Shown: positions 1 through 64,000 of the stretch, in pieces
Position numbering within the stretch: the first letter of the stretch is position 1
How the letters are laid out: each line of letters opens with the position of its first letter
DNA from: Termitomyces sp. T153
Lineage: Eukaryota > Basidiomycota > Agaricomycetes > Agaricales > Lyophyllaceae
Direction of reading: 5' to 3'
Assembly: GCA_018296165.2 (NCBI GenBank)
Contig: JACKQL020000189.1
Span: forward strand, 1-64,000
DNA: 64,000 bases
Notes under the pieces: model-generated
Database searches by the model: none
The model's input: only the letters and a program-made list of their open reading frames with translations
What the model was told of the DNA's origin: nothing
Position numbers and translations under genes: made by a program

Positions 1-166
1 ATACAATCTTATTGACACCTGGAGAAACGCAGACATGTCACCGAAAGGAATGAAAACATACCTGCGCTGGCACCTTCTCGAGTTTGTGAGATGATCGCTT
101 GGAAACAGCACTTGGCCAGGAACGGCTGACAAATCAGGCGGTCCAGTCAATATCATATATTAGAAC

Positions 167-214
167 CTTGTAACTACAAGCCAGGCTTAATATATTCCAG
201 CTTGTAACGACAAG
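167..214. repeat. Pair of 14-bp imperfect palindromes
   Basis: CTTGTAACTACAAG (167-180) and CTTGTAACGACAAG (201-214) lie 34 bp apart and flank an AATATATT core. A second pair with the same design occurs at 716-760, so this is a repeated structural unit and not a chance hairpin. Function is unknown. Confidence 0.6.
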
Positions 215-409
215 TATCACGTGCCTAGCAATTTTCGGCCAAATATTTCGCCAATTGGGAGAATTGAACCTGTGATCACGATCCCAAAAACAACCATCAG
301 TACAACAATAACCACTTGACCAAGAAATCTTGTGTATAAGAGAAATACATTGTAATGAGGGGGGCAAGCTCCCCTTCAAAATATCCCTGCCACCCCTAAG
401 CAAATTAAC

Positions 410-490
410 AAAACCTTAACAGAACCTTAACAGAACCTAACCAAACCTTTAACTACCTAACTGGAACTCTAACTGAACTCTAACCAGGCT
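410..490. repeat. Degenerate 11-bp minisatellite
   Basis: Successive units of roughly AGAACCTTAAC drift to AGAACCTAAC, CAAACCTTTAAC and TGGAACTCTAAC. The repeat is irregular and short. It does not match the TTAGGG telomere repeat closely enough to be called telomeric. Confidence 0.5.
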
Positions 491-715
491 GACCATGTAC
501 TCAACAGGCAGGCCTTGTAGGTACATAGGCCTAATGTGTTAAGACTGATTACTTAGTCTGTTAGTTCAATGGTTTCATTGTGTCTTTCTGCAATTGTTCT
601 CATCATTTGGAAGGTTGTTGGTTCAATTCTCTTTGGTTGTCTTTTTTTTGTCTGGTTCAACATTTGGTGCTGTTGACATCATGTGATGTTACAAGACTTT
701 AATATAAGGGGCAGT

Positions 716-760
716 CTTGTAATTACAAGCAATATATTATGCTTTGCTTGTGATGACAAG
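716..760. repeat. Second pair of 14-bp palindromes
   Basis: CTTGTAATTACAAG (716-729) and CTTGTGATGACAAG (747-760) are 31 bp apart and flank an AATATATT core. A GGTAATATATTACC palindrome follows immediately. The arrangement matches the pair at 167-214, including the core between the two palindromes. Confidence 0.6.
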
Positions 761-2647
761 TGGGTAATATATTACCCTGGTGAGTATTTACTGTAATTAC
801 AATACAATGGTAATGTAATATTCATTGTAATTTCAAGGGCAGGAAGTTTGAGTCAAATCACTCTTGATCACATCTTCCAAACTCAAACAGTCCTATTATA
901 AGCAAGGCTGCTGATACATGTTGTTTGATAATGCAGAGACTTGGGACAGAGGAAGGAAAGACAAGATGGAGGAAGAGGACAGCTGATGAACATGTGCTAA
1001 CTGGCCAGCCCCATTCCTATGCATGCCTGAATGCAACCTACAATGGCCAGATGGGCATCCTCACCATGACAAAAGGACTATCCAAAGGCACTGGATTGTG
1101 TGGCTATGTCATTGGCCTTTAACTTCTTAAATGCTTTCATACTCCCCATAACAATGTTAATTACAATGTTAATTGCCCTTATTTTGCTATTAGATTTCTT
1201 TATTTTACCATTAGATCCCTTACACATTGCTTGACCACTGATCCTGAACCTGGCAATGATATCCTATACAAGAAACTGTCTACCTCCCTGATTTCTACAT
1301 TACTGCAATATTTTTATTCTAGCTTACTCAGTTTACAGTAGTTTACCTTAGCTACTGCTGCAAGTGGACCACAAACTTGTCAATAAATATCAAATCCTTC
1401 TACAGAAACCCTGTCTTGTATCCTGTGCTCAAAGACAGGTTGAAGGTATTACAAATATCCAAGGATGCTGGACATGTAACCATACCTTCAACATACCAAT
1501 ACCATCCATCACAGTATTCTTGGGTAACTCTAGCTAGGCAAAAATTTGTCTGACCATGTTTTGAGCCTCTCCTTAACTGATAGTGAGCATGTTGTCAATT
1601 TCCTTCTGCCATGTTAGTGGGAATGCTTGATACTAGAAACATGTTGTTTCAATGGTGTGTCTGTTACAAGGCCAAACTTTTTGGGCCTCTAACTAAAAAG
1701 GATAAGTGCAGTCATTCTTCAAATTTCTCAGCCCAATGTCATGAAGGGATACCCAGTATGTCTTGGATTACCATTTTTGTTCTTCATCTGACAACACACT
1801 ATGAAATATTGCTGGGTAATTTGATTGAGTTAACAGTCATATCCTACCACTAATAATAGATGTTCTCAGTGATGAGCTTGGCCTTCACAATGTAACTCAA
1901 CATAAGTTGATTATTTATACTAGCTAGACAGGAAAGGCAAAGTCACTCAGTTTGGAGCTGTGAATTGTGATCTAGTTCCATAATTTGTCTGAGCCCCTGA
2001 TCAAGAGTTTCATGTCAAAGAGTAGAACTCATGGGTGCTCAATGCACCTTCATTACCATGTCACATGTGTTTGCTTGCCAGTTGCTTAAAATAAGTTTTT
2101 CACAATTAGATCAGGCCCTAGGAAGCTCCCCTAAATGTCTCTTCTCAAAATAGTGTATTTCAAACCCCAAAAATGGCCAAATTTTGGTCCAAGTATAGCA
2201 TATTCTAGGCACTTTTTACCTGCTGCAGTGGAAAAATTTTGAGACCTTTGTCCTTTTGATAGCATATTTTACAACCATATGGACAATTTGATGTGGTAGT
2301 TAAGCCTGCAATCATACTCCACTGCCATTTTCTTTGGACACCATCTCCTATTCTGTTCAATCTCATATACTTGTTACATGGAGACATAACAAAAAAGCTT
2401 CCTAAATTGATGATATGTATTCCTGCTAGGAAGTAGGACAACTAGCATACAAGAATTTTGTCTCTCAAGTTAGTGCATGTCAGCTGGTCACATGCCATCA
2501 ATAATCATGTAGAAGGAACCCTTAGTCCAGAATGGTGTATTTGGAGCCCAGAAAAGCCAGATTTATAGCATATCTGAAGCTCATTTTGGGGGTGAATTTT
2601 GGACAGACCTATAAAGGAGCTTCCCAGTGCCTATTAGATCACACCTC

Positions 2648-2815
2648 AGTTTGTTTACTCTGCAAGTATCATGCTGAGGTGTGTACATTACAATCTTCTT
2701 TACTGTACTTGTGACTTACTAATGTATCTAGTTCTCTCTCTTGGGTCTAGATATTCAATATACAGTTTGTTTACTCTGTGAGTACCATGCTAAGTTCTCC
2801 CTCTTGGGTCTAGAT
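2648..2815. repeat. Partial tandem duplication upstream of Copia-1
   Basis: Copy 1 (2648-2752) and copy 2 (2763-2815) share both ends: a segment starting CAGTTTGTTTACTCTG and one ending CTTGGGTCTAGAT. Copy 2 lacks about 52 bp from the middle. The duplication lies just upstream of the Copia-1 primer site, so it probably affects that element's 5' LTR. Confidence 0.6.
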
Positions 2816-2850
2816 CAAATCACTACCTCACTCAAACTTTAAATCTGAAA

Positions 2851-2862
2851 GGTTATGGGCCC
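2851..2862 (+). other. Copia-1 primer-binding site (half-tRNA type)
   Basis: GGTTATGGGCCC is the reverse complement of GGGCCCATAACC, which spans the CAT anticodon of initiator tRNA-Met. Drosophila copia is known to prime from a 5' half of that tRNA paired through this region. It stands about 136 bp upstream of the gag start, as expected for a PBS, so the 5' LTR should end just before it. Confidence 0.6.
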
Positions 2863-2997
2863 TGTTGCCTAACACCAAGTTAGAAAAAAAAACACAAACT
2901 CACAGGGACAGATGCATCCCATCCTATGATTTTCCATCCAGATCAAACCTCAACCTCCACACAAGCATCACTAACTTTGACATCACCTTAACACATC

Positions 2998-4124
2998 ATG
3001 TCAAACTCAGAAAGAACAACCACTTGCCCATCCCTGATGGGTCCAGAGAACTTCCAGATCTGGAAGATCCACATCAATGCAAAGCTTTGTCAAGAGAAGG
3101 TATGGAATGTCATCCAAATGCTCCCCCCCACTCAAATCACAACCACCTCTCCTGCTGCACCTCCTATTGCAGCAACTGGTACTACTCCCATCACCACAAC
3201 ATCACCATTTGCTGATGCTGCTAGGATCAGCTGTCACACAGACAGTTGGGCTGTCCATGACACAAAAGCTGCCAGCATTATTGTTGCCTATGTATCCAAT
3301 CAACTTGCCCTCAAAGTAGGGGAACTCGTGCATGCAAAGGATATGTTTGACAGGCTAGTCACAATATATGTCAACACAAATGTTGGTGTCAGTGCCTTCT
3401 ACATGTTCATCTCAATGTTAAATCTAAAATGGGACAGATCACTCTTTACCCTGAGCAATTATATTTCCATGCTATCAGCTGCCAATGCCAAACTTACAGC
3501 AATGAAAAAGAAAATTGACTGTGAGTTCCTTGCCTTCATCCTCTTACAATCCCTACCCAAAGATAACATATGGGAGTCATTCAAGGCAACCATCCTAAAT
3601 TTGCTTGCCCCCAGGACATCACTCATCTTTTCTGCCCTATCTGACCAGCTAACCTTCATGGCAACAGCTCAATAAGGTGCATCCTCCAAAGCTGCCCTGA
3701 AAGCTGACTCCAACATGAAGGCAAAGTCCAAAACCAAATTGGACATGTGGTTCCAGTTTCACAACTCCTCCATACACAACACAGCCAATTATAGGACATT
3801 AAAGGAAAAGAATGAGAAGAAAAAAAAAGGAAAAGGCAAATTGCACAAGCCACAACTCCTCATTGGACCTGACAGCTCAGACAAAGAATCTAGCAGAGAG
3901 GTAGCAGGTTAGTCTACTACTAAACCTGCCCATGTCTCTAAAGCATTAATGACACACATTTTGGTCTATGTTGGAAATCTTAAATTTACCTCTCTACCTG
4001 GCACAATCATGGATTCTGGAGCCTCCACCCATATGACAGACTAAAATTGGTTCAAGTGCAATTCATTCAAAGAGCTGAACCCACCCTGAAAGATTTACTT
4101 CAAAGACAATTCATTTGTGAAAGC
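2998..4124 (+). pseudogene. Copia-1 gag and protease, broken
   Basis: The frame opens at ATG 2998 and runs 226 codons to TAA at 3673; the same frame continues through a lysine-rich linker (TAG at 3910) to the protease. The N-terminus holds the UBN2-type copia gag signature GPENFQIWKIHINAKL. A degenerate knuckle lies near 3745-3800 (a cysteine replaced by an aromatic residue). The protease active site IMDSGASTHMTD is at 4006-4041 with the catalytic Asp-Ser-Gly present, followed at once by a stop. The piece ends where the Gyp-1 LTR begins at 4125. In life this would be the capsid and the aspartic protease that cuts the polyprotein. It cannot be functional now. Confidence 0.8.
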
Positions 4125-4759
4125 TGTCAGGTTCCGCTGACTACAGGGGCTCAGCTACACTGGGCAAGTCCTTACTAGGCAGATGTGATGTCCTGCACTT
4201 ATAATCTAGTGCTCCAGGGCTTGCATGGAGTGTAGGGACTTGCAAGAGAAAGCTAAGGAGAGTGATCTGAGCAAGTCTGGAGTGGTCTAGAGAAGTCTCA
4301 GACCAAGTATATTAGATGTTACCTTGGGTGAGTGTCAGATACAAGTTTGTAGGCATGCAAATAGATTGCGGGGTATGTGGAGGCTTTGCAAGTGATGGGG
4401 GCAGAGCTGGAGTTGAATGGGGAGTCAATCAAGACTTGATGGGTTCTGGGGCCAAGTGTAGAGCAAGGTCTGGAGTTGTTGTAAGAATGTTTGGGAGTTG
4501 TAATGCATGCGCAGAGTTTGTACTGACATTGGAGTTGAAAGGAACTTAGAGAAATAAAGGAAATGGAGACAATTGAGATGAGATGGAGGCAAGATGAGAT
4601 GAGACTGAGAAAAGAGATAGATTTGAGGCTAGAAATAGAAACAGAGATGGAAAGAAATACAAGACACAAGTAACCAGTTAATGTAATATCAAGACTAGAG
4701 TATGAGGAGCTACTCTACAACTTATATACTGACTACTGGATAGCTCTGCAGGACAGCAG

Positions 4760-5854
4760 TGATGCGCTCCTATGCTGCCTAGTGCCGTGCAGGAAACCTA
4801 AAGAGAGGACCTGACACTAGTCACTAGATAGAGTAGCTGGCAGTAGGAATTTAATAGTTGAGGGCGAGTCAGTAACTGTCCCAGAGAACTAGAGCAAAAG
4901 TTGTGATGTGGGGTGAAGTAGAAAGAAGGCGCTATTGCCAGCTGAGGTCATTGTAACGGTGGTGAGAAGAGTAGGGAAAGAGAAGACGGTAAAGGAAGGA
5001 GGGGAACTAGGGGACGAATGTGATCTAGTTACTAGCTGAAGTCACTAGCGTTGCTAAGTCAAATTAATGTAAATAGGCACCCGCAGTTGGTACCCAACTA
5101 AGTCAAAGTCAAAGTCAAGGAGGCTTGTCACTAAGCCGGAGTCAAAGACAGGATAAGGGAAAGAAAGGCAAAGTGTAATATCAAGCTGGTAGGCTTAGAG
5201 AGAGAGCAGCTAGTCGACTTTGAAGGGGGTTCTCTGTTCTCTTCTCCGTGGGTATGTGTATATGTGTAGTGTCTATGTACAATCAGTATTTATACGTTTT
5301 GAAGTATAGTATGTGAAAGTAAACAAATAAGTACTACAAGTGATGGCGTCTGTCACTGTGCTTATGGTGCATACAAGGCATCAGTCTGTAACTAAATGAG
5401 AAATCCTAGGCGAAGTCTTGGCGACGCTTAATTGCTAACAAAAACCAAAACAAGAAAAGAGTCCGATGTCAACACCTGAAGCGTAGACGCTGTTCAAGTA
5501 TGTTGGTAAGCTCGGCAAACAAAATGATAGGAAAAAGGTACACGTCTGATAATTTGTCCATATATGGTAGAAGAACGTTGTCTTGTTTGCCAGGATTGCT
5601 AGGGTCGCTAATAATTGTTGCTAGGGGGTCTAGGCCTTGATGATCTAGGCCCAAGCTCCAGACTCCACGTGATATTTCTCATGCTCGATAAGTCTCGTGG
5701 TTGCTAGGGTCTCGTGCTTTGGTCCAACCCTCGGGCTCGGTCCCATGTGCTGAGTGTTGTGACTTGTGTCAAATACAAAGTAGTCAGCTGCCACTAAGTC
5801 TGCAATGCCAAAAGAATGCCAAAAATGGTGCTCAGCAATAACTGGGGCTCATCA
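4760..5854 (-). repeat. Family-C solo LTR (copy 1)
   Basis: A 1095-bp segment with TGATGCGCTCC and GGAGC...CATCA-type ends, the reverse complement of the copy at 11515-12601. It is inserted in the Gyp-1 3' LTR. The 4-bp flanks are GCAG and GTGG; Gyp-4 has GCGG at this LTR position, so both flanks are single CpG transitions from one TSD. No coding sequence is visible. No internal region of this family occurs in the window. Confidence 0.7.
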
Positions 5855-6061
5855 GTGGATATGGTGGTGGGGCTCAACAGAGCTGTGCATAGCCAACAGG
5901 TGTTGAGTACAATTAAGGGGCAGGCCATGGCAACATTCTGATGGGATCAGCTAGGGATGCAGGCCACTCTGGTGTTGTTGTGATGCCCCAAAGGAGGTTG
6001 GGTGAGTCTGGGTGGTGAGCTGGGGATGCATGACAGGGTCAGGAACAGTGGGGGAGGGTTC

Positions 6062-7303
6062 TGTCACAACCCATTCCATGGGCCCCCGCACATTGCCTCC
6101 AACCCTCCCACTCCTCCAGAGCCTCCCCCAATGCCCTGTTGAACTCCCCCAACCATTGTCTACCCTCTGTGCTCACTCCGGCTAACTCTGATGCTTCCCC
6201 TGGCCAACTCCAACATCTTCTCTGCAGCCACCAATGCTTCCCTTGGATCTCCAGAGCCCTGGAACCATCCCCCCCCCATTCCTGACTCTGTCACATGTCA
6301 TTAACTCACCACCCTAGTTTCTCAGACCCACTTTGGAGTATCACAATGACCTTGGGACAGCCCGCATTCCTAACTGATCCCATCAATATATCAATGCAGC
6401 CTGCCCCCTGATCACAACCAACACCCATTGACTCTGCCAAGCTCTGCCACCACAGCTGACATCCTGGAGCTCCCCAGTAGTCAGTATATAAGTCATAGAG
6501 TAGCTCTTTGTACTCTGGTCTTGATATTGCCTTACCTGATGTGTTTCTGATTGTTTCCTTCTTGTGTTTCATGTTCCATGTTATGTTTCCCTTACTCCCA
6601 GTCTCCCAGTCTTATCTCAGTCTCCTAGTTTTGCCTCATCTCTATTCCATTATTGTTCTTGTTATTATTTTGTATCTCCACCTAAATCTATTTTCATTCT
6701 TGTCTCAATCTTGTCTCAACTCTGCCTTGTTCTGTTCAGCTCTGTTTTGTCTTGTTTGATCTGTTCCACCTATTGTGTTCAAGTCTTTTCCAACCCTAAC
6801 ACCTTTACAAACTCTGCACTTACAACTACAAACATCAACACATTCCTTTAACCAACTCCAGACCTTGCTACATGCTCAGCTCTGAACTCCATCAACTTCC
6901 ATTGATCCTCCATCAAGCTCCAGCTCTGCTCCCACCACTTGCATAGCCTCTGCTTCTATCACTCATGTAACCTCTGCTCCTATCACTCATGTAGCCTCTG
7001 CTTCCATCACTCATATAACCTCTGCTCCTATCACTTGTGTAGCCTCCACTTCCTCTGCACCTACACTACTTGCTTACAGACTTGTGCCTGATACTCTGCC
7101 AAGCTCATCCCTTTCCCCACAACTTATTCTATACTCCTCTGGGCCACCCCAGACTTGCTCAGATCACTTCCCACTACTTATTCTCACAAGCCCCCTGTGT
7201 TTAGAGCTTCTCCAAATGCCCAGTTGTCAGTACAGAGAATCATGTCTGCTTAGTAAGGACTTGCTCAGTGTAGCTGAGCCCCCATAGTCAGTGGGACCTG
7301 ACA
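6062..7303 (+). repeat. Family-B solo LTR in the Gyp-1 3' LTR
   Basis: It starts TGTCACAACCCATTCC and ends GGGACCTGACA, 1242 bp. It is flanked by a perfect 5-bp TSD, GGTTC (6057-6061 and 7304-7308). The equivalent LTR near 54090 is uninterrupted at GAGGGTTCCAGG, which confirms the empty site. A TATATAAG box near 6486 is followed by the GGTCTTGATATTG start motif. No internal region is present, so it is a solo LTR left by LTR-LTR recombination. Confidence 0.85.
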
Positions 7304-7529
7304 GGTTCCAGGGGCTCAGGAGGTCAAGGGAAGTGTCAATGGCTGCAGAGAAGGTCATTGAAATTAGCCAGGGGGCCATCGGAGTTTGCCAGAGAAGTGT
7401 TAGAGTTTTCTAGGGTGGCCATGGAGGGTGTTCAATAGTTGGGGGTTTTGACAAGGCATTGGAGGGGGGACTCTGGGGAAGCAAGCAGGCTGGGAACAAT
7501 GTTGGGGGTCCAGAAAGTGGGTCATGACA

Positions 7530-7740
7530 TTACTCCCCCTTCAGTATCAAGACTCTTGAGATGTGGGACACAGTTTGTGGATTGGTGGGGCATGGGAATC
7601 AAAGTAAAGTAATATTGATCAAACTGCAGTGAGTGGCAGCAGCATGGAGAACAAAGTCAAAGTGGAGCTGCCATTCATTAGAAGGTTCTTCCCAAACTAT
7701 TAAAAGGGTCAGATGTACCCTAAGCCTTCAGTCTTTGCCT
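7530..7740 (-). other. Gyp-1 polypurine tract and antisense-gene 5' region
   Basis: Reading minus, CTGAAGGGGGAGTAA abuts the LTR and is the plus-strand primer tract. Reading plus, this is the upstream region of the antisense gene. A decayed form of the Gyp-4 palindrome (AATATTGATCAA) and a TATTAAAAGGG TATA-like motif lie ahead of the ATG at 7741. Confidence 0.6.
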
Positions 7741-8611
7741 ATGTCTTCCTCTGTCTATTCCCCAGCAGCATTGTCCAAGTCATCCGCAGCATTCCCCGCC
7801 CCTTTGTCTTTGGGGGAGTCCAAGCCTCACTATGGTTGCAGATGGGTTGAGGCCATATATCAAAGCCATGAGCACAGGTCCACTTCTCTGTGCTCTGGAG
7901 TTGCTAATCAACCTTTACAGAATTGTCTGCAGCTGTGGCTGGCCCATTGGCAGCTCTATTTTGAGGCAGAGTTTTGGCAGGATCAATTTCAGTATTGGCA
8001 GCATGGTCCTTGAGGCCAAATTTTGGTCTAAGAGAGATTCAGGTTGTTCTGGAGGTACTGTGGGTTCCCCAATCAGAGGTGACTCCAGAGAAGTTTGCAG
8101 AGGCTATGGGATGAGCACAGGGTCCTCCAACCCTGAAGTGGTGTCAGGTGGAGGCTCCAGTGAGTATTCCACATTGTTGTGCTAAGTTCTGAGCTGATTC
8201 TATCCTATAGTGTGCCATTTGTGCTTGACACGGGAAGTATTGCAGTTTTGAGGAGCTGACTCAGGGGTTCCAGCAGAACACTTTAATATGCATCCCATGT
8301 TGCTTGAGGCACAAGAAGTGCCCAATTTTGCTGAGTTGGTGGGTAGCCTGCATGTCTAAGGAGATGTGGCATAAGTGGCTGTGCAGTTGCTCAAGGGGCA
8401 CAGGGGGAAGGTGTTGGGTCTAGGCTCTAGAGTGGAGGGCAGAGCAAGCACAGAGTGGCTTGTAATGAAGGTGGAGCCCCCACAAGGTAGGCAGAGGGAG
8501 GGAGCTCCCACAGTGCATGACAAGAGGAAATGGAGAGCATCCCCCTTGCCAGAGGCGGGGCCCAGTAAGCAGCCGCAGGGGGCAGAATCCATGATGGGCC
8601 CTCCTGGGCCA
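7741..8611 (+). pseudogene. Gyp-1 antisense gene, exon 1 and first part of exon 2
   Basis: The gene opens MSSSVYSPAA at 7741. Exon 1 runs to 8159 and ends in the family motif WCQVEAP. An intron 8160-8210 (GTGAGT...CTATAG, 51 bp) separates it from exon 2, which starts with the cysteine array: CX2C, then CX6C, a 15-residue spacer and CX2CX6C, all six cysteines kept, with one TGA stop inside. Exon 2 breaks at 8611 where Gyp-2 is inserted (TSD GGCCA) and resumes at 44980. The protein is predicted to be nuclear, with a zinc-binding region and a coiled coil. It points against gag-pol. Confidence 0.75.
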
Positions 8612-9568
8612 TGTCAGATTCCACTGATGACAGGGACTCAGCTACACTGGCAAATCATTACTAGGTGGACACAATGTCCTGCACTTATAAACAAGCATCT
8701 GGGATGGGCATGGAGAGGAGGGACTTGCAAGGGGGAGCTAGGGGGGGCAGTCCGAGCAAGTCAGGAGTGGTTTGGAGATGTCTAAGACCAAGTGTATTAG
8801 ACGTTGGACCTGGATGGGCATTGGAACAAATTTGTAGGCATGCAAATAGAATGCAGGGTAAGCAGAGGCTTCACAATTGATGGGGGGTGGAGCCAGAGTT
8901 TGACAGGAGATCATCAAGGCGTGATGGGTTCCTGGGCTGAGCAGGGAGCAAGGTCTGGAGTTGTTGTAAGAATGTTTGGGTCATAATGCATGCACATAGT
9001 TTGTACTGATGTTGGAGATGAAAGGAACTTAGGAGGACAAAGGAAATATACACAGTTGAGATGAGATGGAGATGAGGCGAGACAAGATAGAGAAAAGAGA
9101 TAGATTTGAAACTAAAAATAGAAACAGTGACAAGACAAAGGATGAGACATATGAAACTAGTAAATGCAATATCAAGACTAAAGTACCAGGGGTTACTCTA
9201 TGACTTATATACCTACTACTGGGTGGTTCTGGAGGGCAGAGGATATGGCAGCAGGCTTGATAGAACTGCACGGAGTCAACGGTTGTCAGGTGCAATCTTG
9301 GAGTGGGCCGTAGTGAGATTCTGATGGGATCAGTTGGAAAGCGGATTGTTCCGGGGTTGGAGAAAGCCTTGGGAGTCCAGGGAAATTCAGGAAATGCATC
9401 AACTGCTGTGGAGAAGGCGTTGGAGTTGATCAAGAAGCCGTCGGGGTTTGCCAAGGAAGTGTCAGAGTTGCCTGAAGTGGGCACAGAGGGTGGGCAAGGG
9501 TTGGGGAGTTTGGCGGAGCATTGGGGGGGCTGGAGGTGGTGTCGGGGTCTAGGGAGCAGGTCATGACA
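8612..9568 (-). repeat. Gyp-2 3' LTR
   Basis: A complete 957-bp LTR. It starts TGTCAGATTCCACTGA and ends GGTCATGACA. The transcript-start 11-mer ATATCAAGACT is at 9169-9179, and the TATATAAG box lies about 30 bp upstream on the minus strand. The polypurine tract follows at 9569 (GGGGGGGTGA on minus). Confidence 0.9.
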
Positions 9569-9780
9569 TCACCCCCCCTTTAGCGTCAAGACCCTCAAGA
9601 TGTGGGGCACAGTTTGGGGATTGGTGGGGCATGGGAATCAAAGTCAAGCAATATTGATCACACTGCAGTAGCAGCGGCAGCATGGGGAATGAAGTTGAAG
9701 CATGGCCACCACTCCTCAGGGGGTTCTTCCCTAGTCATTGAAAAGGGTCAGATGTACTCTGGAGTTCTCAAACTTTCTCA
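9569..9780. other. Gyp-2 polypurine tract and antisense-gene 5' region
   Basis: Homologous to 28356-28568 in Gyp-4. It contains the polypurine tract on the minus strand, a decayed palindrome (CAATATTGATCACAC) and a TCATTGAAAAGGG motif in place of the TATA-like box. No coding frame. Confidence 0.6.
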
Positions 9781-9799
9781 ATGTCGTCTTCCACGTATT

Positions 9800-10797
9800 T
9801 GTCACGACCTGCTCCCTAGCTCCCTAGACACTGCTCCCAACCCCTCCCGATTTCCCATCTAACTCCCCTGAACCCCGCTCACACTTTTGTGCCCACACTG
9901 GATAACTCCGACGCTTCTCCGGCAACCCCTGATGGCAACTCCCTCTCTGTAGCCATCAACACCCCCCTGAAACCTTCCCCCACCGTTCCTGGCCACGTCA
10001 TACGTCCCCAACCCCCTACCCTAGTTTACCCGACCCGTCCCAGAGTGTCATGACGTTCCCAGAGCGGCCGCGCCCCCAACTGATCCCATCAGAATACTGC
10101 CACGGCCCGACCTTGGATTGTACCCAACACCCATTGACTCTGCACAGCTCTGTCGACCCCCGCCACCATATCCGCCGCTCTCGGAGGTACCTAGTAGTCG
10201 GTATATAAGTCATAGAATAACTCCTCGAACTTTAGTCTTGATATTGCATTTACCGGTTTCCTATGTTTCGTCTCTTGTCTTGTCTCTATTTCTGTTTTTA
10301 GGTTTTGAATCTATCTTTTTCTCAGTCTCGTCTTGTCTCTGTCTTGTCTTGACTGTACATATTTCCTTTGTTCCTCTAAGGTTCCCTTGCTCCCTACGTC
10401 AGTACAAACTCCGCACATGTGCCACGACCCAAACATTCTTATGACAACTCTGAACCTCGCTACCCGCTCGGCCCCGGAACCCATCAAGCCCTGGTAATCC
10501 CCTATCCAGCTCCGACCCCACCCCCATCACCTGAGAAGCCTCCACCTACCCCACAATTTATTTGTGCGCCCACTAACTAGCCCTGACACCTGCCCTGGGT
10601 CGACGACCAGTACCTTTGGTCTTAGACTCCTCCGGACCATTCAGGACTTACTCGGGCCGCTCTCCCTAGGGATCCCCTCGCAAGCTTTCCCCACCTCCGC
10701 TCCAACTCTGGATGCCTGGTTATAAGTGCAGGACATTGCGTCTGCCTAGTAAGGACTTGCCAGTGTACTGAGCCCCCGTTGTCAGTGGAACCTGACA
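9800..10797 (+). repeat. Gyp-5 5' LTR
   Basis: A 998-bp LTR beginning TGTCACGACCTGCTCC and ending GTGGAACCTGACA. The TATATAAG box is at 10202-10209, and the predicted transcript start AGTCTTGATAT is at 10234-10244, 32 nt downstream. It is closely related to the Gyp-4 LTRs. Confidence 0.9.
10202..10244 (+). promoter_or_regulatory. Gyp-5 LTR core promoter and predicted transcript start
   Basis: TATATAAG at 10202-10209 with the motif AGTCTTGATAT at 10234-10244. The spacing is typical for a TATA-directed start. The start base is inferred from complementarity between this 11-mer and the primer site at 10800-10810. Confidence 0.6.
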
Positions 10798-10799
10798 TA

Positions 10800-10810
10800 A
10801 TATCAAGACT
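10800..10810 (+). other. Gyp-5 self-primer-binding site
   Basis: ATATCAAGACT, two bases after the LTR end, is perfectly complementary to AGTCTTGATAT at the predicted 5' end of the transcript (10234-10244). It does not look like the 3' end complement of a tRNA. This is the layout of self-primed Tf1/sushi-type elements. Confidence 0.65.
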
Positions 10811-10829
10811 CCCCCTTACCCCATTCTTG

Positions 10830-11514
10830 ATGTCTGTGTTTAACCCCGCGTACAACCCTGTCGGTTACCCAACCGACGCCTACGGCCAGCCCCTACTGGA
10901 AAATTCCTACGCCCCATTCTACCTGGGTCCCTTCACGGACCAATACATGCCTCATCATTGGACCCCTGACCCCAACCAGGCATTCTACGCCCCCTCCATC
11001 AGCCAGGGAATACCCCCGGGCTGGCGCCGCCCTCCTGCATTCCACGCCGATGGCAACAACCCCCGTATCAACCCCGGAGGATACTCCGCAGCACCCCCTA
11101 ACCCCACCTACCTCCCCCCCGCCCATTACTATGCGTACCCAATCTCCGCTGCAGCCCCAGTCCCTCTGGAGGCCATGGATAACTATTCCCCCCCCCACCC
11201 ACCATTCGCCGCTCAAACCCCTCCTTCTCCTAGGCAGCAAAGGATTGAAGCCTACGCCCAGCAACGCGACAAAGTCCTCCGCTTCCTCCGCCTGTCCCCC
11301 GTGGAATTTGCAAGGCGTACCCGCACCCTCCTCACCAACCTAGGCTACCCCAACGTCTCCGCAACTCTGGAGGTCTGGGTGGATCGACTCCTCGACTTTC
11401 ACAAATGCTACCTGCAAGGGAACCTCCCGGAGAATATGCAAGGCATCCTGGGCATCGACGACAACTTACGGAATGAGCTCCGCGCCTTGGTCGAAGAAAT
11501 CCACACCAGCCCAA
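10830..11514 (+). pseudogene. Gyp-5 gag, N-terminal part, truncated
   Basis: An uninterrupted frame from ATG 10830 (MSVFNPAYNPVGYPTDAYGQ). It is the best-preserved copy of the gag N-terminus in the window: a Pro/Tyr/Asn-rich, probably disordered stretch of about 140 residues, then a helical region (AYAQQRDKVLRFLRLSPVEF onward) up to EEIHTSP. Codons that are TGA in the sister copies are CGA here (for example VDRLLDFH, where Gyp-3 and Gyp-4 have a stop). Gag identity ends at 11514, where the family-C LTR begins, so the capsid domain and knuckle are absent. Confidence 0.8.
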
Positions 11515-12601
11515 TGATGAGCCCCAGTTATCGCTGAGCACCTTTTTCGGCAGTTTGGACTTAGCGGCAGCTGACTACTTTGAATTTGACACAAGTCACA
11601 ACACTCAGTGCACGGGACTTAGCCCGAGGATTGGACCGAAGCACAAGACTCTAGCGACCACGAGACTTATTGATCACGGGGAACATCACGCAAAGCCTGG
11701 AACTTGGGCCTGGACCATCAAGGCCTAGACCTCCTTGGTGACGATTATTAGCGACCTTAGCGATCCTGGCGACAAAACAGCGTTCCTTTACTATATATGG
11801 ATATATTACCAGACGCGTACTTTTTTTCTTTTACTATCATTCCCCTTGTTGAGCTTACCGACATCCCCGAACGGTGTTCATACTTCAGGTATTGACATCA
11901 GACTTGTTCTCTTTTTGGTTCTTATTAGCAATTAGTCGTTGCCAAGGCTTCACCTATGACTTTTTACTTAGTTACGGACTGACGCCTGGCACGCAACCTA
12001 AACAGAGTGGCAGACGCCGCCGCTAGTGGCGCTTAATTACTTACCTTCCCTTACTATACTTTGAAAACGTATAAATACTGCCTGTACATAGACATCACCC
12101 CATCAAATTTTACCATTGAATCACCATCATATCACTCCCCTCTCTATAAGCTACCAGCTTAAGATTTCATTTGCCCCATCTCTTTCCCTCATCTCGTCTT
12201 CGACTTTGGCTTAGCAACAAGCCTCTTCGACCTCGACCTCAACTTAGTGTGGTACCGACTACGGGTGCCTATTAGCGTTATTTCAACTTAGCGACTCTAG
12301 CAATTGCGGCTAGCGACAACTTTACGTTTGTCCTTCTATCTCAGTTTTACTCTTACCGCTGTCTCTCTCCTTTACTCTCTCCGCCACCGTTTCAAGTTCG
12401 CTGCGACTATCGTTAGCGGTAGCAACTATTTTCGGCTTCACTTCCATGCCACCACTTTCGCTCTAGTTCTCTGGGACGGTTACTGACTCGCCCTCAACTA
12501 TTAACTTCCTACTGCCAGCTACCCTATCAAGTGACGAGTGTTAGGTTCTTTTTTTTTTTTTTGGTTTCCTGCACGGCACTAGGCGGCATAGGAGCACATC
12601 A
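11515..12601 (+). repeat. Family-C LTR (copy 2) inside Gyp-5
   Basis: A 1087-bp LTR with TGATGAGCCCC and GGAGCACATCA ends. GTATAAATA near 12069 is its TATA box, and a poly-T run lies near 12548. The left flank is Gyp-5 gag and the right flank is the end of a Gyp LTR, so the two flanks are not neighbours in an intact element and there is no TSD. This is best explained by recombination between two C insertions in one Gyp-5 element. Confidence 0.75.
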
Positions 12602-14565
12602 GCGTCTGCCTAGTAAGGACTCGCCAGTGTACTGAGCCCCCGTCGTCAGCGGAACCTGACAGTATTCTCCAGCAGCATCCCCATCCCCATCAGCACATAC
12701 CTTGACTTCTTTCTCAGAGGACTCTGAGGGTCAGCGAGACTATAGGCGGGTGCAGGCAATGCACCATAGTTGTAAGTACTGTCTCTTGCTTGTCATGGCC
12801 AGAGTGCTGAATAAGTCCCATCAGAGTTGTCAGCGGCAGTGGTGGGCCCCTCGGGGCCTTTGTTGGGGGAGGCTCCAGTGCAGTCGGTGGGGGAAGTGAT
12901 CCCTGCTTCTTGTTCCAGGCCTGGTATTGCCCCTAGGGTGGTCTGCTCCATCTCTATGGGGTTGAGAGTCATGCAGGCAGACATGATGCCAGAGTACTTT
13001 GCAGAGGCCATGGGGTAAGCAAGAGGTCCTCTGACATTAGAGTGGTGTCAGGTGGTAGCCCCAGTGAGTCATTGGCATGTCCCTTCCTTATCGAGCTAAC
13101 CCACATTTCTAGTGCACGTCCTGTACCCAGCAGAGTGAACAGTGCAAGTTTGAGGAGCCCGTGCTGGGAGTGTGGCGGCACACGTCAGTGTGTCTCCTAT
13201 ATTGCTTGTGGCATGAGAAGTGCTCTGTCACTCTGAGTTGGTGTGCTGCTTGCATTGCGGCGGAGCAGGGGTGGGACCATGAGTGGGTTGCTACGCAGTT
13301 GAAGGAGGGTCGGAGGAGTAGGGTCTCAGGGAGGGGTTCTGGGGTAGAGGGGGGAGTTGGCGTGGGGCAGCCCCCAATGAAGGTTGGGCCCCCACAGGGT
13401 GGGCGGAGGGAGGGGGCCCCCACAACATGCAACAAGGATAAATGGAGGGTGTCCCTCTTGCCAGAGGCGGGGCCTAGCAAGCAGGTGTGGGAGGAGTCAG
13501 CAATGGCAGGCCCTCTGGGTCCCACAGTGTATTCCCCGACTTCTGGGGCCTTGGTCAAGCAGTCTGTGGGAGGGTCATGGTCAGTTGCCAAGGCTTTCCT
13601 GTGGTGTCAGGTGGAGGAGTTGGAAAGGTTGTTGGCCACATGCAGGGAGGAAGTTTGTAGGGTGGGGGAGGAGAGGGACAGGCTTCAGAGGAAACTGGAT
13701 GAGGCTCGGAAGGAACAGGACTTGGCGCTTAGGGATAAGGGCATTGCCATGGGGACTGCCATGGAGTGACTGTCACAGCTTCAAGAGCTGTGAGTGCATA
13801 TGAGGCCATTGGAGGTGTGGGCAGAGGTGGCAGGGCAACGATTGGAGGGGTCAGGGATGTGGGGGACTCAGTGGGGGTCCAGTGCGGAGGTGACCTGAGC
13901 AATGGTGGAGAGGGCACAGTGGTGGGAAGAGTGGCTTGCCAACAAGGTGGCCTTGGGGTGGCAGGGAGTGCTCCATAAGTGCTCCCTTTGTCTCCTGTTT
14001 ACTACAAGCTGACATTTGATTCCACAGACTGGGCCAGGGAGCACCGCATCCTCCTTGACGGAGCATCAGCAGCACTGGGGTCCATCCACAATGGGTTGGC
14101 GAGGATGCCCAGGGATCTCCCGCCAGAGTTGGGGCAGGGGGTCATGCAGATGGGGCGTCTGCTGGCAGAACATCAGCAGAGGGCAACAGTGGACCCCAGA
14201 GCATGGTGGGAGGTGGCAATGGACATGGCAGAGCTGCTCCCAGGGCATCCTAAAGTTCTGGCAATGGTAGTAGCACAGCTGGAGGTGGATCTGGTGGGGA
14301 GGATAGCAGAGGTGGATTTGGAGGAGAAGGGGGAGTAGGGGTTTTCTGGATTCTGGTTTCTTGTTGCCCTGTACTCCCCTATTTCTGTATTTCTTTCTTG
14401 TAGCTTTTGTGAATATCGGACTTCTTGTACTCCTGCTGAGCATCAAGTTTTCAGAATGAGTGAGGGGCAGAGTAAGTGAAAACATGTAGGGGGGCTACTT
14501 GTGGGAGTTGAATCCCTGATAAATCCAGAGGCGGGGGTTATGCCCACTGATGCCATCTGCACTTG

Positions 14566-17500
14566 CTAGTCCCAGGGGTCCTGGGGCTTGGTGGGGTGTT
14601 GTCAATGGAAGTCCCAGAGTTCATTGGGGGCTCCGTTGAGGTTTTTTTCGGGCTCCCACATGTTGTCCTCAGGTCTATAGCCCTTCCAGCAGACTAAGTA
14701 CTGGGGTTGTCCATGGACCAAGCAGGAGTCAAGGATCTGGTTGACCTTGTAGCAGTACTTGTCCTTGACCTCAATAGGGGGTGGTTGGCTGGGGCGCTGG
14801 CTGGGAAAGGGGTCCGGAGCATGTTTTTCAAGGAGTTGAACATGGAACATGGGGTGGAGGCCTTTCAAGCCTGGAGGTAGGTCGAGTTTGTAGGCATGTG
14901 TAGAGACCTTCCAGAGGACTTTGAAAGGACTGAGGCGTTTGTGGTCTAGTTTGATGGAGAGCCTCCAGGTCTTGAGGTTGCATTGATTGAGCCAAACCAA
15001 GGTGCTGGGGGGCCAGTCAGGAGTGGGATCATGTCAGGCATTGGCATGTTTGGAGTAGGCTTGATTGGTGGTATTGATCTTGTCCCAGAGGAATTGGTGA
15101 AGGGATCAGAGGTCCTCAGCAACTTTGTGGGCAGCATGGGAGGGGATGTCCTTTAGGGACAGGGTGAGTCAGGGGTTGTAGCCTTTGTTGGCATAGAAGG
15201 GGGAGAATCCAGTAGCGGAGTGGGGCATGTTGTTGTAGGTGAATTTGGTAAAGGGGAGTTCTGTGCACCAGTCATTCTGTAAATAGTTAATGTATAGGCA
15301 GAGATACTGCTCCAGTGTCTGGTTCACTCATTCTGTTTGTCCATCAGTCTCTGGGTGATAGGTGGTGGAGAGGCTGGTTTTGATCTCAAGTGCCTTGCAT
15401 AGCAATTGCCAAAAGTGGGATATGAACAGGGGTCCATGGTCAGAGATGATGTCATCTGGGAGTCCATGCTTGGAGAATACATGTTTGAGGAATAGTTTGG
15501 TGAACTCTGGAGCATTGTAGGGGCAGTGGCCAATGGGGAGGGGTTTCAATAATCCATGGGGGCAGTGACAGGGTACCTTGGTCCAGAGGCAAGGTTTACA
15601 GGCCCTTACATATTGCGTGATGTCCTTCTTCATTCCTAGCCAAAAGTAAGTCCAGGAGATGAGTTGAAGGGTCTTACAAATTCCTGGGTGCTCCCAGAGC
15701 TTATGGTCATGGTGCTGCCAGAGTATGTCGAGGCAGATGGACTTGTGGTCTGGAGCATAAATTTGTCCACTCTGGAGCAGGAGGTGGTGGTCCAGAGACA
15801 GCAAAAAGGGATTCTTGGCACTTGACTCATTGGGGTTGTTGCAGGGGTTGTGCTGGGTGAAGAAGGAGTCCGGGGGTGAATTTCTGATTTGCTGGAGGAT
15901 TTCTTCTTCATTTAAAATTAGCATGGCATGTAGATGTTTGGGAGGGATTACCACTCAATGGTTGAATGCATTCTGTTTGGCTTTGAATGACTTCTTTGGA
16001 TACATGTCAGACCTTTGAGTGAGGGCGTTGGGCTTTGCGCTGAGTCGCCCAGGGCAGTAGTGGATGGTGAAGTCATACTTTGAGAGGGTTTCAGACCATT
16101 GGGCTTGGTGGCAGCTGAGCTGTTTTATGGTCGTGAAGTATTGCAGGTTGTTGTGGTCAGAGTATACTTGGATGCAGTGTGGGGACCCCTTGAGGTAGGC
16201 CTGCCACTGACAGAAGGCTTCAACAATTGCAAGGAGTTCTTTGTTGTAGATGTCATAGTTGAGTTCTACTGGAATCATCAATTGGGTGTAGAAGGCAACA
16301 GGATGGAGATCTTTGCCCCCTGAGTCTGACTGGGAGAGTATCCCAGCAATAGTGTAGTCAGAGGCATTGCATTCGAGCATGATTGGCAGGGAAGGGTCAA
16401 AATGGCAGAGGACTGGAGTGGAGGTGAAGGCCTTCTTCAGAAGGAGGAATACGCTCTGGCACTTGCTGTCCCAGTCCCAAGAGGTGTCCTTCCGCATGAG
16501 TCAGTTGAGGAGTTTGGTGATCCTGGAGTTGTTGTCAATGAAATGGCAATAAAAGTTAGCAAACCCTAGGAATGACTGTACCTCCTTGATGTTCCGTGAC
16601 AGGGGCCAGTTGAGTATTGCATTGACCTTGGCGGGGTCCATGCGCATGCCGTCAGAGATGACAATGACTCCAAGATATTTGACCTCTGTCATGTGGAAGG
16701 AGCATTTCTTGGGTTTGGCATGAAGGTAGTACTCTCGGAGTTGTTCTAAGATACAGCAGACATGCTCTGGATGCTCCATTGGCAAATTTGAGTAGATCAG
16801 GATGTCATCCAGATATACAATAATGAAAACATCATTCATGTTGTGGAAGATGTTGTTCATAAAGTACTGGAAAGTGGCAGGGGAGTTAGTCATTCTGAAG
16901 GGCATTACAAGGTACTCAAAGAGGCTATAGCAGGTGCAAAAGGTGGTCTTCCACTTATGTCCCACAGCAATCCAGATGTTGTTGTAGCCGGAGTGGAGGT
17001 CTATCTTTGTGTAAATCTTGGCACTGTGGAGATGATCAATGAGGTCCCCAATCAAGGGGAGGGGATACTGGTTCTTTTTGGTAACTTTGTTGAGTCCCCG
17101 ATAACCCACACAGAGTCAGAGTGACCCATCCTTCTTCTTGGCAAACAGAACTAGAGTGCCAGTGGCAGAGATCAATGAGCATATAAAGCCCTTGCTGAGC
17201 ATGTCATCGAGGTATTCCTTTAAGGCTCAGAGCTCGATCTTGGACATGTTGTAGATCTTGCCAAATGGGGGTGAGGTGCCTTCTTTGAGGTCAATCTTGT
17301 GGTCATAGGAGCAGTGTGGGGAAAGTTCTTTGGCACTCCCTTTAGAGAACATGTCAGCGAACTCATGATACTCTGGGGGAACTACTTTGGATAGGATCTG
17401 TTCCTCTGTCTTGCTCTCTGGTGCAGTGGTCCCTGTGTGGAGGTGCTCCTTGGGTAGGGCTGGCATGATTTGTAACTGGAAGGCAGGGGTGCTGTCTTGT

Positions 17501-18833
17501 AGAAGGCGTGCAAAGGGGACGGCACCAATGATTTTAATATTGAGGTTTCCGGAGTCAATGGAGTTGGATGTCAAAGTGGTAGCAGATGAGTCTGGAGTGG
17601 TGGTGGAGTTGGTTGGGGGCTTTGAGCATCGCTGGTTGGGGTACTGCAGGCCTTTGTATCGATTCTGGGGTATGTTGGGAGGCAGCCATTGTAATGTGAT
17701 TGAGGGTGACTGAGGCAGAGTGGCATCTCCTGCTTTGTCAGGGTTGTCATCAGAGGTTGAGGGACTCTGGGTTGCTCTGGAGGTACTGGCACTGGGGTGG
17801 GAGACGTCAGAGTCCAAGAGAGACTAGAGGTGGAGGGGGATGGCGGCTGCTAAACTTGCTTCAGGGCTGGGGAATCACATGGTGAGGTTCTTCCAGTTGA
17901 TGTTGGGGTTGACATCTTGCAGCTATGGGAGTCCAAGCACAATTGGAGTCAGCAGAGATAGTTGGGTGATGAGGAGCCGGGCCTGAAACTGCAGATCATT
18001 GTCAAGGGTGAGGGTGTTGTCATAGTATTGAGTGATTCTTGTTGTGGCAGGGCTTCCATCAAAGAGTTGGAGCTTGAGGGGTTTGTTGAGGTTGTTGCAC
18101 CAGAGGCCGAGTTGATTACTGACAAAGGTGCTGGAGGCACTGCTGTCGACAAGGGCAGGGAATACCTTGGAAGAGTTGTTGAGTTGGACATTGATGATGA
18201 ACAACCATGTGGATCTAGAGCGAAGCTGCAGGAGAGTCCAGGAGTGGTCAATTGTGGTCTCAGAGTTCTTGGAGGAGGGTGAGACATTAAAAGGTACCAG
18301 CCCAGAGTTGGTGGGGCTGTCCTGGTTGAGGTGGAGGGTGAGACTGGGCCAGTTGATGTGGGAGTTGGTGGAATGGAGCCATAAGAATCCTAAGACGATG
18401 GGGGCAGAGGGGTGTAATTTTGTGATAAGTAGTCAGAGTTCTTGCTGTCATCCATTGGGGAAGGGTATGGTCATTTCTAGGCAGTGTGTGATGTCTCCCG
18501 CTGGGGTGGGGTCTCCATCAAAAAGTTTGAGGGGGATCAGGGTGGGGAGGCATTGGAGGGAGTGGGGAGTGAGCGCTGCCAGGAATTCATTGATGAAGTT
18601 GTCAGTGGTGCCACTGTCAACTAGTGTGGGGATGGGGTTGTTGGTGAAGGGAAGAGTGGTGCAGAGGAGGAGGTTGGTGGATGAGTGGGAGGGGAGGTGT
18701 ACTGGGGGGCTGTCCAGGGCAAGTATTGTTGTGCAAAGAAGTGTGGCCAGGGTGGAGAAGACATTGGAGTCTGGTCCATGGTCTAGTGCATCTTTAAGAC
18801 CTAAACTGCTGACTTGTTTTCCGTAAACTGATA
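14566..18833 (-). pseudogene. Gyp-2 pol (protease, RT, RNase H, integrase, chromodomain)
   Basis: Domains in order on the minus strand: a first retropepsin motif LVDSGTTDNFIN (about 18610), a second PALVDSSASSTFVSNQ (about 18140), RT with YLDDILIYSN (about 16800), RNase H with ECNASDYTIAGILSQ (about 16360), the integrase zinc region and core (15950-15000), and a chromodomain ([17 protein letters not shown], about 14660-14700) ending at TAG 14566. A deletion of roughly 130 bp near 15517 removes the part of the integrase core with the first catalytic Asp. The second Asp (IISDHGPLF) and the Glu (ETDGQTE) remain. At least a dozen stops are present. A 2-nt loss after the knuckle also puts gag and pol in one frame here. 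Confidence 0.85.
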
Positions 18834-19329
18834 GACAGTCTTCTCCATCAATCATCCACATGGCGCGTCCCATCACCTGTCACTTAGGACAACTGCAAAT
18901 AAAGTGTCCCTGCTCACCACATAGGATGCACATGCCCTCCTTCCGTTGTTTCTCCTGCGTTTCCTCCAGCACATCAATGCATGGACTATTCCAAATCCTG
19001 TTCACGCATAAGGCTTCTTGGTCATTGGCAGGGTCTGGAATGTCATCATGGTTATTGGGGTTGGTGTCCAGGGGTTCTGGAGTTTTGTGGAGGTTGGCGG
19101 CATTGGGCTAGGCTGGCAGATGTTGTCCCAGGGGTCGATTGGTGCTGGTAATTCCTCAGCCTGGGGGAAAACGGGGTGGGGGGTTGGCAGGGTTAGTGGG
19201 GATTGAGGATCAAATGCCATTGGTTGCTCCAGCCTGCCAGTTGGTGTTACCAGAGGCGTTCCAGAGGGTCCGGGGCACTGTGTTTTTGCTGCGGTCTTCC
19301 CAGTAGCATTGGTCAACCTGGGTAATGAG
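18801..19329 (-). pseudogene. Gyp-2 gag, C-terminal part with CCHC knuckle
   Basis: The frame carries the gag linker (TNWQAGATNGI-type) and the CX2CX4HX4C knuckle CILCGEQGHFICSC near 18890-18935, which would bind the element's RNA. It continues beyond Gyp-3 at 43164-44255. The break at 19329 is the Gyp-3 insertion, with TSD ATGAG. Confidence 0.8.
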
Positions 19330-20277
19330 TGTCATGACCCACTCCCTAGACCCTGACACTGCCTCCAGCCCCCCCAATGCTCTGCCAAACTCCCCAACCC
19401 TTGCCCACCCTCCATGCCCACTTTGGGCAACTCTGACACTTCCTCAGCAGACCCCAATGGCTCCTTGATCAACTCTGACACCTTTTCCGCAGCAGTTGAT
19501 GCATCTTCTGAATTCTCCTGGACTTCTAAGGCTTTCCCCGACCCTGGAACGATCTGCTGTCCAACTGATCCCATCAGAATGTCACTGTGGCCCACTCTAA
19601 GATCGCACCTGACAACTGTTGATTCCATGCAGTTCTGTCAAGCCCGCTGCCATATCCTCTGCCCTCCAGAGCCGCCCAGTAGTAGGTATATAAGTTGTAG
19701 AGTAACCCCTAGTACTTTAGTCTTGATATTGCATTTACCAGTTTCCTATGTCTTGTCTTTCATCTCACCGCTGTCTCTATTTTTAGTTTTGAATCTATCT
19801 CTGTTCTCTGTCTCATCTTGCCTCGTCTCTGCCTCATCTCGACTGTGTATAGTTCCTTTGTCTTCCTAAGTTCCTTTCATCTCCAATGACAGTACAAAAT
19901 CCACACACATGCTATGACCTGAACATTCCTATGACAACCCCAGACCTCACTCCTGCTCAGCCCAGGAACCCCTCACATCTTGGTGATCTCCTGTCAAACT
20001 CCGGCTCCGCCCCCATCAACCGCAAAGCCTCCACTTACTCTGCATTCTATTTGCGTGCCCACAAACTTGTTTTGGCACCTGTCCAGGTTTGACGACTAGT
20101 ATACTTGGTCTTAGATGCCCCCAAGCCACTCTGGACTTGCTCAGACCACCCCCTAGCTCCCCCTCACAAGTCCTTCTGTGCCAATACTGGACACTTGGTT
20201 ATAAGCGCAGGACATTGCATCTGCCTAGTAAGGACTCGCCAGTGTAGCTGAGCCCCCATCATCAGTGGAACCTGACA
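19330..20277 (+). repeat. Gyp-3 5' LTR
   Basis: 948 bp, starting TGTCATGACCCACTCC and ending GTGGAACCTGACA. TATATAAG is at 19687-19694 and the predicted start 11-mer AGTCTTGATAT at 19719-19729. Compared with its partner at 42215-43158, most differences are C/T or G/A. Confidence 0.92.
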
Positions 20278-20279
20278 TA

Positions 20280-20290
20280 ATATCAAGACT
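20280..20290 (+). other. Gyp-3 self-primer-binding site
   Basis: ATATCAAGACT lies two bases after the 5' LTR and is complementary to AGTCTTGATAT at 19719-19729. The same arrangement occurs in Gyp-4 and Gyp-5. Confidence 0.65.
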
Positions 20291-20373
20291 CCCCCTTACT
20301 CCATTCTTGATGTCTGCATATAACCCTGCATACAACCCTGCCGGCTACCTAACCAATGTCTATGGTCAACCGG

Positions 20374-21488
20374 TGTCAGGTTCTGCTGACCATGGGGGCT
20401 CAGCTGCACTGGGCGAGTCCTTACTAGGTGGGCATGATCCCCTTGCACTGGCAACCGGACACTTGAAAGCGTTCTGGACACTGATTGCTTGTGTGGATAG
20501 TCAGTGGGATGTGATCTGAACAGGTCCGGGGGGATCCAGAGAAGTTGGATTGCAAGGAAATGGGACAGGCTTGGCGGGGTTCAGGCAGAAGACCGTATGG
20601 GAGATTTGTGGACGTGAAGGGGTGGAAGGCTGCACGATCAATGGGAGCGGAGCCAGGGTTTGATGGAAGATCAATTGGGGTTGATGGAGTCTGGAACTGA
20701 GTGAAGAGTGAGGTTTGGATCTGGTGAAAGAGTGTCGGGGTTCGTAATCGTAATTGCAGAGTTTGTGAGGTTGTTAAGGTTGGGGAAGACTTGGGCACAA
20801 TGGCCGGACGGAGTCACCGAGACAGTGTCGGACGAACTGAAATGGGGTTGAGATGGAACAAGAATGGATTTGAGCAGAGATACAAAACAATAACAAGAAT
20901 GATAATGAAATGGAGACAAGACAAGACCGGGAGACTGAGATAAGACCGGGAGACTGAGAGTAAGGAAAACAAGACACGGAACACGGAACACAAGAAAGAA
21001 AACAATCAGACTATAGGAAACATTAACAATGGGTAGGTAACATCAAGACTAGAGTACAAAGAGCTACTCGACATCTTATATACTGACTACTGGGGAACTT
21101 CGGAGTACGTCGGCTGTGGCAGCGGGGCTTGGCGGAGCTCAACAGAGTTGGCGGGTGTCGGTTGCAATCAAGAGTTGGGCCATGTTGATATGTTGATGGG
21201 ATCATTTGGGAACGCGGGTTGCCCCGAGGTTGTCGTGACACTCCGGAATGGGTTGGAGGAGCCAGGGTGTTGAGTTGATGATGGGTGGCAAAGATCAGGA
21301 ACAGCGGGGGTGGTTCTCGGAGTTTGGGAGATCCCAGGTAAGCAGGGCCGTCGGAGTTAGCCCGGGAGGCATCAGAGTTACCCAAAATAGGCGCGGGGCA
21401 TGGGCGGAAGTTCAGCGGAGCATCAGGGTTTTTGGGGAATGGGAGGTTGCTGGACAATGTGTGGGGGTCCGGGGTATGGGTTGTGACA
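20374..21488 (-). repeat. Family-B solo LTR in Gyp-3 gag (first)
   Basis: 1115 bp, TGTCAGGTTCTGCTGACC to GGGTTGTGACA. The flanks ACCGG (20369-20373) and ACCAG (21489-21493) are one TSD with a CpG transition. Joining the gag sequence across it restores the frame. Confidence 0.85.
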
Positions 21489-22915
21489 ACCAGTACCGGA
21501 GAACCCCTACACCCTGTTCTACCCAGACCCCCTCACGGATCAGTATGTCCCTTGTCACTGGACTCCTGACCTCAACCAGGCATTCTATGCCCCCTCCATC
21601 AGCCAAGGAATACCTCCAGGCTGGCACTGCCCTCCCGCGTTCTCTGCCAATGGCAACAATCCCTGTATGTACTCTGGAGGATATTCTGCAGCACCCCCTA
21701 ATCCCGCCTACCTTTCCTCCACCCACTATTATGCATACCCAGTCCCTGCTGCAGCCCCAACCCCTCCGGGGCCTATGGATAATTATTCTCCCCCTTGGAT
21801 TCTGTTCCCCGCTCAAGCAGCTCCTTCTCCTAGGCAGCAAAGGGTCAAAGCCTATGCCCAACAACGCAACAAAGTCCTCCACTTCCTCTGCCTCTCTCCC
21901 GCAGAGTTTGCAAGACGCACCTGCACCCTCCTCACCAACCTAGGTTACCCCAACACCTCCATGACTCTGGAAGTCTGGGCAGATTGACTCCTCGACTTCC
22001 ATGAGCACTATCTGCAAGGGAACCTCCCACAGACTACGCAAGGCACCCTGGGCATTGACGATAACTTACAGAACAAGCTCCGTGCATTGGTTAAAGAAAT
22101 CCACACCAGCCCAAACCCCCACCCCTTCAAAGACCCTCTAGACCCCGCCCGCTCCTTCCATGTGCAATGCAAGGAGCCCATCAAAACATGAAGCAAAGCC
22201 CTGCCTTCTGTTCCCTGTCAGCAGGAAGAACTCAATGCGGCCTCCAGCATCTTGAGGAACCTCAACCCTGCAGGGGGATTGTTCGACCAACCAGCCGCCC
22301 ATACCTTGGCCCTCCACTTGCCACTGGGCCAACTCCATTCCTAGCGCCTTCCAAACCTGGGACCAGCCTGCCATCTCTGAACCCCGCTTCCAATGGCTAC
22401 CTTCACACGTTGATGACAACAACCAGACTCTCTCCTACATTGATGAGCCTGGTAACCCTGCTGACGAGCACGCCCCATGCAACGGACCTCCACAAGACCG
22501 ACCCCCCCACTTTGACCTCTGTGCCTCTTGTGTCAATGCCCCTCTGCCCTGTCCCAATGCCCCAGTCCTCCCGCAACAGCCCACAGGTCCTGGGGCGCTC
22601 CAACCACCCTTCCTTACCAACCATCCTTATCTCCTGCCTGCTCCGATGCCTAACCCTCCTGCCAATGCCAATTATTTCGGACCCCCCACCCCCAGAGAAC
22701 CCCCACAATGGGCCCCAGGGCCTGCCCCGGGCAATGCGGGTCAACTCCCCAGCAGATGGACACCCAATGGCAGACCCCCTGGGGGATGGGGCCTGGCGAT
22801 GGACAACTTCCCCCCCCAGCGCGGAAATGGGAACAACTACTATTACTACTACAACACCAGACCCCTGCCCTGAGCTCAAAATCCACAGGACAATACCTGC
22901 AATGCACTGGCCCAG

Positions 22916-24100
22916 TGTCAGGTTCCGCTGTCCACGGGGGCTCAGCTACACTGGGCGAGTCCTTACTAGGCAGACGTAATTCTCTGCACTGACAACCAGG
23001 CACTCGGAGGTGTTCCAGACATTGGGGACTTGTGAGGATAGTTAGTAGAGGTTGGTCTGAGCAAGTCTGGGGTGGTCTGGAGGAGTAGAGGATGAGTTGC
23101 AGGGATGGGGAATGGGCTTGGTGGGGTTCAGGCATAAGTCTGTGTGTGAGTATTGTGGGTGCGGAGGAGGTGGAGGCTATGCAAATGATGGAAGTGGAAC
23201 CGGAGTTCTGATGGGGGATCAACAGGGATTGATAGGGTTTGGAGACGAGCGTGTAGCGAGGTCCAGAGTTGGTGAAAGAGTGTTGGAGGTTTGTAATTGT
23301 AATCATGGAGTTTGTGAGGGCGTTATGGTTGAGAGGACTTGAGCACAATAGACAGAATCAAACAAGATGAGATGGAGTTGAACAAGATGAGACGGAGTCA
23401 AACAAGATGAGATGGAGTTGAACAAAATGAGATGAAGACGAGATGAGAACAAGAATAGATTCAGGCAGAGACACGGAACAATAACAAAACGATAATGGAA
23501 TAGAGACAAGATAAGACTGGGAGACTGAGAATAAGGAAAACAAGACACAAAACATGAAACACGAGAAGAAACAATCAGAAACACATCAGGCCAGGTAGGT
23601 AAGTAGATAGGTTATCTCAAGACTAGAGTACAAGAAGCTACTCTATGTCTTATATACTAACTACTGAAGAGCTCTGGGGACGTCAGCTGTGGTGGCGGGG
23701 CTTGGCGGAGCTCAACAGAGTCAACAAGTGTCAGTTACAACCAGAGGGCAGGCCGCATTGATATGTTGATGGGATCAATTGTGATGCAGTCCATTCCAAG
23801 GTTGTCATGATACCCCAGGGTAAGTCGGGAGAGCCAGGGTGTCAAGTTGATGATGTGTAATGGGGTCAGGCATGGCAGAGGAGTGGTCCCAGAGGCTCAG
23901 GAAGTCCAGGGGAAGCGCCGGCAGCTGTGGGGAAGATGTCAGAGTTGGCCTGGGGGCTGTTGGAGTTAGCCAAGAATGTGTCGGAGTTAGCCGGAGTAAG
24001 CGCAGAGTGCTGGGGAAGTTTGACAAAGCATCAGGAGAGGTTCTGGGGGGACAGGGGTTTGTCAGGTGATGTATGGGGCTTCAGGGAATGGGTCATGACA
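22916..24100 (-). repeat. Family-B solo LTR in Gyp-3 gag (second)
   Basis: 1185 bp, TGTCAGGTTCCGCTGTCC to GGGTCATGACA. The left flank is CCCAG (22911-22915) and the right flank CCTGG (24101-24105). Gyp-4 has CCCGG at this place, so the two TSD copies have each lost the same CpG by opposite-strand transitions. It contains four imperfect copies of an AACAAGATGAGA-type repeat near 23360-23430. Confidence 0.85.
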
Positions 24101-27100
24101 CCTGGGAGGGTAAGCTCAACATTCAGAAACCCAAACCCTTCACCGGCCACGACCCCTGGAAGTGGTGAATCTTTCTAACCCAGTGTCTGACTATGTTCCA
24201 AGCTAAGCCAATTACCTTCCAACTTGAGAGCTCACGAGTGGCCTTTGCCATGTCATATTTACAGGGTATCACCTTTGATCATTACACCATGCTACTCCAG
24301 TTTGACCCCAACAACCCCATGCTCTCCAATTGGCTTGCTTTCACCCAGGAATTCTCGAGTAAGTTTGGCATCTTTGACACCATAGCGGAGGTGGAGGAAA
24401 ATCTCTTCAACCTCCAAATGCATGACAATGAACGCTTCACAACCTTTATTGTATGGTTTGAACGGGAAGCCTACAAGACCAGCTGGAACTACAATGCTCT
24501 CCGATTTGCCCTCCGTCGCACTCTGCCTCAATGAATCAAGGAGGTCCTTCACCTCACACCCAAGCAAACCACCTACGATGGGTACAAGGCGCTCATTACC
24601 CAGGTCAACCAATGTTACTGGGAAGATTGCAGCAAAAACACGGCGCTCCGGATTCCCTGAAACACCTCTGGTAACACCAACTGGCAGGCCAGAGCAACCA
24701 ATGGCATTTGGTCCTCAATCCCCGCTAACCCCACGCCCCACTTTCCCTTGAGCTGAGGAATTACCAGCACCAACCCACCCCCAGAGCAACGTCTGCTGGC
24801 CCAGCTCAACGCTGCCAACCTCCATGAAACTCCGGGACCCCTGGACACCAACCCTGATGACCATGACAACATTCCAGACCCTGCCAACAATCAAGAAGCC
24901 TTATGCGCAAACCGGATTTTGGATAGCCCATGGATCGACGTGCTGGAGGAAATGCAGGAGAAATGATGGAAGGAGGGTGCATGCATCCTATGTAGTGAGC
25001 AGGGACACTTTATTCGCAGTTGTCCTAAACAACAGGTGATGGAACGCGCCGTGTGGACAATCAATGGAGAAGACTGTAACTACCAGTTTATGGAAAACGA
25101 GTCAGCGATTTAGGTCTTGAAGATGCACTAGACTGTGGACCAGATCCCAACATCTTCTCCATCCCAGCCACACTCCTCCGCACAACAATACTTGCTCCAG
25201 ACAGCCCCCCAGTACACCTACCCTCCCACTCATCCACCAACCTCCTCCTCTGCACCACTCTTCCCTTCACCAACAACCCCATCCCCACACTAGTTGACAG
25301 TGGCACCACTGACAACTTCATCAATGAATCCCTGGCAGCGCTCACTCCCCACTCCCTCCAATGCCTCTCTGCCCCGATCCCCCTCAAACTTTTTGATGGA
25401 GACCCCACCCCAGTGGGAGACATCACACACTGCCTGGAAACAACCAAGACCTTTGCCAACAGACAACAGCAAGAACTCTCACTACTTATTACAAAATGAC
25501 ACTCCTCCGCCCCCGTTGTCTTAGGATTCTCATGGCTCCATTCCACCAACCCCCACATTGACTGGCCCAGCCTCACCCTCCGCCTTGACTGGGACAACCC
25601 CACCAACTCTGGGCTGGTACCTTTTGATGTCTCACCCTCCTCCGAGAACTCTGAGACCACAATCAACCACCCCTGGACTCCTTCGCAGCTCCGCTCTAGA
25701 TCTGCATGGTCATTCATTGTCAATGTCTGACTCAACAACTCTTCCAAGGTATTCCCTGCCCTTGTCAACAGCGGTGCCTCCAGCACCTTTGTCAGTAATC
25801 AGCTTGGCCTCCAGCGCAATGACCTCGACAAACCCCTCAAGCTCCAACTCTTCAATGGAAGCCCCGCCACGACAAGGATCACTCAATACCACAACAACAC
25901 CCTCACCCTTGACAATGACCTGCAGTTTCAGGCCCGGCTCCTTGTCACCCAATTACCTCTGCCAACTCCAATCATGCTCAGACTCCCATGGCTGCAAGAC
26001 ATCAACCCCAACATCGACTGGAAGGACCTCACCATGCAATTCCCTGGCTCTGAAGCAAGTTTAGCAGCCACCATCCCCCTCCGCCTCCAGTCTATCCCAG
26101 ACCTTGACATCTCCCATCCTGGTGCCAGCACCTCCAGAGTGACCCAGAGTCCCTCAACCTCTGATGACAACCCCAACAAAGCAGGAGATGCCACTCTGCC
26201 TCCGTCACCCTCAATCACATTACAATGGCTGCCTCCCAACATACCCCAGAATTGATACAAAGGCCCATGGTACCCTGACCAGCGACGCTCAAGGTCCCTG
26301 ACCAACTCCGCCACCACTCTGGACTCATCCGCTACCACTCTCACATCCAACTCCAACAACCCCAGAAGCCTTGACATTAAAATTGTCAGCGCTGTTCCCT
26401 TTGCACGCCTTCTACAAGACACCACCCCCACCTTCCAGTTACAAATCACACCAGCCCTACCCAAGGAGCACCTCTGCACAGGGACCACCGTGCCAGAGAG
26501 CAAGATGGAGGAACAGATCCTATCTAAAGTAGTTCCCCTGGAGTATCATGAGTTTGCTGACATGTTCTCTGAAGGGAGTGCCAAAGAACTTCCTCTGCAC
26601 TGCTCCTATGACCACAAGATTGACCTCAAAGAAGGTACCTCACCCCCATTTGGCAAGATCTACAACATGTCCAAGGTTGAGCTCTGAGCCTTGAAGGAAT
26701 ACCTCGATGATATGCTCAGCAAGGGCTTTATACGCCCATTGATCTCCGCCGCCAGCACTCCAGTTCTGTTCACCAAGAAGAAGGACAGGTCCCTCTGACT
26801 CTGTGTGGATTATTGGGGACTCAACAAAGTCACCACAAAGAACTGGTATTCCCTCCCCTTGATTGGAGACCTCATTGATCGTCTCTGCAGTGCCAAGATT
26901 TACACAAAGATAGACCTCCACTCTGGCTACAACAACATCCAGATTGCTCTGGGACATGAATGGAAGACTGCTTTTTGCACCTGCTATGGCCTCTTTGAGT
27001 ACCTTGTAATGCCCTTTGGAATGACTAACTCCCCTGCCACTTTCCAGTACTTCATGAATGACATCTTCCATGACATGAATGACGTTTTCATTATTGTATA

Positions 27101-27368
27101 CCTGGATGACATCCTGATCTACTTGAATTTGCTGACAGAGCATCCAGAGCACGTCCGCCGCATTTTAGAACAACTCCAAGAGTACCACCTTCATGCTAAA
27201 CCCAAGAAATGCTCCTTCCACATGATGGAGGTCAAATATCTTGGAGTCGTTGTCACCCCCAACGGCTTGCACATGGACCCCACCAAGGTCAACACAGTAC
27301 TCAACTGGCCCCTGCTGTGGAACATCAAGGAGGTACAGTCATTCCTGGGGTTTGCTAACTTTTATCGC

Positions 27369-28355
27369 TGTCAGGTTCCGCTGACGATGGGGGCTCAGTA
27401 CACTGGCAAGTCCTTACTAGGCAGACACGATGTCCTGCACTTATAACCAGGCATCCAGAGTTGGAGCGGAGGTGGGGAAAGCTTGCAAGGGGGTCCCTAG
27501 GGAGAGCGGCCCGAGTGAGTCCTGAATGGTCCGGAGGAGTCTAAGACCGAAGGTACTGGTTGTTGACCCAGGGCGGGTGTCAGGGCTAGTTTGTGGGCGT
27601 GCAAATAGATTGTGGGGTAAGCGGAGGCTTCTTGGGTGATGGGGGCGGGGTCAGAGCTGGATTGGGGATTACCAGGGCTTGATGGGTTCCAGGGCCGAGC
27701 GGGTAGCGAGGTTCAGAGTTGTCATAAGAATGTTTGGGTCGTGGCACATGTGCGGAGTTTGTACTGATGTAGGGAACAAGGGGAACTTAGAAGAACAAAG
27801 GAAATATGTACAGTCAAGACAAGATGGAGACAAGACGAGACTGAGGAAAAAAGATAGATTCAAAACTTAAAAACAGAAACAGAGACGAGACGAGAGACGA
27901 AACATAGGAAACCGGTAAATGTAATATCAAGACTAAAGTTCGAGGAGTTATTCTACGACTTATATACCGACTACTGGGTACCTCGGAGGGCAGCGGATAT
28001 GGTGGTGGGGGTTGATGGAGCTGTGCGGAGTCGACAGGTGTCAGGTACAATCCAAGGTCGGGCCACGGCAGTATTCTGATGGGATCAGTTGGGGGCGCGG
28101 CTGCTCCGGGGACGTCGTGATACTCCGGGATGGGTTGGGTAAACTAGGGTAGGGGGTCGGGGACGTATGACGTGGCCAGGAACGGTGGGGGAAGGTTTCA
28201 GGGGGAGTGTTGATGGCTACGGAGAGGGAGTTGCCATCGGGGTTTGCCGGAGAAGCGTCGGAGTTATCCAGTGTGGGCGGGGTTCAGGGGAGTTAGACGG
28301 GAAATCGGGAGGGGTTGGGAGCAGTGTCTAGGGAGCTAGGGAGCGGGTCGTGACA
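27369..28355 (-). repeat. Gyp-4 3' LTR
   Basis: 987 bp, TGTCAGGTTCCGCTGACG to GGGTCGTGACA. Relative to the 5' LTR it keeps a ~16-bp segment next to the start motif (near 27905-27920). Confidence 0.93.
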
Positions 28356-28368
28356 TCACCCCCCCTTC
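28356..28368 (-). other. Gyp-4 polypurine tract
   Basis: On the minus strand GAAGGGGGGGTGA directly abuts the 3' LTR, where the primer for plus-strand DNA synthesis is expected. The tract is kept in Gyp-1 (7530), Gyp-2 (9569) and Gyp-3 (about 42202-42214). Confidence 0.8.
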
Positions 28369-28430
28369 AGCGTTGAGACCCTCGGGATGCGAGGAGCAAG
28401 TTGGGGCTCGGTAGGGCATGGGAATCAAAG

Positions 28431-28448
28431 TTGATCAATATTGATCAA
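28431..28448. promoter_or_regulatory. 18-bp perfect palindrome upstream of the antisense gene
   Basis: TTGATCAATATTGATCAA is a perfect inverted repeat about 120 bp before the antisense-gene ATG and about 75 bp inside the 3' LTR edge. The core AATATTGATCA is still visible at the same place in Gyp-1, Gyp-2 and Gyp-3, though one half has decayed. It could be an operator for a dimeric DNA-binding protein. That role is inference. Confidence 0.4.
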
Positions 28449-28522
28449 ACTGCAGCGAGCGGCGGCAGCATGGGGAAGGAAGTCAAGGTGCGGCCGCCAT
28501 TTGTCAGGGGCCCCTTCCTAAG

Positions 28523-28532
28523 TTATTAAAAG
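28523..28532 (+). promoter_or_regulatory. TATA-like box of the antisense gene
   Basis: TTATTAAAAG stands 37 bp before ATG 28569. The same A-rich motif occurs in Gyp-1 (TATTAAAAGGG) and as TCATTGAAAAGGG in Gyp-2, always just upstream of the antisense ATG. Confidence 0.45.
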
Positions 28533-28568
28533 GGGTGGATGCACCCGGGGGTCCCCCAGCTTGTTGTA

Positions 28569-30121
28569 ATGTCTTCTTCAGCTTATTCTCCCACAGCATC
28601 TAGGTCACCATCCCCGCCATCCCAGCCGCTGTCTTCGGCCATGGCTGGTCCCTCAGGGCCACCGTCTGGCGCGGATGCGATGCAGCCACCAGCGGGCATG
28701 GCCCCTTCTACGCGCTCCAAGTCTGGCATTCGTCAGGGGGTGGTCCGGCTTGTCCCAGAGGGTTCGAGGGTGGTACAGGCGGAGGTGACGCCAGAGCAGT
28801 TTGCCGAGGCGGTGGGTCGGGCGAGGGGTCCCCCCACCCTTGAGTGGTGTCAGGTGGCGGCCCCGGTGAGTGGCTACTTAGCTTCATGTTTCCCGGACCA
28901 ACATGCCCCTGCAGTGTGCGTCTTGTACCCGATGAGGGGAGCAGTGTGAATTTGAGGAACCTGCATCGGGGGTACGGCGGGACACATCGGTGTGCCTTCC
29001 ATGCTGTTTGCAGCACGAGAAGTGCTCTGTCACCCTGAGTTGGCGGGCCGTCTGCGTTGCGGCGGAGCAAGGGTGGGATTGAGGTTGGGTTGCAGCGCAG
29101 CTGGAGGAAGGGTGGAAGGGCAGGGTGTTGGGGAGGGGCTCCGGGGCTGGGGAAGGGGAACGGGTTAGCGCGCCTGTCATGAAGGTGGGCCCCCCGCGGG
29201 GTGGGCGGAGGGAGGGGGCCCCTTCCACGCAGGAGAAAGGGAAACGGAGAGTGTCCCCTTCACCCAAGGCGGGTCCCAGTAAGCGGGCGCGGGGCAAGCA
29301 GGTAATGGGGGGCCCCCCTGGTTCCGCGGTGTACTCCCCTACATCCAGAGCCCCCGTTGAGCAGTCTGCGGATAGGTCGTGGTCGGTTGCGGAGGCCTAT
29401 CTGCGGCGTCGGGTAGAGGGCTTGGAATGGTTGTTGGTCGCACGCAAGGAGGAGATTCAGGGGGTACGGGAGGAGAGGGACGGGGCTTGACGGGAGTTGG
29501 ACGGGGTTCGGAGGGAACAGGACTTGGTGCGGAAAGACAAGGACATCGCCATCGGGACTGCCGCGGAGCGATTGTCTCGTCTGCAGGAGTTGGAGGTGTG
29601 GACGGTGCATTTGCAGGCACGGGCGGAGGTGGCGACGCAGCAGGCAGGAGGCTCAGGGGTGCGGGAGACCCAGCAGGGTTCCAGCACTGGGGAAGTCCAG
29701 GCGGCGGCGGGAGGAATGGCTTGCCAACAAGGCGGCCTCGGGCCGGTGAGGAGTGCTTCGTGAGTGGTTTCCCTGCTTTCATCTCCTAAGCGCTGATTCA
29801 GGTTCCACAGACTGGGCCAGGGAGCATCGCATCCTTCTCGACAGAGCGTCGGCAGCGCTGGGGTCCATCCATGATGGGTTGGCGAGAATGCCCGGGGACC
29901 TTCCGCCGGAGTTGGGTCAAGGGGTTACGCAGATGGGGCGTCTGTTGGCAGGGCATCGGTGGAGGGCGACGGCAGATCCCGGGGCGTGGTGGGAGATGGC
30001 GACGGACGTGGGGGAACCGCTTCCCGGGCAACCCGAGGTTCTGGCGGCAGTAGTGGCACAGTTGGAGGTGTTCATGGTGGGAAGGGTAGCGGGGTTAGGG
30101 TCGGAGGAGGAGGGAGAGTGA
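28569..30121 (+). pseudogene. Gyp-4 antisense gene: Zn2Cys6-like, coiled-coil protein
   Basis: Three exons: 28569-28865, 28915-29759 and 29802-30121; introns 28866-28914 (GTGAGT...CTGCAG, 49 bp) and 29760-29801 (GTGAGT...CTGATTCAG, 42 bp). The product is about 487 aa: a Ser/Pro-rich N-terminus; from residue 100 a six-cysteine array at 100, 103, 110, 126, 129 and 136 (the spacing style of fungal Zn2Cys6 factors, with a longer middle loop); basic NLS-like clusters (KGKRR, SKRARGK); a coiled coil (about 29388-29590); and a C-terminal domain (DWAREHRILLDRAS, later PGAWWEMATDVGE). Lesions: TGA at 28933, 29076 and 29488, another near the end of exon 2, and one 1-nt frameshift there. All the TGAs fit CGA>TGA. 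It runs opposite to gag-pol and stops 229 bp from the pol stop. Function is unknown; a regulator of the element is a guess. Confidence 0.75.
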
Positions 30122-30350
30122 GGGGAACTCAGACCCCATTGTTGACTTGTTCTCTGCCCCTTCTTGTTCGAGTATATATATGTACACTGCTTGTTCCTAT
30201 ACAGTCTCTGGTCCTTCTGCTGAGTGTGGGAAGTTTCAGATAGAGCAAGGAGAGGAGTAAGTGGAAACACGTAGGAGAGTACTGGTGGGAGTTGAATCCC
30301 TGGTGAACCCAGAGGCGGGGGTTACACCCACTATTGCCATCTGTGTTGGG

Positions 30351-33300
30351 TCAGTCCCGGGGGTTCTGGGGCTTGGCAGGATTCCGTCGGTGGAAGTCCC
30401 GGAGTTTGTCGGGGGCTCTGTCGAGGTTCTTTTGGGGTTCCCATGTGTTGTCCTCAGGTCCGTAGCCTTTTCAGCGGACCAAGTACTGGAGTCGGCCACA
30501 AACTACCCGGGAGTCGAGGATCTCGTCGACCTCGTAGTGATACTCGTCCTCGACTTTGACGGGGGGCAGTCGGCTGGGGCGTTGGCTGGGGAAGGGGTCT
30601 GGAGCGTGCCTTTCAAGGAGTTGAATGTGGAACACAGGGTGGAGGCCCTTCAGGCCCGGAGGCAGGTCGAGCTTGTAAGCGTGGGTGGAGACCTTCCGGA
30701 GGATCTTGAATGGGCCGAGGCATTTGTGGTCGAGTTTGATGGAAGGCCTCCGGGTCTTAAGATTTCGTTGGTCGAGCCAGACCAGGGTGCCGGGGGGCCA
30801 GTCGGGGGTTGGCTTGCAACGGGCATTGGCGTGCTTGGAGTAGGCTTGGTTGGCGGTGTCGATCTCATCCTGGAGGAATTGGTGGAGGGATCGGAGGTCC
30901 TTGGCGACTTCGTGGGCAACGTGGGAAGGGATGTCTTTGAGGGACAGCGTGAGTCGAGGATTGTAGCCCTTGTTGGCGTAAAAGGGGGAAACTCCGGTGG
31001 CGGAGTGAGGCGTGTTGTTGTAGGTGAATTCAGCGAGGGGAAGCTCCGCACACCAGTCATTCTGTAAATAGTTAACATAGAGGCGAAGATACTGTTCTAA
31101 CGTCTGGTTTACGCGCTTGGTTTGTCCGTCAGTTTCCGGGTGGTAGGCGGTAGAGAGGCTGGTTTTGATCTCGAGCGCCTTGCACAGCGATTGCCAAAAA
31201 TGAGATACGAATAGGGGTCCACGGTTGGAGACGATGTCATTAGAAAGTCCGTGTTTGGAGAATACGTGTTCTAGAAATAGTTTGGCAAAATCCAGGGCGG
31301 TGTCAGTGGTGTGGCAGGGAATAAAGAGGGCTTGTTTAGTAAGGCAGCAGACGACGACGAGGATTGCGTCAAAACCTTCGGAGTCAGGGAGTTTGACGAT
31401 ATGATCCATCAATATTGAGGACCAGGGGCAGCGACCGACGGGGAGGGGTTTCAGTAATCCGTGGGGGCGATGGCGGGGTACTTTGGCCTGTAGGCAGGGT
31501 TTGCAGGCTCTTACATATTGCGTGACGTCCTTCTTCATTCCTGGCCAAAAATAAGTCCGGGAGATGAGTTGAAGGGTCTTACGAATTCCTGGGTGCCCCC
31601 AGAGTTTGTGATCGTGGTGCTGCCAGAGTATGTCGAGGCGAATGGACTTGTGGTCCAGGGCGTAGATTTGTCCACTCCGGAGCAGGAGGCGGTGGTCCGG
31701 GGATAGCGAAAAGGGGTTGTCTACACTTGACTCATCAGGGTTGTTGCGGGGGTTGTGCTGGTTGAAGAAGGGGTCTGGGGGTGAATTCCTGATTTGCTGG
31801 AGGATTCCTTCTTCGTTTAAAATCAGCACGGCATGTAGATGTTTGGGTGGGATTACCACTCAATGGTTGAATGCATTTTGTTCGGTTTTGAACGACCTCT
31901 TTGGATACACGTTGGGTCTCTGAGTGAGGGCGTCAGGCTTTGCGCCGAGTCGCCCAGGGTGGTAGTGAATAGTAAAATCGTACTCCAAAAGGGTTTTGGA
32001 CCATCAAGCCTGGCAGTGGCTGAGCTGTTTCGTGGTCGTGAAATATTGCAGGTTGTTGTGATTGGAGTAGACTTGGATGCGGTGCAGGGACCCCTCGAGG
32101 TAGGCCCGCCACTGACGAAAGGCTTCAACGATCGCGAGGAGTTCCTTGTTGTAAATGTCATAGTTGAGTTCCGCTGGGATCATTGATTGGGTGTAGAAGG
32201 CGACGGGGCGGAGATCCTTGCCCCCCGAGTTCGACTGGGAGAGTATCCCGGCGATAGCATAGTCGGAGGCGTCACATTCGAGCACAATCGGTAGGGAGGG
32301 GTCGAAATGGTGGAGGACTGGAGCGGAGGTGAAGGCCTTCTTCAGGAGGAGGAATACGCTCTGGCACTTGCTGTCCCAGTCCCAAGGGGTGTCCTTCCGT
32401 GTGAGTCGGTTGAGGGGTTTGGTGATCCCAGAGTAGTTGTCAATGAAGCGGCGATAGAAGTTAGCAAACCCCAAGAATGACTGTACCTCCTTGACGTTCT
32501 GTGGGGAGGGCCAGTTGAGTATCGCATCGACCTTGGTGGGGTCCATGCGCACACTGTCGGGGGTGACAATGACCCCGAGATATTCGACTTCCGCTGTGTG
32601 GAATGAGCACTTTTCGGGTTTAGCATGAAGGTGATACTCTCAGAGTCATTCCAGGACATGGCGGACGTGCTCCAAATGCTCCACCAGCGAATTCGAGTAG
32701 ATCAGGATATCGTCCAAATATACAATGACAAAGACGTTGTTCATGTCGTGGAAGATGTCGTTCATGAAGTACTGGAAGGTGGCGGGGGAGTTAGTCATTC
32801 CGAAGGGCATTACGAGATACTCAAAGAGGCCGTAGCGGGTGCAAAAGGCGGTCTTCCATTCATGTCCCGGGGCAATCCGGACGTTGTTGTAGCCGGAACG
32901 AAGGTCGATTTTTGTGTAAATCTTGGCGCTGCGAAGGCAATCAACAAGGTCTCCAATTAAGGGGAGGGGGTACCGGTTCTTTTTGGTGACCTTGTTGAGT
33001 CCCCAATAGTCCACACAGAGTCGGAGGGATCCGTCTTTTTTCTTGGCAAACAGAACCGGGGCGCCAGCCACAGAGATCGAGGGACGTATGAAACCTTTGC
33101 CGAGCATGTCGTCGAGGTATTCCTTCAGGGCCCGGAGCTCGATTTTGGACATGTTGTAGATCTTGCCAAACGGGGGTGAGGTACCTTCTTTGAGGTCGAT
33201 CTGGTGGTCGTAGGAGCAGTGCGGAGGGAGTTCCTTGGCACTTCCTTTAGAGAACACGTCAGCAAACTCATGATACTCCGGGGGAACTACTTCAGATAGG

Positions 33301-34535
33301 ATCTGTTCCTCCGTCTTGTTTTCTGGCGTGGTAGTCCCTGCGCGGAGGTATTCCTCGGGTAGGGCTGGCGTGACTTGCAACTGGAAGGCGGGGGTACCTT
33401 CTTGTAGGAGGCGCGCAAAGGGGACGGCGCCGATGATTTTAATGTCGAGGTTTCCGGAGTCGACGGGGTTGGGTACCGTAGGTGTAGCAGTCGGGTCCGG
33501 GGTGACGTCGAGATCAGGGATAGACTGGAAGCAGAGGTGGATGGCGGCCGCTAAGCTTGCTTCAGGGCCAGGGAATTGCATGGTGAGGTTCTTCCAGTTG
33601 ATGTCGGGATTGACGTCTCTCAGCCACGGGAGTCCGAGCACAATCGGGGTTGACGGGGGTAGTTGGGTAACAAGGAGTCAGGCCTGGAACTGCAGGTCGT
33701 TATCGAGGGTGAGGGTGTTGTTGTGGTACTGCGTGATTCTTGTCGTGGCAGGGCTCCCGTCGAAGAGTTGGAGCTCAAGGGGTTTGTCGAGATCGTTGCG
33801 TCGGAGGTCAAGTTGGTTGCTGACAAAGACACCGGAGGCACTGCTGTCTATGAGGGCGGGAAGTACCTTGAGCAAGCCGCCAAGTCGGACATAGATGACG
33901 AACGATCGTGCAGACCTAGAGCGAAGTTGCGGCGGGGTCCGGGGTTGGTTGATTGTGGTCTCGGAGTTCTCGGAGGGGGGTGAGACATTGAAGGGTACCA
34001 GTCCAGAGTCGGTGGGGTTGTCCTGGTCGAGGCGTAGGGTGAGACTGGGCCAATCGACGCGGGGATTGGTGGAGCGGAGCCATGAGAACCCTAAGACAAC
34101 GGGGGCAGAGGGGTGTAATTTTGTGACAAGTAGTCGGAGTTCTTGCTGTTGTCCGTCGGCAAAGGTCAGGGTCGTTTCTAGGCAATGAGTGATGTCTCCT
34201 GCTGGGGTAGAGTCTCCGTCAAAGAGTTTGAGGGGGATCGGGGCGGGGAGGCGGCAGAGGGGTTGTGGGGCGAGCGCCGCCAGGGATTTGTCAACGAAGT
34301 TATCGGTGGCGCCGCTGTCGACTAGTGTAGGGACGGGTTTGTCAGTGAAGGGGAGAGTGGTGCGGAGGAGGAGGTTTGTGGAGGAGTGGGAGGGGAGGTG
34401 TGCTGGGGGGTTATCCGGGGCGAGTATCATTGCGCGGAGGAGTGTGGCTGGGGCGGAGAAGATGTTGGGATATGGTCCATGGTCTAGTGCGTCTTCCAGA
34501 CCTAAACCGCCGACTTGTTTTCCGTGAACTGGTAG
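30351..34535 (-). pseudogene. Gyp-4 pol polyprotein
   Basis: The frame opens at 34535, overlapping the end of gag by 34 nt in the -1 frame, and ends at TGA 30351-30353. Domains: protease-like 1 (VPTLVDSGATDNFVDKSL, about 34310, ending VVLGFSWLRSTNP); protease-like 2 (LPALIDSSASGVFVSNQL, about 33850, ending IVLGLPWLRDVNP); RT (LPLIGDLVD, then VIVYLDDILIYSN, about 32710); RNase H (ECDASDYAIAGILSQ, about 32260); integrase with a CX2C zinc pair (ACKPCLQAK) and a core in which the second Asp is Asn (IVSNRGPLF, about 31230); and a chromodomain ([28 protein letters not shown] with TGA at the Trp, near 30470-30540). About six TGA codons interrupt it. The chromodomain would bind methylated histone H3 and steer integration to heterochromatin. 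Confidence 0.9.
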
Positions 34536-36986
34536 TTACAGTCCTCTCCGTCGATCGTCCACATGGTGCATCCCATCACCTGTCATTTAGGACAACTGCG
34601 AATAAAGTGTCCCTGCTCACCACATAGGATGCACGCGCCCTCCTTCTGTTGTTTCTCCTGCGTTTCCTCTGGCACGTCAATCCACGGGCTGTCCTGGATT
34701 CTGTTTGCACATAGGGCTTCTTGATCGTCGGCGGGGTCCAGGATGTCGTCGCGATTGTCGGGGTTGGTATCCAGGGGTACTGGGGTGTCATGGAGGTCGG
34801 CGGCGTTGAGCTGGGCAGGTGGGCGCTGCCCCGGGGGTCGGTTGGTGTTGGGGACTCCTCGGCCCAGAGGGAAGCGGGGTGCGGGGTTAGCAGGGTTAGC
34901 GGGGATTGAGGATCGGATGCCATTGGTTGCTCTGGCCTGCCAGTTGGTGTTACCAGAGGTGTTCCAAGAGGTCCAGGGCGCCGTGTTTTCGCTGCGGTCT
35001 TCCCAGTAACGTTGGTCTACCTGGGTAACGAGCGCCTTGTACCCATCGTAGGTGGTTTGTTTGGGCGCGAGGCAAAGGACGTCCTTGATCCATTGGGGTA
35101 GGGCACGACGGAGGGCAAACTGGAGGGCATTGTAATTCCAGCCGGTCTCATAGGCCTCTCATTTGAATCGTACAATGAAGGTCATGAAGCGTTCGTTGTT
35201 GCGCATTTGGAGGTTGAAGAGATTTTCCTCCGCCTCTGCTATGGTGTCAAAGATGCCAAACTTACTCGAGAACTCTTGGGTGAAAGCGAGCCAATTGGAG
35301 AGTACGGGATTGTTTGGGTCAAACCAGAGTAGCGCGGTGTAGTGGTCAAAGGCAATGCCCTGTAAGTATGATGCGGCAAAGGCTACTCGTGAGCTCTCAA
35401 GCTGAAAAGTGATGGGCTTAGCTTGGAACATAGTTAAACACTGGGTCAGGAAGATTCGCCACTTCTGAGGGTCGCGGCCGGTGAAGGGTTCGGGCTTCTG
35501 GATGTTGAGCTTACCCTCCCGGGCCAGTGCATTGCGGGTATTGTCCTGTGAATTTTGAGTTTGAGGTGGGGGTCCGGCGTTGTAGTAGTAGTAGTAGTGA
35601 TTTCCATTTCCGCGCTGGGGGGGAAAGTTGTCCATTGCCGGGCCCCATCCTCCCGGGGGTCTGCCATTGGGTGGTCCTCCACTGGGGTTTTGACCCACAC
35701 TACCTGGGGCGGGTCCTGGGGCCCATCAAGGGGGAGGGGGTCCTCCAGGGTTTGGGGGTCCGAAATAGTTGGCGTCGGTGGGGGGATTAGGCATCGGGGC
35801 GGGCGGGGGACGAGAGGAGTTGGCAGAAAAAGGGGGTCGGGGTGCCCTGGGGCCCATGGGCTGTTGCGGGGGAACTGGGGCATTGGGATGGGGCGGAGGG
35901 GCATTGCTACGAGGGGCGTGGAGATCGAAGTGGGGGGGTCAGTCTCGTTGAGGCCCGTTGCGTGGGGCGTGTTTGTTGGCGGGGTTGCCTGGCTTGTCGA
36001 TATAGGAGAGGGTCCTGTTGTCGTCGTTGACGCGTAGGGGCGGTTGTTGGGAACGGAGTTTGGGGGCGGCGGGTTGGTCCCAGGTTTGGAAGGCGCTGGG
36101 CACGGAGCTGGCCCGGGGCCGGGCGGAGAGAGCCAAGGTGTGGGTGGTGGGTTGGTCGAACAACCCCCCCGCGGGGTTGAGGTTCCTCAAGATGCTGGAG
36201 GCCGCGTTGAGTTCTTCCTGCTGATGGGGAACGGAAGATGGGGCTTCGTTTCGTGTCCCGACGGGTTCCTCGCGTTGCATGTGGAAGGAGCGGGCGGGAT
36301 CCAGAGGGTCTTCGAAGGGGCGGGGGTTCGGGCTAGTGTGGATTTCTTCGACCAAGGCGTGGAGCTCGTTCCGTAAGTTGTCGTCAATGCCCAGGGTGCC
36401 TTGCGTATTCTCCGGGAGGTTCCCTTGCAGGTAGCATTTGTGGAAGTCGAGGAGTCAATCCGCCCAGACCTCCAGAGTTGCGGAGGTGTCGGGGTAGCCT
36501 AGGTTGGTGAGGAGGGTGCAGGTACGCCTTGCGAATTCCACGGGGGACAGGCGGAGGAAGCAGAGGACTTTATCATGTTGCTGGGCATAGGCTTCGACCC
36601 TTTGCTGCCTAGGAGAAGGAGGGGTTTGAGCAGCAAATGGTGGGCGGGGGGGGGAATAGTTATCTGTGGCCTCCGGAGGGACTGGGGCTGCAGCGGAGAT
36701 TGGGGTAGGCGGGGTTGGGGGGTGCTGCGGAGTATCCTCCGGGGTTGATACGGGGGTTGTTGCCATCGGCGTGGAATGTGGGAGGGCGGCGCCAGCCCAA
36801 GGGTATTCCCTAGCTGATGGAGGGGGCATAGAATGCCTGGTTGGGGTCAGGGGTCCAGTGACGGGGCACATATTGGTCCGCAAAGGGACCCGGGTAGAAT
36901 GGGGCGTAGGAATTTTCCAGTAGGGGCCGGCCATAGGCGTTGGTTGGGTAACCGACAGGGTTGTATGCGGGGTTAAATGCAGACAT
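34502..36986 (-). pseudogene. Gyp-4 gag
   Basis: ATG at 36986 (MSAFNPAYNPVGYPTNAYGR) to TAG at 34502. Regions: a Pro/Tyr/Asn-rich N-terminus; a helical segment (AYAQQHDKVLCFLRLSPVEF, about 36590); an Asn/Gly/Pro linker with a five-Tyr run (about 35590); a capsid-like domain (35530-35160, SNWLAFTQEFSSKFGIFDT); a CCHC knuckle CILCGEQGHFIRSC at 34590-34632. A 26-nt deletion near 36700, relative to Gyp-5, shifts the frame. CAG>TAG (about 36810) and CGA>TGA (36455) add stops. The product would form the particle and package element RNA. Confidence 0.88.
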
Positions 36987-37005
36987 CAAGAACAGGGTAA
37001 GGGGG

Positions 37006-37016
37006 AGTCTTGATAT
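37006..37016 (-). other. Gyp-4 self-primer-binding site
   Basis: On the minus strand ATATCAAGACT lies two bases after the 5' LTR and pairs over all 11 positions with the predicted transcript start AGTCTTGATAT (minus strand of 37558-37568). Confidence 0.68.
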
Positions 37017-37018
37017 CA

Positions 37019-37981
37019 TGTCAGGTTCCGCTGACAACGGGGGCTCAGTACACTGGCGAGTCCTTACTAGGCAGACGCAATGTCCTGCACTTATAACCAG
37101 GCATCCAGAGTTGGAGCGGAGGTGGGGAAAGCTTGCAAGGGGGTCCCTAGGGAGAGCGGCCTGAGTGAGTCCTGAATGGTCTGGAGGAGTCTAAGACCGA
37201 AGGTACTGGTCGTTGACCCAGGGCGGGTGTCAGGGCTAGTTCGTGGGCGTGCAAATAGATTGTGGGGTAAGCGGAGGCTTCTTGGGTGATGGGGGCGGGG
37301 TCAGAGCTGGATTGGGGATTACCAGGGCTTGATGGGTTCCAGGGCCGAGCGGGTAGCGAGGTTTGGAGTTGTCGTAAGAATGTTCGGGTTGTGGTGCGTG
37401 CGCGGAGTTTGTACTGACGTAGGGAGCAAGGGAAACTTAGAGGAACAAAGGAAATATGTACAGTTGAGACGAGATGGAGACAAGACAAGACTGAGAAAAA
37501 AGATAGATTCAAAACTTAAAAACAGGAATAGAGATGAGACGAGAGATGAAACATGTAATATCAAGACTAAAGTTTGAGGAGTTATTCTACGACTTATATA
37601 CCGACTACTGGGTACCTCGGAGGGCAGCGGATATGGTGGTGGGGGTTGATGGAGCTGTGCGGAGTCAACAGGTGTCGGGTACAATCCAAGGTCGGGCCAT
37701 GGCGGTATTCTGATGGGATCAGTTGGGGGCGTGGCCGCTCCAGGGACGTTGTGATACTCCGGGATGGGTTGGGTAAACTAGGGTAGGGGGTCGGGGACAT
37801 ATGACGTGGCCAGGAACGGTGGGGGAAGGTTTCAGGGGGAGTGTTGATGGCTACGGAGAGGGAGTTGCCATCGGGGTTTGCTGGAGAAGCGTCGGAGTTA
37901 TCCAGTGTGGGCGGGGTTCAGGGGAGTTAGACGGGAAATCGGGAGGGGTTGGGAGCAGTGTTCAGGGAGCGGGTTGTGACA
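37019..37981 (-). repeat. Gyp-4 5' LTR
   Basis: 963 bp, TGTCA/TGACA ends, upstream of gag on the minus strand. U3 is about 413 bp (37981-37569) if transcription starts at 37568. It lacks the ~16-bp segment present in the 3' LTR. Confidence 0.93.
37558..37600 (-). promoter_or_regulatory. Gyp-4 LTR core promoter and predicted transcript start
   Basis: On the minus strand TATATAAG (37600-37593) precedes AGTCTTGATAT (37568-37558) by 32 nt. The same spacing occurs in the Gyp-3 and Gyp-5 LTRs, and the 11-mer is what the primer site pairs with. Confidence 0.62.
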
Positions 37982-40313
37982 ATTGCTGTTTCATCAACAA
38001 CTACTCCGGGATCACCAAACCCCTCAACCAACTCACGTGGAACGACACCCCTTGGGATCGGGACAGCAAGTGCCAGAGCATATTCCTCCTCCTGAAAAGG
38101 GCCTTCACCTCCACTCCGGTCCTCCACCATTTCAACCCCTCCCTGCTGATTGTGCTCAAGTGCAACACCTCTGACTATGCTATTGCTGGGATACTCTCCC
38201 AGTCAGACTCGGGGGGCAAAGATCTTCGTCCCATCACCTTCTACACCCAATTGATGATCCCAGCAGAACTCAACTATGACATCTATGACAAAGAACTCCT
38301 TGCGATTGTTGAAGCCTTCCATCAGTGGTGGGCCTACCTTGAGGGGTCCCCGCACCGCATCCAAGTATACTCCAACCACAACGACCTGCAATACTTCACA
38401 ACCATAAAGCAGCTCAGCTGCCGCCAAGCCCAATGGTCCAAAACCCTCTCAGAGTATGACTTCACCATCCACTACTGCTCCAGGTGACTTGGTGCGAAGC
38501 CCAACACCCTCACTCAAAGATCCAATGTGTACCCAAAGAAGTCATTTGAAGCCAAACGGAATGCATTCAACCATCAAGTGGTAATTCCCCCCGAACATCT
38601 ACATGCCATACTGATTTTAAATGAAGAAGGAATCCTCCAACAAATCAGAAATTCACCCCCGGACTCCTTTTTCACCCAGCACAACCCCCACAACAACCCC
38701 AATGAGTCAAGTGCTGGGAACCCCTTTTTGCTGTCTCCGGACCACCACCTCCTGCTCCAGAGTGGACAAATTTATGCTCTGGACCACAAGTCCATCCACC
38801 TCAACATACTCTGGCAGCACCACAACCATAAGCTCCAGAGGCACCCAGGAATTTATAAGACCCTCCAACTCATCTCCCGGACTTACTTTTGGCCCAGAAT
38901 GAAGAAGGATGTCACATGATACATAAGGGCCTGCGAACCTTGCCTCCGGGCCAAGGTACCCCATCACCACCCCCACAGATTATTGAAACCCCTTCCCGTC
39001 AGCTGCCACCCCTGGTCCTCCCTATTGATGGATCATATCGTCGAACTCCCCAATTCTGAAGGTTTTAACGCAATCCTCGTCATTGTTTGCTGCCTCACTA
39101 AGCAAGCCCTCTTCATTTCCTGCCACACCACCAACAATGCTCTGGAGTTTGCCAAACTGTTTCTCAAACATGTATTCTCCAAGCATGGACTCCCAGACAA
39201 CATTGTCTCCAACCGCAGACCCCTGTTTGTATCCCACTTTTGGCGATTGCTATGCAGGGCACTCAAGATCAAAACCAACCTCTCCACTGCCTATCACCCA
39301 GAGACCAACAGACAAACAGAACGAGTGAACCAGATGCTGGAGCAGTATCTCTGCCTATACATTAACTATTTATAGAACAACTGGCGCACAGAACTCCCCC
39401 TTGCCAAATTCACCTACAACAACATGCCCCACTCCGCCACCAGAGTCTCCCCCTTCTACGCCAACAAAGGCTACAACCCCCGACTCACCCTGTCCCTAAA
39501 AGACATCCCCTCCCATGCCGCCCACAAAGTTGCCAAGGACCTCCAATCCCTTCACCAATTTCTCTGGGACAAAATCAACACCACCAATCGAGCCTACTTC
39601 AAACATGCCAATGCCTGACATGATCCCACCCCTAGCTAGCCTCCCAGCACCTTGGTTTGGCTTGATCAATGCAACCTCAAGACCCGGAGGCCCTCCATCA
39701 AATTAGACCACAAGCATCTTGGTCCTTTCAAAGTCCTCTGGAAGGTCTCCATGCACGCCTATAAACCTGACCTACCTCTGGGCTTGAAAGGCCTCCACCC
39801 CATGTTCCACATTCAGCTCCTCAAAAAACATGCCTCAGACCCCTTCCCTGGCCAGTGCCCCAGCCAACCACTCCCCATCAAGGTCAAGGACAAGTACCAC
39901 TACAAGGTCGACCAGATCCTTGACTCCCACTTGGTCCGTGGACGACCCCAGTACTTAGTCTGCTGGAAGGGCTACAGACCTGAGGACAACACGTGAGAGC
40001 CCCAAAAAAACCTTGATGGAGCCCCCAATGAACTCTGGGACTTCCATTGACAACACCCCACCAAGCCCCAGGACCTCCAGGACTAGCAAGTGCAGACAGC
40101 ATCAGTGGGCATAACCCCTGCCTCTAGATTTATCAGGGATTCAACTCCCATGAGTACTCCCCTATGTGTTTTCACTTACTTTGCCCCTCACTCATTCTGA
40201 AAACTTCTCATGCTCAGCAGAAGTGCAGGGAGTCCAACGTTAACAAGGCTACAAGTACAAAATATAGGAATAGGGGAGCGCAGGGCAACAAGACACCGGA
40301 ACCCAGAAGGCCC

Positions 40314-42005
40314 CTACTCCCCCTCCCCCCCCAAACCCATCTCCACTATCCTTCCCACCAGATCCACCTCCAGCTGCGCTACTACCATTGCCAGAACTTT
40401 GGGATGTCCCAGGAGCGGCTCCACCATGTCTATTGCCACCTCCCACTATGCTCCGGGGTCCACCGTCGCCCTCCACCAATGTCCCACCAGCAGACGCCCC
40501 ATCTGCATGACCCCCTGCCCCAACTCCGGTGGGAGATCCCCGGGCATCCTTGCCAACCCGTTGTGGATGGACCCCAGTGCCGCTGATGCTCTGTCAAGGA
40601 GGATGCAATGCTCCCTGGCTCAGTCTGCAGAATTGAATGTCAGCTCGTAGTAAATGGAAGATGAAGGGAGCACTTATGGAGCACTCCCCACCACCCCGAG
40701 GCCACCTTGTTGGCAAGCCACTCTTCCCGCCACCGCGCCCTCTCTGCTATTGCTTGAGTCACCTCCACACTGGACCCCTGCTGAGTCCCCCACGTCCCCG
40801 ACACCTCCAATTGTTGCTCCACCACCTCTGCCCACACCTCCAATGGCCTCATGCATGCTCGCAGCTCTTGAAGCTGTGACAGTTGCTCTGTGGCAGTCCC
40901 CACAGCGATATCTTTATCTCTACGCACCAAGTCCCATTCCTTCCGAGCCTCATCCAGTTCCCTCCGAAGCCCGTCCCTCTCCTCCCCCACCCTATGGACT
41001 TCCTCCCCGCATATGGCCAACAACCTCTCCAACTCCTCTGCCCGATGCCACAAGAAAGCCTTGGCAACCAACCACAACCCTCTTGCAGACTGCTCAACCA
41101 AGGCCCCAGAAGTCAGGGAATACACCATAGGACCCAGAGGGCCTGCCATCGCCAGCTCCCCCCATGCCTGCTTGCTAGGCCCCACCTCCGGCGAGAGGGA
41201 CGCCCTCCGTTTACTCTTGTCATGCATTGCAGGGGCCCCCTCCCTCCACCCACCCCACAGGGGCCCAATCTTTATTGGGGGCCACCCCATGCCAACTCCC
41301 CCCTCTACCCCAGAACCCCTCCCTGAGACCCTACCCCTCCAACCCTCCTCCAACTGTGCTGCAACCCACTTGTGGTCCCACCCCTGCTCTGCTGCAATGC
41401 AAGCGGCACACCAATTCAGAGTGACAGAGCACTTCTTGTGCTGCAAGCAACACGGGAGACACACTGATGTGTCCCACCACACTCCTGGCACAGGCTCCTC
41501 AAACTTGCACTGTTCACCCTGCTAGGTACAGGATGCGCACTAGAAACGTGGGTTAGCTCAATAGGGAAGGAACATGCCAATGACACACTGGGGCCACCAC
41601 CTAACACCACTCCAATGTCAGGGGACCTCTTGCTCACCCTGTGGCCTCTGCAAAGTACTCCAGTGTCACATCTGCCTGTGCAACTCTCGACCCCATAGGG
41701 ATGGGGCAGACCACCCTGGGGACCATACCAGACCTGGAATGAGAAGCAAGGACCATTTCTTCCGCTGACTGCGCTGGAGCCTCCCCCGATGTAAGCCCTG
41801 AGGGACCCACCACTGCTGCTGACAACTCTGACAGGAATTATTCAAGCACTCCGGCCATGATGAGCAAGAGACAATACTTATGACTACAGTACATTGCCTG
41901 CACCTGCCTATGGTCTTGCCGACTCTCAGAGTCCTCTGAGGAAGAAGTTGAGGTATGTGCTGATGGGGAGGGGGATGCTGCTGGAGAATACATGGAAGAC
42001 AACAT
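40314..42005 (-). pseudogene. Gyp-3 antisense gene, three exons
   Basis: Minus strand: exon 1 from ATG 42005 (MLSSMYSPAASPSPSAHTST) to 41589; intron 41588-41540 (49 bp; donor GTGTGT, decayed from GTGAGT; acceptor TTTCTAG); exon 2 from 41539; a second intron 40677-40634 (donor ATAAGT); exon 3 to TAG 40314. Exon 2 keeps all six array cysteines (CASCT, QGEQCKFEEP, CLPCCLQHKKC), with one TAG inside. From the array on it is open for about 280 codons, through the basic linker, the coiled coil (EELERLLAICGEEVHRVGEE) and WLANKVASGW. It is the longest uninterrupted stretch of this gene in the window. It converges on the Gyp-3 pol stop at 40086. Confidence 0.78.
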
Positions 42006-42214
42006 TGGAAAAGTTTGGGAACCCCAGAGTACATCTGATCCTTTCCAATGACTAGAAAAGAACCCCCTGAGCAGCAGCCATGCTTTGACTTCATTCCCCA
42101 CACCGCCGCTGCTACTGCGGTCTGATCAATATTGCTCAACTTTGATTCCCATGCCCCACTGATTCCTGTACTGTACCCCACGCCTCAAGGGTCTCAACGC
42201 TGAAGGGGGGGTGA

Positions 42215-43158
42215 TGTCACAACCCGCTCCCTAGACCCCGACACCGCCCCCAGCCCCCCCAATGCTCTGCCAAACTCCCCAACCCTCACCCACCCTCTGC
42301 GCTCACTTCGGGCAACTCCGACATTTTCTCGGCAGACTCCAACAGCTCCTTGATCAACTCCGATGCCTTTTCCGCAGCAGTTGATGCATCCCCTGAATTT
42401 CCCTGGACTCCCGAGGCTTTCCCTGACCCTGGAATGATCCGCTGTCCAACTGATCCCATCAGAATGTCACCGCGGCCCGCTCCAAGATTGCACCCAACAA
42501 CTGTTGACTCCACACAGTTCCATCAAGCCCACCACCATATCCTCTGCCCTCCAGAGCCACCCAGTAGTAGGAATATAAGTCATAGAGTAACCCCTAGTAC
42601 TTTAGTCTTGATATTGCATTTACCAGTTTCCTATGTCTTGTCTTTCATCTCATTGCTGTCTCTATTTTTAGTTTTGAATCTATCTCTGTTCTCTGTCTTG
42701 TCTTGCCTCATCTCTGCCTCGTCTCGACTGTGTATAGTTCCTTTGTCTTCCTAAGTTCCTTTCATCTCCAACAACAGTACAAACTCCGTGCGCATGCTAC
42801 AACCTGAACATTCCTACGACAACCCTGGACCTTGCTCCCACTTGGCCCAGGAACTCCTCACGTCTTGGTGATCTCCCATCAAACTCTGGCTCTGCCCCCA
42901 TCAACCGCAAAGCCTCCGCTTACCCCACATTCTATTTGTGCACAAACTTGTTCTGGTGCCCATCCAGGTTTGACAACTAGTATACTTGGTCTTAGATGCC
43001 CCTGAGCCACTCCGGACTTGCTCAGACCGCCCCCTAGCTCCCCCTTGCAAGTCCCTCTGCGCCAATACTGGACACTTGGTTATTAGTGCAGGACATTGTG
43101 TCCACCTAGTAAGGACTCACCAGTGTAGCTGAGCCCCTGTCATCAGCAGAACCTGACA
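42215..43158 (+). repeat. Gyp-3 3' LTR
   Basis: 944 bp, TGTCACAACCCGCTCC to GCAGAACCTGACA, preceded by the polypurine tract GAAGGGGGGGTGA. The TSD ATGAG follows at 43159. Confidence 0.92.
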
Positions 43159-43163
43159 ATGAG

Positions 43164-44255
43164 CGCCTTGTACCTGTTGTAGGTGGTTTGCTTAGGTGCA
43201 AGGCAAAGGATGTCCTTGATCCATTGAGGCAGGGTGTGATGGAGGGCAAATCAGAGAGCATTGTAGTTCCAGCTGGTCTTGTAGGCTTCCCATTTGAATC
43301 ATACAATAAAGGTCATGAAGTGTTTGTTGTCATGCATTTGGAGGTTGAAGAGATTTTCCTCCACCTCTGCTACAGTGTCAAAGATGCTGAACTTGAGAAT
43401 TCCTGAGTGAAAGCAAGCCAATTGGAGAGCATGGGGTTGTTGGGGTCAAACCAGGGTAGCGCAGGGTAATGATCAAAGGTGATACCCTGTAAATATGATG
43501 CGGCAAAGGCCACTTGTGAGCTCTCAAGTTGGAAGGTAATTGGCTTAGCTTGGAATATGGTCAGACACTGGGTTAGAAAGATTCGCCACTTCTGGGGGTC
43601 GTGGCCGGTGAAGGGTTTGGGCTTCTGAATGTTGAGCTTACCCTCCCGGGCCAGTGCATCATGGGTATTGTCCTGTGGATTTTGAGCTCGGGACAGGGGT
43701 CCGGCATTGTAGTAGTAATAGTAGTTGTTCCCATTTCCGCACTGGGGGGGGAAGTTGTCCATCACCAGGCCCCATCCCCCAGGGGATCTGCCATTGGGTG
43801 GCCCTCCACTGGGGGGTTGGCCTGCATTGCCCAAGGCAGGCCCCGGGGCCCATTGAGGTCCTCCTGGAGTGGGGGGTCCAAAATAATTGGCATCAGTGGG
43901 AAGGTTAGGCATTGGAGTGGGCGGGAGATGAGGGTAGTTAGTAAGAAAGAGTGGTTGGGGTGCCCTGGGACCCATGGGCTGTCATAGGGGGACTGGGGTG
44001 TTGGAACAGGGTGGAGGGGCATTGACATGAGGGGTGCAGAGGTCAAAGTGGGGGGGTCAGTCTTGTGGAGGTCCATTGTGTGGGGTGTGCTTGTCAGCAG
44101 GGTTACTAGGCTTGTCAATGTAGGAGAGAGTCCGGTTGTTGTCATTGATGCATGGGAGTGGCTGTTGGGAGCGGAGTTTGGAGATGGTGGGCTGGTCCCA
44201 GGTTTAGAAGGTGCTGGGAACAGAGTTGGCCCAGGGGCGAGCAGAGAGGGCCTAG
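43164..44255 (-). pseudogene. Gyp-2 gag, middle part, 5' end deleted
   Basis: It contains the capsid-like domain (43300-43560, SNWLAFTQEFSS), the five-Tyr linker (about 43720) and the Asn/Pro-rich region (to about 44250). At 44255 gag stops abruptly and the sequence continues as mid-LTR, so the gag N-terminus, the leader and the inner end of the 5' LTR are deleted. The downstream part is at 19329-18801. Confidence 0.8.
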
Positions 44256-44974
44256 AATGCGGGGTAAGTGGAGGCTTTGCAATTGATGGGGGGCGGAGCC
44301 AGAGTTTGACAGGAGATCACCAAGGCATGATGGGTTCCTGGGCCAAGCATGGAGTGAGGTCCAGAGTTGTCATAAGAATGTTCAGGTTGTAATGCATGCG
44401 CAGGGTTTGTACTGACATTGGAGATGAAAGGAACTTAGGAGGACAAAGGAAATATACACAGTTGAGATGAGATGGAGATGAGGCAAGACAAGATAGAGAA
44501 AAGAGATAGATTTGAAACTAAAAATAGAAACAGTGACAAGACAGAGGATGAGACATAGGAAACTAGTAAATGCAATATCAAGACTAAAGTACCAGGGGTT
44601 ACTCTACAACTTATATACCTACTACTGGGTGGTTCTGGAGGGCAGAGGATATGGCAGCAGGCTTGATAGAACTGCATGGAGTCAACGGTTGTTGGGTGTA
44701 ATCTTGGAGCGGGCCGCAGTGACATTCTGATGGGATCAGTTGGACAGCGGATCATTCCAGGGTCAGGGAAAGCCTTGGGAGTCCAGGGGAATTCAGGGGA
44801 TGCATCAACTGCTGCGGAGAAGGCATTGGAGTTGATCAAGGAGCTGTTGGGGTCTGCTGAGGAAGTGTCGGAGTTGCCTGAAGTGAGCGCAGAGGGTGGG
44901 TGAGGGTTGGGGAGTTTGGCAGAGCATTGGGGGGGCTGGGAGTGGTGTTGGGGTCTAGGGAGCAGGTTGTGACA
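44256..44974 (-). repeat. Gyp-2 5' LTR remnant
   Basis: It matches the Gyp-2 3' LTR from about position 238 onward and ends properly at TGACA 44974 with the TSD GGCCA. The TATA box and start 11-mer (about 44575-44585) are kept, while the inner ~240 bp and the primer site are gone. Confidence 0.85.
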
Positions 44975-44979
44975 GGCCA

Positions 44980-45761
44980 CATGTATACTCCTCCAAATTG
45001 GGGGCCCTAGTAGGAGGGTCTGGCAGGGATCCCAGTCCTTCCTCCACTGTTCCCAAGATGTTTTGGCAGTGGTGGGCAGAGGCATTGTCCTGGCTGTTGC
45101 TAGGTGATTTGGAGGATTGAAGGGGATCGTAATGGGGTCCAGTAGGAGCATGACAAGGCACAGAGAGATTGGGACTTGGCATGGTGGAAGTTAGAGGGGG
45201 CTGTGTGGACAATTGCAGAGGGGTTGCTGGAGGTGCAGGAGTTGCAGAAACAGCTGGTGCAATTAGAGGCATGAGTGGAGCAGAGGGCAGAGGTGCAGCA
45301 AGGGGCTGCAGAGGTGGAGGGAGCCAGGGTGGAAGTAGGGAGGCAGTGCAAGAAGTGGTTAGCCAATGAGGTGGCCTCAGAGTGGAGGGGTGTAATGTGT
45401 GAGTTCCTCCACTTTTGCCCCTTTCACTCTACTGACACTGAGCTGTTTAGACTGGGTCTGTCAGCACTGCATCCTCCTTGATGGGGCATCAGCCATGCAT
45501 GCCTTGATACAAGATAGACTGGTGCAGATGCCTGAGGAGCTCCCATTGGAGTTGGAGCAGGGGTTCTGGCAGATGGGGTGGTTGTTGGCGGGGCATCAGT
45601 GGAGGAGTATGGCAGACTCCAGAGCATGGTGGGAGATAGCAACTGATGTGGGGGAGCCATTGCTAGGGCAGCTAGAGGTCTTTGCCATTGTGGTTGCACA
45701 GATGGAGGTGGACCTGGTTAGGGGTAGGGTGTGGAGAATTCTGGAGGAGGAGGGGGAGTGA
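44980..45761 (+). pseudogene. Gyp-1 antisense gene, rest of exon 2 and exon 3
   Basis: It continues exon 2 from 8611. The coiled-coil part is decayed; the WLANEVASEW motif (about 45355-45390) precedes an intron 45399-45442 (GTGAGT...CACTGAG, 44 bp) at the same position as in Gyp-4. Exon 3 has the C-terminal domain (HCILLDGASAMHALIQDRL) and ends at TGA 45759-45761, facing the pol stop at 45985. There are one or more frameshifts and stops. Confidence 0.72.
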
Positions 45762-48700
45762 GGGGGGTTGGGCCCCATTTTCTTGCTGTCTTGCATTTTC
45801 CCCTGCATGATTTGGTATTTTGTAGCCTTGTACATGACTATTTCTTGCTGTTCTGCTGATTGTGTGAGGTTTGAGATTGTATGGGGAGAGAGTAAGTGAA
45901 AACATGTAGGGGGTTACTTGTGGGAGTTGAATCCCTGATGAATTCAGAGGCAGGGGTTATGCCCACTAATGCCTTCTGTATTTGCTAGTCCCAGGGGTCT
46001 TGGGGCTTGGTGAGGTGCTGTTGATGGAAGTCCTGGAGTTTGTCAGAGGCTCCATTGAAGTTTCTTTGGGGTTTCCAAGTGTCATCCTTAGGTCCATAGT
46101 CCTTCTAGCAGACCAAGTATTGGAGTCAGCCATGGACTACATGAGAGTCAAGGATTTGGTCAACCTTGTAGTGATATTCATCCTCAACTTTGACAGGGGG
46201 TGGTTGACTAGGGTGCTGCCTGGGGAAAGGGTCTGAAGCATGTTTTTTGAGGAGTTGCATGTGGAACATGGGGTGGAGGCCCTTCAGGCCCAGGGGTAGG
46301 TCAAGCTTGTAAGTGTGTGTGGAGACCTTCTGGAGGACTTTGAAGGGGCCAAAATATTTGTGATCAAGCTTGATGGAGGGCCTCTGGATCTTGAGATTTT
46401 ATTGATCAAGCCAGACCAAGGTGCCAGGGGGCCAGTCAGGGGTTGGTTTGCATTAGGCATTGGCATGCTTGGAGTAGGCTTGATTGGTGGTGTTGATCTT
46501 GTCCCAGAGGAACTAGTAAAGGGATCAGAGGTTCTTGGCAACCTTATGGACAATGTGGGAAGGGATATCCTTGAGGGAGAGCATGAGTTGGGGGTTGTAG
46601 CCCTTGTTGGCATAGAAAGGGTAAACTCCGGTGGCAGAGTGCAGTGTGTTGTAGTAGGTAAACTTGGTGAGGGGGAGTTCTGCATGCTAGTCATTCTATA
46701 AATAGTTAACATAGAGGCAGAGATACTGTTCCAAAGTCTGGTTGACTTGTTCTGTCTGTCTGTTGGTCTCTGGGTGATAGGTAGTGGAGAGATTGATCTT
46801 TATTTTAAGTGCCTTGCATAGCAATTGCCAAAAATGGGATACAAACAGAGGTCCATGGTTGGAGACAATGTCATTCAGGAGTCCATGCTTGGAGAATATG
46901 TGTTTGAGAAATAGTTTGGCAAACTCTGGAGCATTGTCAGTGGTGTGGCAGGGGATGAAGAGGGCTTGCTTAGTGAGGCAGCAGACAACAATGAGGATGG
47001 CATCAAAACCTTTGGAGTTGGGGAGTTTGACAATATGATCTGTTGAAATTGAGGACCAGGAGCACTGACCAATGGGGAGGGGCTTCAGTAATCTGTGAGG
47101 GCAGTGGTGGGGTACCTTAGCCCAGAGATAAGGTTTGCAGGCCCTGACATATTGCATAGTATCCTTCTTCATTCCTAGCCAAAAGTAGGTCCAGAAAATA
47201 AGTTGTGGGTCTTACAAATTCCTAGGTGTCCACAGAGCTTGTGGTCATAGTGTTGCCGGAGTATGTCAAGGCAAATGGACTTGTGGTCCAGAGTGTAAAT
47301 TTGTCCACTCCAGAGCAGGAGGCAGTGGTCCAGAGACAGTGTGAAAGGGCTTTCAGTGTTCAACTCATTGGCAGAGTTGTTGCAGGGATCATGCTGGGTG
47401 AAGAAGGAGTCTAGGGGTGAGTTTCTGATTCAGTGGAGGATTTCTTCTTCATTTAAAATCAGCATGGCATGTAGATGTTTGGGGGGGATTACTACTTGAT
47501 GGTTGAACACATTCCACTTGGCTTCAAATGACTTTTTTGGATACATGTCAGACCTCCAAGTGAGGGCATCAGGTTTTGCACTAAGTCGTCTGGGGCAGTA
47601 GTGGATGGTAAAGTTGTACTCTGAGAGGGTTTCAGACCATTGAGCTTGGCAGCAGCTGAGCTGCTTTGTGGTTGTGAAGTATTGCAGGTTGTTGTGGTCA
47701 GAGTAGACTTGAATGCAGTGTGGGGATCCCTTGAAGTAGGCCCACCACTGACAAAAGGCTTCAACAATTGCAAGGAGTTCTTTGTCATAGATGTTGTAGT
47801 TGAGTTCTGCAGGGATCATTGAACAGGTATAGAAGGTGACAGGGCAGAGATCCTTGCCTCTGAAGTCTGACTGGAAGAGTATTCTGGCAATGGCATAATC
47901 GGAGGCATCACATTTGAGTATGATTGGTAGGGAGAGGTCAAAATGGCAGAGGACTGGGGCAGAGGTGAAGGCCTTCTTGAAGAGGAGGAATACACTTTAG
48001 CACTTGCTGTCCTAATCCCAAGGGGTGTCCTTCTGTGTGGGTCAGTTGAGGGGTTTGGTGATTCCAGAGTAGTTGTTGATAAATTGGCAATCAAAGTTAG
48101 CAAACCCCAGAAATGACTGTACCTCCTTGACATTCCATAGCAGAGGCCAGTTGAGTATGGCATCAACCTTGGCAGGGTCTATGCACACACCATTTGGAGT
48201 GACAATGACTCTGAGGTATTCAGCCTCCATCATGTGGAAGGAGCATTTTTGGGTTTGGCATGGAGGTAGTACTCTCAGAGTCATTCTAAGACATGGCAGA
48301 CATGCTCCAGATGCTTCTCCAGCAAATTCAAGTAGATCAATATGTTGTCCAGGTACACAATAACAAAGACATTGTTCATGTTGTGGAAGATGTTGTTCAT
48401 GAAGTACTGGAAGGTGGCAGGGGAGTTAGTCATTCCAAAAGGCATTATAAGGTACTCAAAGAGGCCATAACAGGTGCAAAAGGCAGTCTTCCATTCATGT
48501 CCTAGAGCAATCTGGATGTTGTTGTAGCCAGAGCAGAGGTCTATCTTTGTGTAGATCTTGGCACTGTGAAGGCAGTCAATGAGGTCTCTGATCAAGGGGA
48601 GGGTATACCAGTTCTTTTTGATGACTTTGTTGAGTCTCCAATAGTCTACACAGAGTCAGATTGATCCATCCTTCTTCTTGGTGAACAAGACCAGAGTGCT

Positions 48701-48987
48701 AGCAGTAGAGATTGACAGGCATATGAAGCCCTTGCCAAGCATGTTGTTGAGGTATTTCTCCAGGGCCTGGAGCTTGACCTCGGACATGTTGTAGATCTTG
48801 CCAAATGGGGGCGAGGCACTTTCTGTGAGGTTGATCTTGTGATCATAGGAGCAATGTAGGGGAAGTTCTTTGGCACTCCCTTCAGAGAGCACATCAGTGA
48901 ATTTCTGATACTCTGGGAGAACTACTTTGTATAGGATCTGCTCCTCTGTTTTGTGCTCTGGCAGGGTTGTCTCTGTGTGGAGGTGCT

Positions 48988-50177
48988 TGTCATGACCCAT
49001 TCCCCGAAACCCCGCACATTGCCCATCAACCCCCGAACCCCCAAAAAAAACCCCCAACGCTCCGCCAGACTTCTGCCCATGCCCCACGCCTATTTCGGCT
49101 AACTCCGACGCCTCCCCGGCTAACTCCGACGCCTCCCCGGCTAACTCCGACGCCTCCCCGGCTAACTCCGACAGCCCCCTGGCCAACTTCGGTGCCTGCC
49201 CCACAGCCACTGACACTTACCCTGGGCCTCTCGAACCCCAAGAACCACCCCCACTGTTCCCGATCTTTGCGACCCATCATCAACTCAACATCCTGGTTCC
49301 TCCGACCTATTCCGGAGTATCATGACAACCTCGGGGCAACCCGCATTCTCCAATGATCCCATCAACGTATCAACGCGGCATGATCCTCGATCACAACTGA
49401 CACCCGCCCCCTCCGTCGAGCTCCGCCAAGCCCCGCCGCCACAGCCGACGTACCCCAAAGTCCTCCGGTAGTCAGTATATAAGTCATTGAGTAGCTCTTC
49501 ATACTCTAGTCTTGATATTGCTTAACGTTACTTATGGTCTGATTGTTTCGTGTCTCGTGTCTCATTTTCTTATTTCAGTCTCCCGGTCTCATCTCAGTCT
49601 CCCGGTCTTATCTCAGTCTCCCGGTCTTGTCTTGTCTCCATTTCGTTATCGTTCTCGTTATCGTTTTGTATCTCTATTCGAATCTACTCTTGTCCTATAT
49701 CAACCCCATCCCATTTCATCTGACGCTGTCTCGGTGACTCCGTCCGACCATTGTGCCCAAGTCTTCATCAACCCTAACAACCTCACGAACTCCGCGATTA
49801 CGATTACAAACCCCGACACTCCTCTACCAGGCCTGAACCTCGCTCTTCGCTCAGTCCCAGACTCCATCAGCTCCAAATGATCTCCCATCAAACCCCGGCT
49901 CCATTCCCATTGATCACACAGCCACCTACTCCCTTGCTTCCGCAAATCTCCCATACGGCCTTCTGCCTGAACCCCGCCAAGACCATCTCGTTTCCTCACA
50001 ATCCGACTTCTCCGGACCTTCCCGGATCTGTCTGGATCATATCCCCCCAATTACCCACACAAGCCATCAGGGCCCGGAACGTCTTTGAGTGTTCGGTTAC
50101 CAGTGCAAGGGGATCACACCCGCCTAGTAAGGACTCGCCCAGTGCAGCTGAGCCCCCGAGGTCAGCGGAACCTGACA
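48988..50177 (+). repeat. Family-B solo LTR in Gyp-1 pol
   Basis: 1190 bp, TGTCATGACCCATTCC to GCGGAACCTGACA, with a perfect TSD GTGCT (48983-48987 and 50178-50182). AGTCTTGATAT is at 49508-49518. It is strikingly CpG-rich inside CpG-poor Gyp-1, so it is a recent insertion. It contains a 21-bp tandem repeat at 49097-49171 and TCTCCCGGTCT repeats near 49577-49627. Confidence 0.9.
49097..49171 (+). repeat. 21-bp tandem repeat in a family-B LTR
   Basis: Three exact units of a 21-bp sequence beginning GGCTAACTCCGACG, plus a fourth partial unit. Other family-B copies have a single decayed unit here, so the expansion is recent or specific to this copy. Confidence 0.85.
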
Positions 50178-50387
50178 GTGCTCCTCCAGTAGGTCTGGCA
50201 TGATTTGTAACTGGAAGGTGGGAGTGCCATCTTGTAAGATGCATGCAAAGGGGATGGTGCCAATGATTTTAATGTTAAGGTTTCTGGAGTTGACAGGGGT
50301 GGGTGACAGGGTGGCAGTGGTTGAGTCAGAGTTGTTTGAAGGAGTTGAGCATTGCTGGTTGGAGTACTGTGGACCCTTGTATTGATT

Positions 50388-50477
50388 CCAGAGTATATTG
50401 GGAGGCAGCTATCATGATTTGATTGAGTTTGACCAGAGTATATTGGGAGGCAGCTATCATGATTTGATTGAGTTTGA
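50388..50477. repeat. 45-bp tandem duplication in Gyp-1 pol
   Basis: Two identical 45-bp units, each containing CAGAGTATATTGGGAGGCAG. The length is a multiple of three, so it adds 15 codons to the pol linker without a frameshift. The other copies have one unit. Confidence 0.85.
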
Positions 50478-51577
50478 CCAAGGTGGGGTTGTGTTTTCTT
50501 CACCTTCTAGATTGCCCTTGGAGGTTGAGGGGCTTTGGGTTGCTCTGGAGGTGCTGGTGCTGGGGTTTAAGATGTCAGGGTCCAAAATAGACTGGAGGTG
50601 GAGAGAGATGGAAGCTGCTAGACTGGCTTTGGGGCCAGGAAATCACATGGTGAGCTTCCAGTTGATGTCAGAATTGATGTCTTGCAGCCATGGAAGTCTG
50701 AGCACAATCAGAGTTGATGGGAGAAGTTGGGTGACAAGAAGCCAGGCCTGAAACTGCAGGTCATTGTTGAGAGTGAGGGTGTTGTCATGATATTGAGTGA
50801 TTCCTGTTGTGGTGGGGCTTCTGTCAAAGAGTTGGAGCTCAAGGAGTTTGTCAAGGTCATTGCATCAGAGATCAAGTTGACTGCTAATGAAGGTGCTGGA
50901 GGCACTGCTGTTGACAAGGGTGGGGAGGACCTTGGGTGAGCCATTGAGTTGGACAATGATGATAAACAATCACACAGACCTTGAGCAGAGCTGCAGGGGA
51001 GTCCTGGGTCAGTCAATCAGGGTCTCAGAGTTCTTGGAGGGTGAGACATTGAAGGGCATTAGCCCAGAGTCAGTTGGATTGTCCTGGTCAAGGCAGAGAG
51101 TGAGACTGTGCCAGTTGATGTAGGAATTGGTGGAGTGGAGCCATGAGAAGCCTAAGACAATGGGGGCAGAGGGGTGTAGTTTTATAACAAGTAGTCAGAG
51201 TTCTTGCTGTTGTCCAATGGCAAATGTCATGGTCATCTCCAGGTGGTGTGTGATATCTGTGGTGGGGGTGGGATTGCTGTCAAAGAGCTTGAGGAGGATC
51301 AGAGTGGGAAGGTGTCAGAGGTGTTGAGGAGTGCACACTGCCAGGGATTCATTTATAAAGTTATCCATGGTGCCACTGTTGACTAGTGTGGGGATGGGGT
51401 TGTTGGAGAAGAGGAGGATGGTGTGGAGGAGGATGGTGTGGAGGAGGAGGGTGGTGGAGGAGTGGGAGAGGAAGTATGCTGGGAGGTTGTCCAGGGCAAG
51501 TACTATTGTGCAGAGAAGAGTGGCTGGGGCAGAGAAGGCATTGGAGTCTGGTCCATGGTCTAGTGCATCTTCAAGAC

Positions 51578-53481
51578 CTAAACTGCTGACTCATTTTCTG
51601 TCAACTGGTAACAGTCTTCTCCATCAATTGTCTACATGGCACATCCCATCACCTGTTGTTTAGGATGACTGTGGATAAAATGTCCCTGCTCACCACATAG
51701 GATGCATGCACCATCCTTCTGTTGTCTCTCCTAAGTCTCCTCTGGTATGTCAATCCACAGCTTATCCTGGATCTTGTTTGTGCATAGGGCTTCCTGGTCA
51801 TTGGCAGAGTCTGGAACATTGTTGAGGTCATCAGGGTTGGCATCCAGGGGTTCCAGGGCCTCATGGAGGTCAGCAGCATTGAGTTGGGCAGGGGGGCACT
51901 GTCCTGGGGATTGATTGGTGCTGGAAGGTCCTTGGCCTGAAGGAAAATGGGGTGCGGGGTTGGCGGGATGACAGGGATTGAGGATAAAGTGCTGTTGGTT
52001 GCTCTGACCTGCCAGTTGGTGTTGCTGGAGGTGTTCCATGAGGTCTGGGGTGCCATGTTCTTGCTCCAATCTTCCCAGTAATGTTGGTCAGCCTGGGTAA
52101 CAAGTGCCCTGTATCTGTTGTGGGTGGTTTGCTTGGGTGCAAGATGAAGAATGTCCTTGATCCATTGAGGCAGAGCATAACAGAGGGCAAAGTGGAGGGC
52201 ATTGTAATTCCACCCAGTTTTGTAGGCTTCCTGTTCAAATTGTACAATGAAGATTGTAAAATGTTACAGTGTCAAAGATGCCAAACTTACTAGAGAATTC
52301 CTGGGTAAAAGCAAGCTAGTTAGAGAGTACAGAGTTGCTCAGATCAAATCAGAGTAGTGCTGTGTAATGGTCAAAGGCAATACCCCGCAAATAGGACATG
52401 GCAAAGGCTACTCATGAGCTCTCAAGCTGGAAAGTGATGGGCTTAGCTTGGAACATAGTTAGATACTGGGTCAGGAAGATGTGCTACTTCCAGGACACTG
52501 CTGGGGCCAGAAAATGTTTCTAATGGAAAAAGAGTCAAAGAAACCTGTCATCTGTTTCTTGGCTAGCTTTTTACTATAGAAAAAGGCAAATTTCCTTTGT
52601 TCAAAGACTTTTTCCACCAGAAATTTCCACATAGGAAATGGCATAACAGGTTTTCTTTTGATTTTTTCCCAAGGAAACACAATTGAGTGCCAGCAGTGGG
52701 AGTTGCAGCCAGTGAAAGGTTCAGGCTTTTGGATGTCAAATTTCCCTTTTCAAGCCAGTGCATTGCAAGTGTTGTCCTGGGTGTTTTGAGTTTGGGGCAG
52801 GAGTCCAGCATTGTAGTAATAATAGTAGTTGTTTCCATTTCCATGCTGGGGGGGGAAGTTGTCCATAGCCAGGCCCCATCCTCCAGGTGGTCCACTGTTG
52901 GGGGGTCCACTGCTGGGGGGTTGGCCCATGTTGCCCAGGGGAGACTCTGGGGCCCATTGAGGGGGAGGGGGTCCTCTGGAAGTGGAGGGTCCAAAGTAGT
53001 TAGTGTCAGTGGGAGGGTTGGACATTGGAACAGGTGGGGAATGAGGGGGATTAGTAGGGAAAGGCAGTTGGAGTGCCCCAGGGCACATAGGCTGTCTTGG
53101 AGGTGCTGGGAGGTTTTGGTGGAGCAGAGAGATGTTGGTATGGGGGGCACAGAGATTGAAGTAAGGAGGTTGGTCCCATGGAGGGTTGTTGCATGGGGCA
53201 GGCTTGTTGGCAGGGTTGCCAGGCTTGTCAATGTAGGAAAGAGTTTGGTTGTTGTTGTCAATGTGCAAGGGCAGCTGTTGTGAGCAGAGTTCAGGGGTGG
53301 CAGGCTGATCCCATGTTTGGAAGGCACTGGGGACGGAGTTGGCCCAGGGGCAAGCAGAGAGGGCCAAAGTGTGGGCAGTGGGTTGGTCAAACAATCTCCC
53401 CATGGGGTTGAGGTTTCTCAAGATGCTGGAGGCCATGTTGAGTTCTTCCTGCTGGTGGGAAATGGGAGGTGGGGCTTTCAG
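51578..53481 (-). pseudogene. Gyp-1 gag, 5' end deleted, carrying a MITE
   Basis: Minus strand: the Asn/Pro-rich region (53480-52850), the five-Tyr run (about 52820), the capsid-like domain (broken near 52260-52480, partly deleted) and the CCHC region (about 51660-51710, partly changed), ending at TAG 51578. The MITE at 52496-52698 interrupts the start of the capsid-like domain. The gag N-terminus is missing: at 53481 the sequence jumps into mid-LTR. Confidence 0.8.
52496..52698. mobile_element. CACTA-like MITE, 203 bp
   Basis: This segment is absent from gag of Gyp-2, Gyp-3 and Gyp-4. It has 9-bp terminal inverted repeats CACTGCTGG and CCAGCAGTG and is flanked by GGA on both sides (a 3-bp TSD). 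CACTR ends with a 3-bp TSD are the hallmark of the CACTA superfamily. It is AT-rich and has no coding capacity, so it would need a transposase from elsewhere. Confidence 0.6.
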
Positions 53482-54324
53482 AACAAGTTTGTAGGCATAC
53501 AAATAGACTGTGGGGCAAGTGGAGGCTTTGCTAGTAATGGGGGCTGAGCCAGAGCTTGACAGGGGATCAATTAAGACTTGATGGGTCCTGGGGCTGAGTG
53601 AAGAGCAAGGTCCAGAGTTGTTGTAGGAATGTTTGGGGTTTGTAGCATGGGCATGGAGTTTGTACTGACATCAGAGATGGAAGGAATTTAGAGAAACAAA
53701 GAAAATAGAGACAATTGAGATGAGATGGAGACAAGGCAAAATGAGACAGAGAAAGGAATAGATTCAAGACTAAAAATAGAAACAGAGACAGAAAGAAACA
53801 CAAGACACAAGTGACCAGTTAATGCAATATCAAGACTAGAGTACAAGGAGTTACTTTACAACTTATATACTGACTACTGGATAGCTCTGGAGGGTAGTGG
53901 GTATGGTGGTAGGGCTTGGTGGAGCTGCATGGAGTCAATGGGTGTCGGGTACAATCAAGGGGTGGGCCACAGTGATATTCTGATGGGATCAGCTGGGGAC
54001 ATGGTTTGCTCCAAGATTGTTATGATGCTCCAGAGCAGTTTGGGTGAACTAGGGCAGTGGGTCAGAGGCATATGATGGGGCCAGGAATGGTGGGGGAGGG
54101 TTCCAGGGGCTCAGGGGGTCAAGGGAAGCATTGACAGCTGCAGAGAAGGTTGTTGGAGTTAGCCAGGGGGCCATTGGGGTTTGCCAGAAAAGCATCAGAG
54201 TTGCCTAGGGTGGCCATGGATGGTGTTCAATAGTTGGGGGTTTTGACAAGGCATTGGGGGAGGGACTCTGGAGAAGCAAGCAGGGTGGGAACAATGTCAG
54301 GGGTCCAGGGAGTAGGTCATGACA
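53482..54324 (-). repeat. Gyp-1 5' LTR remnant
   Basis: LTR sequence from about position 211 to its TGACA end at 54324. ATATCAAGACTAGAG (start motif, minus) is at about 53827. No TSD matches the left end of Gyp-1. Confidence 0.82.
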
Positions 54325-56936
54325 ACAAGGACAACCTCTACTACCTAAATATTGCAGCAAAAATCCATGCCCATGTCTCTGTGGACATAAACACTCTCCA
54401 CCACTGGCTTGGACACATATCACCTGAGCACCTAATACAGATGGTCAGGGATGGCCATATTGAAAAAGTGGACACAGTAACTGAGAAGGCCAGATTCTAC
54501 AAACCATGTGCCCTAGCAAAAGCCAAGAAGCTCCCTTTCAAGCACAAAGGACAGCCAGCATCACACCCACTTGAGATCATCCACTCTAACATTGGAGGAC
54601 CCATTGCACCCAGCAATCAACACAGATATCAATACTGGATCATGTTCATTGATGGCTATGGGCATTTTTCTTGGATTTACTTCATGAAACAAGAAAATGA
54701 AGCCATTCAGAAGTTCCACAAATTCAAAAAGGACATACAAACATTCTTCAAGGCTGAGATTGGCACCTTAAACTTCTCCAAGAACTTCATGAACTTTTTT
54801 CAATCTGATAACAGTGGGAAATACTTGGCAAAAGAGTTTAGAAGGGAACTGGACAACACAGGGATTGCACACTTAACAACAGCAGCAAACACACCAGAGC
54901 AAAATGGGTTAGCCAAACATATGAACCAGTCACTAGTCAATACAGCAATGGCTATGCTAATAGAGTCTGGACTCCCCAAGGCCTTTTGGTCAGATGCAAT
55001 GCAAACAGCTGCCACAGTAGTTGGTAGAACCCCAGCTGCCAGACTGAGAGGAGATGTGCCCTACACAAAACTGTTCAAGCAAAAGGTCAACATCTCATGG
55101 CTCAGACCATTTGGATTGAGTTGTTATGTCCTTATACCCAAGGACCAATGCTCCGGAAAGTTCAGCAACAAATCTAGGAAGTCCATTTTTATTAGTTACA
55201 CAGAGCAAAAAAAGGCCTATCAACTTCTCAATGTCAAAACTAGGAAGGAGTTCCACAGTTGCCATGTATATTTTGATGAAAATGGGGACTCTCCACCAGT
55301 TATCCTTGGTAATGAAGACAATACCACCAAAAAGTGGGAGCCTGACTTCCTCCATCCAAATCCCAAAGAAAAACCTGCAGCGCTCAATGATGACAGCATT
55401 TTTCACAATTCTGATGACAAACTACCTGACAAGGACCCCAGGATCCCAACAGAAAGTTCCCCATCTCTGACACCAAAGGTTCCACCAAAAAACCCTTCAA
55501 AGAGTCTCACCAATGTCCCCCCAACAGCCAACTCTGAACCTGTTACTGGAGAGAAGAGAAAACAAACACCTCAAACACCCCCTAGCAATGTAGGTTCAGT
55601 GGGAGCACTGTTGAGAGAGAGGAGCATGCACATGCAAAAGGCTACCACCAAAAACATGGACTATCAAAGAGCTGTTGATCTGGAGGAACACCAAAGGGAA
55701 GAGGTGAGAGCAAAGAAGTGTGCACACATGGAAAACAACCTCAAAGGCCCTCAGGATGACACCATGCACCAGATATTACTAGACATATAAACTCACACAA
55801 ATGACCTGCAGATGAGCAATACAAGCAAATTGTACAGTGAACTAGAGCCCAAGTCAGAGGAAAACTTCTACTTTACTGGGATATCCCAGAGCACATTGCC
55901 AAACAATGCTGTGCAATGCAATGCAACTGAGACCTTCTCAGGCCTGAACAAGGAAAAATGGACTGCTGCACTACAAGAGGAGCTACAAAACTTAATCAAT
56001 AACAACATATTTGAAATCTTACCTGTGCCAAAAGGAGTGAAACCCATCACATCAAAATCAGTCTTCCACATAAAGTATGATGAGAGTGGGAATATCAAGC
56101 ATTATAAAGTTTGCATAGTTGCCCACAGCTTCACTCAGAAGGAAGGAGTCAATTACAAAGCAAAGAGGTCTGGGCACCTGTAGCAAATCTGGAATCTATC
56201 AGAATCATCCTTGCATTAGCTGCAAAGTACAAACTCAACCTTGAACTCGACCAGATGGACATGGCACAGCCTATCTGAATGGCAAGTTGGAGGAGGAATT
56301 GTACATGACCCCTCCAGGTGTCCTTGTGCCAGAAGGATGTTGCTGGAAGCTAAAACAATCACTCTATGGACTCAAGCAAGTGGGAAGGACCTGGAACTTG
56401 ACATTGCACAAGAAGTTATGAACCCTTGGTTTCACATGCCTGAATGCAGAGACAAGCCCTTACATGTATAGAGAAGGGAAAAGGATATGTTTCCTTGTGA
56501 TCTATGTTGATGACTCCATCCTCACGGCAAACTCACGCCCCTTCACAGATTCCATTACGAAGAAGCTGTCCGAAGCCTTCAAAATGTGAGATTTAGGAGC
56601 AGCAACGTACATACTGGGCATCAAAATCAGATGTGATCACCCAAACCACTCAATTTACATATCGCAGGAGCGATACATAAAATCTATGGTTGAACATTGT
56701 GGCATGGAGGGTTCAAAACCTACTTGGACTCCTCTGGCCTCAAATTCAAGACTCACCGTTGACAATCCCAAAGATAACACCATAATTTTTGAAACCAAGA
56801 TCAAAGGCAAGCAGGTATCCTATTCCAGTGTCATTGGCTCCTTGATGTACACAATGATGGGCACACAACCAGACATAGCCTACCCAGTTGGGGTGCTCAG
56901 CTGTTTCAACTCAAGCCCAAAGTGCCACCATTGGAT
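54325..56936 (+). pseudogene. Copia-1 integrase, RT and RNase H, broken
   Basis: Integrase zinc region HHWLGHISPEHL with a damaged CX2C (YKPC); core with HSNIGGPI (first Asp changed to Asn), FQSDNSGKYL (second Asp kept) and TPEQNG (Glu kept); then a Pro/Lys-rich linker. Stop TAA at 55788. RT starts near 55940 (LNKEKWTAALQEELQNL) and shows a frameshift near 56155, then AYLNGKLEEELYMTPPG, QSLYGLKQ and the active site IYVDDSIL (about 56505). RNase H begins YSSVIGSLMYTMMGTQPDI and is cut at about 56936. A 518-codon open frame (54234-55790) starts inside the Gyp-1 LTR and reads into the integrase. Confidence 0.88.
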
Positions 56937-59900
56937 TGCCCAGTGTGACAGGCATGCACAGCAGCATGCTCACAAACCTTGGCTCTCTGCTCCTTACAAG
57001 TTTCTTCTGCACAGGTAATGCAGTTATGGGGGCAATGACTCATCTTTAGCTCACCTTTAGTCCAGTTAATCTTGCAGTTGTGTTCATGCAGCCAGGTGAA
57101 CCCCAAGATCATGTCCTGCTTTCCCAAACTAGTGATGGCAAAAGCAGCTCACTCTGAGTGGTCTTGGTAGCAGAGGGCTAGGTCCACTATGGAGCAAATA
57201 GAGCCAGCTTCATTGAGTATGCCATCAACATTGTACATGCAGATAGGATGGGAAAGGGGGCAAGTGGTAAGGTGGTGTCATTGCATGTAGTCAGTGTTGA
57301 GGAAGAGGCCTGTTGCTCTACTGTCAAGGAGGGCAATCACACATTGGATCTGCTGGGTGTCTGTTGTCTCAATTTCCACCTGTAGCTTCAGGGAGTTGGT
57401 AGAAGGGGTGGAAGCAACAACATAATGATGGGGGAGGTGGCATTACCGTGCAGGGATCCAAAGGCATGGGCTAGGGGGTGTGTTTCCAGCTGAGACTTTA
57501 GCTGGAGAGGGAGTTTGTATGTCTGAAGAGGGGCTTATTATTTCAGGCATAGTATCAACAATGGCAACAGATATATTTGATTCTATGGGCAGGGGGATGA
57601 AACAATTAGTACTGGGCAATGGGAGTGTACTGGTCATCTGTTGCCCTTTTAAGAATCCTCAGACTCAGTAGGAACCTCCTCCAATATATTGGCCACTTCC
57701 TCAGAATGGACAGCTATGGGTGCATCTGAAGAGGGGGCTCCTGTGGCATCCCAGGCTGCAAGGAGTTGGATGAGCAGCTCTCCTTGCTCCAATGCTAACA
57801 AGTGGTGGACTTCTAGCCCTTGAGGACAGTAACAGGCAAAATGACCTGCCTTCCCACAGCATCAACACAGCAAAGGAGTAGAGGACTGCTGTTAGGAAGC
57901 ATCAATATCCATTGGGACTCCTTGGAGTAAGGAGTGCAGGGGAGCAGCATGAGGCATGAAGGAAGGAGCTGCACCCAGTTGTGGGGATGCTAATGCAGGT
58001 GTGGAAGAGGGAGCTTGGGGGGTGGACCCTCCACGAGAACAAGGGAAGGTTGAGGGTTGTGTCCACAACTCATGTTGCAGTTCCATGAGCTGCCACTACT
58101 TGCATGCTACTTTGTACCAGGTATCAACATGCTCATCATCTGAGTGCTCCTCTGCCATGCTGTTAATACAATCCCTGAGAGAGGGGTGGAGTCCATCACA
58201 GAAGGTTAAGCAGAGTCTTAGACCATCTGGATATCCAGCCTGTTTAAATAAGGCACAAAAGGAATCAATATACTCATCAAGTGACTGCTTTCCTTGACCA
58301 TACTGAGTTTGGTTTTGAAGGGAAAGAGCTGCAGTTTTGGTGGGGTCAAGGGGGAAGAACTTTGCTTAGAACTCCTTCTCAAACTCTGTCCAGACAGAGA
58401 AACTCTCAACTCCTCCTGGGCATCAGAAGATATGCAGTGCATAGGTTGAGGCTCAACCAGCCTTCATGTAAGAGAGAACCCAGGCAATTTTCAAAGCATC
58501 TAAGGTAAAGGCTTCATTGCTCAGCTGGATAGAGGTGATACAAGACTGGAGGAAACATTCTCCAGCCTTACAATCTCCATCATATACATCAGGGAGTGCA
58601 GGACAAGGGAGTTTGGAATGAGGAGCTGAAAGGCCTAAGCCAGATGCAGACACAAACTTGTCATGACCTGCTCTCCAGACCTCCACCATCACTCCCAGCC
58701 CCCTCATTCCCCTGTGTCCTTTCCAATGCCCTGCCAAACTTCCCCAACCTCACCCACCCTCCACACCCACTCCAGGTAACTCCGATGCTTCCCTGGCAAA
58801 CTCTGATGATTTCCTGGCCAACTCTAACACCTTCTCTGCAGTCATCAATACTTTCTCTGAGTCTCTGACACCCTCCTCTGCTGTTCCTAACCCTGTCATA
58901 TGCCTCTGACCCCCCTACCCTAGTTCCCTGACCTGCCCTGGAGCATTACAATGACCCTGGAGTGGCCTGTGTCCCCAGCTGATCCCATTAGAATGTCACT
59001 GTGGCCTGCCCCTTGATTGTACCCAACACCTGTCAACTCTGCACAGCTCCATCAAGCCCCACTGCCATATCCACTGTCCTCCAGAACTATCCAGTAGTCA
59101 GTATATAAGTTGTAGAGTAACTCCTTGTACTCTAGTCTTGAAATTACTTGCATTATTGGTTACTTGTGTCTCATATTTCTCTGTCTCTGTTTCTATTTTT
59201 AGTTGCAAATCTATCTCTTTTCTCTGTCTTGTCTTGCCTTGTCTCCACCTCATCTTGACTGTCTATATTTCCTTTGTTTCTCTGAGTTCTTTCCATCTCC
59301 AACATCAGTAAAAACTCTGCATACATGCTATGAACTCCAAACATTCTATGATAATTCTGGACCTTGCTCTTTGCTTGGCCCCAGAACCCATCAAGTCTTA
59401 ATTGATCCCCTGTCAAACTCCAGCCCTGCCCCCATCACTAGCAAAGCCTCTGTTTACCCCACAGTCTATTCATGCACCTACAAACTTGTTCCTGATGCCC
59501 ACTCAAGCCTAACATTAATATACTTGGTCTTAGACTTCCCCAGACCACTCTGGACTTGCTTGGACCACTCCCCCTAGCTTCCGCTCACAAGTCTCTCTAC
59601 TCTGCACCAACTCTGGAGCACTAGGTTATAAGTACAGGACATCACGTCTGCCTAGTAAGGATTTGCCAGTGTAGCTGAGCCTCCATAGTTAGCAGAACCT
59701 GATAAAACTGTTCTGCAGCAGCTGGAGCCAAAAAGCCTGAGCTAGGTGCAGACACAAACTGTTCCACATCTGCTGGAGGCATCAGAGGTGTGGTAGGAGC
59801 AAGGAGGAGATGTTACAGAAGGGCTTGGAGAGAAAGGGATACTGCTTCAGTAGTTTGATGAAGTCCAGTGAGTTCAGCTGTGTGGGAAGGGAGGATTGGA

Positions 59901-60000
59901 TAAGTTGAACCTGTGTCTCCAGGGACAGCAGACAACTCCAGGCATTGTCCTGGGGGCTTGAAGCATCAGGAGGAGGTGCTGGAGGGGTTGGCTGGGTCAT
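56937..60000 (-). pseudogene. Gyp-D: gag and protease of a different gypsy family
   Basis: Minus strand: gag starts MTQPTPPAPPPDASSPQ at 60000 with a coiled segment (LETQVQLIQSSLPTQLNSL), is interrupted by the solo LTR at 58659-59704, then continues with a retrotransposon gag domain (CFLQSCITSIQLSNEAF, ALKIAWVLSYMKAG, about 58450-58600) and a CX2CX4HX4C knuckle (CCGKAGHFACYC, about 57826-57868). The protease follows: LLDSRATGLFLN (about 57320, Gly of the DSG changed to Arg), then LGKQDMILGFTWLHEHN (about 57085-57130). It ends near 56937, at the junction with Copia-1, so RT onward is missing. Its gag is unlike that of Gyp-1 to Gyp-5, so this is a separate lineage. Confidence 0.75.
58659..59704 (+). 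repeat. Solo Gyp-type LTR in Gyp-D gag
   Basis: 1046 bp, TGTCATGACCTGCTCT to GCAGAACCTGATA (final CA decayed to TA), with a perfect TSD AAACT (58654-58658 and 59705-59709). It resembles the Gyp-1 LTR most. Its start motif is AGTCTTGAAAT, one mismatch from the family consensus. Confidence 0.88.
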
Positions 60001-60554
60001 AGGAGGGGCACAGGGGGCACTAAGACACTGATAGGGAAGAGACCTTTTGAGAAACCAAGTAGAAGCTCAGGTAATTGAAAAGGAGGCTCCCAAACCAAAT
60101 CTAGAGACTTATTCTGCTGTAAGGGCAACCCCCGGAGGCTGTGGCTCAATCACACAGCTGGCAAAGGAAAATCCAAAGTCTATTCAGTACTGTACAGTGT
60201 TTACTGAGACAACTACTCACCTAGCAAAGGAAAATCCAATGAGAACAAGTCTGGAGATTCCTTAGGCCAGGTGTGATGCTTCAGAGGCTTCAGAAGCATG
60301 AGAAACAACTGTACAGTATGACAGAGAAAAAAGACAAAAGTGATGTATCAGCAATTGGTCAGCAGTTACATAAGCTGGTGGCAGTGTCAAAGGGGCCCAC
60401 ACTTGTCTGAATTATTGACAGAGAACTAGTACAGCCTGAGGGCTGAAACTAGGACCAATAGATAGGGAAAAGGAAGGAGAATGAAGGAAAACTATAGCAG
60501 GGGAAATCTGACAAGAACTGGAGAAGGAGAAGGGGAAACAAGTGGGATGTCCCC
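60001..60554. other. Leader of Gyp-D, no gene
   Basis: Upstream of the Gyp-D gag start. It holds a direct repeat of GCAAAGGAAAATCCAA (60161-60176 and 60224-60239) and no convincing frame. An LTR of Gyp-D may be included, but I cannot fix its ends. Confidence 0.4.
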
Positions 60555-61378
60555 TGACAATGACTTATATACTAACTACTGGAGAGCTCCAGAGGACAGT
60601 GGGTGTGGCAGCAGGGCTTGACAGAGTTGCACAGAGTTGATGGGTGTCAGTTGGCTGTGTCAATCAAGCCACACCAGAGTTCTGGGGGACCAGTCAGGGG
60701 TGGGGTCACATTGAGTGTCAGCATGCTTGGAGTATGCTTGATTGGCAGTATTGATCTCATTTCAGAAGAACTGGTGGAGGGACCAGATGTCTTCAGCAAC
60801 TTTATGAGTGAGATGGAAGGGGATATCCTTGAGGAATAAAGTGAGCTGGGGGTGGTAGCCTTTGTTAGTGTAGAAGGGGGAGACTCTGGTAGTGGAGTGA
60901 GGGGTGTTGTTGTAGGTAAACTCAGCAAGGGGGAGTTCTGTGCACCAGTTGTTCTATAAATAATTAACATAGAGGCAAAGATACTGTTCCAAAGTCTGGT
61001 TTACTCTTTCTGTCTGTCCATTGGTCTCTAGGTGATAGGCAGTTGAGAGGTTGATCTTTATTTCAAGGGCCTTCCATAATGATTGCCAGAATCAGAAGAT
61101 AAACAGAGAGTTGTAGTCAGAGACAATGTTGTCTGGAAGTCCATGCTTGGAAAATACATGCTTGAGGAGCAGTTTGGCAAACTCCAGAGCAGAGCATTGT
61201 TAGTGGTATGGCAGGGGATGAAGAGAGCTTTCTTAATGAGGTGGCAGACAACAATAAGGATAGCATCAAAACTTTTTGGAGTTGGGGACCTCAATGTGAT
61301 CCATTGATATTGAGGACCAGGGGCAGCAACCAATAGGAAGGGGCTTCAGCAGGCCATAGGGGTGGTGGTGGGGTACTT
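60555..61378 (-). pseudogene. Fragment of Gyp-type LTR joined to integrase
   Basis: 60555-60653 matches the U3/TATA part of a Gyp LTR. From about 60655 the minus strand encodes the C-terminal half of a Gyp-type integrase: the post-core linker (about 60960-60660), then the core with [16 protein letters not shown] residues (about 61010-61050) and [19 protein letters not shown] (about 61200-61255). Everything else of the element is absent, and the LTR is directly fused to the coding part, so this is a rearranged fragment. It ends at 61378. Confidence 0.7.
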
Positions 61379-62551
61379 GACCACACCACATGCATGAATG
61401 GCCTATATGAGGCTGTTTGCAATAGTGGCTGCTCAACGTCATTTCTATTGAGACACAGTTGACAACTACTATGCTTATGTAGGGGAGTTTACTCCTTTTA
61501 CTCCTTATACCTTCACTCTACATAGGCTGCAAGTGTTGCCTATGCAAGGTAATAATCTGAGTGAGACAGAGGTGATACATCACCTCCTGGCAAACTGCAT
61601 GCTTCCTGCATGGGTGAATTATGTGTACACCTATAGTATATGCTTTCTCAATCACTACTGGTCTGAGAGCACACTACACACAGAACTGTTCATGCAGATA
61701 ATGAATGCCATTCTCAAGCCCAGATCATAAGTGTGCCCCCTGCTTTAGCAGGGTATGATGGGTGGTATGCTCCTACTGCTGACAATCAGGAGTGCTTCCA
61801 AGTCCTCCTGCAGCCTCCATGAGAGCCATGGCCACTCCCCACTCAACACATAGAAATGGCTGCATTATAATGAGGCAGGTATCTTCATTCACCTCTTATA
61901 TCAACCTGCAAAGGTGGTGAGAGCCTCCTTTGCAGAAGTGGAGGAGCCATTTTCTGTGATCCCTCCACCAAGTGCAGCTTCAACTGAGGAGGGGCCCTCT
62001 TTGTTAGTGGCCTCAGCCACTACTGACACTGTTACAAGCTCTGTTAGGATGCACCTACAGAGGAGTTCATAAAACTGGACTATACCAAATGTCTCCCCAG
62101 AGATGACTCCACAAGTTGTTCCTAGCCCCTCAGACACAGCTATAGTGACTAATGTTGCTACCTCAGCCATTCCTAAGGCTGGATTGAGTGGCTCCATTGA
62201 TATAGCTAATACTGTATCAGAACACTGGGTAGACATTGTGAGCAACAAGAAAGCAGCAGCCTTGAAGATGGATGAACAGGCTGGATGAACTTCTATAGGA
62301 GTTCACCATCTACAAGTGAAAAAATGAATGCAGGCTCACTGAGTACCCACCCTGTCCCTTAGCACAGTTGGACAGTATGCTGGGATGGAACTATGTCCAT
62401 CTTATTGAGTAGGATCATTTGATCCTACCACTGCTCTAATGTAAGGATTTGTGATTGAATTCCAGTGCAACTTTTGAGTGGAATGCCATATCCCACCCCC
62501 TTAGTACTTTCATTTTTCTGTGAGCCTGTTGACAGACTCAAAAGGGGGGTA
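61379..62551 (+). other. 3' part of an unrecognised LTR element
   Basis: Broken frames on the plus strand (for example 61533-61730, MLPMQGNNLSETEVIHHLLA, and 62103-62288) have no motif I recognise. The stretch ends with a polypurine run AAAAGGGGGG at 62540-62549 directly before the LTR at 62552, so it is probably the internal 3' end of that element. The frames may be gag-like remnants, but this is not shown. Confidence 0.4.
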
Positions 62552-62765
62552 TGTAATGGAGTGCCTGTTACCCCTCAGTAACATAATCATATGATATTTA
62601 TTTAGTTATCTATTATTATTAGGTAGCATCACATGACACTACCTTTATATACTCATATTGTAATTACATAAGGCAGCACCTTACTTCATACTTTGTAGAC
62701 AAAATCAATCAAATGCTTATGAGGTGTGAATTGTAAGCTGTACAACTCATAATGGAAGCATTACA
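62552..62765 (+). repeat. 214-bp LTR with TGTAATG/CATTACA ends
   Basis: It starts TGTAATGGAGTGCC just after a polypurine tract and ends GGAAGCATTACA. The 7-bp ends are perfect inverted repeats. TTTATATACTC near 62641 is a TATA-like box. The size suits a small copia or non-autonomous LTR element. Only this one LTR is present in the window. Confidence 0.55.
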
Positions 62766-63310
62766 AAGGCTGTTACATTGTTTTCCACATTGACAACAAG
62801 GCCATCTTCAATGCAATTCATGACAAGACAATCTGATCTGGCCAAACCATGAAACTTGTGAAGCATATGATAGCCCTGGCTTGCCATTTTGACTTTTCTG
62901 TTTCTTCTGAGTGGCTTTCTTCCACTGACAATTTGATTGCTGATGCTGCTTTTTGTTTTGCTTATTCCTGCATGTTTGTGCCTCCAGCTTGGTGGTACAA
63001 GCAGAACCATCATCACCCCAAGACCATCACTTTCTACCTTTGGCATGGACTTGCTGTCAGTAGCAGATGTACATACTCAACAGGCCAGTGCCAGCTCATC
63101 CTCCACATCCAGCTCAATGGCCTCTACAACCCTGACAGCTCCATCCTCCCAGCCTTTCAGCCAGCAGTCCTGTTTGGATGGCAAGCCTCAGCCCAAGAGT
63201 CCAGCCCAAGAGAATTAAGGCATACCTGTTATTGGTACATTCCCTCCATATTGATGCTGATCTCCCTTTTGTGGCACTTGAGTTTCCACTTGTGCAACAT
63301 CTATATAGAG
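62766..63310 (+). pseudogene. DIRS-like RNase H and recombinase fragment
   Basis: From about 62785 the frame reads HIDNKAIFNAIHDKTI, then MKLVKHMIALACHFDFSVSS, EWLSSTDNLIADAA: the end of an RNase H domain as found in DIRS-type elements. A linker follows and then TFYLWHGLAVSSRCTYSTGQ, which resembles the N-terminal helical domain of tyrosine recombinases, with a frameshift before KAYLLLVHSLHIDADLPF (about 63210-63280). The catalytic Arg-His-Tyr part is not present. Identification rests on remembered family patterns. Confidence 0.5.
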
Positions 63311-64000
63311 TTGACTGAAGAAATATCAAATACAATCAAAGGAGGAGCTCTTACAAAGGAAAACATTCTGATCAAGCAACATCCACAAGAAGCACATATT
63401 GTTTCTGTAGGCAAAGTGAACACATCAACATGTGCTTGGATGGAATGTACATCCTGTTTCACAAATACTGTTTGACAGTGCTTTGATTGCATTACTATCC
63501 ACATAACTGTATGTCATCTGGAATACTTCAAACAAGATTCTAAAACAACAAACTTGGAACTCAATGCATGGTCAATAAGACAGTGTACACTGGCTGGTGT
63601 ACTCACCCTCTGGAAACAGAGCTAGATATTCAAGAAACAATCTTGTTTGTAGATCTTCTCAGATAAGTCATCAATGAAATAGTTGACAGCTGCTTTGGAG
63701 ATGGTGAACTGGAGGAATGGAAGTGTCCAGACAACAAGGAGGATATGATCAACATAGCAAACCAATACTTTACATCAATGGAAGATCCATTGATAGGAGA
63801 GAAACACATACCATTTGACAAGTTCATGGACCCAAGAGGAGTTCTTGAAACCATGTCAAAAGCAGGATACATTTGAACAGAGGATAACTTCATGAACTAT
63901 ATCAAATGGACTGAATTAACAGATCAAAGCAATGTGTGAGTACTTTATTACATGGTTTAACAAGCAAAACAAAGACTTATAATATAAAGAAGGCAAGAAC
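63311..64000 (+). other. Unrecognised decayed ORF at the window edge
   Basis: From about 63590 the plus strand carries a continuous pattern broken by two stops: ETELDIQETILFVDLL, VDSCFGDGELEEWKCPDN, KFMDPRGVLETMSKAGYI, TEDNFMNYIKW. It then meets a GTGAGTACTT sequence near 63935 that could be a splice donor. I do not recognise the family. It may be part of a larger repeat-associated gene continuing beyond 64000. Confidence 0.35.

What the first reader, a model, noticed from the sequence alone, without database searches (positions are those of the whole stretch)
28569..30121. A spliced, oppositely oriented Zn2Cys6-like gene carried by a fungal Ty3/gypsy family
Between pol and the 3' LTR, on the strand opposite to gag-pol, four separate elements (Gyp-1, -2, -3, -4) carry the same gene with two introns at the same positions (first intron 51, 49, 49 and 49 bp). 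Exons are conserved while intron sequence differs, and the six-cysteine spacing CX2CX6CX15CX2CX6C is complete in three copies and has one loss in the fourth. Basic clusters, a coiled coil and a conserved C-terminal domain follow. The copies differ mainly by CpG transitions, which suggests the gene was intact in the source elements. Plant Tat-lineage elements such as maize Grande are known to carry reverse ORFs near the 3' LTR; an intron-bearing zinc-cluster protein in a fungal chromovirus would be a different case. A role as regulator of the element, for example LTR repression or antisense control, is inference.
Basis: partly seen in the sequence, partly recalled or inferred. Interest (0 to 1): 0.9.

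Follow-up and report, generated by a model that had tools for sequence, protein, structure and literature searches.

The report
Backward intron-bearing regulator gene in retrotransposon
In what is likely a termite-farmed mushroom, a retrotransposon carries on its reverse strand a gene with three predicted introns whose protein sequence shows selective constraint, and which likely makes a DNA-binding protein that would control the element itself.

Summary
The window copy (28569-30121, antisense to its own gag-pol) is a decayed member of a gene family found in at least three gypsy subfamilies of a Termitomyces-like genome. Aligned copies show three introns, not two: the window copy lost 117 bp containing intron 1. 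In 57 of 58 fetched loci the gene lies opposite pol, 340-352 bp from it. Between subfamilies A and B, transversions at non-degenerate sites run at 0.20 of those at fourfold sites (95% 0.13-0.28), and only the gene frame is ever open in exon 3. Of 27 young copies (at least 97% identical), all span the same 1,696 bp, introns included, and 26 show no stop in the matched part of exons 3-4. A public Termitomyces gene model gives the same 514-aa spliced protein. The six-cysteine motif resembles a fungal zinc cluster, but with a 15-residue linker, seemingly swapped halves and a score below Pfam's cut-off. Antisense genes beside the 3' LTR are known in plants and in Botrytis Boty (brtn); a multi-intron, zinc-cluster-like one is a new variant as far as my searches show. 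Control of the element is inferred: no transcript or binding data were available.

The parts
27364..27368 (.). left target-site duplication (ATCGC)
   Evidence: right copy 37982-37986 reads ATTGC, one CpG-type change
27369..28355 (-). 3' LTR of the element (987 bp), upstream of the antisense gene
   Evidence: 95.4% identical to the 5' LTR, 44 transitions, 0 transversions
28356..28568 (+). polypurine tract and leader between 3' LTR and the antisense ATG; presumed promoter region (inference)
   Evidence: A-B transversion rate 0.05-0.08 in three of four 50-bp stretches, 0.125 in the one next to the ATG
28431..28448 (.). 18-bp perfect palindrome TTGATCAATATTGATCAA, candidate operator (inference)
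   Evidence: exact in 25 of 26 A upstream regions; in B exact in 1 of 24, 2-4 mismatches in 19, 6-7 in 4
28569..28865 (+). exon 1 remnant joined to exon 2 by a 117-bp deletion that removed intron 1
28866..28914 (+). intron 2 (49 nt, GTGAGT...CTGCAG); not a multiple of 3
28915..29759 (+). exon 3 (zinc-cluster-like motif, basic nuclear-signal-like stretch, long helix); decayed, with stops and a 17-bp deletion
28915..29025 (+). CX2CX6CX15CX2CX6C motif at the very start of exon 3
29760..29810 (+). intron 3 (51 nt, GTGAGT...CCACAG)
29811..30121 (+). exon 4 (WAREHRILLDG...), lowest raw A-B divergence of the four exons
   Evidence: its fourfold sites are also little diverged
30471..33677 (-). pol of the same element: reverse transcriptase, integrase, SH3-like domain, truncated chromodomain
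33678..36985 (-). aspartic protease and gag region of the same element (decayed)
37019..37981 (-). 5' LTR of the element
40316..41824 (-). family-B copy of the gene, antisense to the + strand pol beside it
12828..14336 (+). another family-B copy; its pol (- strand) has a chromodomain at 14602-15033
7741..8607 (+). third-subfamily (D) copy, 5' half, cut by an inserted LTR
45145..45761 (+). 3' half of a further diverged copy (63% to the window copy), probably subfamily D

Best explanation
The feature is a protein-coding gene, with three predicted introns, carried antisense between pol and the 3' LTR by fungal Ty3/gypsy elements, and its product is likely a nuclear DNA-binding protein that would regulate transcription of the element that encodes it. 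Shown: its position and orientation, three conserved introns bounded by GT and AG where not decayed, amino-acid constraint, open frames in recent copies, conserved cysteines, and relatives in proteins named for five Termitomyces strains. Inferred: an antisense transcript starts in the short leader beside the 3' LTR, is spliced and translated; the protein enters the nucleus by its conserved basic stretch, dimerises by its long helix, and uses the two-zinc motif to bind element DNA (candidate target: the leader and U3 end), so tuning sense transcription, as I recall HBZ doing in HTLV-1. The introns survive retrotransposition because the sense genomic RNA carries them as reverse complement, which a spliceosome would not recognise (inference from established splicing polarity).
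For: Gene opposite pol in 57 of 58 loci, 340-352 bp away; the remaining locus has no pol match. A vs B, transversions only (unaffected by CpG decay): 0.041 at 0-fold and 0.207 at 4-fold sites, ratio 0.198 (0.133-0.284), introns together 0.203 (26 A and 24 B copies); integrase control 0.068 (0.025-0.149) (27 A and 27 B). Per exon the ratio is 0.24, 0.23, 0.16, 0.38; the other two + frames give 1.98 and 2.07, the - frames 1.73, 0.35 (its third positions coincide with the gene's) and 2.85. Intron 2 is 49 nt in 57 of 58 copies (50 in L057) and so cannot be read through in frame; B introns 2 and 3, if kept, would give a stop in 30 of 30 copies. 40 of 40 scored places have spans of exactly 1,696 bp, 27 at 97% or more identity, 26 of those without a stop in the matched part of exons 3-4. 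L059, one young copy, reads 514 aa with GT-AG at all three introns. P0001, Termitomyces sp. J132, a separate annotation, aligns without gaps, 460 of 514 identical. A basic stretch holds 10 of the 11 invariant or nearly invariant columns of A1 (partial gene models favour this region). Helix 273-368, pLDDT 76-91 over 281-360.
Against: No RNA data: splicing and expression are predictions. Pfam Zn_clus is below cut-off or absent in all proteins scanned, and six pieces of four relatives gave no match. The AlphaFold models are poor (mean pLDDT 48 and 56) and the fold search found nothing significant (0 of 113 at E up to 0.001). In family A, introns 1 and 3 are multiples of 3 and mostly free of stops, so retention is possible there, and four of 28 public models in A1 keep intron 1. 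The ratio in exon 4 is only 0.38 on few sites. DNA binding, target and direction of regulation are untested. The TATA-like leader sequence differs between A and B, and the low divergence of the leader may reflect recombination between families rather than selection.
Confidence: 0.5

Rival explanations
1. The protein is an accessory factor of the retrotransposition cycle itself (nuclear import, chromatin or integration targeting, packaging), not a transcription regulator.
For: Linked to pol in 57 of 58 loci; nuclear-signal-like basic stretch, long helix and conserved C-terminal region. PMC7264820 (passages read) discusses such roles for plant antisense ORFs.
Against: Made from a separate antisense gene, not from the genomic RNA; the zinc-cluster-like motif points to DNA binding. 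Neither excludes it.
Confidence: 0.25
2. It is an anti-silencing factor that counters host defence (CpG methylation or small RNAs) against the element.
For: Copies decay mainly at CpG (31 of 44 LTR differences), which suggests host methylation and a reason for a counter-factor; relatives are strongly diverged (P0099 of strain T159_Od127 is 43% identical to the query; T32_za158 proteins P0153 and P0154 are 35-36% identical to P0099).
Against: No domain match to any such factor.
Confidence: 0.13
3. Only the antisense RNA matters (double-stranded RNA control); the protein is incidental.
For: Antisense transcripts can silence retrotransposons (discussed in PMC7264820, passages read).
Against: Non-degenerate sites evolve at a fifth of the fourfold rate, and fourfold sites match introns on average: selection acts on amino acids.
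Confidence: 0.04
4. The frame is a shadow of a conserved sense-strand feature, or a chance open frame.
For: One - frame also has a ratio below 1 (0.35).
Against: That - frame shares third positions with the gene and, like every other alternative frame, is never open in exon 3 (0 of 58); the separate 514-aa annotation fits.
Confidence: 0.01
5. A passively captured host gene that rides along without benefit to the element.
For: An intron-bearing gene could come from transduction in antisense; the source gene is unknown.
Against: Shared by three diverged subfamilies and kept open in young copies; purifying selection between subfamilies.
Confidence: 0.07

Closest known systems
brtn, antisense gene of Boty-like Ty3/gypsy elements of Botrytis cinerea (Zhao et al. 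2011, Virology; original not read, seen as cited or described in passages of PMC7264820, PMC8365987, PMC4227169)
   Same: A fungal gypsy element with chromodomain; additional antisense gene, between pol and 3' LTR
   Different: Ascomycete host; the passages I read mention no zinc-cluster-like motif and no introns for brtn; sequence relation not tested
Antisense ORFs of plant Grande, RIRE2, Retand (TRP28 domain) and PvRetro13 (PMC7264820, PMC11963269, passages read)
   Same: Same position and orientation, shared across families, proposed nuclear or DNA-binding regulators
   Different: Plant elements with other domains (TRP28, SMC); the terms 'intron' and 'zinc' occur 0 times in both papers
HBZ of HTLV-1 (PMC3185765, PMC6237760: beginnings of abstracts in a search listing only; its repressor role is recalled)
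   Same: Antisense gene read from the 3' LTR, with spliced mRNA, coding for a DNA-associated leucine-zipper protein
   Different: bZIP, not zinc cluster; vertebrate retrovirus; an analogy of function, not homology
Fungal Zn(2)-Cys(6) cluster, Pfam PF00172
   Same: Two CX2CX6C half-sites with basic residues
   Different: 15-residue linker, halves in swapped order against the profile, score below cut-off

Membership tests
Fungal Zn(2)-Cys(6) cluster (PF00172) | six cysteines in two CX2CX6C half-sites | tested here: met
   five Cys invariant and one nearly so in the 17 rows of A3; pattern in 42 of 120 relatives
Fungal Zn(2)-Cys(6) cluster (PF00172) | linker of about 5-12 residues between the halves (recalled) | tested here: not met
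   15 residues in all 42 matches
Fungal Zn(2)-Cys(6) cluster (PF00172) | Pfam gathering score 21 | tested here: not met
   best 19.2 bits; others lower or no match
Fungal Zn(2)-Cys(6) cluster (PF00172) | basic half first, second half after the linker | tested here: not met
   in the five proteins with a match (L045, P0001, P0005, P0099, P0154) and three pieces of L045, the first triad meets profile 13-35 or part of it and the second triad 2-15; scores are weak
Fungal Zn(2)-Cys(6) cluster (PF00172) | binds two zinc ions and CGG-type DNA (recalled) | not testable with these tools
   needs purified protein
[quoted passage not shown]
   57 of 58 loci opposite pol; LTR beside the gene in the window element
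Antisense additional ORF between pol and 3' LTR | present in most copies of the family | not tested
   loci were fetched with the gene as query, so elements lacking it were not sampled
Chromovirus (chromodomain Ty3/gypsy) | chromodomain at the C-terminus of integrase | tested here: met
   window 14602-15033, beside a family-B copy, 48 bits against cut-off 25.1; in the target element itself truncated by a stop, 11.9 bits
BRTN of Boty | sequence homology to BRTN | not tested
   no BRTN sequence at hand
HBZ-like antisense regulator | spliced antisense mRNA from the 3' LTR region | not testable with these tools
   three introns predicted from comparison only

The most novel reading that the evidence does not exclude
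Gypsy chromoviruses of a termite-farmed mushroom encode their own antisense, triply spliced transcription factor with a permuted two-zinc cluster that binds a palindromic operator beside the 3' LTR: an HBZ-like self-control circuit that arose independently in fungi, with introns protected from loss by antisense orientation.
Probability: 0.3. Interest if true: 0.9.

Novelty: new variant of a known kind. Interest (0 to 1): 0.74.

Why it matters
Retroelements would be expected to lose introns. Here three predicted introns persist through recent copies, probably because the gene runs against the genomic RNA, a natural counterpart of antisense-intron retrotransposition reporters (recalled). Multi-copy, young, intact loci in a genus with several sequenced strains make the open question of what antisense LTR-retrotransposon genes do directly testable. 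The half-swapped zinc-cluster motif is of interest in itself, and the 159 proteins listed in my three searches under names of the 'hypothetical protein' kind are likely this gene or pieces of it.

Tried and rejected
Full-length structure from alignment A2: mean pLDDT 48, only the long helix is usable. Zinc-region piece: pLDDT 56; its PDB fold search gave mostly homeodomain matches among the rows listed, none with E up to 0.001, and is not used. No relative in the PDB by sequence. Three protein searches (120 of 142, 120 of 129 and 40 of 40 hits listed): every listed hit is named Termitomyces, but only about 8,000 candidates were scored each time, so absence elsewhere is not shown. The 17-bp exon-3 deletion looked like evidence that the gene is dispensable; on the tree the label is scattered (6 changes for 6 rows, as in shuffles; one of the six, L051, has a 14-nt loss), so no conclusion. 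Per-exon fourfold rates fall from 0.446 (exon 1) to 0.043 (exon 4), so a single neutral rate for the whole element is wrong; ratios are therefore also given per exon. My first impression that exon 4 is the most constrained part was dropped: its ratio (0.38) is the highest, exon 3 (0.16) the lowest. Rows dropped: L001 and L055 (A) and L012, L015, L019, L024, L028, L029 (B) from rates (26 of 28 A and 24 of 30 B); one search used 27 A and 27 B; one search used 50 of 58 loci; one search used 150 of the 624 A-B pairs.

Full report
What is there. The window is a nest of LTR elements in a 72.4-Mb genome (G000, contig C189). The target element runs on the - strand from 27369 to 37981, with LTRs of 987 and 963 bp, 95.4% identical, differing by 44 transitions (31 CpG-type) and no transversion, and flanked by 5-mers ATCGC/ATTGC. 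It holds gag, protease, reverse transcriptase, integrase and a truncated chromodomain on the - strand. Between pol and the 3' LTR, on the + strand, lies the gene of the finding, 28569-30121. Copies at 12828-14336, 41824-40316 and 45145-45761 also lie opposite the pol beside them; the copy at 7741-8607 is cut by an inserted LTR. A chromodomain above cut-off is present beside the copy at 12828-14336.

Family and gene model. I fetched 28 copies of the same subfamily (A, found with the window copy) and 30 of a second one (B, about 70% identical in DNA to the window copy); a third, more diverged subfamily (D) is listed. Alignment shows four exons (124, 239, 871, 311 nt in intact A copies) and three introns (51/49/51 nt in A, 54/49/53 in B, as the usual lengths). 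Among introns of 41-59 nt, introns 1-3 end in AG in 26/26, 28/28, 28/28 (A) and 27/28, 29/30, 28/30 (B) copies; they start with GT in 19/26, 27/28, 21/28 (A) and 16/28, 28/30, 13/30 (B). Of the 43 failures at introns 1 and 3, 41 read AT: the exon before them ends in C, so the donor G is in a CpG and decays with the rest.

It is coding. Because CpG decay inflates transitions, I counted transversions only. Between A and B, 0-fold sites differ at 0.041, 4-fold at 0.207 and introns together at 0.203 per site; ratio 0.198 (95% by codon bootstrap 0.133-0.284). The same count on the integrase end of pol in the same loci gives 0.068 (0.025-0.149). Within subfamilies, where most differences are post-insertion decay, ratios are 0.28 and 0.52 with wide intervals. 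Per exon the A-B ratio is 0.24, 0.23, 0.16 and 0.38. Reading the exons in the two other + frames gives 1.98 and 2.07, and the three - frames 1.73, 0.35 and 2.85; the 0.35 frame shares third positions with the gene, as a shadow should. In exon 3 the gene frame is free of stops in 9 of 28 A and 2 of 30 B copies, every other frame in 0 of 58. Over the whole model, 7 of 58 copies (6 A, 1 B) are open from ATG to stop, one of them with an internal deletion; 3 of the 7 also keep GT-AG at all introns.

It is alive, or was very recently. A search with one copy from a younger group lists 40 places, all spanning exactly 1,696 bp; 27 are at least 97% identical and 21 at least 99%. In 26 of these 27 the matched part of the exon 3-4 frame has no stop; the other has two TAG. 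Not every match covers the whole stretch: the C8 copy appears in two pieces and the C35 copy stops short. Counts are lower bounds, since only 40 of 489 candidates were scored. The one copy read gives 514 aa with GT-AG at all three introns. Flanks of 61-300 bp beyond the LTR were compared for 36 of 58 loci; only one pair shared flanking DNA (L012 and L036), so these are mostly separate insertions. Two pairs that are nearly identical on the tree (L004/L006, L008/L043) were not among the 36 and may be one place each.

Host and relatives. The best public match is J132_02857 of Termitomyces sp. J132, 514 aa, aligning without a gap to the spliced model of copy L045 (460 of 514 identical): a separate annotation with the same splicing outcome. 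Every hit listed in three searches is named Termitomyces (strains J132, T112, Mn162, T159_Od127, T32_za158); the genus is in Lyophyllaceae, Agaricales. P0099 of T159_Od127 is 43% identical to the query; T32_za158 proteins P0153 and P0154 are 35-36% identical to P0099. They keep the cysteine spacing, except that P0154 has lost one Cys.

The protein. The serine/proline-rich N-terminus differs most between A and B. Exon 3 starts with CX2CX6CX15CX2CX6C, followed by a conserved W and a seventh C, then a basic stretch of the form GKRRASP..EAGPSKR.RG that holds 10 of the 11 invariant or nearly invariant columns of A1 (partial models favour this region), a long helix (273-368, pLDDT 76-91 over 281-360), and a C-terminal region shared by distant relatives. 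Exon 4 has the lowest raw transversion rate, 0.032, but its fourfold rate is low too, 0.043. Pfam Zn_clus scores 19.2 bits against a cut-off of 21. In each of the five proteins with a match, and in three pieces of one of them, the first triad aligns with the second half of the profile (13-35, 13-33, 13-29, 20-35) and the second triad with its first half (2-14, 2-14, 2-15). The halves therefore look swapped. The matches are weak; six of ten proteins and the six pieces of four relatives gave none, so I treat this as suggestive. It works like a zinc cluster if at all; I do not file it as a member.

How it likely works. Established splicing polarity gives the reason why introns persist: in the genomic RNA of the element they are reverse complement and invisible to the spliceosome; only an antisense transcript would be spliced. 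All 40 places keep the full length. The 213 bp between 3' LTR and ATG hold the polypurine tract, a TATA-like TTATTAAAA in the window copy (B copies read TCATTGAAAA or similar) and, in A, an 18-bp perfect palindrome (exact in 25 of 26 upstream regions). Three of four 50-bp stretches of the leader differ between A and B by 0.05-0.08 transversions per site, against 0.27 and 0.23 in introns 1 and 2 and 0.11 in intron 3. The right half of the palindrome is kept in nearly all B copies shown and in D; the left half is not. I propose that this leader drives the antisense gene and is where its product acts, adjusting sense transcription, by analogy with HBZ of HTLV-1 (abstract beginnings; its regulatory role recalled). 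Expression, zinc, DNA binding, target and sign of regulation are all untested. Because fourfold rates differ strongly along the element (exon 4 0.043, pol 0.083, exon 1 0.446), A and B look like recombinants, and the low rate in the leader could come from that.

What is known. [quoted passage not shown] Zhao et al. 2011 not read). None of the passages describes multiple introns or a zinc-cluster-like motif. My library searches for such a gene listed no paper that by title or abstract beginning reports it in Termitomyces or any basidiomycete; several lists were capped (20 of 3,175, 20 of 96, 8 of 86), and the library lacks most subscription journals. Hence: a new variant of a known kind.

Noticed in passing
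window 28356-28568: Little-diverged leader with an 18-bp palindrome at 28431-28448; right half shared by A, B and D, cause (selection or recombination) open.
   Followed up: partly
window 28569-31500 and L001-L058: Fourfold transversion rate between A and B falls from 0.446 in exon 1 to 0.043 in exon 4 and is 0.083 in integrase: mosaic or recombinant element lineages.
   Followed up: partly
L001-L058, introns 1 and 3: Splice donors GT have become AT in many old copies (41 of 43 failures) because exon-final C makes the donor G part of a CpG.
   Followed up: yes
L001, L002, L003, L039, L040 exon 3: A 17-bp deletion at a GGCGGCGG repeat recurs in copies that are scattered on the tree (L051 has a 14-nt loss).
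   Followed up: partly
P0003, P0074: Public Termitomyces gene models run on from this gene into what looks like the antisense of pol, so they are likely mis-annotated fusions.
   Followed up: no
window 54234-57018: A copia-type element (GAG-pre-integrase, rve, retroviral SH3; for 54234-55790) lies at the right side of the nest.
   Followed up: no
window 27369-37981: The target element is inserted in the reverse transcriptase region of another gypsy element of opposite orientation (24101-27368, resuming at 37982), beside which a copy of the gene lies at 41824-40316.
   Followed up: partly
G000 contigs C10, C109, C112, C181, C241, C289: Several gene copies start about 1.2 kb from a contig end, so the assembly probably breaks at these LTRs.
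   Followed up: no
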